In this document: piece after piece, positions 1 to 64,000 of the stretch | Position numbering within the stretch: the stretch's first letter is position 1 | Layout of the letters: each line of letters begins with the position of its first letter | NCBI RefSeq assembly: GCF_003711515.1 | Contig: NW_021167092.1 | Location: 425,073 to 489,072 of the forward strand | DNA: 64,000 nucleotides | DNA from: Sodiomyces alkalinus F11 | Taxonomy: Eukaryota; Ascomycota; Sordariomycetes; Glomerellales; Plectosphaerellaceae | Reading direction: 5' to 3' | Notes under the pieces: generated by a model | What the model was told of the DNA's origin: nothing | The model's input: only the letters and a program-made list of their open reading frames with translations | Databases searched by the model: none | Made by a program: the position numbers and the translations under genes

Positions 1-194
1 TTCTACGTTTAAGGTATCTTTCCAGTTTAACTTATATTACCCTGATCAGAATAGTAACTACCGATCTACTTCTTCGCTAAAGGTTATAGCGGTATTAGTT
101 ATATTTTGGTTATGCATCGTGGTTTCGCTGGACTAACCTCTTTATCTGATTTTTGTCTTAACGATCTAGTGCCACTACGTCTTTATCTGGTTAT
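1..194. repeat. Dispersed repeat, copy 1 (pairs with 29,087-29,280)
   Basis: This segment aligns without gaps to 29,087-29,280; the differences I see are mostly C/T and G/A transitions, as RIP would leave. Both copies stop matching at the same base, suggesting a real element edge. The left side runs off the window. Copy 1 is followed by copia A integrase sequence, copy 2 by unrelated sequence. I could not assign the repeat to a named family; it may be the end of a LINE or a copia fragment. Confidence 0.75.
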
Positions 195-299
195 ATTAAC
201 CTCTTTAGCCTTAACGAAGCCTATAATAGTATAAGGATTATAATACTTCTATACGATCCTTATACTTGTTAGATTATTAGAGGATTTCCTACGCTACTA

Positions 300-978
300 T
301 AAGTTAGCCCTGCCTATAATAGTGAATTTTGAGTTCTTTCTCTAGAGGCAATACCACTATATAATTATAGTAATCCGCCTAGATAGAGAAAGATCTTTTT
401 AGAAAGGCTTCGATAAATAGACCGATAAGAGAGGGATCTTAATTAATAGGTTATCGCTATATATAGCCGCGTAGAATCCGAAGGCAGAACGCCACGACGG
501 CGTTATCCTTGCTATCACGAGGACACTCGTAACGGCCTTAGGTATCTAATAGAATACATAGCCAGTACTAGTAGCTATTATAATATATCTATATAACCTT
601 ATTCCTCGAAAAGACCTCTGGTAGAAAACCCCTTAAGGGCAGATAGAGAATTAGATTAATAAGTAAGGTCTAAAAAAGATCTCGATAACGCCTATAATAA
701 GCCACTTAAAGAGGTATAGTTATAGGGTATATCCACTAACCGCGGATTATTAGTAAGGTTATAACTATAACGCTAAGCTCGTGGAGAGAGTATATATCGG
801 CTATTTAATCGGCTATAAAAGCACTAATATATATCGAATTTTAGGGCTAAAATTAAGGAAGATCCTGCGAACGAGAGACGTTACCTTTAACGAAACACTA
901 CTAAATAAAGATCGTGATATAGAGCTAGAGGTTATAAAGGACGTCTTTGAACTCCTTAATCTACCTATAGATTATTAA
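300..978 (+). pseudogene. Copia A integrase, C-terminal part
   Basis: Integrase copies element cDNA into the host genome. The relic shows the copia pattern of an AERH(D/G)GV block near 500-525, an NLIPRK-type block near 597-611 (usually N-R-T-P in this family), then a GYKSTNIYRI block and RTRDVTFNE at about 807-890, the usual end of a fungal copia integrase. The last 66 codons (781-978) happen to be stop-free, so they look like a small gene but are only the tail of this domain. The DDE catalytic core upstream is too degraded to place with certainty. Confidence 0.8.
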
Positions 979-1776
979 TAACTCCACGATCCTCTTAAAG
1001 TTACTACCAATATCGCCGATCTTCTACTTTAACTACTACTAGAGTAGAACACTATAAGAGAGGCAATAGCGGAGGCTGCTACTACTACGGCCACTACGGC
1101 TATAGCCGCTGTTGCTGCCATTGCTTCTAGGGGGGTAAATAGAGTTATAGGTTTAATAACTATTATAGAATCTGTAGAAGAATATTATAGCAAGAAGATT
1201 AACCTGATTAGAAGGCCCGTAAAACAGGGCAAATAAGCCCTATAACGCCTTCCATGGCTCCGGCGGCACCTGCTTCAATAACACCTTCTATAATTACACC
1301 TATAATTCCACCAACGGCACCTGTTTTCCCTCCTCTAATAACTATAAACGGCCCTCCTACACTGCTAACTAGAACTACGGATCTGCCGCCTATTCTTAAA
1401 CGACCTAACGATGGCGAAGATTAATCTAACGATAATACGGCTGTAACCGACCACGCCGCCGCGATAGGGATACTTTCCCCTTATTAATCGGTTCTTAATA
1501 AGGAACCGACCACTGCCACTGCCGTTAATCTGGTATCTACGGCTCCTGCTACGGCAGAGCTACCTACTATAGCTGAGTCTCCTTAAATCTCTTCTTCTAC
1601 TACTATAGCTAACTAACCTGCTTCTATAAGCAGAAAAAGCCGCCCTCCTACCACTCCGATAGCCACTGTCTACCGGCCTGCCGGTTGTAGGCGTCTAACC
1701 GACCGATATACCCCTCCTTTCTTTTATACCTTCTATAACCAGATTAAGATGCCGATGAAACCGCTGCTACGCCGCG
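979..1776 (+). other. Copia A linker between integrase and RT, low complexity
   Basis: No separate gene. The sequence is rich in GCC, ACT, CCT and ACG triplets (a Thr/Ala run at about 1,075-1,130, Pro/Thr-rich after 1,250). This is the usual disordered linker between copia integrase and reverse transcriptase. It leads into an MPKEPLNQ-type block at about 1,780 that precedes the RT domain in fungal copia proteins. Confidence 0.6.
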
Positions 1777-3337
1777 ATATGCCTAAGGAACCTCTCAACT
1801 AGTCTTAACTACTACAGAGTCCCTATAAATTGGAACAGATTAAGGCCGCCTTATAGGAGGTTGGCACGCTTACGTCAATAGACACCTTTAAACCGTAGGA
1901 ATAGTCCTATTATCAAGGACCTAGCTTAAGACTGCCTGAGTCTATGCTGAGGTTAATAGACTTTGTTCTAAGGCGACTGGACCTTAAATGGGTTTTTAAG
2001 TATAAGGTTAATTCTATAGGCTACGTTAATAAGTTTAAGGCACGCCTATACATTCGAGGGGATTAATAACTAAATAACCACCTTAACACCTACGTCTCTA
2101 CCCTCGCTAGAAGAACCTTTAGGTCCTTAATAGGTATTATAGCCTATTTCGATCTCGAGACTCGGTAACTTGACGCCGTTAACGTATTCACTAATACCCT
2201 GCTTAACGAAGAGATCTATATTAAGGACCCCCCTGGTTAGTAGTTACTCTAGTTAGCTACGGGCCTTAAAGCTGATAATTAACTCGAGGACTTTTTAAAG
2301 TAACGCCCTCCTATATAACGTAAAGAGATTTAAAAGCTACGTCGAGGATTATATAGCCTCTGCCGTTTCTTAAAGCTATAGCTAATAGCCTAGTAAAATA
2401 GATATAGACGAGAGTCTAAATCAGAGGTCTAAGACTAATTAAGTGGTTTCTTAGAGTTCGTGTAGGACGCGATCGTTAATAACGTAAACTATGGTCATCG
2501 CTTGATAACTATATTAAGGATAAGATAAAGGCGTTATAGATGGATTATAGAGGTTATAGGATTAAAAGCCCTTTTTCTTATCCTGATATTCTAGAACCTG
2601 CTAACTAATAAGCCTCCGAAGAATTAATCTATCTATATCCTTAGAAGGTCGGTTCTATTAACTACGCCGCCTATTAGACCCGGCCTAACGTCTTTAAAGC
2701 CGCTTCGAGGTTTACCGAATTTAGCACTAACCCTATAAGATGGTATTACGAAGCTGCCGATAAGTGCCTAAAGTATCTCGGCTAAATAAAGACTCTATAC
2801 CTCTACTTTGGACTATATAAAGACCACTAAAAGCCTGCACTCTTTTATACCTCCGACGCCGCCTTCGCGGACGATCGTAAGACCAGGTATAGCCCGTAAG
2901 GTTATACGACCCTCTTATTCGGGGGTTCTATAGACTAGAAGGCTAATAAGTAAGTCAGCGTTATAACCTCTAGTACTAAAGCTAAGCTTATAGCACTTTC
3001 TGCTCCTACTAGGTAATATATAGCGATAAGGCGTTTAATAAAGAACCTAATATTAAGCTTTAAGGAGGAACCACTAATAGTATACTACGATAACTAATAA
3101 ATTAAGTAGCTGCTAGAATCTCCTAGGCCGTAGGTTATCTCGAAATTAAAGTATCTTAGTATCTACGCTCTTTAGATCCGATAAACCGTCTCAAAGGGGA
3201 CTATCTTAATTAATTGGATCCCCACTAATAATACAGTTAGCGATAGCCTTATAAAGGTACTCCTACTATAGAAATATAGGGAGTTTATATATCTGCTTAG
3301 TATAGAGGTCCCGTCGAAATAGAATTAGGGTAATTGA
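1777..3337 (+). pseudogene. Copia A reverse transcriptase and RNase H
   Basis: RT and RNase H make double-stranded cDNA from the element RNA. Landmarks: LKWVFKYKVNSIGYVNKFKA at about 1,983-2,042 (the copia W-V-F-K ... K-A-R-L block), FDLETR-LDAVNVFTN at about 2,150-2,195 (first RT aspartate region), DPPG at about 2,226-2,237, then RNase H blocks SDAAFAD (about 2,850-2,870), LLFGGSID and ITSSTKAKLIALS (about 2,965-3,003). It ends with a KYREF-type block and TGA at 3,335-3,337. About twenty in-frame stops are TAA or TAG replacing Gln or Trp. At least one frame change is needed across the segment. Confidence 0.85.
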
Positions 3338-3990
3338 TAGGGACGATACCCTTCTATAGCGTTTCGATTAAACGAAAACGGTTAATTAGACCGTTGTTTT
3401 ACGTGTTTTTATGCCCCTATAGACTAATATTTAGGTACTATTTATTTACACTTTTTAACTGCTCTTTGGCTTTAACGTCTATAACGCCGTTTATTGATAT
3501 CTAGGCCTATTTTACCCTAGATATACGGCTTTAAAATGGGCCGAATAGTCAGGGTTAATCCTATAGTTCTAGAGGGGTGTATTAGATACTATAGCTATCT
3601 TATCGGGGTGTAATAAACTATATTATATTAGACGTGTGGAGTATCTCGATCCTATATACCCATAGTTATTTCCCCTGCTTTTTCCGTATAGTTAGACATC
3701 CCTATAAAGTATTATAAACTTCGCTTAGATAAATGCACACATAATTCCGGGTACTTTATTTATATTCTGACAGTTAAAAGTAAGTATGGCAATTATGGAT
3801 AATTATCACTATATTTGGACTGTTAGAGAATTTCTGCTACCGTAATATTAGTGGTGAAGATTCTATAGGTATCTACCTAGATTATAATGTCGGTAATCCG
3901 GCCTATTACGTAATCGTAAAACCTACGGTTTATTCGATATACCCCCTAATTGCCCTAAGAGTTAGTTCGGCGATTAAAGCTATTCGTAAC
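3338..3990. other. Untranslated/LTR-like remnant between copia A and copia C
   Basis: No coding signal on either strand. A purine tract AGAGGGG followed by TGTATTAG at 3,571-3,585 looks like a polypurine tract and the start of a copia 3' LTR. No second LTR copy is in the window to confirm it. The rest could be the tail-to-tail 3' ends of copia A (+) and copia C (-). Confidence 0.35.
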
Positions 3991-4236
3991 TTATAGATAT
4001 AATAGCTATATAATCTCTTCGCTATAGCCGCCCTTAAATTCGTCCTCTAAGTCTTCTAAGTATTCTATCCGGATTTGCTTTAGCGTATTTTAACATAACC
4101 GTTCCTGTATACCTATTACTCTAACCTAGGACCTGAATATCGCGAACTTCTCGCCGTATAGTGCCTTTATCAGGCCGTCTGCTACTATTTCCGCACTCGT
4201 ACTATATCTTATAAGTATTTACTCTTATTCCTTTAC
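3991..4236 (-). pseudogene. Copia C RNase H C-terminus (part 2, after the LINE insertion)
   Basis: On the minus strand this reads STSAEIVADGLIKALYGEKF followed by an FRSQVRVIGIQ-type segment, the copia block M-V-A-D-G-L-T-K-A-L with ATG to ATA and ACG to ATA changes. It continues into an acidic tail (EDLEDEF at about 4,030-4,050). It is the end of a copia polyprotein whose preceding part lies at 7,068-7,190, on the other side of LINE A. When one target-site copy is removed the two halves share one frame. The true stop is unclear because several TAA/TAG codons follow. Confidence 0.75.
4227..4236. repeat. Target-site duplication of LINE A, left copy
   Basis: ATTCCTTTAC here matches ATTTCTTTAC at 7,068-7,077 at 9 of 10 positions; the mismatch is C/T, as RIP would leave. 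It marks the insertion of LINE A into copia C. Confidence 0.75.
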
Positions 4237-7067
4237 GTTTTTTTAAATTCTTTTTTATTACGCGCATACAGCCCTAAAGCTATGGCACGGCACCTATCGC
4301 CCTAGGGGCTAAGGCTATCATGAGCTAGGTACAGTAAAATAAAGTGTTCTAATAAACAAATGAAATCCTCCGTAACAATCTGCCTAATAAACCTAATAGG
4401 TAAAAACCAAAGCAAGATAACTAGACCGCAGGAATCGAGGTTTACGCCCTATACTACTCCGCCGAAGCTATTGTGATAACTAAAAAGTAGGCCTATAAGG
4501 CCTGTATTCCTCTTTTAGTACCGAATAATAGTAGCAGTGATAGCGGTAGGCCTGCTAGGGCTTCCCGCAGGGCTCTTCGTTCCTCTTTATAAAAAGGATA
4601 AGAAAGAATAAGGTGTGCTGTATCCTGTATAGGGGAGCCGGGACAGGAATATCGGTCGTTAGCGCAGTTTTAGGCCCTTTTTTAGTGGGTTTTGAGATAT
4701 CCGAAGCCGGGTTTTAACTGCGTAAAAGCCGACTTTACCTACTCAGGGCCCTATATTAGTAGTGGTTTTCGGGAGAAACGGAGGTTATCGCGGACTAGAC
4801 GCCTATAAAGGCGGCCTAAACGCACCGATTTACCCCTTTTCTCCGCCTTTTCTTTGTCGTTCTAAAAAGCCTTCTAGTCTTTAATTAAGGCTTCGTTAAC
4901 CCGGCGTTGTAGGTAGCTAATGGTAACTAAACCAACGGACTTAGTAGCTGTTTTAGGATCTAGTGCCCCTTTAGCTGCTTTATCCGCTAGTTTATTCTCT
5001 TCTATCCCTATATACGAGGGGCACCACCACATAGACACCGAAGTGCCTAGTTATTTAAGGCGTAAGATAAGGTCTTTAACTTCTATAGCCTACTATAAGG
5101 TGCACTGAAGCTTCTGAATAGCCGGCTAGAAATCACTAAAGATATAGCCCTCTAGGGGCCTAGGCGTCTGCTCTAGGGTACCGTAAAGGGCCTGAAGAAT
5201 AGCGTATAATTTAGCGTCCGCGACTTCGGCAGCGGCCTCTAGGTTAAAGCCTATAGCTTTACAGGGCCTTCCGGTATTACTCCACTGTATTATAGCGGCT
5301 ATAGCCTACGAGGGTCCTATAGGGGGCCTAGTAGGGTGGCCTAAGGAGCCGTCGATATAGAAAACAGCGGTCTATTCACCTAGGTTATGCTGTATTTCGG
5401 CGAGGGCTTCGAGGTAGGCTGTTTTCTAGTCGAGGGTTTTAGGGCCAGGGCTAAGGTCGGTAGCTATTTCGGGTCGGTCTTTAAAAGGGAAAAAAGGTCT
5501 TAGGTCTGCTGTAGGTTCCGAAGCCTAGGGGACCTCCCACCCAGCCGAAGGACCCTCGATATCCTAAGACTAACCTACTAATGCCACTGTTTCTAGGCCT
5601 AGCCTGTATAGTTATATAGTGGGTAGTAGGTTCTATAACCGGGCGAGGTGGTTTTCGCTGCCTAGTAGCTAGCGTTTAATAGAGTGGTTCGGCAGGAACT
5701 TTAAGGTCCTAAAGGCATATAGCCTATTAGACCGAGTTAACCGAACCGCCGCTAGGGGCACCGCTGCTTCGAGTTCTAAAGGCCGTAAAGGGGCCCCCCT
5801 AAAAGCACCTAGGGCCCTGACTAGAGCGCCGTACTATAAACGTTCTAGGCGGTCCACGAGATCTTTTTTCGCTGATTTAGGGTCCTACCAGAGTTACGAG
5901 CCAAAATCAGCTAAGGAAGCTATACAAGCTATATATAGCAACGGTAAAGCCTTAAAAGAAAGGCCCTTCTATGAGCTAGCTAGCCTATATAGCCTATTTA
6001 GGGCCCCTGAAGCTAAGTTTAGGCGTTTTTCGACGTGGGGTTTAAAGAATAGCTTAGGATTAAACTAGACCCTAAGCCACCTAATAGCACCTAGCGCTAG
6101 TTTAACTAGGTGCCCCCCTATAGTAATCGGAGTATCTTCTATAAAGCGTCTTCGGTAGAAGTGAATAAGCTCTGTTTTGCGGTGGTCGAAATGGACTCGG
6201 TTAACGTTTACTACGTTTAAAAAACAGGCTACGGCTGTTTCTAGGGTTTTATAGTTTTTCCTAGTCGACGTAGACGCTATAGATAGCTGAAAATCGTCGA
6301 TATAGGATGGCTAAAGCCCCCGAAAATCCGGTCCGGCTATAACCTTCCTAATATAAATTAGGAATAGGATAGGGGAAACCGGAGAGCCTTATAGAACCCC
6401 TATATTTAGGGGGGTAGGCTGCTAAACCTGCCCCTCGAAAGCTAGTTAGATACGCCTATTTTCTATAAAAGAGGCTACCTATTTAACAAGGTTCGGGGGT
6501 AGTTAGAGGTCTTAAAGGGTCCTAAGTAGCTAGGGATAGGCGATATAATCGAAGGCTCCTTTAATAACTAAAACTAGCGTAGAGATTATAAGATTTTAGC
6601 GTGATTTACGCTGTTTTTCGATATAGTGGAGGAGGAGAAGGGCTATATCGATAGCAGAGCGTTGTTTTCTACCCCCTATTTAACTAGGGTATAGAACGTC
6701 GTTGCCGGTATTAGCTATAAAGCTAAGCCTAGCAGCCATATCCCTTTCGAGTACTTTACCTAGGCAGTTTAGAAGGACTATAATCCTATAAGACTTAGGA
6801 TCTGAATAGTCCTTCTTCCCTGGCTTCGGTAGAATAACCCCGAGGGCGTCTTTCAAGCAGGTAGGGTGGTGCCCTACGGAAAAGAGTGCTGAGTAGGCCT
6901 ATAAAAAGGACCCGGGAATAGCCTTATAGGCCGGTTGGATCGGCTTTAAACCTATCCTGTTAGGTCCAGGGGCTTTCCCTTTAGCGGCTTCAAAATTCGC
7001 GCGTTGTAGCTCTGTAGCCTATAGGCTATGCCACTTCCACGATCTTCTAAGGCCTATACTGCGTGAT
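4237..7067 (-). mobile_element. LINE A: 5'-truncated Tad1-like non-LTR retrotransposon
   Basis: This 2.8-kb element is homologous, in reverse orientation, to the 3' part of LINE B (about 16,050-18,882). It has an A-rich 3' end (T-rich on the plus strand at 4,237-4,258), a 5' truncation inside the reverse transcriptase region, and a 10-bp target-site duplication, the three hallmarks of target-primed reverse transcription. It interrupts the RNase H frame of copia C. CA and TG dinucleotides are commoner than in gypsy 3, suggesting lighter RIP or a younger insertion. Confidence 0.85.
4442..7060 (-). pseudogene. LINE A ORF2 relic: reverse transcriptase, RNase H, C-terminal domain
   Basis: Same protein as LINE B ORF2 from the RT palm to the C-terminus. 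The minus strand shows the GVPQGSP-type region near 6,380-6,410, the Y-I-D-D-type loop near 6,295-6,310 and RNase H blocks around 5,150-5,400. It ends E-W/stop-Y-K/R-A then TAA (complement at 4,442-4,444), aligned with the LINE B stop at 18,684-18,686. In-frame TAG/TAA and frameshifts make it non-functional. The endonuclease and ORF1 are lost through the 5' truncation. Confidence 0.8.
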
Positions 7068-7077
7068 ATTTCTTTAC
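7068..7077. repeat. Target-site duplication of LINE A, right copy
   Basis: ATTTCTTTAC, partner of 4,227-4,236. Deleting LINE A and one copy joins the two copia C fragments in one reading frame. Confidence 0.75.
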
Positions 7078-7190
7078 TTAATATAGCTAGTAGTCGTAGA
7101 TATTTATATAGTGTAGGCGCGTTATTAACATAATAATCTGTTAATTAACTAACCGAATAGTTTAGTTATTATCGTATAGAGTCCTTACTT
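7068..7190 (-). pseudogene. Copia C RNase H (part 1, before the LINE insertion)
   Basis: The minus strand reads LYDNNQTIRLV (the copia C-D-N-Q-S-A-I-x-L block), then LITRLHYINIYDY, equivalent to the T-K-H-I-D-I-R-Y-H block, and then runs into the LINE A target site. It continues at 4,236 downward. Upstream copia C sequence is not recognisable beyond about 7,200, so the element is truncated or too degraded there. Confidence 0.7.
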
Positions 7191-8094
7191 CCAGATTATT
7201 AAATTCTACTCTGTGACGGCTTATTAAAAGGTATTCACGTATTAAGGCCGAAAATATAGTTTATTCGAACGAAGGAAGAAAAGAAGGAAAGGAAAAGCTT
7301 GCGCGGTGTGTAGGCGGCTAAGTATAGGTTAGATCATATAGGCCTTGCTAGGAGGTCCGTGCTTCTTAGTCCCGGCTATTACCGGGGACTATTTTACGGG
7401 CTATAGCCCGTAATATACTCCCCCCGGGGGGGCGGCGAGGTCGCGGTCGTGTTATAGTCGCGCGGTTATAACCTTGTATTACCCTGGCCTCGCTGCGTGT
7501 AATCTAAAAATAGCCTCCTTTATTTACTTTTATTAAAGGCGCTTAAAGAGAGGCATTCTGTAGTAGCCAATGTCCTTTTAGGACTAAAATAGCATAAAGG
7601 AGCTCTTATATAGCGGTGTCCTCGCGAGGTCTTCGCCGGTATACGTGCTCGGTATAAGCGATATACCGACTCTATATATAACCGGGAGTTGTTCCTTCCA
7701 CCCTAATAGCGTAGGAAGGGTAGTAAAATAAACCTCCTACTATTTCTTATTTTTACTATTTTCTTCCTTTTCTATAGCTTTTATTTTGTCTATTGCTTTT
7801 TAATTAGTTTTTATATCGTCAATAGCCCCGAGATACCTCGCCGGTCCCGTAGTAGTATAACTAATATTGCCGAGTAATAGCTTATTCTTTAAGGCGCCTA
7901 TATCCTCGTCGCCGTGAGTTAGCACGCCCCTCGCTTATAGTTTAGTGCCGTAGCTAACTTATTAGTAGATATCTAACTTTAAGTCCCCTAGTAAGCGCCC
8001 TTATAAGGGTAGTAGTGATAACGATATAGGTTTAGCCTATATTACTATATACTATAGGGTCGGCCAGAACTAATAGGGAGTAGACTCTAACCCC
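7191..8094. other. Non-coding stretch with palindromes, probably gypsy 3 3' LTR region
   Basis: I see no convincing reading frame. The left part is GC-rich with palindromes (7,394-7,413 and a C6G6 run at about 7,420-7,432); the middle is T-rich (7,730-7,800). At 8,091-8,100 a CCCCCCCTCC tract lies where the minus-strand polypurine tract of gypsy 3 should be, immediately right of its 3' LTR. No second LTR copy exists to define the LTR, so its limits are unknown. Confidence 0.35.
7394..7413. repeat. Perfect 20-bp palindrome
   Basis: TTACGGGCTATAGCCCGTAA is identical to its reverse complement. It is followed closely by CCCCCCGGGGGG. It could form a cruciform or hairpin; its role is unknown. Confidence 0.9.
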
Positions 8095-9081
8095 CCCTCC
8101 TAAGAAGCGCCGAGCTCCTAAAAACCCGCCCAGCCCTTACCGCCTCGCTCTCTACGCGTAGTACGCTACCCGGTAGTATAAACAGGAATATACTATTGAG
8201 TATTATTACTAGTTAGGCCCTAGTGCCGCTTATACCGACGCTAACTATTACGAGTACTTCTACTATACTTATAAATACTCTAAGGTAAGTATACCGGTTA
8301 TATATAAAGTAACCGCGACTAATAAGCGATATAACTCCTTTTCACCGCCTATAACGCCGCTAACGCCTTATAGATACCGCTTATACTATAAATAAAGACT
8401 CTAATAATAAGGATATAAGTTTATATCTACCCTTCGCTTAATAGCCTTAATACTAATTCTTTCCTATAGAATCGCGGTTAGTCCTAGAATACTTATAGCC
8501 GTTTTTAGGTCGCTCCTAGCCTAGCTAAGTTAAGTAAAAACGTCGCTAGTCCTTTATAGTCCCCCACTTTTACCGTCGCCGCCGCTCCTATCCCCGCTCT
8601 TACTCCAATCATTACTCCCGTTTCCGTTACCGCCCCGCCTACTATTATCGCCCCGCTATCCGCCGCTACCTAGCCCTTTACTACTAAGTTTCAGGTAAGT
8701 ATAGTATAGGCTCTTAACGATATCGTTACCTTTGTACGTAGTATAGATAAAACGCTTAAGGACGTGTTATAAGGGCTATCGGACTATAATACTACCCTCT
8801 TCCTTATATAGGCAGAGGTTTATAGTATCTCTAATAGCGCTAAGCGCGTATACCGGTATTTCGCCGAGTTATACCTTATTCCGGCTTATAGTACACCGGA
8901 GGTAGCCCCTAAGGCTATACATGCTTCGGCTCCTCCCTAGGAGGTTATTACTCCTTTTATTATTAATAGCGAGGAGGGCGTAGCTACCTCGGCGGCTTAC
9001 TTTAAGCCGATAAAGGAGTTATAGGTAAATACCGCTACGGGCAGTATAGCCTTATAAGAGGAGGAGTTAGAGGAGGGGAGG
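8095..9081 (+). pseudogene. Antisense accessory gene of gypsy 3, Cys-rich and spliced
   Basis: Lies between the gypsy 3 chromodomain and its 3' end, on the strand opposite to gypsy 3 pol. Exon 1 (about 8,095-8,284) encodes a Pro/Lys-rich start, a C-x2-C (now Tyr) at 8,153-8,164, then C-x2-C-x4-C-x-C at 8,246-8,278 (all four Cys now TAT/TAC). A putative intron 8,285-8,373 (GTAAGT, CTAAC, TATAG) changes frame by exactly the amount needed to enter the next open frame. Exon 2 encodes a Pro/Ala/Thr-rich linker (about 8,560-8,690), a helical stretch (about 8,700-8,870) and an acidic end (EEELEEG near 9,055-9,085). Remaining stops are TAA/TAG. Function unknown. Confidence 0.6.
8285..8373 (+). other. 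Putative fungal intron in the gypsy 3 antisense gene
   Basis: AAG then GTAAGT at 8,285, a CTAAC branch site at 8,360-8,364 and TATAG ending at 8,373; 89 nt. The upstream frame carries the Cys motif and the downstream frame carries the Pro/Thr linker. They differ by one position, and removal of the intron joins them in phase 0. Confidence 0.55.
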
Positions 9082-9289
9082 TTATAGAGTAATAGGTCTT
9101 TTCGGCTACTTAGGTTATTTTCATCGTTTTTAGTGTTTGAGGTCTTTACTATTTTTTACTTAGTTTCTTATTACTTATATATTAAATAGGGTAAGGGTAT
9201 AACCCTAACATAATCTCGCTTTCGATTCTTATCCTACTCGCTATTATATTAGCCTTCTTTCACGCTTATATCTTTTTCGTATATTATTA

Positions 9290-9499
9290 TAAAAGCATAT
9301 TATTCGACTATACCGGGCTATACTTTTTCTCGAATTCGTCGAGCGCTTATATCTCCCGTATACTCTTAAGCGGTTCTTATATTAGTTCTATATAGCCCTC
9401 CTATTATACTAATACCTCGCGGACCTTGCCGCGACCTCGCTTTCGGGTATAGGTATAAAGGACTTCCTCTACTACCTATTCCTTCTCTTTATTTAGCCC
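9290..9499 (-). pseudogene. Gypsy 3 C-terminal chromodomain
   Basis: The minus strand reads VVEEVLYTYTRKRGRGKVRE followed by VLVQQEGYIELIQEPL, matching the chromodomain pattern (W-E-V-E-x-I-L-D ... L-V-K-W-x-G-Y ... T-W-E-P-L). Trp codons have become stops or Gln-like. Chromodomains bind methylated histone H3 tails and steer integration to heterochromatin, which fits the nested context. Confidence 0.75.
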
Positions 9500-10660
9500 T
9501 TCCCGGATAAATAGCGGCTAAGAGTCTATTATCGCTTACCCTAGTAGGGGGTTATAATCGGCTCGCCGTAAAAGATCTACGTAAAAGCGGTTATAGATCT
9601 ATAAGGGGACATTTAGCTTTACGATATATAAGTTAATAACCTTCGTGATTTTATACTTATAGTAAAGCTAGGTAAGTTTCTTTAATAGCCGTAGCGAGGA
9701 GTAATTAGCGATATCCTACTATATAAGGTCGTCCTTTTCGAACCTCTTAGTAGGATAATATTAATAGTTCGCCGACTCCTTTTAGTATAGTTATATAATA
9801 GCTATCACGGCTTAGGCGAACTAAGTAGCTTCCTAAAAGCAATCTAGTAGGTCCTAGATAGAAGTCTCGCGCTTATCGGTCGGCGTAGTCTTATTAACTT
9901 AAAGAGAATCCACGTAGTACCCGTGTTATAGGATGAATGGGCTTATTTAGATCGTTAAGTTTACCCGGTTATTTAAGGCTAGTTACGCTACCGGTAATGG
10001 TATATTCTAATCGTCTCAGGCATAATAGATATACGCCTATAAGTAGGCTTAAACCGCCTAGTTAATACGTTTAGGACCTTTATCCGTCTAAGGGTAATAT
10101 ATGGTGCTAAGTTATTATTTAATACCCGCGAGTTTATAGAAGTATTACTAAAAGCGGCTAGTCTAGTTTAACCCTTTATCGCTAATAATAGACTTTGGTA
10201 TTCAGTCGAACCTATAATAGTATAATAACAACCGTTTAGTACAGGCTTTAGTATCTATAATATCTATCGCTTTAAGTGTTACCGATTTTAAGAGTCAGTT
10301 AATAATTATCTATAAGTATTTATACTTTCCTTCGCGGGTAGGTAATAGGTCCGTTATAAAGTCTATTATGATATCGTAGAAGGTTCGCTCTAGTACAAGG
10401 AGTAAGTGTAGTAATCCTCTTTTTATACCCCTTCATATATAGCTAGCTCGGTATATATCGTAATTCCGTATAAACCTTCAAACATTATAATTTATACCGG
10501 GCTAAAAGAATTAACGGGCGATTAGGGTAATAATATTATCTTTATCTAAATGTTTACTAATTACTAAGTCGTGGATCGCTTCTATAAGGCGGCCTTATAA
10601 CGGGTAACTTACTGCGTCTTCGCTATCTCCTAGTATTTATATCCGGTCTTAAAATATTAG
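9500..10660 (-). pseudogene. Gypsy 3 integrase
   Basis: The minus strand shows the block RFDQIPKSIISDKGQTR (family D-R-G-x-x-F/T-S) at about 10,170-10,220, carrying the second catalytic aspartate. The segment lies between RNase H and the chromodomain as expected. The zinc-binding H-H-C-C part is too eroded to place. Confidence 0.65.
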
Positions 10661-12850
10661 CCGTCCCTAATCTCTTTTATACTCCGCGATCTATACTTTA
10701 GGCTTTAGCTCGGGGGAAAAGCTCCTCTCTCCCGTTACTATTATAGTAAGGGCATCTTAATAATACTTATTCGTAGCCCTAGCCTTATTCTATAATCGCT
10801 AAAGGTTAGGGTTTACTTTAAAGATTATAGCTAGCTTTAGTAGTATTACTCTTACTAGGTATACCGGGGAGAGATAGCTATATCGGGGATTATCTAGATA
10901 TACCTCCTTTACTCCTCGATATCGGAAGAGTTCTTAAGTATATTTTACTCCTAATATAAAAGTATATCGGCTATAACGTTATTAGCCTTTCTGCGGTACT
11001 TTAATATAAAGTTATATTAGGTAAGCTCCGCTATCTAATAACTCTAGTATTCGGTTAGGGCCCTTTTAGTTATAAAGTATTCGAGTACTTTATAATCGGA
11101 GTAAATCTAGAATTAACCGCTATTTACTAGCTTAGCTTTCTAAATCTATAGGTAGTCAATAATCGCTAGTATCTCTTTACTATAAATTAGATAGTTATGC
11201 TTAACGGAGTTAAGTTAACGCGAGTAATACACGATAACGTACTTATATCCTTATTCGTTTTCCTATATAAATATACTACCTAGCGTAAACCCTACATAAT
11301 CTGTTTTTAGCTAAGTCTTCTTTCCGGGTTACTATTATTATAGGTAAGACTTTTCCTAAAACCTTTACTTTAGCTCCTTAAAGGCTACATCTTAAAGAAG
11401 GCCCTAGTAGAATAAGGCGTTTTTCTTTATTAGGGCTATAAGTAGCGCTATAATAGCTATAAAGTCGCGGATAAATATCCTATAGAAGTTAGCGAACTCT
11501 AGGAAACTTCGTACCCTAATCGTAAAGACTAGGGCCTCCTATTCTATAATAGCCTTAAGTTTCTCGGGGTTATAAGATACCCCTTTTTCCGCCATAATAG
11601 TACACCCTAGGTATTTAACCGTCTTAACGCTAAACTCGTACTTTTTCGGGTTAAGGTTTAGCCTAACGTTTATAAAGGCGCGGAGTACTCGCCGTACTTT
11701 CTCCTCGTAGTCCTTATAAGATCCGTCTAAGTAGATTAGGATATCGTCTATATACGTAAAGACGAAATGGTTAAGGAACTCCTATAGAGAGAAGTGAATA
11801 TATTACTAGAATATCGCGGGCGTGCTAGTTAGCCTAAAAGAGTATAGTAGCTACTCAAATAGTCTAAACCGTGTATAGAATATAGTTTTATACTTATACC
11901 CGGGTACTATACGTATCTTATAAAAGGCGGTGATATTATCTAACTTAGTAAACTATTTCGTCTTAGCTAGGTTATGTAGTATCTGTATAATTAAGGGGAG
12001 TAGCTAATAATCTTACTAGGTAATCGTATTTAGGGCGTGGTAATTATAGTATAATTAGAGGCCGCCTTCTAGCTTTCTTACGAATAGTATAGGCGCGGCG
12101 GTAACCGAGCTACTTATATGAATAAACCCTTTATCTATTAGATCCGTTATTATTTTCCGTAATATAAGGAGCTCTTCGCGCGATATATTATGAAGTAAGC
12201 CCTATAGTAAGGCTTATTCGTTACTATTACTATTCTTTTATACGTAGACCTTATAGTTTGTGCTAGGGTAGTATGGAGGTAAGCGTATAAAGTATAAAGA
12301 CGCGAATAAATCGCCGAACTCTTATATTATACTCTTAGGGACGTATTCCCGCGGGTTTACTAGTTCCTTTATACTTAAAGCCTTTTCGATATCCTTTAAC
12401 GATATAGCCCGTAGACCCTGTTCCTATATCTTTCCTCTTTAGTACTATATTTATCGGTATAGTCCTATAAATACGGACCCTATTACTAGTACTACGGTAT
12501 AGATCTTTTATATTACTTTTAGCTCTTCCTCGCCCTAAAGTCGGATATCGATATTAGGTACTCCGTGGCGGAGCCTTTATTCCTTAGCGTAAAGGACTAT
12601 ATCGTTATATTCTATCTATAAAAGCCGAAGGAAAAGATCCTAGTCTAGACCTAGTATTATATACACGAAAACGCGCTCGGTATACCGTTATATATCTAGT
12701 GTGAAGACTACAATACCGGCGTTATTAGCGGGTTTAGTCTTATCTAAGAAGCCTTTTAATAATCTTTTCTTCTTATCAACTAATAATAAGCGTATTGTTC
12801 TAGTAAACTTCTTATTTATAACGATATAATGGTAATAACCCGTATCTATA
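10660..12850 (-). pseudogene. Gypsy 3 protease, reverse transcriptase and RNase H
   Basis: From the right end: an aspartic protease D-T-G block (FIDTGYYHYIV, about 12,820-12,860). The RT then has KGFIHISSS (about 12,100-12,130), FTKLDNITAFYKIRI (about 11,900-11,950) and an intact Y-I-D-D at 11,743-11,754. After that come the KFEFSVKTVKYLG-type block and RNase H (KEILAIIDYL near 11,150-11,180). About half the Gln and Trp codons are stops. It would polymerise and process cDNA in an intact element. Confidence 0.85.
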
Positions 12851-12929
12851 AAAGCAGTTATTAGATAAGGAGGCTAACGCCTACCTCCTTCCTAACCCTA
12901 CGCCTCCTAATATCCGTAAATATAAAGCT

Positions 12930-13952
12930 CTTATCGTTAACCCTAATACGACGGAGGAGGCTATAGCTACTTTGTTTTCTACTATTCACGCTACTCCGTC
13001 TTCCACTATCACGCTAAAAGGCGATAAGGCTACTAATACCTTAGGCTAAGACCTTATCACGGCCGTTACCACTACCCTTTCCGCTATTACTATTATTACT
13101 ATAGCCGCCGGTAAGAAGAAGACGACCGCTTATAAGAAGGCTACGGCCGTAACTAAGGAATTAACGACTAAGACACCTATATCTAGTAACGACCTCTGTG
13201 AAAAAGAACGTATACGCTACCTATAAAATCGCCGCGTATACTGCGAGGAAAAAGCCCACTATAAAGCGTAGTAGAAGGAGTTTAATAAGGTACGCTCGTA
13301 TATTAAAGGGACCGTTTACACCACGTTACGTAACCTCCTTATATAGCTATAGGATAATAACGTAAATGACCTATATACCTAGATTCCTCTCCTCCAAGCG
13401 TATATAGGACCGACTCTTCTCGACCTTTATAAGAAAGCCCTAATCCTATATTGATAATACACTATGCCTATAAAGGCTATACCTAAGAATATAGATACGT
13501 GGGTTATAACCTAGAAAGTAGCGATAATATATATAATATATATTTAGGCGTTTTAGAGCTATTAAGGGTGGGCCATTAGGCAGAAGACGCGTTAAAAGCT
13601 ATTAGACCCATCGCCTAGTAACAGAGTAATAACTACCTAGTAAATAACTATAATAAGATTACGGAAAATAAGCTAACGATTAACGACTTCGTAAAGGCTT
13701 TAAGGGCGGTTCTTAATAATATAAAGAGCTTATAATCCGCCGGTATAAAGCCTAGAATCGGGAGAGGCACCTTTAATAACCTCAGGAACCTCCCCAATAC
13801 TAAGGATACTACTACTACTAATAATGAAGATAATAAGAAGCGTCCTCGTAGCGATACGTCTACAAGGGCTATCCCTCCCGTAATAAGGAGGTCCGTTTTA
13901 TCCGATCTTCCTGTATCTAGATTTTCATCCATCTATCTACCGACGGATTAAT
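12930..13952 (+). pseudogene. Copia B gag, N-terminal and central part
   Basis: Gag forms the particle that packages element RNA. The reading frame carries a Lys/Thr-rich start, a charged helical segment (about 13,190-13,290) and an IPKNIDTWVITQKVAI block (about 13,485-13,530) typical of fungal copia gag (T-W-x-x-x-W-E-x-A). A basic Gly/Arg/Asn-rich end follows (IGRGTFNNLRN near 13,755-13,790, then NNEDNKKRPRSD). One frame change occurs at about 13,600-13,680. The frame runs into the LINE B target site. A stop-free minus-strand stretch over 13,648-13,932 is only a shadow. Confidence 0.6.
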
Positions 13953-13961
13953 AATCAAAAA
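13953..13961. repeat. Probable target-site duplication of LINE B, left copy
   Basis: AATCAAAAA, matching 18,873-18,881. Low complexity makes it less certain than the LINE A site, but the copia B frame joins across it. Confidence 0.5.
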
Positions 13962-13974
13962 TCATTATCTTGAC

Positions 13975-14540
13975 TTTCCAGTGCTAGAACGTCCCTGCAT
14001 AGTTATATTAGGGGTGGCGATACCCTTATACCCGACCGTTCTAAGCCACCGTAAAAGGCCCTAAACCGAAGTCTAGAGCAGGGCCTAGGTTTATAGGACC
14101 TAGCCACTAGAATCGGCACCTTTAGCCCTATTGGGATAGTAGGGAAGCCTCGGCGGTAAGGGGCTCTAAACGCGTTTTACGATATAATAGTTATTTCTAT
14201 ACTCTCTACTAAAGGATAGAAGTACTGCCTACAATAGGGGCTCTATATAGCCAGCCAGCGGCTAAAGGTCTATAAATATAGACCTATAACCCTTAGAACC
14301 CAGTGCTCTAACTACTGGAAATTTGGATATACCCGGGGGACCTATAAAGGCCTAGTTACCTGCCCTATCTATGCGGTTAAAGGCTATAATGAAGAATACC
14401 ACTACTATAACGAGTATAAAAAATACGGAGACTACGAGTATAAGACCTATAAGTGCTATATCTACGAGGGTGATTACCTCCCTTTTAGTATTGACTACGA
14501 GGTCCTTTAAGCTATAAAACCCTAAATGCCATAAATAAAG
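13975..14540 (+). pseudogene. LINE B ORF1 relic with zinc knuckle
   Basis: ORF1 of Tad-like LINEs is a gag-like RNA-binding protein. A C-x2-C-x4-H-x4-C knuckle lies at 14,304-14,345, with the second Cys, His and last Cys all replaced by Tyr. A second Cys/His-rich block (CPIYAVKGYNEE and onward, about 14,360-14,470) follows, with His to Tyr in runs of TAC/TAT. The N-terminus is absent or unrecognisable. Confidence 0.65.
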
Positions 14541-14549
14541 GGTCGTTTA

Positions 14550-17500
14550 GTCCTAAAGATATCCGGTTTATTTAATATAATATCGATAAACAGGCCCCGA
14601 CGTGAAAGGCTATTCTAGAATAGACTTTAGAAGCTTCGGCTAATATAGTCCTTATTCAGGAACTAGCCTATGTCTCGAAACCAGAAGGGTGGTTTATTCG
14701 GAACTACCCTGCTTTCTATACCGTTATACCTATATCCTAAAAAACCCAGTTTTTCCCTATTAAGCCTAGGGTCCCTACTTATATACGAAAGGGCTCTAGT
14801 ATCGAATTTTCACACCACGATGACCTTTTAGATAATATAGACGCGCAGATTATAGAGGTTTATTATCTATAGACCTTTTATATTCTACACGTCTATAATC
14901 AGATAAAACAGGACCCCGAAATAACAGGCCGAGGGCGGCCCCCTAGCCCTACCCCTTCTACCTGTTCCACTTCCACTTCCACTTCTTCTTCTTCTTTCCC
15001 CTCCTTTTTAGGCCCTAGAAGCCGGCCCTGGACCAAGGATCGAGTGCTATAGGACCTATAAGTCCCTAAGCCTACCCTTATTATCCGGGACTTTAATAGA
15101 AACCACTAATAATAGAACGGGGCTGCTACTAACCAGGTTTCTATTAAGGCCTAGGCCCTAGTAGACTAGTTAGATAGCCTCGGAGCTACCTATTTAGTGG
15201 ACTCTAAAGAAGTGAACCTGAACGGGGGGACCTTTTTTAGGTCTAATCGTTGCTAAGAGTCGGTTATAGACCTAGCCTTTTACACGCCCGGCTTTAATTA
15301 TCTCCGCTTTAATAAATAGGAATATATCGAAAACACTACCTCTTTACACCGCGCTATCCTCCTCTCGGCTACTATCTTAGGTTCTAAAGGTCCTATAAAT
15401 AGGTCCCTTCCGCCGGCTTATAACTATAAGCTAGCAGATTAGAACCTTTTTACTCGGACCCTAAAAAGCCTAGAGCCTAGTCTCGACCAGTATTTTTAAC
15501 AGGCTATTAACGCCTCGGACTAGGATTCTTTAGGCCGCTACCTTTCGGATACTATTACCCTAGCGCTTAAGGCTTTAGTGCCTAAGTTACGGGTAGTAGT
15601 GTGTTTAAAGCCATGCTGGACTAAAGAGCTAAAAGCCCTGCGAAAGTTAGCTAGCAGGGCCTTTAGCGTTTTTCGAAAAGTAAAAAAGGGGGCCTCGGCT
15701 ACCCAGGCGCCGTTAGAAGCCTCCTGGAAAGAAGCTCGAAAGGCCTACTATAGGGCAGTAAAAACAGTATAAAACGACCACTAGGAGGCCTTCCCAGCCT
15801 ACGCCGAAGGCCCCGATATTTTTAAAGCCTATAACTATACGAAGAGCGGCCTTAAAGCAAAAATTCCACCGATTTAACCACCCACGAAGCAGAAGGCCTA
15901 CGCCTTCGAAGATAAATATAACGCCCTACTTTAAACCCTTTTTCTAGCACCCTCTACTACCGCCACCGAAGCCCCCGAAGCCCCTGTATTTATAGGCCCT
16001 TCGGGAGGCCTAGACCCCGCTACCCCTCTAACAGTCCCTAGAGCCTAACTATATCACGTAGTAAGGGCCTTAGAAGACCGTGGGAGTGGCCTAGCCTATA
16101 GGCTATAGAGCTATAACGCGCGAGTTTTAGAGCCGCTAAAAGGATAGCCTCTGGACCTAATAGAAGAGGCCTAAAACCGATCTAACAGGCCTATAAGGCT
16201 ATTCCCGGGTCCTTTTTACAGGCCTACTTAGTACTCTTGTCCGCAGGGCACCACCCTAGCTACTAAAAAGAAGCCCTCGGGGGTATTCTACCAAAGCCAG
16301 GGAAGAAGGACTATTTAGATCCTAAATCTTACAGGATTATAGCCCTTCTAAACTACCTAGGTTAAGTACTCGAACGGGTTATAGCCGCTAGGCTTAGCTT
16401 TATAGCTAATACCCACGACGACCTTCTACACCCTAGTTAAATAGGAGGTAGAAAGTAACGCTCTGCTATCAATATAGCCCTTCTCCTCCTCCACTATATT
16501 AAAAAACAGCGTAAATCACGCTAAAATCCTATGATTTCTACGTTATTTTTGGATATTAAAGGAGCCTTCGATCCCGTCGCCCGTCCCCAGCTACTTAGGA
16601 CTCTTTAAGACCTCTAACTACCCCTGAACCTAGTTAAATAGCTAGCCTCTCCTACAGAAAATAGGCGTATCTAACTAGCCTTTAAGGGTCAGATCTAGCA
16701 GCCTACCCCTCTAAATATAGGAGTTATATAAGGCTCTCCGGTTTCCCCTATCCAATTCCTTATGTATATTGGAAGGTTATCGCGGGGCCGGACTTTCGGG
16801 GGCTTTAGCTATCCTATATCGACGATTTTCAGCTATCTATGGCGTCTACGTCGACTAGGAAAAACTATAAAACCCTAGAAAAAGCCGTAGCCTCCCTTTT
16901 CGACGTAGTAAAAGTTAACTAAGTCCTTTTCGACCACCGAAAACCAGAGCTTATTCACTTCCATCGAAGACGCTCTATAGAAGACACTCTACTCACTATA
17001 GGGGGGCACCTAGTTAATCCCGCGCTAGGTGCTATTAGGTGGTTAGGGGTCTAGTTCGATCCTAAGCTATCCTTTAAACCCTATATCGAAAAACGCCTAA
17101 CCTCAGCTTTAGGGGCCCTAAACAGGCTATACAGGCTAGCTAGTTTATAGAGGGGCCTTTTCTTTAAGGCTCTACGGTAGCTATATATAGCCTATATAGC
17201 TTCCTTAGCTAACTTTGGCTCGTAGCTTTAGTAGGACCCTAAATCACCGAAAAAACACTTAGTGGACCGCCTAGAACGCCTAAAGTACGGCGCTTTAGTC
17301 AGGGCACTAGGAGCTTTTAGGGGGGGCCCCCTACGGCCTCTAGAACTCGAAGCAGTAGTTTCCCCGGTAGCGGTTCGGTTAACTAGGTCTAATAGGCTAT
17401 ATGCCTTTTGCACCTTAAGGTTCCTACCGAGCCACCCTATTAAATACCAGCTCTTTACTAGCGTTTAAAGGTAGCCAGGGGCCAAAAACTATAAAAACCT

Positions 17501-18686
17501 CGCTCTTCTTTAGAATCTATAGTCTACTATATAGCTATATAGGCTAGGTCTAGAAATAGTGGCTTTAGTAGGTTAGTCTTAGGATATCGAGGGTCCTTCG
17601 GCTAGGTAGGAGGCCCCCTGGGCCTCGGAACCTATAGCGGACCTAAGACCCTTTTCCCCCCTTAAAGACCGGCCTGGCCCTGGCCTAGATACCCTCGATG
17701 AGAAAATAGCCTACCTCGAAGCTCTCGCTAAAATATAATAAGGCCTAGGGGAATAGGCTACTGTTTTTTATACCGACGGCTCTCTAGGCCACCCTACCAG
17801 GCCCCCTAAAGGGCCTTTATAGGCTACAGCCGCTATAATATAGTGGACTAGTACTAGAAGGCCCTGTAAAGCTATAGGCTTTAACCTAGGGACCGCTGCC
17901 GAAATCGCGGACGCTAAATTATACGCTATTCTTCAGGCCCTTTACGCTGCCCTTGAGTAGACGCCCACGCCCTTAGAGTGCTATATTTTTAGCGATTCAC
18001 AGGCGGCTATCCTAAAGCTTTAGCGCCCCTTATAGTAGGCTATAAAAGCTAAATCCCTTATCTCTCGCCTTAAATAGCTAGGCACCTCGGTTTCTATCTA
18101 GTAGTGTCACTCGTATATAGGGATAGAAGGGAACGAACTAGCGGATAAGGTGGCTAAAAGGGCGTTAAACCCCGAAAAAGCTACTAAATCCGTTAGCTTA
18201 GTTACCCTTAGCTACCTAAAATGCCGGGTAAATAAAGCCCTTATTTAAGACTAGAAAACCCTATAGAATCACGAAGAGGAGGAGGAGAAAAGAGGTAAAT
18301 CGGTTCGATTAGGCCGACTATATAGGCGACTAGTCCGCGATAACCTCCGTTTGTCCCGAAAACCACTACTAATATAAGGCCCTAGGTGGGTAAAATCGGC
18401 TTTTACGTAGTTAAAAACCCGCTTCGGATACCTGAAAACGCACTAAAAAAGGGCCTAAAACTGCGCTAAGGATTACTATTCCTCTCCCGGCTCCCCTATA
18501 TAGGATATAGTATACCTTATTCTTTCCTGCCCTTTTTATAAAGAAGAACGAAAAGCCCTGCGGAAAGCCCTAGCAGGCCTACCGCTATCTCTACCGCTAT
18601 TATTTAGTACTAAAAGAGGAATACAGGCCTTACAGGCCTACCTTTTAGCTACTACAATAGCCTTAGCAGAGTGGTATAAGGCATAA
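14550..18686 (+). pseudogene. LINE B ORF2: endonuclease, reverse transcriptase, RNase H
   Basis: Endonuclease: IVLIQELAY (family Q-E-P) near 14,650, RVPTYIRKGS near 14,770, DFNRNH near 15,088-15,105 (family D-F-N-x-H-H). A Ser/Thr-rich insert sits at 14,955-15,000. RT: LDIKGAFD at about 16,550-16,575, GVIQGSPVSP at 16,720-16,749, Y-I-D-D at 16,815-16,826. RNase H: TDGSLGHP near 17,772-17,795, AKLYAILQALYAALE near 17,912-17,956, GIEGNELADKVAKRA near 18,120-18,165. It ends EWYKA then TAA at 18,684-18,686. From about 16,750 to the end one frame is kept; earlier parts need frame changes. Stops are nearly all TAA/TAG. A stop-free piece at 15,578-15,772 is part of the endonuclease-RT linker. Confidence 0.85.
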
Positions 18687-18872
18687 ACCACGATTCCTGC
18701 GGTCTAGTTATCTTGCTTTGCTTTTTTATCTATTAGAATTTATAAGGCAGATTATTACGGAGGATTTCCTTTATTTAGTACGCTCTATTTTACTATACCT
18801 AGCTTCTAATAGCCTTTAGCCCTTAGGGTAATAGGCGCCGCGCCATAGCTTTAGCGCTGTATACGCGTAATA
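18687..18872 (+). other. LINE B 3' UTR
   Basis: Conserved with the reverse complement of 4,250-4,440 of LINE A, showing that the UTR belongs to the element. No polyadenylation signal is certain. Confidence 0.7.
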
Positions 18873-18881
18873 AATCAAAAA
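18873..18881. repeat. Probable target-site duplication of LINE B, right copy
   Basis: AATCAAAAA, followed here by one extra A, partner of 13,953-13,961. Confidence 0.5.
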
Positions 18882-18883
18882 AG

Positions 18884-18960
18884 CAAGGCTCTCCGGGGTA
18901 AACGCTATAGTATAGGCCGGGCGTGGCTACTATTCTTTAGAAGGCACGGTGACATATAAG
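18884..18960 (+). pseudogene. Copia B gag fragment after LINE B
   Basis: Reads KALRGKRYSIGRAWLLF, compatible with the Cys/His box near the end of fungal copia gag (C-x2-C-G-K-x-H-S ... C-W) after RIP. The frame connects to the gag frame at 13,952 if one A of the target site is discounted. The stretch is short, so the assignment rests on position and frame. Confidence 0.45.
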
Positions 18961-18972
18961 ACTAATCTACCG

Positions 18973-19065
18973 CCCCCTCTTCTTATAAACCTCCCTCTCT
19001 TCCTCTTTCTTTTCCTCTTTTTTTCTTTTCTTCTTTTCCTCTTTTCCACTTTTCCTTTCTATAAG
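18973..19065 (+). repeat. Polypyrimidine tract
   Basis: Almost pure C/T, dominated by CTTTTCC and TTCTTTT units (purine-rich on the minus strand). It sits where the 3' end of the minus-strand LINE C is expected, so it may be that element's purine-rich tail. A similar, shorter tract lies at 47,823-47,857 left of LINE D. Confidence 0.8.
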
Positions 19066-19199
19066 CTATTATTTTTAAGGCAAGTTTCGCGTAGTCGGTA
19101 CGGTATAAGTACGGCCCTAAAGCACTCCTATACAGGCTCCCCCGGTGCTATTCGGCTATAATATAGGGGACCCCATAGGGTCCCGGGGTATACCGTCCT

Positions 19200-20216
19200 C
19201 GCGCCGCCCCTACTCTGCCCCTATAGCGCCCGCCTTAATCTAACTCTCCTACCCCCTTAGATACCTAATAATAAGACCTCCGTTACTAAAGGGGGAGCCA
19301 ATTCCGGCGCCTATAAGAGCAAAGAGCCGGCTACCCCCTAGCCCTTAACTATAAGTCCCCCGCGCTATTATCGTAGTGCCCGCTCTACGCGCTTACTCTA
19401 TATACTAACCCGGTATAGTCTAAGCCTACTATCCGTGTATCTCTATATACCTTATACATTATATTATTAGCCTAAGACTTCTAGGCTACGCTATATAAGA
19501 ACCCCGTTAGTAAGTAATCCCGTCGTCTCTTCGCTACGCCCCCGCTACGCTACGTACCTACTCTATACCACGTTTTACTAACCTAACTTAGGAGCCGGAG
19601 CTTATTATATAAAGTATATTAATAGCAACCGTAGCACCCGAGATTACGCCCCGGTTTATCCCCGCTACGTCTCCGCTACGCCCTTACTCCGCTAAACCTC
19701 CCGTTAAATCCCCTTTTCCTACTAAGACTCCGCCCGCGCCCTTGTCGAAGCCGCCGCTAACGTCCGTAAAAAACCAATATCTTTTATAGGTTTCCCGTTC
19801 CTCTATTATACTATATATAATATATCCTCGCTACTAAATATATTGTAGAATATTCGTAAATATAAGCAGGCTATAACCCGTTAAACCCGTGCTTTTCGAG
19901 TATTGCCTACTACCCTATACTAGGCTAATAGTATTAGTATAATTGCTACGCCCGTATAGCGTTATAAATATACTCGTAATAGCGAGATATTAAAGGCTAT
20001 CCTTATTTACCTTATAGGTTACCCCGCGCCTCCCCCGTATCGACCCTATTACTAATATATATCGCAGAATATCCTTATCCTATTATCAGGAGACCTTATT
20101 ACATTTACTACTAAAGATAAGGGTAAGGGCGAGGATAAGGTTATCCTAGTAGATAGTAAAGTACTTAGCTCCGATAAGTCTAATAAATATATAAATAATA
20201 AGAAGGAGGAGTAAAT
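19200..20216 (+). pseudogene. Unassigned plus-strand coding relic downstream of LINE C ORF2
   Basis: Not recognised. The clearest frame runs from about 19,735 to the stop at 20,214-20,216. It has an Ala/Arg-rich start, a helical RKYKQAITRQTRAFRVL-type stretch (about 19,855-19,905) and a Lys/Asp/Ser-rich end (about 20,105-20,213). Upstream, 19,360-19,500 could encode a Cys-rich stretch (TGC CCG CTC TAC ..., possible C-x2-C-x4-C), but it lacks the last Cys of the motif seen at 48.3 kb. It is convergent with LINE C ORF2, the same arrangement as at 48.25-48.9 kb. Confidence 0.35.
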
Positions 20217-20339
20217 AATTCGAGTATAGCGCGGCTATAACACGGCCGTATAGCGGCTATTAATAAACATCTTACTCGCCCTTTACTTTTCTTCTTTACA
20301 GCCGTCTTTATCTCCCCCGTATATATACCCGAGGTTTCA

Positions 20340-23300
20340 GCATTACGGGGGCTTTACTATACCTCCGATTCTAGTTATCGTGCTAGTAGGAAGTCCGGAA
20401 GGCGCCCGGTTTATAGGAACCACTTCGCGACCTTCCCCGTAGTCTCCTTACTCCGGAGCGCTAAAAGCTAGTCCTGTTTTATTAGTAAGCGCACGCCCGT
20501 ATCGGCCCTAAGACGTTCTCGTATCTTTATTAATATATCTCGGCACTATAACGCGATATATTCCGCTATCTCCGGCCTTTATCGGCGTACTAATAACGCG
20601 ATATTACTATATCTAGCATATCGTTTATAAAAAGGAAGTAATAAAGGCCTATTTTCTTTATTCGAATCTAAGTAAGGATAAAACTCTATAAGTTTATAAG
20701 GCCCTTATATTTCCTAAGCGCTACGCGGTTAAACTAAGGCGTTTACCCTATAGCTATATTATTATATTAGCGTAGCGAGGTACGCTTCTACTAGTACGCC
20801 TATTCCTTTGATAGGCATTAGGCTAGTTTCCTTTTAAGGAACTAGGACTTAACTTCCTGCTTCTAAGCCCCCTAAGACCTTAAGTAGGGCCTAACCCCTC
20901 CCCCGTGTCTTCTACGCTATATAGCCGTTTCGGCTACTTAGTATACCTAAAGTATCGCGTACTTTATTTAGGTACCCTTTACCTGTAGTATTACTCGCGC
21001 GGTTAAGGCGTTATAGTATAAGTTAAGGGGGGGGGCCCCGCCTCTATCTTTACTAACTTCGTGGCTATAGCCTAATATACGCTAGTAATAATACGTAAGT
21101 ATTACGCTTATTTACTAGCTAATCCCTGTAATACTCTGCTCGGCTTCTCCCCTTTTCTTATTATCGTGTAGAAGGCTAGGACCGTGTAAAGTACGGTACT
21201 CCAGACTACTATTTAGTATAGTTTACGCGCGTCCCCAGTACGGTAGCCCTATACTAATACTATAAGCCGTATAAGGGCGTATTTCTAGGTAAGGAGTTTA
21301 GCTTTAAGTTTCCGGATATAGGAGTGGAATATAAGCTTCTAGTCGAGGATAACCCCTAGGACTTTTATCTCTATAACTTATAGCGCTGGTACGCCCTTAA
21401 GGCGTAACTAAAGTAATAGCGGGTCGCGTTTTCTTATAAAATAGAGAAGCTCGTATTTCTATAGCTCGAATTATAGTCCGTTTCTGTATAACTAGCCTTA
21501 GTAGACTTCCTACGCCTATGTAAGGTACGCCCGTAGCGAGGCTTTATTACATCTAAAGGCTATAATATTCGTGTTATCGGTAAAGCCGACTATTATAACC
21601 TATAGTATCCGGATAAGTTCCTAGTAAAGCGTCCTATTAAATAGTATACAAAGGATTAAGGAGAAGGGTAATCCTTAGGGGACTCCCGCCTAAATATCTA
21701 CTTCATATACCGTATTACTATTAAAGCGTAAGTATACCGTACGCGCTATAAGGTATAACTAAGTCTATTTTATAACCTAGTCCGGGAAGCCGTACTAAGT
21801 AAGGACTTCGAGGAGTTTTTAGTATAGTACTATATTAAAAGCGCTATAGATATTCATCTTTAATTACGTTAAGGCCCCGCTACGCTCCTATATAGCGTAT
21901 ACTCCCTTCATAATAGCCCTAACCGCTATTATTATATTATAGTATCTTCGATTACCTATCTATCCGGTAGGGAGGAATCGGTACTCCTCCGCTACGGTTA
22001 TAATTCTCCCCGCTATTATCTTCTTAAAGACTTTCCCTATAACGCTTAGGAGTAATATCGGTTATTACTCTAAGACTATTATATAAGCTTTTTTTAGTTT
22101 ACCCGGTTTCTTAAGCACTATTACCTTTACGGTATAGTACTATTACGGGAAATATACGGCCGCGAGGCTTATAGAGAAAAGTTATACTAATCGTCTATAA
22201 AGTAGCTAGCTATAAGCGAGTAGAAATCCGTTTAGTAGGCTATCCTCTCCGGGTACCTTTACTTTACTATTTATTATATAACCTACTAGACCTCCTTTTC
22301 CGTGACCTCTTATATAAGTAGTATTATCTTTATCCTCGGCGCGCCGCCGATATACCTACTCTTTATAGGGTATAGTAAGGAGAAGAACTTCTCTATAAGG
22401 AGTATCGCTTTTCCGTTGTATATTATCGTGACCGGTCCGCCCGCGCCGTATTATAAGGGCGGGATAGATAAGAGGTCTAGGGGTAAATAGCTTACTATCC
22501 GGGCCTAGCGTTATAGTATTTAGAGGCCTTTCTAGTCTACTACTATTATATTAATAGCGTTAGGCTAGCTTTTCCGCTTTTTTAGCCTAACTAGTATATC
22601 ACGATATTTCTCTACCTCCTTAAGATAGGCCTACCTATTACGCGACCTCCGCCTATAATAACGCTATATAAGCCTTATTACCTCCCTATTCGCCTTTACT
22701 ATTTCCTATATCCACTATAACGGTCTATCGCGGAAAGCGGTTAATTCGTATTATAGCGCTATAATATCCGCGATATTAGTAAGGTCTTATAGTATCTAGC
22801 TTATAGCCTAATCGACTACTTCCAGGGTAAGGGGTTTTCTCCGTAGTCTAGCCTTTAAGCCCTTTTTTAGGCCGTTTCGTAGTTAAGCTTCCTTTACCTT
22901 TACCCTTTACTAATAGTATATTAGTATAGCTACTCCGTATCGATATTAATTACTTAGGTTATATAGTCTAAGCCTATTAGGTCTAGATTATACCTTTAGT
23001 ATATATAGGTTAAGTCCGCTAAAACCTAGGTAAGGTTAAGCGTACTATATTATCGATTAGTACTAGCTAAGGTCCTAGTAATGTATCCTTTTAGGGTTAT
23101 AAGGTCAAGTTATTACCGGTATACGAGCGTAATAAGATCCTCCGATTATCTTTTATATGTATCGTGTTTAGCCTAAAAAGGACTTTTTACGTTAAAGTCT
23201 CCTATTAGGATAATACGTTACCGCTCCGGTTTCGCTATAAGGCCGTATATCGGGGTCTCCTACTCTCCTCCCTTATAGTATAGCGAGTAGATTACCTATA

Positions 23301-23700
23301 TACTTATCTGCTACTATTATATCCTAACTCTTAGTATAGCCTAAGCTTAATCCTCGCCCGTATCCTACGTAAATATAGCGGCCTTATACCGTTTACATAT
23401 ATAGAGCAGGGCACGCCTACTCCCCTATACTATTCTATAACTATATCCCCTTAGGTAAATCAGGTTCTTCCTTTTATCTAACCCGGGCTTTATCACCGCT
23501 ATTACGTTATACCTGCTACGGTTATAAAGCGCTTACTATAATTTATCCCGCTATCCTCCTATATTCTACTAAACGATTCTAATTATTTATTTTAGGCGGC
23601 TATACTAGGCTCGCTTCGCTTTATAGTTATATCTTAGGTATATCCCCGGGGTAAGGGGTAAGGCTTTATAGGGGCCAGAAAGAGGTAATATTACGGGCGA
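20340..23700 (-). pseudogene. LINE C ORF2: endonuclease and reverse transcriptase
   Basis: The minus strand shows a GVP-GLPFSLILCILFN block (family G-V-P-Q-G-S-P-L-S-P-I-L-F) at about 21,640-21,695 and GFTDNTNI (family G-F-A-D-D-T-N) at about 21,567-21,590, with the second catalytic Asp now Asn and Ala now Thr, both RIP outcomes. The endonuclease should lie at 22,900-23,660 but only fragments are readable. A stop-free plus-strand piece at 22,302-22,490 is a shadow. Confidence 0.75.
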
Positions 23701-23749
23701 GGAACCTTATAATTGGGCTATTATCTTAAATAGGTGTAAGAAGGGTAGT

Positions 23750-24980
23750 ATATAATCTAAGGAGGCTCTTCCGCGACCTTAAGGGATATCCCTTCTATTT
23801 TATTCTTTTCTCGGGCGGCTCGGAGATTATTATTATTTCCTATAATACCGCGAAAACGCTACGCTCCCGCTCCGCCCTATATTTCTCCAGTTAGCTAAGG
23901 TCGAATCCCTTTACTCTATCAATATATATCTCCTTAGTCTACGCCTTTTCCTTTACTTTATTTAGGCACTTATTATCGAATACCGTATACAGCCCCTAAT
24001 AGGAGGTATAGGCGCCGTTTCTTTAGGTCCGTCTTAGCTTTATATACCATAAAGCCCCCTTAGTATACCGACTCCGCGCCGCTATAATACCCGTATAGCG
24101 CTTTTATAGCTTAGTATTAGCCTACTTTATATCCGAAGTTAAGACACTTAAAGTACCGTTATAAGGAGATCCCGAGGTTATAGGGTTCGCTATTATAGTA
24201 TTTATAGTTAAAGAAAACTCCCTCCTTTATTAATCGCTCTATATACTTAGAGCGGGCGACCTTAATAATTAGTAACGCTATCCGCGCTACGTTATTCCAG
24301 GGTTTCTTAGCCTTAATCCGGGTAATCACTATATTATTCTATAGTCGAAGTTCTTATAGCGCCGTATTAGGGTCACTAGCTAATAGCTATGCTATCGGTA
24401 GTTCTTTTATTATAACTTAGTGTATTTTCTCCTATATTATAGCTCCTATACCGAATACGCCTTTAACCTAGTTATTCGCGTTCACTATCTATTACTTATT
24501 CCTATACTTAAACGTAATAATTATATCGCTGCTTAGGAGTTATTGCCAGGCTATATATTTACGCGGCGGGTAACTTAATTAACCGCCTTAGTAATCTCTT
24601 ATAGGGTTCGGCTTCTAAGGTTAGTCTTAGTATCTCCGTATTAGACGATTGAATCTCGGGCGTATCGGGTAGGTATAACTTTCGCCGATACTATCTTAAT
24701 ACATTAACGCTATATGGGCGTGCTCCTTACTACCTAAGCGTAGGTCTTAGGTCCTATTACCCCGAGTAATTCCTTTAGTATACCCTTAATCGCTTATTAA
24801 ATTATATTAGTAAGCCCTTTAGTTATAAAGGGAGGTATATCGCTACCGGGTTATTAGCGTAGCGGCTTCCCTATAATAGTTTTATACTATTATATTTAAA
24901 GGATTTTCTATACAAGCTTTAGCGCCTTATTAGCGCTTACCCTGTTAGCTAGTAGTCCGGACCATTAGGTACGTAGTTTA
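23750..24980 (-). pseudogene. LINE C ORF1 with zinc knuckle
   Basis: A gag-like RNA-binding protein. At 24,114-24,155 the minus strand reads Y-F-K-C-L-N-F-G-Y-K-V-G-stop-Y, a C-x2-C-x4-H-x4-C knuckle in which only the second Cys survives. It is followed by a second Cys/His-rich block (about 24,060-24,110). The closely similar knuckle of LINE D is at 59,998-60,039. Confidence 0.7.
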
Positions 24981-25214
24981 TATAGTACGCTTTCGGTACG
25001 CCCGCTCGGTGTTTAGGATTTTAGGGGCCCCCCCGAGGCTATACGCCCCGGGTTAGTGCTAGTCGTCGTATTCTAAGCGCTCTGTAGTAGTATGCTAGTA
25101 TTGCGTTCGGTTAGCCCTATAGGCCGCCCTCTAGTATATAACCCACCACGCCCTTTACGGTCTCGCTACGATATCGGTCCCCGGTACTTATAAGGGCGTA
25201 GAATTCGAATCCGA

Positions 25215-25760
25215 TATCAGAATTAATTTTATCGATAATACGGCACCTTAGGGTCACTTTTAGCTTGACGATCGCTTTTTACCTTTACTCGTAACTATAA
25301 TAATAATAGAGGAAGCACCTATATCGAACTTTAACGCCTCCGGAAGGGGGCGATTAGGCCTTTACCCCACGGAAGAAAGGAAGATAGCGCGTCCTCGTAT
25401 AATAACACGATTAAGATTATAAGAATAAGGAGTATTCATATCTATTAACTAAGCTAAAGTAGTAATATACCACGTAATCCAAGACTTAGGATGGTTAATC
25501 TACGTCTTTAACAATTAGGGCCATTTTACGGCTATTAGAATACCCACTAAAACTTTATCTTTATCCCTCTACGTAGGCACCTATAAGGCTCTAATCCTTG
25601 GGTATAGAGATATTAAGCTATGCGTGTAATCCCTATCCGGTATAAAGAGGCTATTACGCCTACACGATACCGTATACTATAAGGAGTTTATCACTAATAG
25701 TCTCGGAACGCTAGCTACGCCTATAAGGCTACTCTTAGAATACTATAAATAACACTATTA
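25215..25760 (+). pseudogene. Copia B gag end and protease region
   Basis: The frame reads through a basic linker (ASGRGRLGLYPTEERKIARP, about 25,328-25,387) to VFNNQGHFTAIRIPTKTLSL (about 25,504-25,563), which has the layout of copia protease (D-S-G-A-S-x-H then ...). ILGYRDIKLCV follows near 25,596-25,630, like the G-x-G-x-v block. The catalytic Asp cannot be named with certainty. Confidence 0.55.
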
Positions 25761-26199
25761 TTAGCTCTACTAATAACCGGCCTATCTATAAGCGACTAGA
25801 TATTCACGGCCAGTATATAATTAAGCGCCCGGAGGCTAAGACCACCGCTACCGCGTTTACGGTTTTGGCTTAGCACCTACACGATAACCCATAAGGAAAT
25901 CATAATAACCGCGGTAACTATAGAAAACTATAATATAAAGGTATTATCAACGCCTCGGCTATTATAGCACTAATGCCCTCGTAAAGATCGTTAATGCTAC
26001 TTAGGGGGTAAGAATAAAGGGACAGCGCACCGCCGAGTATAACGCATATAGATAATCGTAAATACCTAGGGACATTAGGCGGATACTATCCCTCTACCTA
26101 TTAAAGCCCGGAGAGGCCCTAGCTATTAGTTTTCACGATCTTAAAGAGTCGGAATCGTTAGCGAACGGTCTATATAAATCTATTATATTCGTTATAAAT

Positions 26200-26900
26200 G
26201 TATTTCTAGCTTATATGTAGAATTACTACCTGCAGAAAAAAGACTAAGGCTTTATTCTTTATACGTTAAAAGACGTCTTTACTCTGCTTAAGACCTGATT
26301 CGACATTAGGCCACGTATTCTAAGAGCCGATTCCGAGATATTTTAGTACCTAGAAGTTGTTACTTTCCTCGCTGCCAAGGGGGTAAAAGGCTAGCCGTCG
26401 GCACTATATTTATAGGATTAAAACAGCGTTATGGAACAGATTAAAGGCATCGTTAAAAGCAGGGTAAGGGCTATAAGAATAAAAGCCAATCTGCCTATAT
26501 CTATCTAGCCTAACATCTTCAAGACCGCTATATATCTATATAATAGAACCCCACGATATATTAACGAGTAGAAGATATTATATAAAGGCCTACGCGGCCG
26601 TTAACCTAACCTCGCGCAACTATAAGTATACGGCTATAAAGTCTTTATGAAAACGCGTAATACCTAAGCTAAAAGGTACCGCCTATAAAGACTAAAACCG
26701 AAGGTATAGATCGGTTACTATATCGGAGACCTCTTCTTAAATAGCTTCCGCGTATAGCTTTTATACCTAATAGCTATCGTTACTATAAGAGACGTGATCT
26801 TTAACAAAGATAGAACCTTTAACGGTAAGATTAAAACGCTATAAGCTATAGCTTTAGCCGAGGAAATTAGGGAACGCCTATACTCTATCCGTATTATCTA
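26200..26900 (+). pseudogene. Copia B integrase
   Basis: RADSEIF at about 26,322-26,342 corresponds to the S-D-N-G-x-E-F block (Asn/Gly lost). MEQIKGIVKSRVRAIRIKAN then a LPISI block at about 26,430-26,505 matches E-R-x-n-g-t-i-v-x-x-A-R-a-m-l-x-x-a-x-L-P-x-x-L-W. YLYNRTP at about 26,535-26,555 is the Y-x-x-N-R-T-P block, and IGYYIGD at about 26,708-26,730 is the f-V-G-Y block. It ends in RDVIFNKDRTFNG near 26,791-26,830. This is a different copia family from copia A. Confidence 0.8.
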
Positions 26901-27480
26901 ATCTAATAATAGAATAACGACCGCGAGGAGGCTATTATTAAGGGGCATAGCCGTAAGCGTATTAGATCTTGAGTTAGAAGACTTTAACGCTACCGCTATT
27001 ACTACAGGTAAAGGCAAGGCTATCGCTATTACTATAAGAGAGGCTACCGCTATTCCTATAGATACCGCTATGACTATAGATACTCCACGATTCACTATTA
27101 CGAGATTTAAACCGTTTCCCACGCGTTTAATATCTCTAGAAGATCCTGCGCGGGCGTTCCTTATAGCGTTAGCGGTGGTTCGGGGCGTAAAGGTAGAAGA
27201 AGATAATAACCACTAACGGGCAGCTATAGATACCCTTAGGGGGTGCTTATTGGCCGTATACCCATTAGCCGCACGCGTATTTATTATAAGAACCATTATA
27301 AGCCTCTACACGACTAAGAAGGTGCAGAATAATAATACCTCGAAGGCGTTCACACACACACACACACACTACTAGCAGAATCACCTCCTTCCTTTAACTC
27401 ACGTACGCCCCCCCACTATTACTAGTGCAGGTAGGGATAATACACCAAAAACCTTAATAGCCGCCCTACTCCTAGGAACG
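26901..27480 (+). other. Copia B linker after integrase, with CA microsatellite
   Basis: Reads as a low-complexity linker, with no RT following. Holds the (CA)9 tract at 27,351-27,368. A stop-free minus-strand stretch at 26,898-27,122 is a Val/Ile-rich shadow. Confidence 0.4.
27351..27368 (+). repeat. (CA)9 microsatellite
   Basis: Nine uninterrupted CA units in sequence otherwise depleted of CA. Confidence 0.95.
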
Positions 27481-29085
27481 ACCCTGGCCTTTGAGCTTAG
27501 TGTAAACCGGCGTAACGCGGCCAAAAAGAACGATACGGGTATTATTAGATAGCTAACTCCCCGCTCTACCTAGTAGCACTAGGTATAACTAGGCGGGCGT
27601 GGCGCGCTACCCTGCGGGAGCCTTAGAAAGACTCCTATAATACTACCTATACCTTATAACCACCCTTCCGAAAATCTCTCTCCTCGGACCTATAATACCT
27701 AAACGGAAGGCCTAAGCGCCTCCCCCGGTAGCTAATAGGGCCCTAACCTAGACTAAAGCCTAGTATAGAGGCACTATTACTACCCTGATAGATATATTAG
27801 GAGTAGCCCCGAAAGAAATAACGCTAAATCCTTTACCGTATATACCCGAAAGTAACTATAATACACTATAGAAGATCTTGTTTAATCCCTATAGCAGAAA
27901 GCCTCCGCTATCGATATCCTAATCCAGGCCGTTAAATAGGGTATATCTAAAGCTAGGGACACACTAGGAGCTAATACCGCCCTAGTAAGCTAGCTCGGTA
28001 ATGAATTTATCGGCCAAATCAAGATAAGGGTGCTGGCTTTAGTAGCCGGTATAGACCCGCCTAGAGCGCCGGGAGGCAAAGACTCCTAACCCTGACCGAA
28101 GAGTATAGTACCGCCCGGTAAGATTAATCCTAGCCTACCGCCCGCTAAAGTACCCCCCGCAAAGCCTACAGGACCCGCCCCGTAGCCCGCGAGCTAGTCG
28201 ACCCGACCCCCTAAGTAATAGGATTAGACTATTATAGAGAAGAAGGGGAAGAAAAAGAATAACGTAACGCCCCCTAGTTTATAAGAGAAGCGCCCCCTAA
28301 AGGACCCCTAGAAAAGGAAGGATAATAGGGTCTTCCTCCGATTCCTACCTAAGACGATACTATAGCTAGAATAACAAGAGGCTATAGTAATTATCCGTCG
28401 CGCGGTTACGGAGACTAGTAAGGTAAACGATTAAGATATTATTATAGTAGAACGTACCCGTACCGGGGCGACGCTATAACGACGTAATTCCTTGGCGAAG
28501 AAAAGGATCCTCAATGCTAAGGAGCATATTCAGACCGCTATTAAAGCTTTTTACGTGCAGGGAGTAAAGATCTAGTATACTTTTATTATATATAAAGTTA
28601 TCGATTTTATCGACGATATTAAGGTTATAGAGGCCCTTATCAAGGAAAAGGCCCTAAAGCGAATAGGGATAAAACTAATCCGTATAATAAAACACGGTAA
28701 ACCGATTAATAACCGTGGCTTATCTACCTAATACGTCTCCTTCTAGATAGAATTAAAACGACGGTTCCGTCTATTTAAGACTTCCCTAATAGTAAAATTA
28801 TAAGTCGCTAAATAGGCCGTGGTCTAATATAAGAAGTTCTAGGGATACTACACCTAATATACCTATAATTGCGGGACTAAGTATAGTATATATAGTACCG
28901 GCACGATAAAAGACTATAGCTATTATAACCGCGTAGATACGGCTTTAGTGTGGTGTCGGTAGCCGGTTATATAACCCCCTTTTTAAGGATGCGGGATCCA
29001 CCTCCTATATATATATTAAGGACAGGCTCTAGATATCCCTATCGAGGGACGATTATCTAATTATCATCCTCTTTTACAATTACTT
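27480..29085 (+). pseudogene. Gag/ORF1-like relic with zinc-finger-like end
   Basis: Not firmly identified. Layout: a Pro/Lys-rich middle (about 28,080-28,330), a helical basic part (28,390-28,850) and a Cys/His-rich end at about 28,865-28,960. The end reads YNCGTKYSIYSTGTIKDYSY, compatible with C-G-x2-H ... C-x2-C after RIP. This resembles ORF1 of fungal LINEs or a retroelement gag. It is followed at once by the repeat copy 29,087-29,280. No ORF2 follows. Confidence 0.45.
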
Positions 29086-29086
29086 A

Positions 29087-29280
29087 TTCCACGTTTAAGG
29101 TATCTTTCTAGTTTAACTTACGTTACCCTAATCTGAATAATAACTACCGGTCTACTTCTTTGCTAAAGGTTATAGCGGTATTAGTTATATTTTAGTTATA
29201 TATCGTGGTTTCGCTAGACTAACCTCTTTATCTAATCTTTATCTTAACGATCTAGTGCTACTACGTCTTTATTAGGTTAT
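29087..29280. repeat. Dispersed repeat, copy 2 (pairs with 1-194)
   Basis: Same segment as 1-194, differing mostly by transitions; homology ends at the same base in both copies. Confidence 0.75.
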
Positions 29281-29282
29281 AA

Positions 29283-29890
29283 TATAGTGCTTGGAGGCGG
29301 ATTTATTCGGTATGCTTAAAGTATTCTAACCCTGATTAGAGTAATACAGGCGCTTAAGGGTGGTTCCGGCCCTCCTAAACGGACTGTTAGTTAACGACCC
29401 CTAAAGGATATAAAGATAATAACCGAGGAAGGATTTAACGCTTTAAGACCGAGCGGAGATCTGCTCTAATAGATTTAGAAAAAAAAAACGACTATATTGG
29501 TAAGAGAGGAAGTACTTTTAGCACTTTTAATTATAAGACCCGCCGCCGCGGAGGTAGTAACTATATGAATAAAAGAAACCGATTAGATCGTAATAAAGTT
29601 AGATTCCGGATATAGAATAGACTCGATAAGGGGCTTATAACCCTTACCACTAATTAAAATAGACTCTTGTATAATAGCGAAGAAAAGATAAGACCGCCGA
29701 GTATAGCTTACCCGGATTAGGGTAACGAACCCCTAATAACCTAAAGAAAATACTAATACTAAGCGTGGAAGCGAAATAATAATACCATATATAAGGACCC
29801 GATAGTCTAATAGATAAGATGTTTATAGACCCCGTAAGTAAGTTATAATACTTCTTTATAAGACTTAGCGTATAATATTACTAGTATTAA
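29283..29890 (+). other. Unassigned coding-like stretch upstream of gypsy 2 gag
   Basis: One frame is open apart from TAA/TAG/TGA, with EEVLLALLIIRPAAAEVV at about 29,498-29,552 and a basic, Gln/Asn-rich continuation. It could be the 5' LTR/leader of gypsy 2 with a chance frame, or a fragment of another element. I cannot decide. A+T-rich with a run of ten A at about 29,471. Confidence 0.3.
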
Positions 29891-29959
29891 TATCCGTGAG
29901 TATAATCCCTTTACTAATAGGTAATTTCCTAATCGTAGGGGGCCTCTTCCTTTAAGGTG

Positions 29960-30523
29960 AGTTAGAAAAGCTTAACCCCGAAGATAAATATCACGGAGTA
30001 AAACCTAGGACCGCCCTCTCGTTAAAGACTTTATCACTCTTATCAAGATAAAATAATATAAAAACTAACCTAGCTAGTATCTAGAATACCTATGGGATCT
30101 TCTCGCTAAACGATTAATTCGAAGAACCTTTCCCTAAACAGCCTAACCCTATTATTATTATTCGCCTACCCCCTTATACTTATATCTAAAACACTATAGA
30201 TACTTAGACTTAGTATCGCGAGCCTACCCCTGTTATTATGATTAGCGACTCCGACGATAAGGGCCCCTCGCCGGCTATCCCCCCTATTCTTACGCCCGTT
30301 ACTTTTACTACCCTTAATTAGGGGAACCACGATATTAGGGCTATAGCCTTACCTCCGCCCGCTCCTAGGCTAACTACTACGTCTACCACGGCTCCGACTA
30401 CTATTTCGATAACTACTCCTAATACTACCCCTTATACAATATCGATTACTACCCCTATATTAGCCTTTAGATCTGCCCCTGCCTATAAATCGACTACTAC
30501 CCTTGCCTAGCCTACTACCTAGC
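29960..30523 (+). pseudogene. Gypsy 2 gag, N-terminal part
   Basis: The frame gives an acidic patch (ISDSDDKG at about 30,240-30,264) and then a long Pro/Thr-rich region (30,290-30,520). The last codons, CCT ACT AC, meet the 5-bp target site of gypsy 1. With one target-site copy removed, the frame continues exactly into CCAAGCCCGCT at 38,025 onward. Confidence 0.65.
30519..30523. repeat. Target-site duplication of gypsy 1, left copy
   Basis: CTAGC, matching CAAGC at 38,028-38,032 at 4 of 5 bases. The mismatch (T/A) is not a RIP change, so it is either a later mutation or slight imprecision. Confidence 0.6.
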
Positions 30524-31060
30524 TGTTACGGCTAGCCGCCTAATATAGACTAAACCTATGGGTATAACTGGTATACGTCCCCCGGGACGGCCCTAGACAA
30601 GGAATAACATAGGATGACTCAGGGAGTCACGTATTAAATCACGTGTCACCAGGTATAAAGGTACTTAGTGTACTATCTAGACGGCCCAGGGTTAATCACT
30701 CTGCCAGAGTGATTAGTGAGTGATCGGTCACGACTAGATCACTTAGATATAGTGACTACGTAAGGAATAGTCATTATAGGTAAGAAGGCGCTATCACTAT
30801 ATATACTAGAGTATCCTAGGTCTTACTTCTATTAGAGAATAAGATATCGATTAATCTAAGTCTTCACCTAGACTACTATTCTACGCTTACACCTACCTTA
30901 TAAAGAAGACGCTTAGTCTTTACGACGTAACTACGACTAAACCACTATGAATAATAGTTACTACTCTTTAGTTAATATCCTCTTCTTATTTAAACTAAAA
31001 CCTCGACGTTAGTCCCCTATCGCCCGCTATAACTATAAAGGACTAGAAGCCGTCGTAATA
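30524..31060 (+). repeat. Gypsy 1 5' LTR, 537 bp
   Basis: Begins TGTTACG and ends CGTAATA (originally CGTAACA), forming a 7-bp terminal inverted repeat with 3' LTR 37,491-38,027. The two LTRs have equal length with no gap seen. The differences I checked are C/T or G/A transitions. LTRs carry promoter, polyadenylation and R/U5 functions. Confidence 0.95.
30693..30715. promoter_or_regulatory. Hairpin in gypsy 1 LTR
   Basis: A 10-bp perfect stem (TAATCACTCT / AGAGTGATTA) with loop GCC. The 3' LTR copy is at 37,660-37,682, with one stem arm weakened by RIP. Position in the LTR suggests a role in the R region RNA (packaging or transcript end), but that is inference. Confidence 0.6.
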
Positions 31061-31100
31061 TTTTAATCGATCCTATTCGGTAAGCTAACCTTAATAGCTA

Positions 31101-33420
31101 ATAAGCAGTACGCCCGAAGTAGAAGCTACTTCGCCTAAGGAAGAAGAACTCATTTTATCTGAAGAAGAATTATCGTCTAAAGAATCCAGTTCCTCCGACG
31201 GAGTGGAAGAACCAGGATAACCTTAATAAGACGATGAAGTAGCTAGCAATCACTCTTCCAATATATCGAATAATAATAACCGTACCGCGAGCGCTACGAA
31301 CGCTATAACGCCTACCACCGCCGCTAAAGGGAATAACGACCTTTAGTAGATTCGTAATATAATTACCTAGCTTTAGGGGGAGAATATAACCCTAAGAGCT
31401 TAGTTAAATTATCCTAGGATTAGGGCTAAGTATAAGTACCCTACACCCCCTAAGTATAACGGAACTCGAGGATAGCTTTAGAGCTTTATTACCTAGCTTA
31501 GAGGCTATCTCCTATTCTACTAGGATAGTATCCGTATAGAAGAAACCAAAGTACTCTATACCGCGGTACTCCTTACGGGGGATACGCACGAATAGTTCGA
31601 ATCTATCTCTAAAGACTACCTAGAGAATATAGGAATAGAAATCCTAAGGAAGCCCGGGACCACGGAAATCTTCGAGGACTTTAACGTATTTATCGAAAAA
31701 CTTAACGCTATTTTCGGCTAGCCCGATAAGGAATAAGTCACGGCCGAATAACTAAGCTAGCTATATTAGACTAAGTTAGCTACGGACTATACTATAAGAT
31801 TCTAGTAAATCTCGTTAAAGCTTAGCTACCCGGATAAACCCCTTATAGATTAGTACTATTAAGGACTTAAGGAAGAAGTAAAGGACGAATTATACCGAGT
31901 AGACCGACCTAAGATATTTAGCGAATATACCGTAATAGTAATTTATATTAATAACCGGAATTATAAATAACGCTATTAGAAAAAATAGTAAATAAGCGTT
32001 CTATTTTATACGGCTAATTCGAAGAAGAAATAACTATACCTATACTAGTTCGGAAACACCTTATATAGGTATTATAGTAGACTTATAAAGCTTGATAATA
32101 TTAACCGATAAAGCGATAAGCAGGGTAAAAGAGATATAAAGAAAGTTAAGTATTATAACTATAATAAGCCGGGTTACTACGCACACGACTATTATAAGCC
32201 TAAGAAAGAATAATCGTAATAATAGGCTAATACGATTAGAAGAGAAAAACCCTAGAAGGAAATTAACGCTATTAGATACCTGGAAATTTATAGAGATAAA
32301 ACACCACACGTTAACCTTTATTAGATAACCTACTACGATAACTATTATCTAGTATACTAATTAGAGAAGGACGGAGCTAGATATTACCCTAAAAGACCCT
32401 AGAAGATGCTCGTTATAGTATCTAGTAATAAGTACGATAATAACTATAGCCTTAAAATCCCCGACTAGGATAAGGATAGACTAGCTTTATAAACTATCGT
32501 AGAAATCCTTTAAAAATACGGATAAACGAAAGAAGAAGCTAAAAGATAGAAGTAGATCTTAGAGATCTAGATGGAATAGGAAGTCTACACGAATACTAGT
32601 AGTAGAGGTTTTAGCACCCTCTAGAAAAAAAGGACTTACTCGCGAAAAGAAACACTAACTTAAGAAAGGAGATTATGCACGTTATATATAACAGGAAATC
32701 GCTAAACTCGAAGAATAAGATTAGGAAACGGAGTTAGACAGAGTTCCGGATAATAACACGAACTTCTAGTACTAACTTATAGAAATAGCCGACCTGATTA
32801 AGGAAGAAACTATCTAGCTACGGATACTCGACTAGCTCGCGGAAGAACCCTTTAGATAAACCTACTAAGTCCGTTTTACTAAACTTAGCTTTAATAACAC
32901 TTACCGTAAAGTATTTACGAATACTAGCGAAGAATAATAATAAACTATATATTAGTGACCTTACTATACTTAGGAAAACCGAGATACTCTTACCGGCTTA
33001 ATAATAAGCCTATAAGAGTCGGATGATTAACTACCCGAGTACTAAACGCGTGAGAAAGGATAGATAGAACGTAAATAGGCTAAACACGAGATTCGCCTCT
33101 AACCACCTAGGTATAATTACTACGAATACCGGTTAGGCGAGTATAATACTACTAGCTATATAGTACGCGTTACTAAGAAAATCCGATAACTAGAATAAGA
33201 CTAAGAAGCTTAGGAATCACGCTTCTAGGCCCTTAATACGCGTCTATAATAGAAAGAATAGCTTTTAATCTAGTACGGGTTCCTAGATAAAGAGATATCC
33301 CTCTAACACTAAGCTAAACACGTAAAAAACTAGGAGTATACTATTATAAGGAGTATATAAGAGGTACTCGATAGATATACTCTATAACACGTAGTAGTAT
33401 AGGGCACTATTATATTAGAA
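31101..33420 (+). pseudogene. Gypsy 1 gag part of the gag-pol frame
   Basis: Start chosen at ATA 31,101-31,103 (from ATG): the frame is open from here and gives SSTPEVEATSPKEEE. An acidic Ser-rich N-terminus is followed by the capsid-like part (about 31,430-31,960, with YPTPPKYNGTRG and LYRVDRPKIFSEY blocks). A C-x2-C-x4-H-x4-C nucleocapsid knuckle is at 32,151-32,192 (residues 351-364), in which all three Cys and the His are Tyr. A long Gln/Glu-rich region runs to the protease. The frame matches that of pol, so this is a single gag-pol polyprotein without a programmed frameshift. Confidence 0.85.
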
Positions 33421-35450
33421 TACGACTCGATAAATCTAAGATAAACGCACTATTAGATATAGACGTAGCAGGAAACTTTATCTTACTAGTAGCCGTAAGT
33501 AAGTTCTTTATCCCCTAGGTTAGGAAACACCTAGAAGACGAGTACGAAATCACTCCGTATACGGGAAAGAATTAGTCCTAAGAAGAAGTTATTATTAGCT
33601 AGGAGACTATATACCTTTAGGTTAAAATCCAGAATAAGACTAGAATAATAAAGTTCGATATATACGATATAGGTTATAAGGACGTTATCCTTAATAAACT
33701 ATAGTTTAATAAGTAGAATCCTGATATAGACTAGAAGCTTAGCTAGCTCCGGTGGAGATTAGAGAGTAAGTAGGAGACTATAAAGGAAACCTTACCCGAT
33801 CCTGATATCCGTCGAAAATAGCAGAAAGACTTACCGACGAAGGAGCCTTAGGGAGACTTAGATAGCCGCTAAAAGTCAGGGACTAAGGCGAAGGAAGTAT
33901 AAAAGACTTTAAGATAGTAGTAACGGCACGATAACCGACACGTAATAAATATTATTAAAGGAATCTATTAGATTATCTAAGTAGAGAGAGGACTTATGAA
34001 AGGCGATTATAATAGACTCGCTAAGGTATTATTAGAATACCGTAAATACGGAAAGCTATTTACCGAAAATCTAAAGACTAGATTACCGAAATATCGATAT
34101 TACGATTACGAGATACCCCTTAAGGAAACGATACACCTAAAATTCTTTCTAATTTACGGGCTAGATTAAAAGGAATTAAGTGCCTTAGAAGAATATCTCG
34201 AAGAAATACTAGTAAAAGGCTATATTAGAGTATTATAATTACTAGTAGGATACCTGATTCTATTTATACTAAAGAAAAACGGTAAACTACGACTATATAT
34301 CGACTATCGATAACTTAACGATATAACTATTAAGAACCGTTACCCACTACTTTTTATCTCGGAGATATAAGATTAGTTAGTTAGAGTATAATAGTTTATA
34401 GCACTTAACTTAAAAGGAGCCTATAACTTAATTAGGATTAAGGAAGGAGAAGAATAGAAAATAGTATTCCGAATAAAGCGAGGATATTTCGAGTACCTTA
34501 TTATACCTTTTAGATTAACTAATACGCCGGTATCGTTCTAAACGCTTATTAACGATATCCTAAGAAAGTATCTAGACCACTTCGTTATAGTATACCTAGA
34601 CGATATCCTTATCTTCTCTAAAATACTCGAAGAATACCGATAATATGTTTATATAATCCTATAACTCCTATAAGACGCCGACCTATTAGTTAAACCAGAA
34701 AAAGTATAATTCTATACGTAAGAAGTTAACTTTTTAGGGTACACGATACGACCTAACGAAATCTATATAGATAAGGCGAAAATCTAATATATCTTTAAGT
34801 GGCTATAGCCGTAAAACGTTTATGATATTTAGTCTCTCCTCGGACTTATTAACTATTATCGACGATTTATTAAGGACTATAGTAAGATTACTATCCCCTT
34901 AACTAAAGTAACTAAAAAAGGACTAGACTTCGAATAGAATGAAAGAATAGAAGAAGTATTCTAAACCCTTAAAGGAAGGGTTACTAGCGAACCTATCTTA
35001 GTAATACTAAACCCCGAAAAAGAATACGAACTCGAAATAGACGTATCCGACTAGGCTCTAGGAGTATAACTCGGATAACGCGACGTAGAAGGGAGACTAT
35101 ATCCTATAGCCTTTATATCCAAAAGACTTAGTAAACTAGAACTTAACTATTAGATCCACGATAAAGAGCTAATAGCTATTATCGAAGCCTTTAAAGAATA
35201 AAGACCGTATCTATCAGGAATAAAATACCCGGTATAGGTCTACACGGATTATAAGAACCTCGTATAGTTTACCACTACTAAGGTCCTTAATAAATAATAG
35301 ATCCGATAAGTAGAATTCCTATCCGAATTTAACTTCTATATTTAATATATAAAAGGAAGCAAAAATAGTCGCGTAAACGTACTTAGCCGACTAGGGATAC
35401 CTAATAAATCACCTAAACTATAAGCTATACTCTAATAGAAAGGAGAAGCT
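33421..35450 (+). pseudogene. Gypsy 1 protease, reverse transcriptase and RNase H
   Basis: Protease-like NALLDIDVAGNFI at about 33,447-33,485 (family A-L-I-D-S-G-A-x-x-x-F-I, Ser/Gly changed by RIP). RT: KKNGKLRLYIDYRQLND near 34,272-34,323, PFRLTNTPVSFQ near 34,507-34,542, Y-L-D-D at 34,593-34,604 (intact), INYYRRFIKDYS near 34,848-34,885. RNase H: EIDVSDQALGVQL near 35,034-35,072, then ELNYQIHDKELIAI near 35,140-35,182. Same frame as gag. It would make the cDNA in an intact element. Confidence 0.9.
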
Positions 35451-36560
35451 CTTACCCTTAAAAATAAAGAAATAAATAGTATTAATAAGGTAATTAACAC
35501 TATGTTTAAAGAAGTATACGCCTTACTAATATATAGATATTAAGGAGTTTATAAAACCTACCGCCGATTACGATAATAATACGGCTATACAGGAACCAAA
35601 GAATAAATTAGGGACTTCGTTTATAACTACGATATTTACTTGAAAGTACAAAGCAGCCGATATAAACCTTACGGACTACTAAAGCTACTACTAGTAGTAG
35701 ACGGACTATAGAAATTAATTATAATAGACTTCGTAATAGGATTCCTAGTATCTAAAGACCTAGTAATAGGAACCGCCTACGATAGCGTATTCGTGATCGT
35801 CGACCGATTTATATAATACACTCTTTATATTCTATATATTAAAAACACTATAGCAGAAGAACTAGTAAGTATCTTTATTAACCGCCTAATCCGGGATTAT
35901 AGCGCGCCGAAAAATATTATCACGGATAGAGATAAACTCTTTACTAGTAACTTCTAGAAAGTAGTTATAAGCTAGCTAGGAACGAAATATAAGTATTCGA
36001 TAGCGTTTTACCCTATAACGGACGGATAAACCGAAATTATAAACTAAGTCCTAGAATAGTACCTATAATACTATATAGGGTACGAATAAAATAATTAGGT
36101 ATAATACCTACTACTTATATAGTTTTTATATAATAGCTTATTAAACGAGTTAATAAAGAAAACACCGTTTAAAGCAAACTACGGATACACCCCGATAGTA
36201 TTTAGAAAACCTTTAGAAGGACTAAACGCACTAAGAGCGATAAAAATAGTTAAAAGTATAAAAGAACTACACGAAGAACTACGAACCGACGTAGAGATAG
36301 TTAGAATACGAATAAGCAGATACGTAAATTAATTAAGGATTAAGGGACTAACCCTTCTAATAGGGGACCGCGTCTACCTTATTCGTAAAAATATTAAAAC
36401 ATAACGACTAAGCGATAAATTAGATTTTTAAAAATTAGGACTATTTAAAATCCTAGAGAAAAAATCAGATACGAATTTTATCCTATTACTACCTCCGATA
36501 ATAAGGATATATAATAATTTCTATATTTTACTACTTAAACTAGCACCGGAAAACGTAAAA
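35451..36560 (+). pseudogene. Gypsy 1 integrase
   Basis: Blocks in order: IIIDFVIGFLVS near 35,719-35,755 (first catalytic Asp), VDRFIQYTLY near 35,799, IITDRDKLFTSNF at about 35,917-35,956 (second Asp), FYPITDGQTEIINQVLEQYL at 36,007-36,066 (catalytic Glu region, P-Q-T-D-G-Q-T-E-x-x-N). It is followed by a GDRVYLIRKNIK-type GPY/F-like tail. The frame is continuous with RT. Confidence 0.9.
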
Positions 36561-36569
36561 ATAATATAA

Positions 36570-36740
36570 GATATAATCGTGGTAGATACTAGCGATATAT
36601 ACGAAGCAGAACGAATCCTCGATTATCGAGAGATACTAGACGGTACTAAATATTTTATAAAATGGAAAAACTACGACCACGGCGATAATACCTAGGAACC
36701 TAAAGAAAACCTAATCTATTATAAGTAACTCCTAAAGTAA
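36570..36740 (+). pseudogene. Gypsy 1 chromodomain
   Basis: From 36,600 the frame reads YEAERILDYREILDGTKYFI, then KWKNYDHGDNTQEPKENL; this is the chromodomain fold signature (Y-E-V-E-x-I-L-D ... Y-L-V-K-W-x-G-Y ... T-W-E-P-x-x-N-L), with Trp before EP now a stop. It places the element among chromoviruses that target heterochromatin. Confidence 0.9.
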
Positions 36741-36829
36741 TACCGATCAAACACTATTAGGACCTAGAACCAGACACCGCGGTCTACGTAGGATTAGTAT
36801 CCGAAAAGTCACTTATATCCTGTATTAGT

Positions 36830-37386
36830 ACTTAATTCTAATTAATTATATCTATAATACTAATAGCCTATATAGTAGCCACCACCTCTAACTCGGCCCG
36901 ACAGGCCTTTTCTTCCTCTTTCTCCACCTTCTTAAGCTCCTTTATATCGGTAAGGTCCTTACGAACTATTTTCACCCCTTTCTTCCGCAGTAAATAACGA
37001 GTTCGACGAAGGCGGGATAGGCGGGCGAGCGCCTTATAGAGTATCACCTCGGTCCGCTCCTCCTCCTATTAAAGGCGCTTTAACTCCTCGTTTATACGAC
37101 CCGCTAGGAAGACGAAAGAATAAGCGATAGGAGCTAAACGAGAGGGCGAGGGCAGGAGCGTACTAGAAGATATTAGGGTCCTAGCACTATTATAAGAACA
37201 ACCTAAGCGGAAGCACGCGTAGTAACGAGTAATATCGTCCAGAATAAAGCACGGCACGTTCTTAGAAGCATAACGGGTGTAAGGGATAACCTCGTAGCCC
37301 TGATGAGCGATAAGGGCAGAAACGGTTAATCGGTTTTCGGCGGAATAAGATTTAGGACGGGATAACTTCTAAACACGGTCGGGCAT
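36830..37386 (-). pseudogene. Antisense accessory gene of gypsy 1, Cys-rich with coiled coil
   Basis: Starts at an intact ATG (37,386-37,384) and runs leftward for about 175-185 codons, ending tail to tail with gag-pol. It encodes a basic start (MPDRV), P-C-T-R-C at 37,270-37,284 (both Cys now Tyr), another Cys, then C-x2-C-x4-C-x-C at 37,192-37,224 (C-A-C, G-C partly intact). A Ser/Pro-rich hinge (about 37,130-37,180) precedes a charged coiled coil (EEERTEVILYKALARLSRLR near 37,005-37,068 and KELKKVEKEEEK near 36,908-36,945). Only about four in-frame stops. The Cys layout recalls fungal Cys-rich domains such as DUF3716 or zinc clusters, but I cannot run the profile. The same position is used in gypsy 3 and gypsy 4. 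Confidence 0.65.
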
Positions 37387-37475
37387 AATAGTCAGTAATA
37401 AAAGAAGAAGAAAAAACCTAAGGAACACTAACTAGGGGAAGCGACCTACTTATACGACCGCTAGGATAGCGCTTA

Positions 37476-37490
37476 GAAGGAGGGGGGTAA
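37476..37490 (+). promoter_or_regulatory. Gypsy 1 polypurine tract
   Basis: GAAGGAGGGGGGTAA directly before the 3' LTR; primes plus-strand DNA synthesis. Confidence 0.8.
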
Positions 37491-38027
37491 TATTACGGCT
37501 AGCCGCCTAATATAGACTAAACCCACGGGTATAACTAGTATATATCCCCCGGGACGGCCCTAGACAAGGAATAACACAGGATAACTTAGGGAGTCACGTA
37601 TTAAATCACGTGTTACTAGGTATAAAGGTACTTAGTATACTATCTAGACGGCCTAGGGTTAATCACTCTGCCAGAGTAATCAGTAAATAATCGGTCACGA
37701 CCAGATCACTTAGATATAATAACTACGTAAGGAATAGTTATTATAGGTAAGAAGGCGCTATCACTATATATACTAGAGCATCCTAGGTCTTGCTTCTATT
37801 AGAGAATAAGATATCGATTAATCTAAGTCTTTACCTAGACTACTATTCTACGGTTAAACCTACCTTATAAAGAAGACGCCTAGTCTTTACGACGTAACTA
37901 CGACTAGACCACTACGAACGATAGTTACTGCTTTTTAGTTAATATCCTCTTCTTATTTAAACTAAAACCTCGACGCTAGTCCCCTATCATCCGCTATAAC
38001 TATGGAGGACCGGAAGCCGTCGTAATA
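37491..38027 (+). repeat. Gypsy 1 3' LTR, 537 bp
   Basis: Partner of 30,524-31,060 at a constant offset of 6,967. Starts TATTACG (RIP of TGTTACG). Confidence 0.95.
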
Positions 38028-38032
38028 CAAGC
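38028..38032. repeat. Target-site duplication of gypsy 1, right copy
   Basis: CAAGC, partner of 30,519-30,523. Gypsy 2 gag resumes here. Confidence 0.6.
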
Positions 38033-39400
38033 CCGCTTCGAACGCTCTTACTACCGCCGCCCCTAAGCGTTAATAGCCCCCTACTACCGCTAAAGACCTA
38101 ATTAAGCTACTATAAGCCTTAATAAGCTATAACCAAGAGAGTATTATCGCCGAGGTCGTTAAAGCCCTACCCCTTACCACTACTACATTAAGAGTACCCC
38201 TGAATCCCCTTACTACTAGAGCTCCCCGCTTTAGTGGTAAGTCCCTCTCCACGTTCCTTTAATAGTACGATAACTATACTAAGCTTAACCGCCTTAATAA
38301 AGCCGATAAGATCACCTACGTTAATCTATACACGGATATAGCTATTCGTCCCGCTATTAAACGCCTAGTTAGAGAGGTTTAAGCGGCTAAAAGTAGATAG
38401 TCTAATCTAGTCGAGAAGCTTATTAAAGAGTACTCTTATCTAGATCCTAACTACGAACTTAACTTCACTTATAAGGTTTATTAGCTTCGGGTAAAATATA
38501 AGACGTATAAGATTAATAGCGTTTATTAGGTTAGGGACTTATTATAGTAAATTACTATCTAGAAAGCTAAGGCTAAACGGGTTTAAGGCACTTTTATCGA
38601 GGAGTCTAAGCTTTACGGTATCGTCCTTACTATTCTATATAGGGATATCTATATATTTATCACTAATAAGCATAAGATTCGAGGTATTAATTTAAGAAAG
38701 ATAGTTAAGAGTTATAGCCTACTTTCGGACTTACTACGCGAGTAGTCTACGGTTATCTAGGAAGTAAAGGGTAAGCCTATAGATAGGGACGCTATACTAG
38801 GTATAGCTAAGTCTAATTAGCCTAATAGTACCGCTTTTTAGCCCACGATCTTAAGGCGGCCTACTATAGTCTAGGAGTCTATAGCCTCTTAATCGGATAT
38901 AGATAAGCTTACCGACCTCCTTAAGAAGTATACTATTTCTCTTATCTATAATAGAGCTAAAGGCGTTAAGGGTATTACTACCTAAGTGCTCGCCCTATCT
39001 AAGAGGATAGACACGGAAAAGGTCTAAGCCCTCCTCGCTATAAAGTCGGACCTAAAGAATGCCTTTTATACTATCCTTAAGCATGCCCCTTAGCCTATAA
39101 TAACTACTTTAGTGCACTTCAACGCCTCTAATTAGGCTAATAGTGCCGCTTACTAGCCTAATAACGCCCAGTATAGCGAAACGATCCACTACGGAGGACC
39201 CCGCCCTAGATATCATAACCGATATAACGATAACCGCCCGACTTAATAACACGATAACTGCCTAGGATAGTATAGAGGTGCCTAGAATAACGGCGAGCCC
39301 TTACTAGCTCGCTACTACTACTACGGCTAAGAAGGGTATCGGAGAGATAATTACCCTATCCTAATCCACGATAGCACCTATAACCCAGTTAAGTAATAGT
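38028..39400 (+). pseudogene. Gypsy 2 gag, C-terminal part
   Basis: The frame joins 30,523 after removal of one target-site copy. It contains RFSGKSLSTFL-QYDNYTKL (about 38,230-38,290), a capsid-like region (AIRPAIKRLVREV-AAKSR near 38,345-38,400) and EYSYLDPNYELNF (about 38,432-38,470). A Tyr/Gln/Asn-rich C-terminus follows (39,180-39,400). The frame stays the same for over 1 kb apart from TAA/TAG. Confidence 0.75.
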
Positions 39401-41209
39401 TCCCTAAGTATTTAGTAATAGATTAGACCGGTACCTGGGTAGTCTGCCTAAAGAGCGAGCTACGAGTTAACGAGTACTAGCTATACTAACGCCTTATACT
39501 ATATTAGCTAGCCACTAAGCTTTATAACCGATTTAAGGAGCTCGTAGACCTTCATATTAAGACCTTCTAGCCCGCTACCCTCCCCTATAAGACTAAAGAG
39601 ACTAATAGGCTTATAATTAAGTATATAGTTAAGTAGGTATAGAAGTAGTCGGCCGGTTAGAGTAGTTGGGCTAACTAAGCCACTTAAGCCTTAAGAGCCA
39701 CTAAGGTCACGGGATCTATTAATTTTATAACTACTAGAGTATATACGGCGTCTATATCTTACTATACTTTAACTGACCCCTAGGACCCTTTTCGTACTAC
39801 GAGAAGCGGGAGAATTAGTAAACCCACGCTAAAAGTAGCTGGTTCCCCTGATCAGCCTATTTAATAAACCCTATCGACTCTGGAAAGTTCTTAGAGGGTT
39901 ATAGAAATAGTTAACGACACCGATATAGAAGACGGACTAGCCCCTGATTCGACGGCCCCTATATCTAGACCTATTATTACCTTAACTATTACCCGGCCTG
40001 CCTCACGGGCCTTGGCTTAGAAGGATACCCATAATTTATTTAACTAGGAGGCTATTATAGAGAAGGTCCGCGAGAAGAGCCTAAAACACCTTTTAGAGAT
40101 AGAGGTTAAGGTTCTTATAGTTTACCTCCTCTTTACTAATAGGGCTATACTCGCGGATTATAAAGAGCTACTAAGATTAATCGGTAGCTAGGTAAAGCCT
40201 CGTAAAGTTATCCGCTTAACCCCTAGAAAGGCCTTTTTTATTAACCTCTTACCCCTTAGACCCGAACGCTCTATATAGTTTACGAATACTATGACCACGG
40301 CCCCTACGCCTAATAGTACCCTCTCTATCACGCCCGCCTTAATAATCAATAAACTAAAGCCCCCCACGGTTTATACGAAGTATATAACTCTACGGGTTAG
40401 CCTAACTAGGCGAATAGCTAAGTCCTGCCCCGCGGAGAATCGTTTTTACGTAGTTATTAATATAGGAGCTATCTTCAATACTATCCGGCTTAACCTTATA
40501 AAAAAGCTAGGATTATAGAGCTGTATCGGAAAAAGTAATATCACGATTAAAGGGATTAACGACATAGATAGGGTAAACTATATAAGCTATCCAGAAAAGC
40601 ACCTCTAGGTCGGGGACTAGTATAGGAAGGCCTATTTTATAGTGATTAAGGGGGTAGGACCTAGAATACTTCTTAGCCTGCTATTCTTACTTAATAATTA
40701 CGCCTCTTTTACCTATAAGAATAGATAGATCGATATAGACTTCGCTTACGGGGATACCCGTATTATTATCCTAGTCGCTAGTAGGGAATAGGTCGATAAC
40801 CGCCCTTATAGATAGAGCTAACCTAAGTTTAAAGAAGAAGAAAAGCGGTAAGAAAAGGAGGATATATTAGATCTAAGTATCGGATAGTAGGGGGAGGACA
40901 GCGTCCCTTATAGTTAGTCCGGGGCCGCTACCTTAATATCGAGTAATAATAGGATTAGCGGTTCGCCCGACTAAGGGGCGAAAAAGGCGGAAAGGAGGGG
41001 GATAATAGAGGATGAGAAGGAGAAGAAGAGCGATAACGATATTTTCTTTTATTTAGATAATAAGAACGCTACTACTTTAGTCGCCTTCCGGTTTACGGAG
41101 GAGGTAAAGCCCTTAACGCAGAGAATTTATATAGTCTTAAGGGCGGTACCACGAAATTAGGGCCGAGGATATAAGAGGTATATCGCGGAGGCTCCCTATA
41201 TAATAACTA
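39401..41209 (+). repeat. Duplicated block, copy 1 (gypsy 2 gag end and protease)
   Basis: Identical in every stretch I compared to 41,220-43,028 (offset 1,819). It encodes the end of gag and a protease block VVINIGAIFNTIRLNLIKKL at about 40,450-40,510, in which the catalytic D of D-x-G is Asn (40,459-40,461). An acidic Lys/Glu-rich end lies at 40,975-41,075. Confidence 0.9.
40270..40620 (+). pseudogene. Gypsy 2 aspartic protease
   Basis: The stop-free piece 40,291-40,518 is the protease start. FYVVINIGAIFNTIRLNL matches the retroviral-type aspartic protease V-x-I-D-S/I-G-A-x-x-N-x-I. It would cleave gag-pol. Asp to Asn inactivates it. The duplicate is at 42,110-42,337. Confidence 0.75.
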
Positions 41210-41219
41210 NNNNNNNNNN
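41210..41219. other. Assembly gap, ten Ns
   Basis: A run of ten N separating two identical blocks; a scaffold join of overlapping contig ends. Confidence 0.98.
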
Positions 41220-43028
41220 TCCCTAAGTATTTAGTAATAGATTAGACCGGTACCTGGGTAGTCTGCCTAAAGAGCGAGCTACGAGTTAACGAGTACTAGC
41301 TATACTAACGCCTTATACTATATTAGCTAGCCACTAAGCTTTATAACCGATTTAAGGAGCTCGTAGACCTTCATATTAAGACCTTCTAGCCCGCTACCCT
41401 CCCCTATAAGACTAAAGAGACTAATAGGCTTATAATTAAGTATATAGTTAAGTAGGTATAGAAGTAGTCGGCCGGTTAGAGTAGTTGGGCTAACTAAGCC
41501 ACTTAAGCCTTAAGAGCCACTAAGGTCACGGGATCTATTAATTTTATAACTACTAGAGTATATACGGCGTCTATATCTTACTATACTTTAACTGACCCCT
41601 AGGACCCTTTTCGTACTACGAGAAGCGGGAGAATTAGTAAACCCACGCTAAAAGTAGCTGGTTCCCCTGATCAGCCTATTTAATAAACCCTATCGACTCT
41701 GGAAAGTTCTTAGAGGGTTATAGAAATAGTTAACGACACCGATATAGAAGACGGACTAGCCCCTGATTCGACGGCCCCTATATCTAGACCTATTATTACC
41801 TTAACTATTACCCGGCCTGCCTCACGGGCCTTGGCTTAGAAGGATACCCATAATTTATTTAACTAGGAGGCTATTATAGAGAAGGTCCGCGAGAAGAGCC
41901 TAAAACACCTTTTAGAGATAGAGGTTAAGGTTCTTATAGTTTACCTCCTCTTTACTAATAGGGCTATACTCGCGGATTATAAAGAGCTACTAAGATTAAT
42001 CGGTAGCTAGGTAAAGCCTCGTAAAGTTATCCGCTTAACCCCTAGAAAGGCCTTTTTTATTAACCTCTTACCCCTTAGACCCGAACGCTCTATATAGTTT
42101 ACGAATACTATGACCACGGCCCCTACGCCTAATAGTACCCTCTCTATCACGCCCGCCTTAATAATCAATAAACTAAAGCCCCCCACGGTTTATACGAAGT
42201 ATATAACTCTACGGGTTAGCCTAACTAGGCGAATAGCTAAGTCCTGCCCCGCGGAGAATCGTTTTTACGTAGTTATTAATATAGGAGCTATCTTCAATAC
42301 TATCCGGCTTAACCTTATAAAAAAGCTAGGATTATAGAGCTGTATCGGAAAAAGTAATATCACGATTAAAGGGATTAACGACATAGATAGGGTAAACTAT
42401 ATAAGCTATCCAGAAAAGCACCTCTAGGTCGGGGACTAGTATAGGAAGGCCTATTTTATAGTGATTAAGGGGGTAGGACCTAGAATACTTCTTAGCCTGC
42501 TATTCTTACTTAATAATTACGCCTCTTTTACCTATAAGAATAGATAGATCGATATAGACTTCGCTTACGGGGATACCCGTATTATTATCCTAGTCGCTAG
42601 TAGGGAATAGGTCGATAACCGCCCTTATAGATAGAGCTAACCTAAGTTTAAAGAAGAAGAAAAGCGGTAAGAAAAGGAGGATATATTAGATCTAAGTATC
42701 GGATAGTAGGGGGAGGACAGCGTCCCTTATAGTTAGTCCGGGGCCGCTACCTTAATATCGAGTAATAATAGGATTAGCGGTTCGCCCGACTAAGGGGCGA
42801 AAAAGGCGGAAAGGAGGGGGATAATAGAGGATGAGAAGGAGAAGAAGAGCGATAACGATATTTTCTTTTATTTAGATAATAAGAACGCTACTACTTTAGT
42901 CGCCTTCCGGTTTACGGAGGAGGTAAAGCCCTTAACGCAGAGAATTTATATAGTCTTAAGGGCGGTACCACGAAATTAGGGCCGAGGATATAAGAGGTAT
43001 ATCGCGGAGGCTCCCTATATAATAACTA
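41220..43028 (+). repeat. Duplicated block, copy 2
   Basis: Same as 39,401-41,209. The pol frame continues from this copy into RT at 43,029 onward. Most likely the same genomic bases counted twice. Confidence 0.9.
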
Positions 43029-45010
43029 TAATTATATAATAATAACTAATTTATACTAACTACTTATCTTTTTCGACTTTTCTATACTACTATTAGCCTA
43101 ATTACCCTAATAGACTCTTAGTCTTATACTTTCGGAAGGACCGGATAACGTAGGATAATTCCTAGATAAGAGCGCTCGAGGCTCTAAAAAAGGAGGAGGA
43201 TAGTATTACTAGTATAGCTATAGTTACGACGAAAAGGCTATAACAGCCTAAGAGGAGGAAGTCCTAGGATCTTATTAAAGAAGTATACTATCCCCCTAAT
43301 CCCGGAGGCGTCTCTACTATATAAAAGCCTAAGGCTCTTAAGGTTTACCCTTATAACGATATTCCGTTTAATAGAAGTATCCCTAATAGAGACCCCTATT
43401 AGAAGAGGAATATCCTCGTAGAAATTAAAGAGGAAGACTAGGAATTAGAAGATAGGCGGTTTATTTACCTAATTATACCGAAGTTTTCTAAAATTACACT
43501 TTATTCGCGCCTTATACCCGAAAGACTTAACGCTATCCTAAAGACTATCGACTATTTAACCCCTAAGGAATAGGAGCTCCGGATAAAGGTCCTCCTAAAC
43601 CGCGAGGTAGCTATTATATAGGATTTAACTAAGTACGGTCGCCTTAACGAACGAGTAGCCCCTTTATAGAAGATTCGGGCGGTTCCTTATAAGGCGTGGT
43701 AGGCGAAGGGGATCCCTATCCCTAAGGCTCTAGAGTCTATAGTTATATAGATAATAAAGGACCGCCTTAAGAAAGGTCTAATCGAGAAGAGCCATATAGA
43801 CTATTATAACTCCTAGTTCCTAGGTAAGAAGAAGGACGGTAATATACGGCTTATTAACTCGGCTACTAAGATTAATATAGTAACCCTTTAAGATACCTTT
43901 ATACCGCCTAGGGCCGACGAGTTCTCTAAGGATTTCGCTATATATACGCTTATACCCTTTTAGATCTTTTCTCCGGCTACGATTAGGTTACCCTTAATAA
44001 GGAATCTCGAGATCTAATTACCTTTACGACTATTATTAGACTCTTTAGGATATATACCCTCCTTTAGGGGGCTACAAATTTAGTGGCCTAGTCTATACGT
44101 ATTATAACCCGTATCCTTTACGATCTTATTCCCTAGTATTATAGACCCTTTATTAACGATATCGTAGTAAAAGAACCGATAACTACCTATAAGGATACCC
44201 TAATTAGGCCTAGAATTCCCGTTTTATAGCCGAGTATATCGCTAATATCGATAAAATACTTCTTAATATAGAGCTAGCTAAAGGTATTATCGTAGGTATT
44301 AAAAGCTAGTAGTATTAGAAAATAGCTACTATTATAGGCTACGTCTACGGTATGAATAATCGTTCCCCTAAGTAAGCTAAGATCGCGAAGGTCCGAGAGT
44401 GGGAAAGGTATAATACGGTCTCTAATATTCGTTCGTTCCTTAGTCTCATTACCTTTTACCGAGTCTGGATTTATAAGTTCGCTATTATCGCTAGACCCCT
44501 AACCGACCTATTACGGAAGAATACTGCCTTTAAGTAGGAGGAGCCTTAATAACACGCTATAGACGCCCTTAAGAAAGCCCTTACTATTACCCCTACCCTA
44601 ATTACTATCTAGTATAGCGAAGGTATAGAAGTTATCTACGTTATTATCGACGCTAGTATTGATAGATAGGGTAAAATCCTGAGTTAGTACGTTAAGGATA
44701 AAAGAGCTATAGTATAATACGAAAGCGGTTATTAATCTCCTACGGAGAGGGTCTATAATACTAATAAGCTAAAGCTAAGGAGAGTCCTAAAGACCCTTTA
44801 GCGCCTATATAACTACTTTTATAGGGTTTACTTTATCCTCGAAACCAATACGTAAGCCCTCATATCCTAATTAAAAGGATCTATTACTAACCTCCCTAAT
44901 ACCCTAATTACCTAATAGCTCGCCTAGATCCGGCTCTTCGACTTCGATATTAAGTATATTAAAGGATCTAAGAATATTATAGCTAATAGACTCTCCCGGA
45001 TACCCAGAAT
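43029..45010 (+). pseudogene. Gypsy 2 reverse transcriptase and RNase H
   Basis: RT: LIEKSHIDYYNSQFLGKKKD at about 43,779-43,838 (family L-I-x-P-S-x-S-P-Y-x-S-P-x-x-x-V-K-K-K-D), DLFSGYDQ-like piece near 43,965-43,985, and F-I-N-D at 44,149-44,160 (F-I-D-D with the first catalytic Asp now Asn). RNase H: IIDASIDG near 44,645-44,670 and FDFDIKYIKGSKNIIADRLS at about 44,939-44,998 (the ADxLSR end). Frame changes occur near 43,940 and 44,200. It would copy the element RNA in an intact copy. Confidence 0.8.
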
Positions 45011-45369
45011 ACCCTTTAATTAGACTAATAACGATACCGAAAAGGATCTAAACGACTTCGTAAACGATAGAATCTTCCTCACGGAAGCCGAGAAGTAGTT
45101 CGACGACCCTACCTTAGCTCATAATATCCTCGATAAGAACCTTACCTAAAGTTAGTTTTCCCGATAAGTAGCCACCTTTTAAATAACCATTCGCGTGCCT
45201 AGAGAAATAGATCCTAAGGACGCCCGTAGAGCTAAAGATAGGGCTACCCGTGTATTCCTTAAGGATAAATCACTATAGACCCGAGTAATTAAGGCCGATT
45301 CGACCCCTAAACGCTGGATTAACGATATGGATACCTAGGTTAACCTAATTAGGAGAGCCTACGATAAAT

Positions 45370-46060
45370 CCGGATACTAAGGAAGGCAGGGCACTTATTA
45401 TCGCCTCGCCGCTAACTACTTCTAGAATAGTATCTATAAAAGCGTCTAGAGGTTTATTAAGTCCTGTTCCGAATACTAGGCCCGCCGTAGCTATTTCTAG
45501 GAGGATCCCTTAATCTTAATAAGCCAGCCCAAAACCGCCCTCCCTTTTACTTAGGTTAGCCTAGACGTTTAATATCTCTAAGGGTAGTATCTTATAAAGG
45601 CCCGCTATATATTTATAGGTTAGGTTAAGGCTTAGCTACTAAAGAAGAACACGTCGAAGGCTATTACCGTATTTTTATAGGAAACTATAATTTAAAGGTA
45701 TGGGCTTTATATAATCCTCCTTATAGATAGAGGTCTAGAGAATAAGGGTTATATAATCGAGTCAAACCGTTATTATAGGACTACTTAAAAGCTCGCCTTA
45801 GCATATTACCCCCGCGCTAATAGCCTTAATAAGGTTAGGTATAAGGCTATTATCTATACTCTATCTATCTAGTTAAAGCTTTACCCTAAAGCCTTTTACG
45901 AGATCCTCCCGATAGTCCTTTTCGCTAACCGTATAACGGTAAAAACTTTTACTAGCGGTATCCCTTTCTTCCTTCTACACGGCTATAAGACTATTACCCT
46001 GATTGAGACAACCTGCTAACCTAGAGAGTACTAGACTAGGGCCGTGTTAATACCCTTAAG
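45370..46060 (+). pseudogene. Gypsy 2 integrase
   Basis: H2C2-like zinc site: GRQGTYYRLAANYF-KSIYKS region (about 45,380-45,445) then CSEYQARRSYF at about 45,465-45,500, with one Cys changed. DRGLENKG at about 45,728-45,752 matches S-D-R-G-x-E-F/N, and KLASAYYPRANSLNKVGYKA at about 45,789-45,848 matches S-T-A-Y-H-P-Q-x-x-G-x-x-E. The tail has ITVKTFTSGIPFFLLHGYKT (about 45,933-45,992). Confidence 0.8.
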
Positions 46061-46714
46061 AATAAGATAATACTTCGGTTAAAGGCTTTTACCTAGCTTA
46101 ATACCGAGCGATATACTACTATTACTATAATTACTAAATAATAAGGGCGACGGATAGCCTATACTAACGCTAGCCGTGCCTGAGTACTCTGTAAGTAAAG
46201 GCTATAAGTTAAGGATCTTATACTAGTTCACGATACTAAGAAAGCTATTAATATAAGCTATAAGGCTAAGCTTAACTACCGATAGAATAGCCTATATCGT
46301 ATCTGGAAGGCTAACCACGATAATAAGTCCTTTATCCTTAAGACTCTTATTAGAGAAGAACTAAAAGGGATTACTTTTACCGCTAACCGCCTAAAGAAGT
46401 TTATCTAAAATAATAATAGGCACTAGGAGCCTAAGGACTAGACTATACTTAAATAAGACTATAGCGAGGAGCTTAAGATTATGTACCCTACTCGAGGAGC
46501 GCTTATTACCGAAGAAGGTACTAAAGCACCCCTTTTACCTAGCGAGGACCCTAAGGAACATACTAGGGCCGAGGATAATATTAATTCCCCTAAGTATACT
46601 ATTAACGGTCTTTTATACCGCTCCGAGAGACTAAAAGAGTTATTAGGGGAGTATTATAAGAAGCTAGAGGAAGAATTAAAAAAGGTAAGGGAGTCTAGTA
46701 CCGTTAAGCAATAG
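46061..46714 (+). pseudogene. Gypsy 2 C-terminal extension, charged coiled coil
   Basis: Downstream of integrase. The last 78 codons (46,481-46,714) lack stops and form an acidic Pro-rich part followed by a coiled coil (RLKELLGEYYKKLEEELKKV, about 46,628-46,687). I saw no chromodomain signature. The TAG at 46,713-46,715 may be native or from CAG. Confidence 0.5.
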
Positions 46715-46715
46715 A

Positions 46716-47400
46716 TTCTATAACACCTACATTTTAACCCGAGTAAGTATACGGATTATACTAGCGAGCTATATTTTATTCCTTATTATCACTTTCCCTG
46801 ATTTCCTTTATTTTTAAAGCCTATACTTACTAGGAGGCTAGCGTATAGTCTTAGGGCCGAGGGTAAATAAAGCTAAGTCTTGTATCCACCTGAAGTCGCG
46901 ATATATACTAGTATAAAGGGCGTAAGCCTATAAATAATCTTCCTAACCACTACCCTAATCCGTTTCTTTGTTAAACCTTTGCCTTTATTACCCTAATTAG
47001 AAGCACTATAAACCTATCTAGACTTATTTCCCCGACTAGAAGACTTTTCCCTATATTTATTACTTATTATATTTATAAGTAAGCCTAACTACGTGGACGT
47101 TATAAAGATATACCACTATATATACTCTTTTCTATAATAAGTATAGGTTTCTTTTATTATAATTTCGAATTCTTTACTTCTATTCCCCTAATCACCGTAT
47201 AATGTATCGGACGTAAGCTAAATTATATCTAGTTTAATATAAGCTGCCTATTCTGCGGAAAGGAGTTATAGCCGGGAATAACTAGTATAGGGACGGTTAC
47301 TAAGGATATAATTTATTATGATTATTATTCTTACTCCGCTATTCTATCTAATCTATAGGAGTCTAAATTAGGCTATATGGTACTTCTCGGGTGGCTATAA
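46716..47400. other. Gypsy 2 3' flank, LTR expected but not found
   Basis: A+T-rich, no coding frame recognised. A 3' LTR should begin here, but no matching sequence is visible at 29,283-29,960. Confidence 0.3.
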
Positions 47401-48240
47401 AGGGGAAAACCCGGGATCCCGGGGAAAACCTTTATACTCGTCCTTAGTTAGAGTAGTGCCGCTACGGGGCCGATATAGCCCCGGTTCGCCCTATCTGCGT
47501 ATCTAGATCGTACCTCTAGGCTAATAGCTAACGGGAAGGGTAGTAGGCTATAGTTCGGGTTAGCCTAGGCTAGTTATTAGTAAGGGGGCGGGGGCCGAAA
47601 GGGTGCCGCGGCGTCTCCGCCGTGTAGCGGCCGCGGCACGCTAACTACGGCCTCCCTATATCCGCGGGGACTCTACCTATTATTCCTTCTATTTAATTAA
47701 TAAAGAAAAGGCGAGGTAGGCGTTCCTGCCTCCCTTGGGGGGGGGGTGCCTTCTATATCCGGCGGTACATAGGAAGGGTAAGGCTCCCCCTATACCCGAA
47801 GAATAGTAGATATTAAGGTCCTTTTCCTTTTCCTCTTCCTCTTTTTCCTTTTTATAACGCTATAGATTACGTTATAGGTATCCCTTATTACGTTCCCGTT
47901 TACGGTCTTATAGGCCTACTGTCGCGGTATCGTGCTAACTAGCGGTATCTTCTAGTTCTTCTATTCTTAATCTATAAATTCTCGCTTAATCTAGTACGTG
48001 GTGGTTTACGAGCGGCGTTACGGTGGCGTGGGGTTAACTAGGTAGTGTAATAGTAGTAGTAATAATAATAATAATATTAATTATACCTAGAGTCCTAGTA
48101 TAAGTATCTCTATATTATAGCGGCGCCGTGGTAGTAGTATACTAATAGCCGTAGATACCTCCTTCTAATAATAATAATCGTTATAAGTAAGGTACTATTC
48201 CAGTTATACTATATATATACTCTAATAGTGCCGATATAGT
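47400..48240. other. G-rich and simple-repeat stretch
   Basis: No gene recognised. It holds G10 at 47,737-47,746, GTGCCGCGGC-type GC-rich palindromes near 47,605-47,640, a polypyrimidine tract at 47,823-47,857 and a TAG/TAA triplet repeat at 48,049-48,075. The polypyrimidine tract parallels the one left of LINE C. Confidence 0.6.
48049..48075 (+). repeat. TAG/TAA triplet microsatellite
   Basis: (TAG)3 followed by (TAA)5-6. TAG units may be RIP products of an original (TGG) or (CAG) repeat. Confidence 0.8.
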
Positions 48241-48250
48241 GTTATAGCGG

Positions 48251-48902
48251 CTGACTTATAGTAGTTATCTCTGTTATAGTAAGTGTTTAGGCAGCTACCC
48301 CGATACCGTCTCCGCTTATACTAGTACTACTGGAATAGGCGCCGCGTGCTTCTAGTACGCTAATAGTCGATATTCCTATAAGGATATAAGCCGTCCCTAT
48401 ACCGTAGTGGTACTGCTAGTATATTAAGGTATTCTGACTAGTTAATAGGTCCCCCCCGCTACGAAGAAGTAGTAGTAGCGTTTTATAGACGTTTATAGTC
48501 TTTATTTATCGGTAAAGGCTACTAGTAGCGATGGTGTCGTTGCGGTAAATAGCCCCCTTTTAATATCGCGGTAGCGCTATACTCATAACCTATTAGACTA
48601 AGGAGCACCTAAAGACGGCGGCTTTATCCTTTAGACAGGCCGTCTCTTAGGCGCTACCTTCCGGTTATAGCCGTGGCGGCACCTTATCGGTAGAGGCGCT
48701 CCTACACGATATCGTCCGCCGAACTCGCCGTATAAAGGATATAGTGGGTGTCCTGATAGATAACTATATACGTAGTCCTTTTTCGGTTTCGCTATAGCGC
48801 CCCTACAGTAATAGTATAACTAACTAGTTCTAGGACCTTAAGTATATTAAGAGTAGTATTAGCACCTTTGAGGGTCGTAAGGACGAAATTAGCGAGGAGT
48901 AA
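48251..48902 (+). pseudogene. Cys-rich spliced gene convergent with LINE D
   Basis: Exon 1 (from about 48,200 to 48,544) encodes C-S-S-C (both Tyr, 48,257-48,268), further Cys at 48,272-48,298, then C-x2-C-x4-C-x-C at 48,347-48,379, and ends FIDVYSLYLSVKATSSDGVV. A putative intron 48,545-48,596 (GTAAAT, CATAAC, TATTAG) joins in phase 0 to exon 2 (48,597-48,902). Exon 2 encodes a helical, Arg-rich segment (RGGTLSVEALLHDIVRRTRR at about 48,678-48,737) and an acidic end before TAA. It has the same Cys motif as the antisense genes of gypsy 1, 3 and 4. It may be LINE D 3' cargo, or the survivor of a lost minus-strand gypsy element. Confidence 0.55.
48545..48596 (+). other. Putative fungal intron in the 48-kb Cys-rich gene
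   Basis: GCG then GTAAAT, CATAAC near 48,584-48,589, TATTAG ending 48,596; 52 nt. It links two frames that are otherwise out of register. Confidence 0.5.
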
Positions 48903-48979
48903 TAAAAGGGGGGGGGGCTTTAGCCCGATAACGCTTCGATACCGCCGGGGCCGCGGCTAATAAGGCCTTATTTAATACT

Positions 48980-51900
48980 AACTAGACCCTTATATTACCT
49001 TTTCCCTGCTACGGTACCGCCGCGTTCTCGTAGGCTTCTATAACGTGAAGGGCGAGGCGAAAGTCCCTAAGCCTTTTCCGTTATAGGAACCACTTAGCTA
49101 TGACCCCGGCCTCTATATTATAGTCTAGTGCGTTATATAGATCCCCTCTAGTCGTGAGTAGCCTTCTTATAGCACCGAAGAGCTCCCTACGCTCTTCCTC
49201 GGTTATATCCTAGTACTAAAGCACTATATACTTCGCTATTTCTGCCCCCCTATTATTATAGGGGCACCGCGTTATTAGGAATCCCGGTACCCTCGCTTTA
49301 GCTAGGAAGGCTTATAGGCCTAGCTTTTCTAATCTAATTTAGGTAAGTGCGGCGTTCTATAGCTTTAGGAGTCCTTTATATTTCTAGAGGACGTGTTATA
49401 TTAGGGGGCGGCTTAGTGCTGCTACGGTATAGATATAGGGCCTTTATGTCTTTACCTAGGTTCGGCCCTATTCCCTTATACGGGTTTTCCTTAGGGCCGT
49501 GTTTCCGGTCTAGGTTATTAGGGCGTTTTTTTAGGCTATCCACGCGAGGGCCGTATAGGTCCTATAATACCTATTCGGTGCCGCTAGGGCTCTCGCTACG
49601 GCGTAGGCTCCGGCTAATATCCTATCTTCGGTCCCCCCATCTTATATCCGGCGGACCTTCCAGGCACTTAGGCCTAAAAGAAAATAAGTTAAAGGGGGGG
49701 ATAAAGGTCTTTTTTTAGAGGACCCTAACCGGCGTAGCTTTATAGGACCCGGCTACTAATTAGAGGTATTAGTTCTACGACGTTATAAGTGCCGCTACGG
49801 GGCTATACCGGGGGCCGGCCCCTATCTTATAGACAGTTAAGGTGTAATAGGCGATTCTTAGATATATTACTATAAGGTATAGTCTTCTTACGTTTATAAA
49901 GCTATACCCCTACGCCACTATACTAAGCCTTAAGAGGGCGTATATTTAGGTGTTTAAACGGCTCTTTACCTTTTTAGTGTATTATCGGAAGTCGAGCTTC
50001 CTATTAAGCTAAACTCCTAGGAGCCTTATCGCCTCCGCTACTAGCACCGAAATAGCGCCGAGGGGGAGCGGGTAGGTAAGGGTTAGCGTGACTTCGTAAA
50101 AGGGATATAGATATACTTAGCTAGTTCGAATTATAGCCTACTCGCTATCTCCTAGTCTAGATATATCCGCTACGAGGCGGCGAGGCGGTATCGCGTTTAT
50201 ACCTCCGTTTTACTAAAGGCGATAATATTCGTGTTATCTATGAAACCTATTACTATTATTTTAGGGACCCTTTTTAGTTCCTCGTAAAGGGTAGAGATAT
50301 AGAGGATAAAAAGGATAGGGGAGATCGGGGAGCCTTACAGTATACCCCCGCGGAGGTGCCGCGGGGGGGCCGTTTCGCTATTAAGTAGTAGCTAGGCTAT
50401 ACGGTCTTAGAGGAAGCTACTAATTAGGGTAGTAAGCCACCGGGGGAAGCCTTTCCTTTTAAGTACTTTAAGGAGGCGGGAGTAAAGGATAGTATCGAAA
50501 GCGCCTTTAATATCTAGTTAGAGTATCGAAGCGGTGCCGCTATAGGCTTAGCTCGCCCTTACGGCTTCTGTGACTCTTTATACTATTATCTCTATACTCC
50601 GCCCTGTCCGGTTACCTATCTATCTTTCCGGGAGGAGCCGATACTCCTCCGCTATAGCGGCGATACGGTCGGCTAGTATCCCTTTAAGGACTTTACCTAT
50701 TATATTAAGGAGTGATATCGGTCGTTAGCCCTTTACTATCTTATAGTCGGCCGGCGGCCGGCCTTTCTTTTTAAAGACTACTATAATAGCGTGGCGGCAC
50801 CTTTTCGGGTAATAGCTTATATTAAGGCACGCTATAAAGATAGCATTTAGTCTTTAGTATAGAGGAGGTCTATATACTTTTAGGAGCCCTGCTAGCAGCC
50901 TATCGGGCCCTAATACCGCCTAGGGTTTAATCTTCTTAAGACGCCCCTATATATCCGCTACGGTAATATCGTAGCGGATATCCTAGCTACGGGGGAATTC
51001 CACTCCTAAGGGCCTAAGTATAGTAAGGAGAGGGGGTAGGAAGAACTTCTGGTTAAGGAGTTTAGCTTTCTCTACGTGTATAGTGGCTAGGTTATCGCTA
51101 TTATTTTACCGTAGTAGCGGTACTAATAAGGGGTCCGGCGGTACTCTCCCTTTTATTCTTACCTATTTCTATAATTATTGGAGGAGGTTATCGTTCTTCC
51201 CGGTCTTATATAGCAGGTACTACTAGTATAGCCGCTTCGTTACCGTAACGGCTTTATCGCGGCGTTTCTCCGCGTTCTAGAACTTATCCCATCGGTTCCT
51301 GGACTTCCTTAATATATATCTACGGTAAAGGCGTCTTACCTTCTAGGTAAAAGCGATTAGCTCCGCGTTCTACTATGGGGTAGGTAGAAGTCCCGGGGTA
51401 CCCCTGCGGCGGCGCGGTATAGCCTTATCGGCTAAGGTTATAAAGTCCCCGATTAGGTTATTTAGTGCTAAGTCGATATCTCCTAGTATTATAAGGGGGC
51501 CGGTCTACTATAGTTATATAGCGGCGAGTAAGGGGACCTATAAGGGGTTAAAGTCTTTCTAGACCTAGTAGGGCCCGCTTAGGTCCCGCGGTAGCGTTAT
51601 CGCGGTACTTAGTATAGTATCTATCTCTATATAGATTTAGGTCGTTTATAAGTAGTAGTCCGACCAGATAACGGTCTTATCGGGGCTGCCAAAGTCGTAG
51701 CGGAGTCCCGACGTCGCCTATATAAGGTTAATCGTACTAGTACACCGGACCGGGCGGTGCTATATAGTAGTTTCGGGGGGGGGGGGTTATGAGGTCTAAG
51801 TTCTACCGGGTTATAGGGGTACATAGGGTATCGGCTCGGGGGTAGTATCGCGGTGGCTATAACTATAGGGGGTAGTATAGGTTAAAGTCCCGTATAAGGA

Positions 51901-52280
51901 TATAGTAGCCCTATAGCGGTGCTATATCGAATATATCTTATAGGGGCATGTTTTAGGGGATCCTGGCCAACTAGTAGTTTTCTAAGTAGATTAACTAGAT
52001 TATAAGGGCGTTATCCCCGGTCCTAAAGGTAACCGCGTAGGTATCGCGGTAGGCCCGCCACGTCTATATATATAGCGGGTGTCTTTTATAGATATATAGG
52101 AGTATATAGCCCCCTCCCTAGCTTAACTGGTATACCTCTTAGGAGGGGTAGGCAGGGCTTTTCGTCAAGGGGTTAAGACCGGGTTCCTGGATCGCTATTA
52201 TATCGTACTCGGCGCGGTACCGAAGCGGGAGCTCTTACCGCGCCTAACTCCTCCCTATATTCCACGAAAGGATATAGATT
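48980..52280 (-). pseudogene. LINE D ORF2: endonuclease and reverse transcriptase
   Basis: Endonuclease from the right: ILSWNIGRS at about 52,238-52,264 (family N-x-x-R/S), YDIIAIQEPGLNPLTKSPAY near 52,140-52,210 (Q-E-P-W), IRDFNLYYPL near 51,880-51,910 (G-D-F-N-x-H-H-P-x-W). RT: FIDNTNI at 50,225-50,248 (F-A-D-D-T-N, second Asp now Asn). The C-terminus has a Cys/His site near 49,220-49,270 (C-x2-C ... H ... C) followed by an EEERRELFGAI-type helix. About 1,090 codons, normal for the family. Stop-free pieces at 49,347-49,718 (+) and 51,627-51,824 (-) are shadows. Confidence 0.8.
51775..51786 (+). repeat. G12 homopolymer
   Basis: Twelve consecutive G within LINE D ORF2. It would shift the frame if its length varies. 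Confidence 0.9.
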
Positions 52281-52337
52281 TTTAATAATTAATAGGGGGT
52301 AGGGGGGGTTAAGATAACGTGCCCGGTATAATCGGGG

Positions 52338-52342
52338 TCTAG
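52338..52342. repeat. Target-site duplication of gypsy 4, left copy
   Basis: TCTAG, identical to 59,562-59,566. Confidence 0.85.
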
Positions 52343-52556
52343 TGTTACGGGTTGACTCTGATATAGAGGATCCGGCTATACTCCGGATCTTCCTGACTGT
52401 GCGCTTAGTTAACGGACCTATATCGCTAAGTTATCGCTACCTTATAGCTAGCCTAGCGCTATAGACTTCTCTCCTTTTCCTTCTTCCTTGCTTAGTTCTA
52501 GATAATCTATTATTACGACCTCACTTAGTGCCACGACCTATAACTAGTCGTTTATA
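52343..52556 (+). repeat. Gypsy 4 5' LTR, 214 bp
   Basis: Starts TGTTACGG and ends TTTATA (from TTTACA). Equal length to 59,348-59,561, offset 7,005. It includes the inverted pair GGATCCGG/CCGGATC near 52,368-52,391. The differences I checked are mostly transitions. Confidence 0.95.
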
Positions 52557-52899
52557 TATCTAGAACTCAGCGATACCCACGCGCTACGCTAGTAATAGAT
52601 TAGGATCCTAACGCTACCGCCTAATAACCTATTAGAATTAAATAGGTTATAGAGTAGACGAACTAATAGTTCGAAAAAAACGACTAAGCCCTAAACGTAA
52701 GGCTAGGCCCTGTCTATAAATAATATACCGATATTAACTTAACGCTCGCTCTAATATAAGAATACTACTCGGACATACGCTAGTTTATAGACTAATAACG
52801 CGCGAGAGAAGAAGCCGATAAGCGATAACGTTAGTTAGTTAAATAGCTTATAGCCCGGCTCCTAGGATCGCCTGCCCTATAGAACCTAACGCCGCTTAA

Positions 52900-53950
52900 C
52901 CTAAATATCTCGGCTTCTTTATAGACGCTGATAATCCTTATACTAATAGAGTCTACCCTATTACCGGTTCTATCGCCTACGCTATAGCCGATAATAATAG
53001 TAGTCGCCCCGACCTTAACGGCGATACCCCGTAAGACCGTCGATAGCCCGGCAAAGTTCTTAGGGAAGTGAGTATACTATAATGCGTAGGCCTACGCAAT
53101 ACGGTAAAAGCTTATAATCGATAGCGACTTATTCTAGAATAATATATAAGCTTAGTATATAACCTATAATTACCTAGGGCCCGAAGTATAATAGGTTATA
53201 TTAGCCTTCTATAAAAGCGATAGGCCGGGTAAGCTTATACATCCTAACGACTTTATAGCGTATCTTAATTATACCTACCTTAACCCCACGGAATAATCAT
53301 AGGCCGCCTAACCCTTACGCACGATTCGCTAACGAACCGATAAGTCGTTTACTGCCTTCCTACCCCGTTTTAAAAGATAGATCGCCCTTATAGGTAATAC
53401 CGAATAGGAAGCTACCGTATAGATCTTATTCCTTAAAGGAGCGATTACTTCGCGATTTAGGGATAAATTTATCTCCGCCCGAATCCCTATTAACCACTAT
53501 ACTATATAGGTTAATAGCGTGTAAAAGATCGCTAAGAAACTCGAAGGCTCTTAATTTGGATAAAACTATAATAAATAAGCTTAAGACTCTATAACCGCGA
53601 AGAAGGATACCGATAGCGATATAAAGATTAGCGGAGTAAACTGTATTAACGATAGGAAGGCGAAGTAAAAGACTCGGATATACTATAACTATAATAAGAA
53701 GGGGTATATCGCTCGGAACTATAAAAAGCTAAAGGAAAACTAAGATATAGTCCGGAAGGTTCAGGAGACTCGTATAAAAAATTGCGATAAGAGCGGGGAT
53801 AAATCGACTAATAAGGACGGCTCGGAAAAAGAGTAGCTTTAACGCGAAAATAGGCATTAAAGCCGATAGCTATAATACAGCGGGAGTAGGAGGCGTTTAA
53901 AGTGCGTGCTAGTAATAACCCGGCACTTATAGTAGCTAGAGTAAATAAAC
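52900..53950 (+). pseudogene. Gypsy 4 gag
   Basis: Capsid-like helical part: LITDSDLFWNNIQAQY-type segment (about 53,110-53,160), NDFIAYLNYTYLNPTEQSQA (about 53,248-53,310) and FTAFLPRFKRQIALIGN (about 53,350-53,400). A nucleocapsid knuckle lies at 53,681-53,722, Y-Y-N-Y-N-K-K-G-Y-I-A-R-N-Y, with every Cys and the His turned to Tyr. A charged C-terminus follows. The start could not be fixed because ATGs are mutated. Confidence 0.8.
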
Positions 53951-55900
53951 GGCGTATCCTCGCCCTTATTAATACTAGTTATAACTACTATACCGCTATA
54001 AGTGAATAGTTTACCTAAAGACTTTAATTACCGTTAATCGATAAGACGAATCGATTACTAAATAGCTTCTCGGAAGCTACTAGGACTATTAATAGCACGG
54101 GGATCACCGTCTATAAGCTCCAGATCAGCGGTTACCCGTAAAGGAGATTCGTATATATAATACCCGGGCTTAACTAAGACGTATTCCTCGGGAAGCCCTA
54201 AATAGAATAAAACGATATAATATATTACGCTAAAGATAAACCGCTTTACTACGGAGTAGCCGGATTAAATATACGACTTTATCACGAGAAAGAACCTACC
54301 GGAGTATAAGCTATCCGTAACGCTTATTTAATTATAGGATCTATATTCGCGGGTATTATTCGACGACTACGATAAAAGGGTAAGGAAGTCTTAATCTAAG
54401 GAGTAAGCCTTAAGGATATCGAAAAAGCGGTATATAAGAAATAACTAGTAGACCTAAAGGACTTTATACCTAAAGAGTTACTATAAGAGTTCGGTAACTT
54501 ATTCGCGCCCGATAAGGCTAATTAATTACCGCTATACCGATTAAGAGTTAATTATAAGGTAAACCTTATACCCGGAAGCGATAGTAAGGAATTATCGTTT
54601 CCTTAAGGGCCGCTCTATAATATATCGAGAGAAGAACTCTTAATATTACGGAAAACACTTACTAACCTAATAGATAAAGGATTTATCCATGCTAGTAGTT
54701 CGGAAGCCGTGGCTCCTATCCTCTTTATAAGAAAGCTAAGTAGAGGACTTCGATTTTATTATAATTATCGAGTATTAATCACGATTACTAAGACCGTTAT
54801 TTATTTCCCTTAATCGCTAAGACGCTATAAAACCTAAGCTAAGTAAAGTGGTTTACGAAGCTTAATATAGTCGCCGCCTTCTATAAGATTAGAATAGCCT
54901 TAGGATACGAATATAAGACCGTATTCTAAACTCGGTTTAGGCTCTTCGAATAGCTTATCTACCTATTCGGCCTAAGTAAGGCTCCCGCGACTTTTTAGTA
55001 ATATATTAATAAGATACTATAGCGCTTCCTAAACGACTTTATTACCGCTTATATCGATAATATCCTAGTCTACTTTAGTAGGAGTCGGGCCGATTATAAG
55101 GTAAAGGTAAAATAGGTACTCCGCGTACTCACGGACGCCGACCTAAACCTAGATCCGTCGAAGTATAAGTTTAGCGTAAAGACCGTAAAGTACCTAGGAT
55201 ATATAATCACCGCGGAGAAAGGCTTGTCTTACGACCTAAAGAAGTTATAAGCTATTCGCGAGTAGGAAACGCCTATAACGGTTAAGGGCGTGCGAAGCTT
55301 TTTAGGGTTCACGAATTATTACTAAATCTTTATTAAGGATTTTTCGGGGGTCTTAGTCCTATTAATAGCACTAACTAAGAAAGACTATACCTTTTAATAG
55401 GGTTCTAAAGAAGAAGCGGTCTTTCGCGAGCTAAAGGCGAGGTTCTAAAAAGGACCGATACTATAATAGTAGGACCTAGTAAATAAGATATTTATTAAGA
55501 CGGACTACTCGGGGTTTACCCTTAGAGGTAGCCTAATATAATAAAACGCGGACGGAAATCGCTATATAGTCGTATACTACTCTTATAACCTTAATAGAGC
55601 GGAATATAATTACCTAACCCACGATAAGGAAATACTAGCGATTATAAGTTATTTAACGATATAGCGAGCCGAGCTTATTAATTATAGGTAGCTTATAGTC
55701 CTCTCCGATTATAAGGCCCTTAAATACTTTATAATAAAGCGAACGCTTACTAAGCGATAAAGCCGATAGGTCGGTAAGCTTATATAGTTTAACTTTATAC
55801 TCGAGTATTAGAAGGGAAAGGATAACACGATAGCGGACGCCCTTTTATATCGATAGTAAGATAAGCCCTAAGATATAATAGATAAACGGGAATAATCTTA
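53951..55900 (+). pseudogene. Gypsy 4 protease, reverse transcriptase and RNase H
   Basis: Protease LINTSYNYYTAIS at 53,965-54,003: the D-T-G site at 53,971-53,979 is now N-T-S, both changes expected from TpG to TpA. RT: KGFIHASSSEAVAPILFIRK at about 54,676-54,735, Y-I-D-N at 55,050-55,061 (second Asp lost), KYKFSVKTVKYLGYIITAEK at about 55,160-55,219. RNase H: FIKTDYSGFTLRGSL (about 55,491-55,535), DKEILAII near 55,624-55,648, KGKDNTIADALLYR near 55,815-55,855. Confidence 0.9.
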
Positions 55901-57230
55901 TTATATTTAATTAATTCCTAATACCGCGATTCTACTTAGTATTCGCTATATTAATAGCGCTTAATTAATCTTCGAGGCGGACTAAGAGCTATAGCGATTA
56001 TAGGATCAAACGCTTACAACCGATAAATAATATCGAGGAGCCTTATCTACAGTCCTTAAAGAAGAATAATAGTTCCTACTATTATTAGAATTAAAGCTAT
56101 AAATAGCCGAGTACTTAGTCTTTACGACTAGGTTATTATTATTCCGTAACCGAATTTAGGTGCCCGGGTCTATTAAAGGGTCGATATTATAAGGGAGGAT
56201 TATTTAGTTAATTCACGATTTAGTAATCGGAGGATACCCTAGACGCGAAAATACTATCGCCTTAGTAATGTGTCGCTTCTTTTAGCTAAGGATAAATAAG
56301 GATATCCGATAATCTATCCGGAACTACGATATTTATAGAAGGGGGTATATATAGAGAAATACGAAATAAGGCCTTTTACGCCCCCTCCCGGTACTAGAAT
56401 AAATACGGAGCGACCTATTAATAGATTTTATAATAGACCTATTATTAGCCGGTAAGAAGAAGGCGCGCTACCTTTAAGTTAGTATAGATTATCTAATTAA
56501 GGCGGTAATATTAAAAGCGATAAAGATAATAGAAGCCGAAGCTTACGCGGAATAATTCCTATACTATTATTCCCGGTTCTACGGAATACTTAGGTCGATT
56601 ATTAGCGACTAAGGCTTAAACTAAATAAGTAGGTTCTAAAAGTATTTTTATAAGCTCGCACGGATATCGCGTAAGCTTAGTATAGTATATTACCCTTAAA
56701 CCGATAGAGTAATAGAGCGTATAAACTGAGAAGTATAAGCTTATTTACGAGCCTTTATCTATTACGCTTTGGACGACTAGGAATACCTACTACCTATAGT
56801 ATAATTAGCCCTAAATAATCGTAAAAGCTCCGCGACAGGGTTTAGTCCTTTCTTCTTAGAGTATAGCTACTATATCGATCCGATCTAGATAACCGAAAAG
56901 CCCCCTTTAGAACCTAGAGTATTAGTGGCCTACGACTTACTACGCCGTTTATAGGAAACGACTAAGTTCGCTTAGGCCGTAATCGTGTTAACGTAGCTTA
57001 GAAATAAGGAGTCTACTAACTAACGTTATATACCGGCTAAGTATTTTAAGGTTAACGACTTAGTTTAGCTATCGTTAGCTATCTATTCGACTCCGCGACT
57101 ATTATAAAAGCTCGACTAGCTCTATCGTAAATACCGAGTCACAAAGGTAATTAGCCTATATATAGTTAAGCTCGCTATACTATTATAGATTTACCCTTAA
57201 TTCTACGTAGACTTATTATATCGCGTGGGC
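55901..57230 (+). pseudogene. Gypsy 4 integrase
   Basis: Zinc site LIHDLVIGGYPRRENTIALV followed by MCRFF at about 56,209-56,283. Core: DLLIDFIIDLLLAGKKKARY (about 56,413-56,472), IISDQGLN (about 56,597-56,620), YYPQTDRVIERINQEVQAYL (about 56,689-56,748, with the catalytic Glu). A GPY/F-like tail (KVNDLVQLSL near 57,050-57,080) leads to the chromodomain. Confidence 0.9.
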
Positions 57231-57264
57231 GATAACCCCTTTCTGGGATAGGTAGTAGACGACC

Positions 57265-57465
57265 CTTAACCACCGCTTATTCGAGAAGTAACTAATAGTA
57301 AAGAATAGGAAGTTAAGGAAATCCTCTACGCGAGGACGAAGAGGCGAGGTAGGGGATTAAGACGTGAAGTACTAGTGCGATAGGTAGGATACTATAAGCC
57401 TATATAGGAACCTTTAGAACTATTAGCGTAAACGCGGGTACTCGACGAGTTTAAAGGGAAATTCG
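57265..57465 (+). pseudogene. Gypsy 4 chromodomain
   Basis: VKEILYARTKRRGRGLRREV then LVRQVGYYKPIQEPLELL (about 57,313-57,427): the W-E-V-E-x-I-L-D-A-R ... L-V-R-W-V-G-Y ... T-W-E-P-L pattern. Nearly the same domain as in gypsy 3. Confidence 0.85.
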
Positions 57466-57629
57466 GCTTAGTAGTAATAAATAATAGCCTATTAGATACC
57501 TTTGCGCTATTATAATATAGGAACTAATATATAAGCGATCGTATCGCGATAATTAAAAGGGAGTAAAGTCGGATTTAGTTTAGGCCGGATAAGCCCCGCG
57601 TTTTAGCTATACTTAATATAAGCCTAGAT

Positions 57630-59010
57630 TAATATCCTCGGCCTTAAAATCGCTATCCTCAGGATTATCGACTTCCGTAAAAGTCTTACCCTTATCGCCC
57701 CGCTATAGGTCAGAGTCCGTCTTTTTAACTTTATTAGTATCTTTATTATCGCCGTTATCGGGGATCACGACCGCGCTAGCGATAGTTATACCCGTAAGCG
57801 TAAAAGCCCGTTTACGCTCCGCGTATTATTAGAATTCGGAGATTATAACGTGAGCGCGACCGAGTATAAGTATCTCCCCAAGTAGCCGAGTATACTCCTT
57901 TAGCTTTATAAGACTAAGGCGTCTAAAGTCTTTATCCGATAATATTAACCCCGATAAAGGAGTAAGAGTAATAGGATAAGCGTTCTTTTCCGCTACGATA
58001 TTAGGAGGGACTAGGCCTAAAACTACTACTTTACCTATAACCTTATAAGGAGGAGATAAGGCTAGCTATTCCGCCCTAATAATAACCTCCTCTAAAAGCG
58101 ATACGTTTAGTCCTAATATTATCTTTTCTACGACTTCCGAGGGAGGAGAGAAGACTAGTATAACCACCTCGCTAGCGACCTTTAGTACCAGAGGAAGTAA
58201 GGCTAGTCTAACTACCTTATTAATAACTTTAGGAAGAGGTAATAAGGCTAACTATAGTATTACCGCTTCTTAGACCTCCTAGGGAGGAGAAGGGGCTAGC
58301 GCGATTACTGTGCCGGGAGCCTCCGCGGGATATATAGCTATAAGTGATATCGCCGTTATCGCTTCCCTAGCTATAAGGGTATCCTAGAACGCCGCGTAGG
58401 CGTTAAGATACGGTTCTTACTCCTAAAAGAAGAGTTAGCGATACTATCGCGACCTCTTAAGGGGGAGGAAGTCTTATAGGGGTGTTCTTATTATCGTCGC
58501 TAATAAGGGTAACCGTCTCGAATAACCTCTACGCGTAGTCTTTAAGGTACGTTAGGAGAGGAGTATACCGGTATATCTTCGTAGAGTATATATAGTATTT
58601 CTTCCCCCGATTAGTCTAGCTACGATAAAGGCGCTTATACTTCCTATTAGCGATATCGCGCGTGTAAGGGAGGCACGGCTTAGTATAAACACTACTAGGA
58701 GGGTATTTAGGAGGCCGATTACCCGCCGATTTCTTTTCTTTAGGCGGCGGCGAGGGCGATAACGTAAACTATTATACGGTTAGTATCGCCTTAAGACGTA
58801 AGAGCGTTATACCTATATTATTATTAGCGGTATACTTATTACGATTATTACCCTTATTATCGCCGGGGGCTAGCGCCGTCTATAAAAACGATATAAGTTA
58901 GTAAAGGATTCCTAATAAAAAGATCGCGAGCGAGAGACGGCTCACCTTAAACGGGGAACTCTTAAACTAGCCGAGTATTACTATTATTATCTAAGGATAG
59001 GCGATATTAA
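57630..59010 (-). pseudogene. Antisense accessory gene of gypsy 4, Cys-rich and spliced
   Basis: Exon 1 (about 59,008-58,946) begins near a group of ATA codons (from ATG) and ends FKSSPFK. The putative intron is 58,945-58,880. Exon 2 reads TALAPGDNKG onward, an Asn-rich then Pro/Lys-rich segment, P-C-L-P-C at 58,664-58,678, a further Cys, and C-x2-C-x4-C-x-C at 58,565-58,597 (all Tyr now). Later parts, in shifted frames, hold helical and acidic segments (KKTDSDL region near 57,690-57,720). Same position and orientation as in gypsy 1 and 3. Function unknown. Confidence 0.6.
58880..58945 (-). other. Putative fungal intron in the gypsy 4 antisense gene
   Basis: On the minus strand: AAG then GTGAGC at 58,945, CTAAC at 58,901-58,897, TATAG ending at 58,880; 66 nt, with 17 nt from branch A to AG. 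All three signals are canonical for ascomycetes and survived RIP. Phase 0. Confidence 0.65.
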
Positions 59011-59050
59011 AGGAATTATCGCTATAAGGAAGAAAAGCACGTATATAACC

Positions 59051-59076
59051 GTTATTACTATTATTATTATTATTAT
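59051..59076 (+). repeat. TTA triplet microsatellite
   Basis: About eight ATT/TTA units, in the 5' region of the antisense gene. Confidence 0.8.
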
Positions 59077-59326
59077 AGGTAGGGAGGGGAATAGAGGAAG
59101 AGAGGGCCTATAAGGAAAACGGGGCCGATATATCTACGGATAGTATCTGCGCGAGGGTGGCCTATATTACTATTTCGGGCACGTGAATAAAGGTTAATAT
59201 GCTACCTAAGATTTCTTTAATATCGAGGTAAGGGCGAGGTAAGATAAAAAGACGCGACTATTCTTTTATTACCGTGATATAAGGGGGAGCCGAACCACGA
59301 TAGTAACGCGCGGTTATATAACCCCC

Positions 59327-59344
59327 GGAGGGAGAGGGGGGGGA
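59327..59344 (+). promoter_or_regulatory. Gypsy 4 polypurine tract
   Basis: GGAGGGAGAGGGGGGGGA, four bases before the 3' LTR. Confidence 0.85.
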
Positions 59345-59347
59345 TAG

Positions 59348-59561
59348 TGTTACAGGTTAACACCGATATAGAGGATCCGGCTATACTCCGGATCTTCCTG
59401 ACTACGCGCTTAATTAGCGGACCTATATCGCTAAGTCATCGCTACCTTATAGCTAGCCTAGCGCTGTAGACTTTTCTCCCTTTCCTTTTTCCTTCCTTAG
59501 TTCTAGATAATCTATTATTACGACCTTACTTAGTGCCACGACCTATAACTAGTCGTTTATA
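59348..59561 (+). repeat. Gypsy 4 3' LTR, 214 bp
   Basis: Partner of 52,343-52,556. Confidence 0.95.
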
Positions 59562-59566
59562 TCTAG
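59562..59566. repeat. Target-site duplication of gypsy 4, right copy
   Basis: TCTAG, identical to 52,338-52,342; LINE D resumes after it. Confidence 0.85.
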
Positions 59567-61150
59567 TTCTGGCTTTACAGTTCCTACTACGGTACCTTAC
59601 TAGCCCCGCGGGGGACTATATAGGCGCTTATAGGGCCCGGTATCGGGGAGCCCTCCTATCCTTTAGTCCTGTTCGGGGGGCGCTTATAGCCCTTATAGAG
59701 GGGCCGGTCCTAGTCCTAGGTAATAATAATCGGGGGAAAGATCTACGGTTACCGTGGGTATACCGCTTTAGTCTAATAGGTAATATCGAAGTCCCTGGCT
59801 TAGTACTTATACGCTTCGTGAGTCTTCTTAGCCTTTTTCCTTAGTAGTCGGCAGGAGTCGTTAAAGGTATCGTGGTCTCTAGTATAGGCGGTATAGCGGC
59901 GGGGGCGGCTAGGCGCCGTAGTATTATAGTATCCTAGGCCTTATAGATATACCGATTCGGGCTTAGCGTAATAATAGTATACCCTTTTGATTATAGGGTA
60001 GCCGTTAGCCTTATAGCTAAAGTATAGGTATTTATAGCACCTTAGGGGGCTAAGGTTAGGATTATATAATTCGTAGATATAGCTGCCTCCCTCGAAGAGG
60101 AGGGTATTCCGAATAAGGCTTATTACCCCTTCCGGTAAAGCCGATTCGATAAGGAGAAGCGCTACCCTACCGGTACCGTGGCGGGGTACCCGTTATTATA
60201 CTCGGATAATTTTAGCCTTAAGGTTTATATCTTATAGGGAAGCTAGCGGGTCTTCTTCGGATAGGGCATTAAGGACCTCCTAAGGTATAGCCTTAGCCAG
60301 CGCGGGGTAGCTATATACGGCTAGGGTAGCTCCTTTACTAAAAGCCTTCTTAATCTATTATTCCTTATAGGTAGCCTACTATTATACCCTTTCGGTAAAT
60401 GTAAGGTAGATATCGCCGCTTAGTAGCTTCTATACTGCTATAGTATTATATCGGGTAGTCGTAGCGTTTATAGCTTAGATACTTTCTTTTAGGGTCCTGG
60501 CTTTAAGGGGCTAGTCTTTAGGGGAGGTTCCTTAGCGGGTAATTAGTTCCTGGTAGTGCTAGGCGGGGATTACTTTAGGGGGTGCGGGGTTCTATGGCGG
60601 TACCACTATAGGCGCCTAGCCTATAATATTAGGCTAGGTCTTTTTTATACCGCTTATTCCTTTACGGAGTTCCTCTCGGATAACGTATCGAATAGAAGCG
60701 TGCAGGTATACTAACGGTATCGTATCGGCGTCTTTACGGGTACTACGTATCGTAATAAGTTCCTCTACTAGCTTTATAACTTATTCGATTATATTCCCAT
60801 TAGCTAGTAAGGCCTAAATTTCTACCTTAATCTTAGTTACTCTTAGTTCCGGGGGACGCGGTAATCCTCTTTTAGTCTTATATCGGTTCCGCGCTATATC
60901 CTGCCACGGGTAGGGGGGGGGAGCGCTTATATTACGAAAAGTGGGTCCGTTACGAATTCTGTATAGTTAAGGTCGGGGTAACACTATCCCACGACTCTTC
61001 CGGCTATACTATAGCACCGGTATAGCGGTGCCGCTATAATAGTATTCCGGGAGGGAGGCAGTAGTTATAATCTCTATCCCAGTGGTTTTATCGATTTTAC
61101 TCTTATTACGCGCCCGTGGTTAATAGGCGTGACTATTATGCTGCACTATA
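59567..61150 (-). pseudogene. LINE D ORF1 with zinc knuckle
   Basis: A gag-like RNA-binding protein. The knuckle at 59,998-60,039 on the minus strand reads C-Y-K-Y-L-Y-F-S-Y-K-A-N-G-Y, i.e. C-x2-C-x4-H-x4-C with only the first Cys intact. It is close to the LINE C knuckle at 24,114-24,155. A second Cys/His block lies just left (about 59,930-59,995). The N-terminal part, to about 61,150, is Lys/Glu-rich and poorly readable. A stop-free plus-strand stretch at 59,533-59,844 is a shadow across the LTR/LINE junction. Confidence 0.65.
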
Positions 61151-61800
61151 TAAAATACGGTGGCAGCGTAAGGGTATAATATAATCGAGAGAAATACCGT
61201 TAAAGGCTATAAGCCGTAAACCGTAAATCCCTCCTTTACTAACCCTAGTACTAGTAACTTATTAAGTTATTACGTCAATCTTAAAGGCCCGATTCTGGAA
61301 GTATAAGAGCCCTCCCCTTCCTACTACTTAAAGCCCCTTTTTCTAATCTCTATTACTAATCGCTCTCTCTATTACTAATATTATACCCCTATTCCCCTGA
61401 CTATACCTATATATACTACCCTTAAACCTACTATACGTAAGTTCCTCGTTCGGAAAGAAAAAAACCAACACTATACCTATTACTAGAAGAGTAAGTTCAA
61501 GACACTAAGTTAACGGCGTTAAGAGCCCTAGTTCAAGACACTACATCAATAGCGTTAAGAGCCCCGCTAGAAAAACCCCTTAGAACGAAAAACGTAATAT
61601 TATAACGATAACGGCGATAATAACGATAAAAACCGGAAAATTCCGGGGATTCCCTAGTTTCGTTAGCCTAATTAAGCGATTACCGGCTACTACCTATAAA
61701 TGTTATTCTTCTTATAAGGGCTTTATCGGTAGATAGGCCCGTGAAGTCTACTCGTATATAGTAGTAAACAGATTATTTTAAAGAGAAGGAAAAGAGAAGA
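61151..61800. other. Spacer between LINE D and the 62-kb relic
   Basis: No gene seen. Contains the 36-bp tandem repeat at 61,494-61,565. Confidence 0.5.
61494..61565 (+). repeat. Two-copy tandem repeat, 36-bp unit
   Basis: AGTTCAAGACACTA starts each unit and GCGTTAAGAGCCC ends it; the middle differs at a few bases. Confidence 0.85.
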
Positions 61801-61949
61801 AGATAAGGCACGAAGCAGACCTCCTTTTATACTTACTTCCCCTAACCTTACTACCTATTTCCTAATTAGACCTATCACGAAGTTCTCCCGAAAAAGAGTA
61901 ATACCCTGGTTACTAGGGAACGTCGCTTCTTAGAAATCCCGTTTACCTA

Positions 61950-63290
61950 TTAGAGTTATAATATTTAGTTAATTAACTATCTAATTCCCTTCCCTATAAG
62001 CCACCTAGTAAGCCACGCACCTATCCTTACTACTTATTCCCCTAATTATAAAGCACTCTATTAAGTAAGTAACTTAGTTTCTAGGTTAGGGTCGCTTTTA
62101 TAATTACCTTCCTTAGGACCGTACTTCTTAAAGACCCGGCGCTAGACCTAAGCCCCTTTAGGGAGCGGAATAGTCTAGTAGATAACTATTTCCTCCCGGT
62201 TAGGTACCTCCTTAGCCTTACGAATATGATTATAATACCTATTCACCTCCTTCCTATACCGAGCTAAGAGTACTAGGATAAGACTAAGTAAGCTATTATA
62301 AGCCTTAGCGGTCTTACCGCTATAGGCCTAGCGTATCTAACGGGTAATCTCGTGGCCTATAGCAGTTATATTAACTAGGAAGATACCGGTCCGAGGCGAG
62401 TAGCTTAGGTGCTATTTATCGTTATAAAAGGACTAAGGTAGCACTAAGTTATTCTTAAGGAGGGGATTATAGTATTAAAGCCGGGGTGTTTATTATCGGG
62501 CTAGCTAATCTTATACTTAGCCTACTAGAACTCCTTATAAAGGCTATTGTCCCGGAATATATAAGTAGACTTATAGAATAGATAGTTAGCGTAATCGGGG
62601 AAGCGTGGATTCTACGGCAGGGAGACGCACTTATAAAATAGGTATATAATCTTATTATTAACCCGATCTATTATAGCTATCTAGCGTTCTTCGTAGCACT
62701 AGCAGGGCACCTTATTAACTATATTATATAGCTACACGATATGGGCCTTAGCGGCGTAAAGCCTTATCACGATCTTTATAATATACTCTTTTTAGGGACC
62801 CGCGAGGTCCTTAGCTATAAAGATACGATAACGAAATAAAGGCGTCTTAAAGAAGTCACGTATCTCCCTAAATAAAGCCTATTCTATATCCCGGTTAGTA
62901 ATATTTAATAAGGTATCCTAAAACCGGTTCGTAACGGTAAGCCGGGTATCTAGATCAACGACCGAAGATAGAAGATTAAGCTTAACGTATAAAACGCCGC
63001 CCTTACTAGCTACCTCGAACTAACTAATATAAGTATTAACCTTAGCACCGAAGTTAGTAAGCCCAAATTGGGGTAACCACGGGAAATAAGGAAGGAAAAC
63101 TTATAGTTATATCTATAGGCGTTACCTAAACGTTATACTTATTAAGCGTACCCCTTATTAGACGCGTCTTATACTAAAACCACGGAATAGGCTTAACGGA
63201 CTCTTACTTACCGACGGCCTTCTTACGTTTATATAGCTCCGCTTCGTTTAATACCCTAATTATATACTTAGAAGCTATAATACGTGCTTA
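61950..63290 (-). pseudogene. Unassigned Cys-rich coding relic (DUF3716-like layout)
   Basis: A degraded protein of at least 400 residues. From the right: KYIIRVLNEAELYKRKKAVG (about 63,200-63,260), PIPWFQYKTRLIRGTLNKYN (about 63,125-63,190) and DIEQALFREIRDFFKTPLFR (about 62,830-62,900). A Cys-rich block at 62,580-62,710 follows: P-C-x-C-Y, then L-F-Y-K-C-V, then Y-A-N-Y. Undoing RIP conceptually gives P-C-x2-C ... P-F-x2-C-V ... C-A-N-C, the kind of layout I recall for the fungal domain DUF3716. A basic helical C-terminus follows (62,240-62,330), then a frame change. It is not linked to pol here. It may be a RIPed host gene copy or mobile-element cargo. Confidence 0.4.
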
Positions 63291-64000
63291 AGAGGTTAAG
63301 AAGTTATTATAGCGATAGTGCTATTAGTAAAGATAACTATAGAAGTGGTAATATTACTTAGAAGAAGAGGAATAAAGAGCCGGGGATCCTATATCTTTTA
63401 TATTTAAGAGACTAATAAGTAAAGACGTTAACTATACGGCTTATAGCTTCTATAAATTAGAGGAGGCGTTACTAATAAAGTAATCACGACTATTTAACCT
63501 GCCTTTATACCTATTTATAGCTGCCTTCTTTTATTTCCCTTTATTATAGAATCACGACTCCGCCTATTACCTAATAATAAACGAAGAGCCTTATCCGATA
63601 TTTACTAGCTAATTATAGTAAGTGCCGAAGCTAGTTAGCTAATTATAGTAAGCGTTTCTAATATCGATTTCCTAATTTAGTACCTTCTGTTCGAGTTATA
63701 AAGGCTAGTTTTATTATAACTTAGGAAATAACCTCCTTTAACGACTAAAAGACCATTCAAGCTATTATTATAAGTTAAGGACTCCTACTTAAAGGAAAGG
63801 GCCTTTAGAAGAAATCCTCGGAGGATAAATAGAACCCTTTTTAGCCTTGATCCTAATCTTCCCCTTTAAAATATCCTTATAGACTCCGGCTTACCCGTCT
63901 TTTTCCTATTATATTTCACCCCTTTTTTACTATTTCGACCTCCCCGTTTCCCCCCCTCTTAAACGCCCTCCTTTTCTTTATTTTTATTTTTATAAGGAAC
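63291..64000. other. Right flank, no gene recognised
   Basis: A+T-rich. A near-tandem pair of TAGCTAATTATAGTAAG lies at about 63,607-63,653. A pyrimidine-rich end occupies 63,870-64,000. Confidence 0.4.

Follow-up and report, generated by a model that had tools for sequence, protein, structure and literature searches.

A candidate antisense gene for a cysteine-cluster and long-helix protein in chromoviruses of the fungus Sodiomyces alkalinus

A fungal precedent for a gene antisense to a gypsy element is brtn of the Boty-like retrotransposons of Botrytis cinerea (Zhao et al. 2011, Virology 417:248; title as given in PMC8365987), which the excerpted text of PMC7264820 places between pol and the 3′ LTR. 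Boty is described as a fungal gypsy element with a chromodomain (excerpt of PMC4227169), and a Monilinia transcript resembling BRTN is mentioned in the excerpt of PMC5987419. With brtn, antisense genes in fungal gypsy elements as such are already published, and the idea in the preliminary description of the present locus, which knew of no such ORF in fungi, was preceded by that work, cited in both PMC8365987 and PMC7264820. The plant aORF-3R genes (Grande gene23, RIRE2, Retand, PvRetro13) are reported in the excerpt of PMC7264820 in a like slot and orientation, in plant elements; the same excerpt reports nuclear localisation of the Grande product, leaves a cysteine cluster unmentioned, and gives the function of LTR retrotransposon antisense genes as not known. 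The word antisense is absent from the excerpted text of a survey of fungal LTR elements (PMC3248453). No description of the cysteine-cluster family presented here appeared among the literature matches listed. HBZ of HTLV-1 is likewise antisense and spliced, starts from the 3′ LTR side, and consists of a DNA-binding type region and a coiled coil.

The window analysed here is a stretch of 64,000 nucleotides of S. alkalinus F11, whose elements were searched for in the genome assembly (43.4 Mb, 22 contigs). The longest ORF from a start codon in the window is at most 123 amino acids, as heavily RIPed repeats would lead one to expect. One of its elements, gypsy 1, is a chromovirus, with a Ty3/gypsy pol and a C-terminal chromodomain: the last 2.1 kb of pol (+ strand) match Pfam RNaseH, H2C2, rve, Tf2-type SH3 and Chromo, some of them below cut-off. 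Gypsy 1 has an ORF antisense to gag-pol in the gap between pol and the 3′ LTR, which is the definition of an antisense aORF; as far as the published excerpts describe brtn and the plant genes, the likeness to brtn extends to antisense orientation, slot and a chromodomain gypsy element, and that to the plant genes to slot and orientation. The features of gypsy 1 are as follows.

30526-38027: gypsy 1, whole element
30526..31060, + strand: 5′ LTR, 535 bp, 92.5% identical to the 3′ LTR by self-comparison
36573..36752, + strand: chromodomain at the end of pol (Pfam Chromo, E 2e-9)
36829..37103, − strand: putative antisense exon 2, a long, coiled-coil-like helix (3′ end putative; aligned core 36871-37103)
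37104..37163, − strand: putative intron of 60 nt, GTACGC...CTAG, with the CTRAY branch site absent in the gypsy 1 copy
37164..37386, − strand: putative antisense exon 1, basic N-terminus and cysteine cluster
37281-37192, − strand: cysteine cluster of exon 1, Cys/Tyr spacing 2-6-8-2-6
37493..38027, + strand: 3′ LTR, 535 bp, by self-comparison; the antisense start codon is 107 bp off

Of the six frames in this stretch, the antisense one (37386-36830), located between chromodomain and 3′ LTR, has the fewest stops: 6 in 185 codons, where the other five have 10-17. Across 38 rows of gypsy 1 type (some elements counted twice, as loci overlap), six columns spaced 2-6-8-2-6 hold Cys in 8, 0, 35, 3, 30 and 3 rows and otherwise Tyr. 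The column with no Cys in this census is Cys in the copies L005, L007 and L049, and in L005 the raw DNA still encodes the full six Cys, at spacing 2-6-9-2-6. The pattern 2-6-x-2-6, with Tyr allowed, occurs only twice across the window, in gypsy 1 and at 28829-28927. Other repeats in the window include two 1809-bp copies (39401-41209 and 41220-43028), 100% identical and 10 bp apart in repeat-rich surroundings, which reflect either tandem duplication in the very recent past or an assembly error, and a 198-bp direct repeat (1-198 and 29087-29284; 90% identical, 29 kb apart), perhaps the LTRs of an element stuffed with nested insertions.

The frame recurs throughout the genome. As a query it gave at least 144 matches, merging into at least 85 places, and the corresponding exon 2 queries from two further elements of the window, gypsy 3 and gypsy 4, gave at least 85 and at least 136; the antisense sequences of all three types exist as many copies, not one transduced copy. 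A Chromo match lies within 1.5 kb of 39 gypsy 1 type places; 38 of these converge with it and one does not (gap 29-413 bp, median 98), and a further 46 places have no partner among the best 150 of 338 Chromo candidates. Gene and chromodomain also converge in 48 of 48 fetched gypsy 1 type loci (49 examined, one without a gene match) and in 11 of 11 and 11 of 11 loci of the gypsy 3 and gypsy 4 types, all chosen via the gene and some overlapping. Two loci, L042 (C1:3907000-3911000) and L044 (C1:3974500-3978500), carry a gypsy 3 type antisense sequence about 1 kb beyond an opposite-strand gypsy 1 type gene, a layout of two elements tail to tail or of a duplicated block.

Counted from the chromodomain, 145 Chromo matches were taken as transposon-derived (the best 150 of 338 candidates minus 5 set aside as host-like, with open frames): a convergent gypsy 1 type gene accompanies 44 of them, one has a non-convergent gene only, and 100 have none. 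The search behind this tally was not sensitive; it used 119 gypsy 1 type places from two queries, disregarding second fragments, together with 83 of 85 matches of the gypsy 3 type and 78 of 136 of the gypsy 4 type. Since 100 of 145 are without it, the gypsy 1 type gene is common, not universal; the figure of 100 overstates absence, because L005 and L007 are among these places and yet carry the gene. Some chromoviruses in this genome may be without it, as at L103 (C9:510100-511400), one of the 100, where no cysteine cluster was seen by eye in the 1.3 kb behind the chromodomain at C9:510011.

Coding constraint was tested by counting transversions by codon position, because RIP makes transitions. 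For the helix half, DNA-only alignments of seven pairs gave transversions at positions 1/2/3 of 9/10/23, 4/6/26, 13/3/34, 18/15/25, 10/4/26, 9/6/18 and 13/10/26, with p < 0.05 in six of the seven (13/3/34, p 3e-7, being the best, followed by 4/6/26, p 4e-6, and 10/4/26, p 6e-5). The helix half is under codon-position constraint in the antisense frame. The cysteine exon alone gave a signal in one of five pairs (p 0.008; the others 0.06-0.75). In protein-guided alignments, which are biased to the frame, the third position was highest in 10 of 10 subfamily pairs for the helix and 13 of 15 for the cysteine exon.

On the antisense strand of subfamilies A1-A6, gaps of 43-67 nt, varying in length and frame, lie between the cysteine exon and the helix exon. 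Among 43 distinct junctions, 40 carry GTNNGN on the 5′ side and 14 its strict form GTRNGT, 17 contain CTRAY, and all 43 have YAG on the 3′ side; the relaxed signals occur together in 15 junctions and the strict ones in 11, and the relaxed test was passed by 95 of 8600 random windows from the same loci. Subfamily A1, to which gypsy 1 belongs, is mostly without CTRAY. The L002 type has no intron and runs as one frame through both parts (11 matches spanning at least residues 3-165). These signals make antisense splicing of the gypsy 1 gene highly probable. The proposal of a retained antisense accessory gene was upheld for gypsy 1 by subfamilies diverging to about 30% identity, codon-position constraint, a common intron-like site and relatives in other fungi. 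The frame is almost certainly a real antisense protein gene of chromoviruses, and as an accessory gene of gypsy 1 type elements it looks old and retained.

Gypsy 3 and gypsy 4 present a different picture. Their features in the window are as follows.

8093-9084, + strand: gypsy 3 slot sequence
8093..8284, + strand: gypsy 3 putative antisense exon 1, Tyr/Cys-rich
8285..8334, + strand: gypsy 3 putative intron start (GTAAGT), with a damaged 3′ end in this copy
8560..9084, + strand: gypsy 3 repeated downstream frame, putative
9311..9514, − strand: gypsy 3 chromodomain-like pol end, by similarity to gypsy 4 (48-49%)
52334..52557, + strand: gypsy 4 5′ LTR, 224 bp (LTR pair 92.4% identical)
57273..57473, + strand: gypsy 4 chromodomain-like pol end, by similarity to gypsy 3 (48-49%)
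58729-57610, − strand: gypsy 4 slot sequence
57610..58491, − strand: gypsy 4 repeated downstream frame, putative
58502..58729, − strand: gypsy 4 putative antisense exon 1, Tyr/Cys-rich
59339..59562, + strand: gypsy 4 3′ LTR, 224 bp (LTR pair 92.4% identical)

In the last 2.1 kb of pol of these two elements Pfam yields only RNaseH and H2C2, with no Chromo match in either, and their chromo-like ends were recognised via their mutual similarity of 48-49%. Self-comparison of the window found no LTR pair for gypsy 3, whose region is flanked by inverted 2.8-kb copies (4254-7069 and 16051-18874, 84%). The preliminary description had put a gene in the same slot, opposite to gag-pol, in all three elements; this stands for gypsy 1 and for gypsy 4, whose putative sequence lies in the aORF slot, and for gypsy 3 relative to its chromo-like end only. 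That the elements differ widely agrees with the LTR lengths of gypsy 1 and gypsy 4 (535 vs 224 bp) and disagrees with the pol of gypsy 3 and gypsy 4, which is 65-68% identical in DNA, so that these two are not independent.

The three genes had also been credited with an exact common motif, C-x2-C then C-x2-C-x4-C-x-C, which results from reading every Tyr as Cys. A column census of copies ruled it out as a common signature: its third Cys is Arg in 25, Tyr in 4, His in 3, a stop in 3, Cys in 2 and Pro in 1 of the 38 gypsy 1 type rows, and, in the 31 rows of gypsy 4 type, Tyr in 30 and His in the remaining one. With Tyr counted as Cys, the motif turns up 14 times in the window's six frames. The chance of at least one occurrence on the gene strand of the slot is 0.06 for gypsy 1, 0.10 for gypsy 3 and 0.14 for gypsy 4, values whose product of about 0.001 disregards the post hoc choice of motif. 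The claimed start and the claimed motif of gypsy 3 and gypsy 4 lie in different frames, which introns or damage fit equally.

A single conserved module in all three elements is not supported: gypsy 1 exon 1 resembles neither of the others, and gypsy 3 bears no sign of constraint. Homology of gypsy 1 exon 1 with gypsy 3 or gypsy 4 was rejected, because 7 and 15 column shuffles in 100, respectively, scored as well, and the gypsy 3 type gave a constraint signal in none of 11 comparisons with the window copy, its pooled pairs running the opposite way (879/526/747); gypsy 4 copies are too alike for the codon-position test. The exon 1 profiles of gypsy 3 and gypsy 4 match each other (probability 66.7, E 7e-6, with none of 100 column shuffles reaching that score), which is only moderate evidence because both are Tyr- and Pro-rich. 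Of 11 gypsy 3 type copies, 10 have GT at the end of exon 1 and 8 have GTRNGT there, and gypsy 4 type copies, which lack a clear 5′ splice site, have CTAAC in 12 of 12 rows (11 distinct), followed by TAG in 11 of 12, conservation that is owed largely to shared ancestry. Judged by these profiles, the two slot sequences are probably related to each other and may form a putative module of their own, with no detectable similarity to gypsy 1. That they are instead no gene at all, and an old repeated non-coding stretch whose Tyr-rich frames mimic a cysteine motif, would agree with the slot chances of 0.10 and 0.14 and with the missing codon-position signal in gypsy 3 copies; set against the exon 1 match and the recurrent GT, CTAAC and TAG, this reading is a serious possibility that we nevertheless doubt.

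Relatives of the gypsy 1 type protein occur in other fungi. Earlier protein searches with queries other than L002 found none; the better preserved L002 copy as query retrieved 78 related database proteins out of 190 candidates (E 2.9e-57 to 2e-7). The 23 of these that carry a species name come from 11 genera (Hirsutella, Cordyceps, Colletotrichum, Pyricularia, Microdochium, Beauveria, Fusarium, Metarhizium, Chaetomium, Gaeumannomyces and Thermothelomyces), include none from Botrytis, and are annotated as hypothetical or uncharacterized. Five genera were checked and all are Sordariomycetes (Hypocreales, Magnaporthales, Glomerellales, Xylariales and Sordariales), a class to which the remaining six also belong. 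Some metagenome relatives bear labels such as seryl-tRNA synthetase, taken as a misnaming of the helix. Eighteen relative sequences were read, and in 24 that were aligned five Cys are invariant and the sixth is present at 90% or more, with spacing 2-7-9-2-7 in 18, 2-6-9-2-7 in 3, 2-6-8-2-7 in 2 and 2-6-12-2-7 in 1; the six-Cys pattern is found in 56 of the 78 and is absent in 22. The gypsy 1 type aligns with the profile of the relatives from the start of the frame on (probability 98.2, E 3.2e-14, 143 columns).

Zn2Cys6 proteins (PF00172) have the spacing C-x2-C-x6-C-x5-12-C-x2-C-x6-8-C. Gypsy 1 fits it only with Tyr counted as Cys, and L005 fits it in raw DNA; the strict spacing is found in 6 of the 24 aligned and 17 of the 78 relatives, and the 2-7-9-2-7 of most relatives is near, mostly not identical to it. 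That most relatives have seven residues between the second and third Cys, and not six, lowers the odds of a zinc cluster and of the wider reading given further below. The Pfam Zn_clus gathering cut-off was not reached by L005 (12.3 bits vs 21), Zn_clus matches in 5 of 24 relatives had a best E of 0.18, and PDB sequence searches returned no zinc-cluster chain. AlphaFold2 models, built from damaged copies, gave a helix of 104 residues (pLDDT about 70-94) and, for the cysteine exon, a worthless model (pLDDT 48). None of the three approaches, Pfam, PDB sequence comparison and AlphaFold2, yielded usable proof of a zinc fold. DUF3716, the Pfam family suggested earlier, matched neither the raw gypsy 1 type frames nor a single copy each of the gypsy 3 and gypsy 4 types, all RIP-damaged, and is not among the 25 of 59 Pfam families listed for 24 relatives.

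Dimeric fungal zinc-cluster proteins are built with a cysteine cluster ahead of a coiled coil. Gal4-type Zn2Cys6 proteins share with the gypsy 1 type this order of six Cys then coiled coil and, in gypsy 1 and L005, the spacing; the gypsy 1 type differs in falling below the Pfam cut-off and in being only about 200 amino acids long, and its relatives in the 2-7-9-2-7 spacing of 18 of 24. We consider it rather likely that the gypsy 1 protein binds zinc, and see even chances that it is a nuclear regulator of the element.

These observations can be assembled into a mechanism. Gypsy 1 would belong to a set of related chromovirus families whose third gene lies between the chromodomain and the 3′ LTR and is read antisense to gag-pol. 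The promoter of this gene would run backwards from in or beside the 3′ LTR, a placement suggested by the 107 bp between the LTR and the start codon. Splicing of the antisense transcript would join the exon for the basic N-terminus and six cysteines to the long-helix exon, and the intron, being antisense to the genomic RNA and hence not spliced from it, would stay in that RNA and survive retrotransposition. The product would probably be a small zinc-dependent nuclear dimer acting on nucleic acid or chromatin, and might tune LTR transcription or the fate of the pre-integration complex, much as HBZ of HTLV-1 does from a matching position. The likeness to HBZ comprises antisense orientation, the 3′ LTR side, presumed splicing and a coiled coil after a putative binding region; HBZ differs in having a bZIP instead of a cysteine cluster, and homology is not implied. 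Taken as a whole, an antisense spliced chromovirus gene for a small zinc-dependent dimeric nuclear regulator is an explanation that we judge evenly balanced between right and wrong.

The protein might instead be a structural or packaging helper, such as a nucleic-acid chaperone or a nuclear import factor, and no transcription regulator. The few basic residues in the cluster, the lack of a Pfam zinc-cluster match above cut-off, a spacing (mostly 2-7-9-2-7) unlike Zn2Cys6 and the long charged helix would all suit a helper, an assignment that we find unlikely, given that a basic N-terminus and cysteine cluster before a helix make up a dimeric DNA-binding layout. Annotation of the named relatives as ordinary proteins could also mean that one chromovirus lineage captured a host gene, which those proteins of other fungi would represent. 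Repetition in one slot through this genome argues against capture, as do several clusters on different contigs of one species: Hirsutella rhossiliensis has four, on four different contigs, which suggests dispersal. No relative was found when their loci were sought in viral_contigs and genome_contigs scans. We regard host capture as very improbable. That the element is silenced or tuned by double-stranded RNA, with the antisense transcript being what counts and its protein irrelevant, in keeping with the antisense RNA roles discussed for plant elements in the excerpt of PMC7264820, is hardly credible, since codon-position constraint in the helix half and conserved cysteines in 24 aligned proteins demand a protein.

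Intact relatives sit unannotated in many fungi, and one LTR-retrotransposon antisense gene now has a recognisable protein, with a cysteine cluster and a helix, an intron-like site and many fungal relatives. We tentatively extend this, at somewhat less than even chances, to a widespread fungal chromovirus antisense gene, often intron-bearing, that would encode a cysteine-cluster and coiled-coil regulator as an independent counterpart of HBZ, the unnamed hypothetical proteins of the family in many Sordariomycetes being this transposon gene. Should the relatives in other fungi also prove to be transposon genes, gene annotation ought to mask them as mobile DNA. Antisense-intron reporters are used to score retrotransposition; the antisense intron of gypsy 1 type elements would be a natural version of them and, if real, would mean that an intron can persist solely because its gene is antisense to the RNA that is reverse-transcribed. 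With intact copies in laboratory fungi, the question of function becomes testable.
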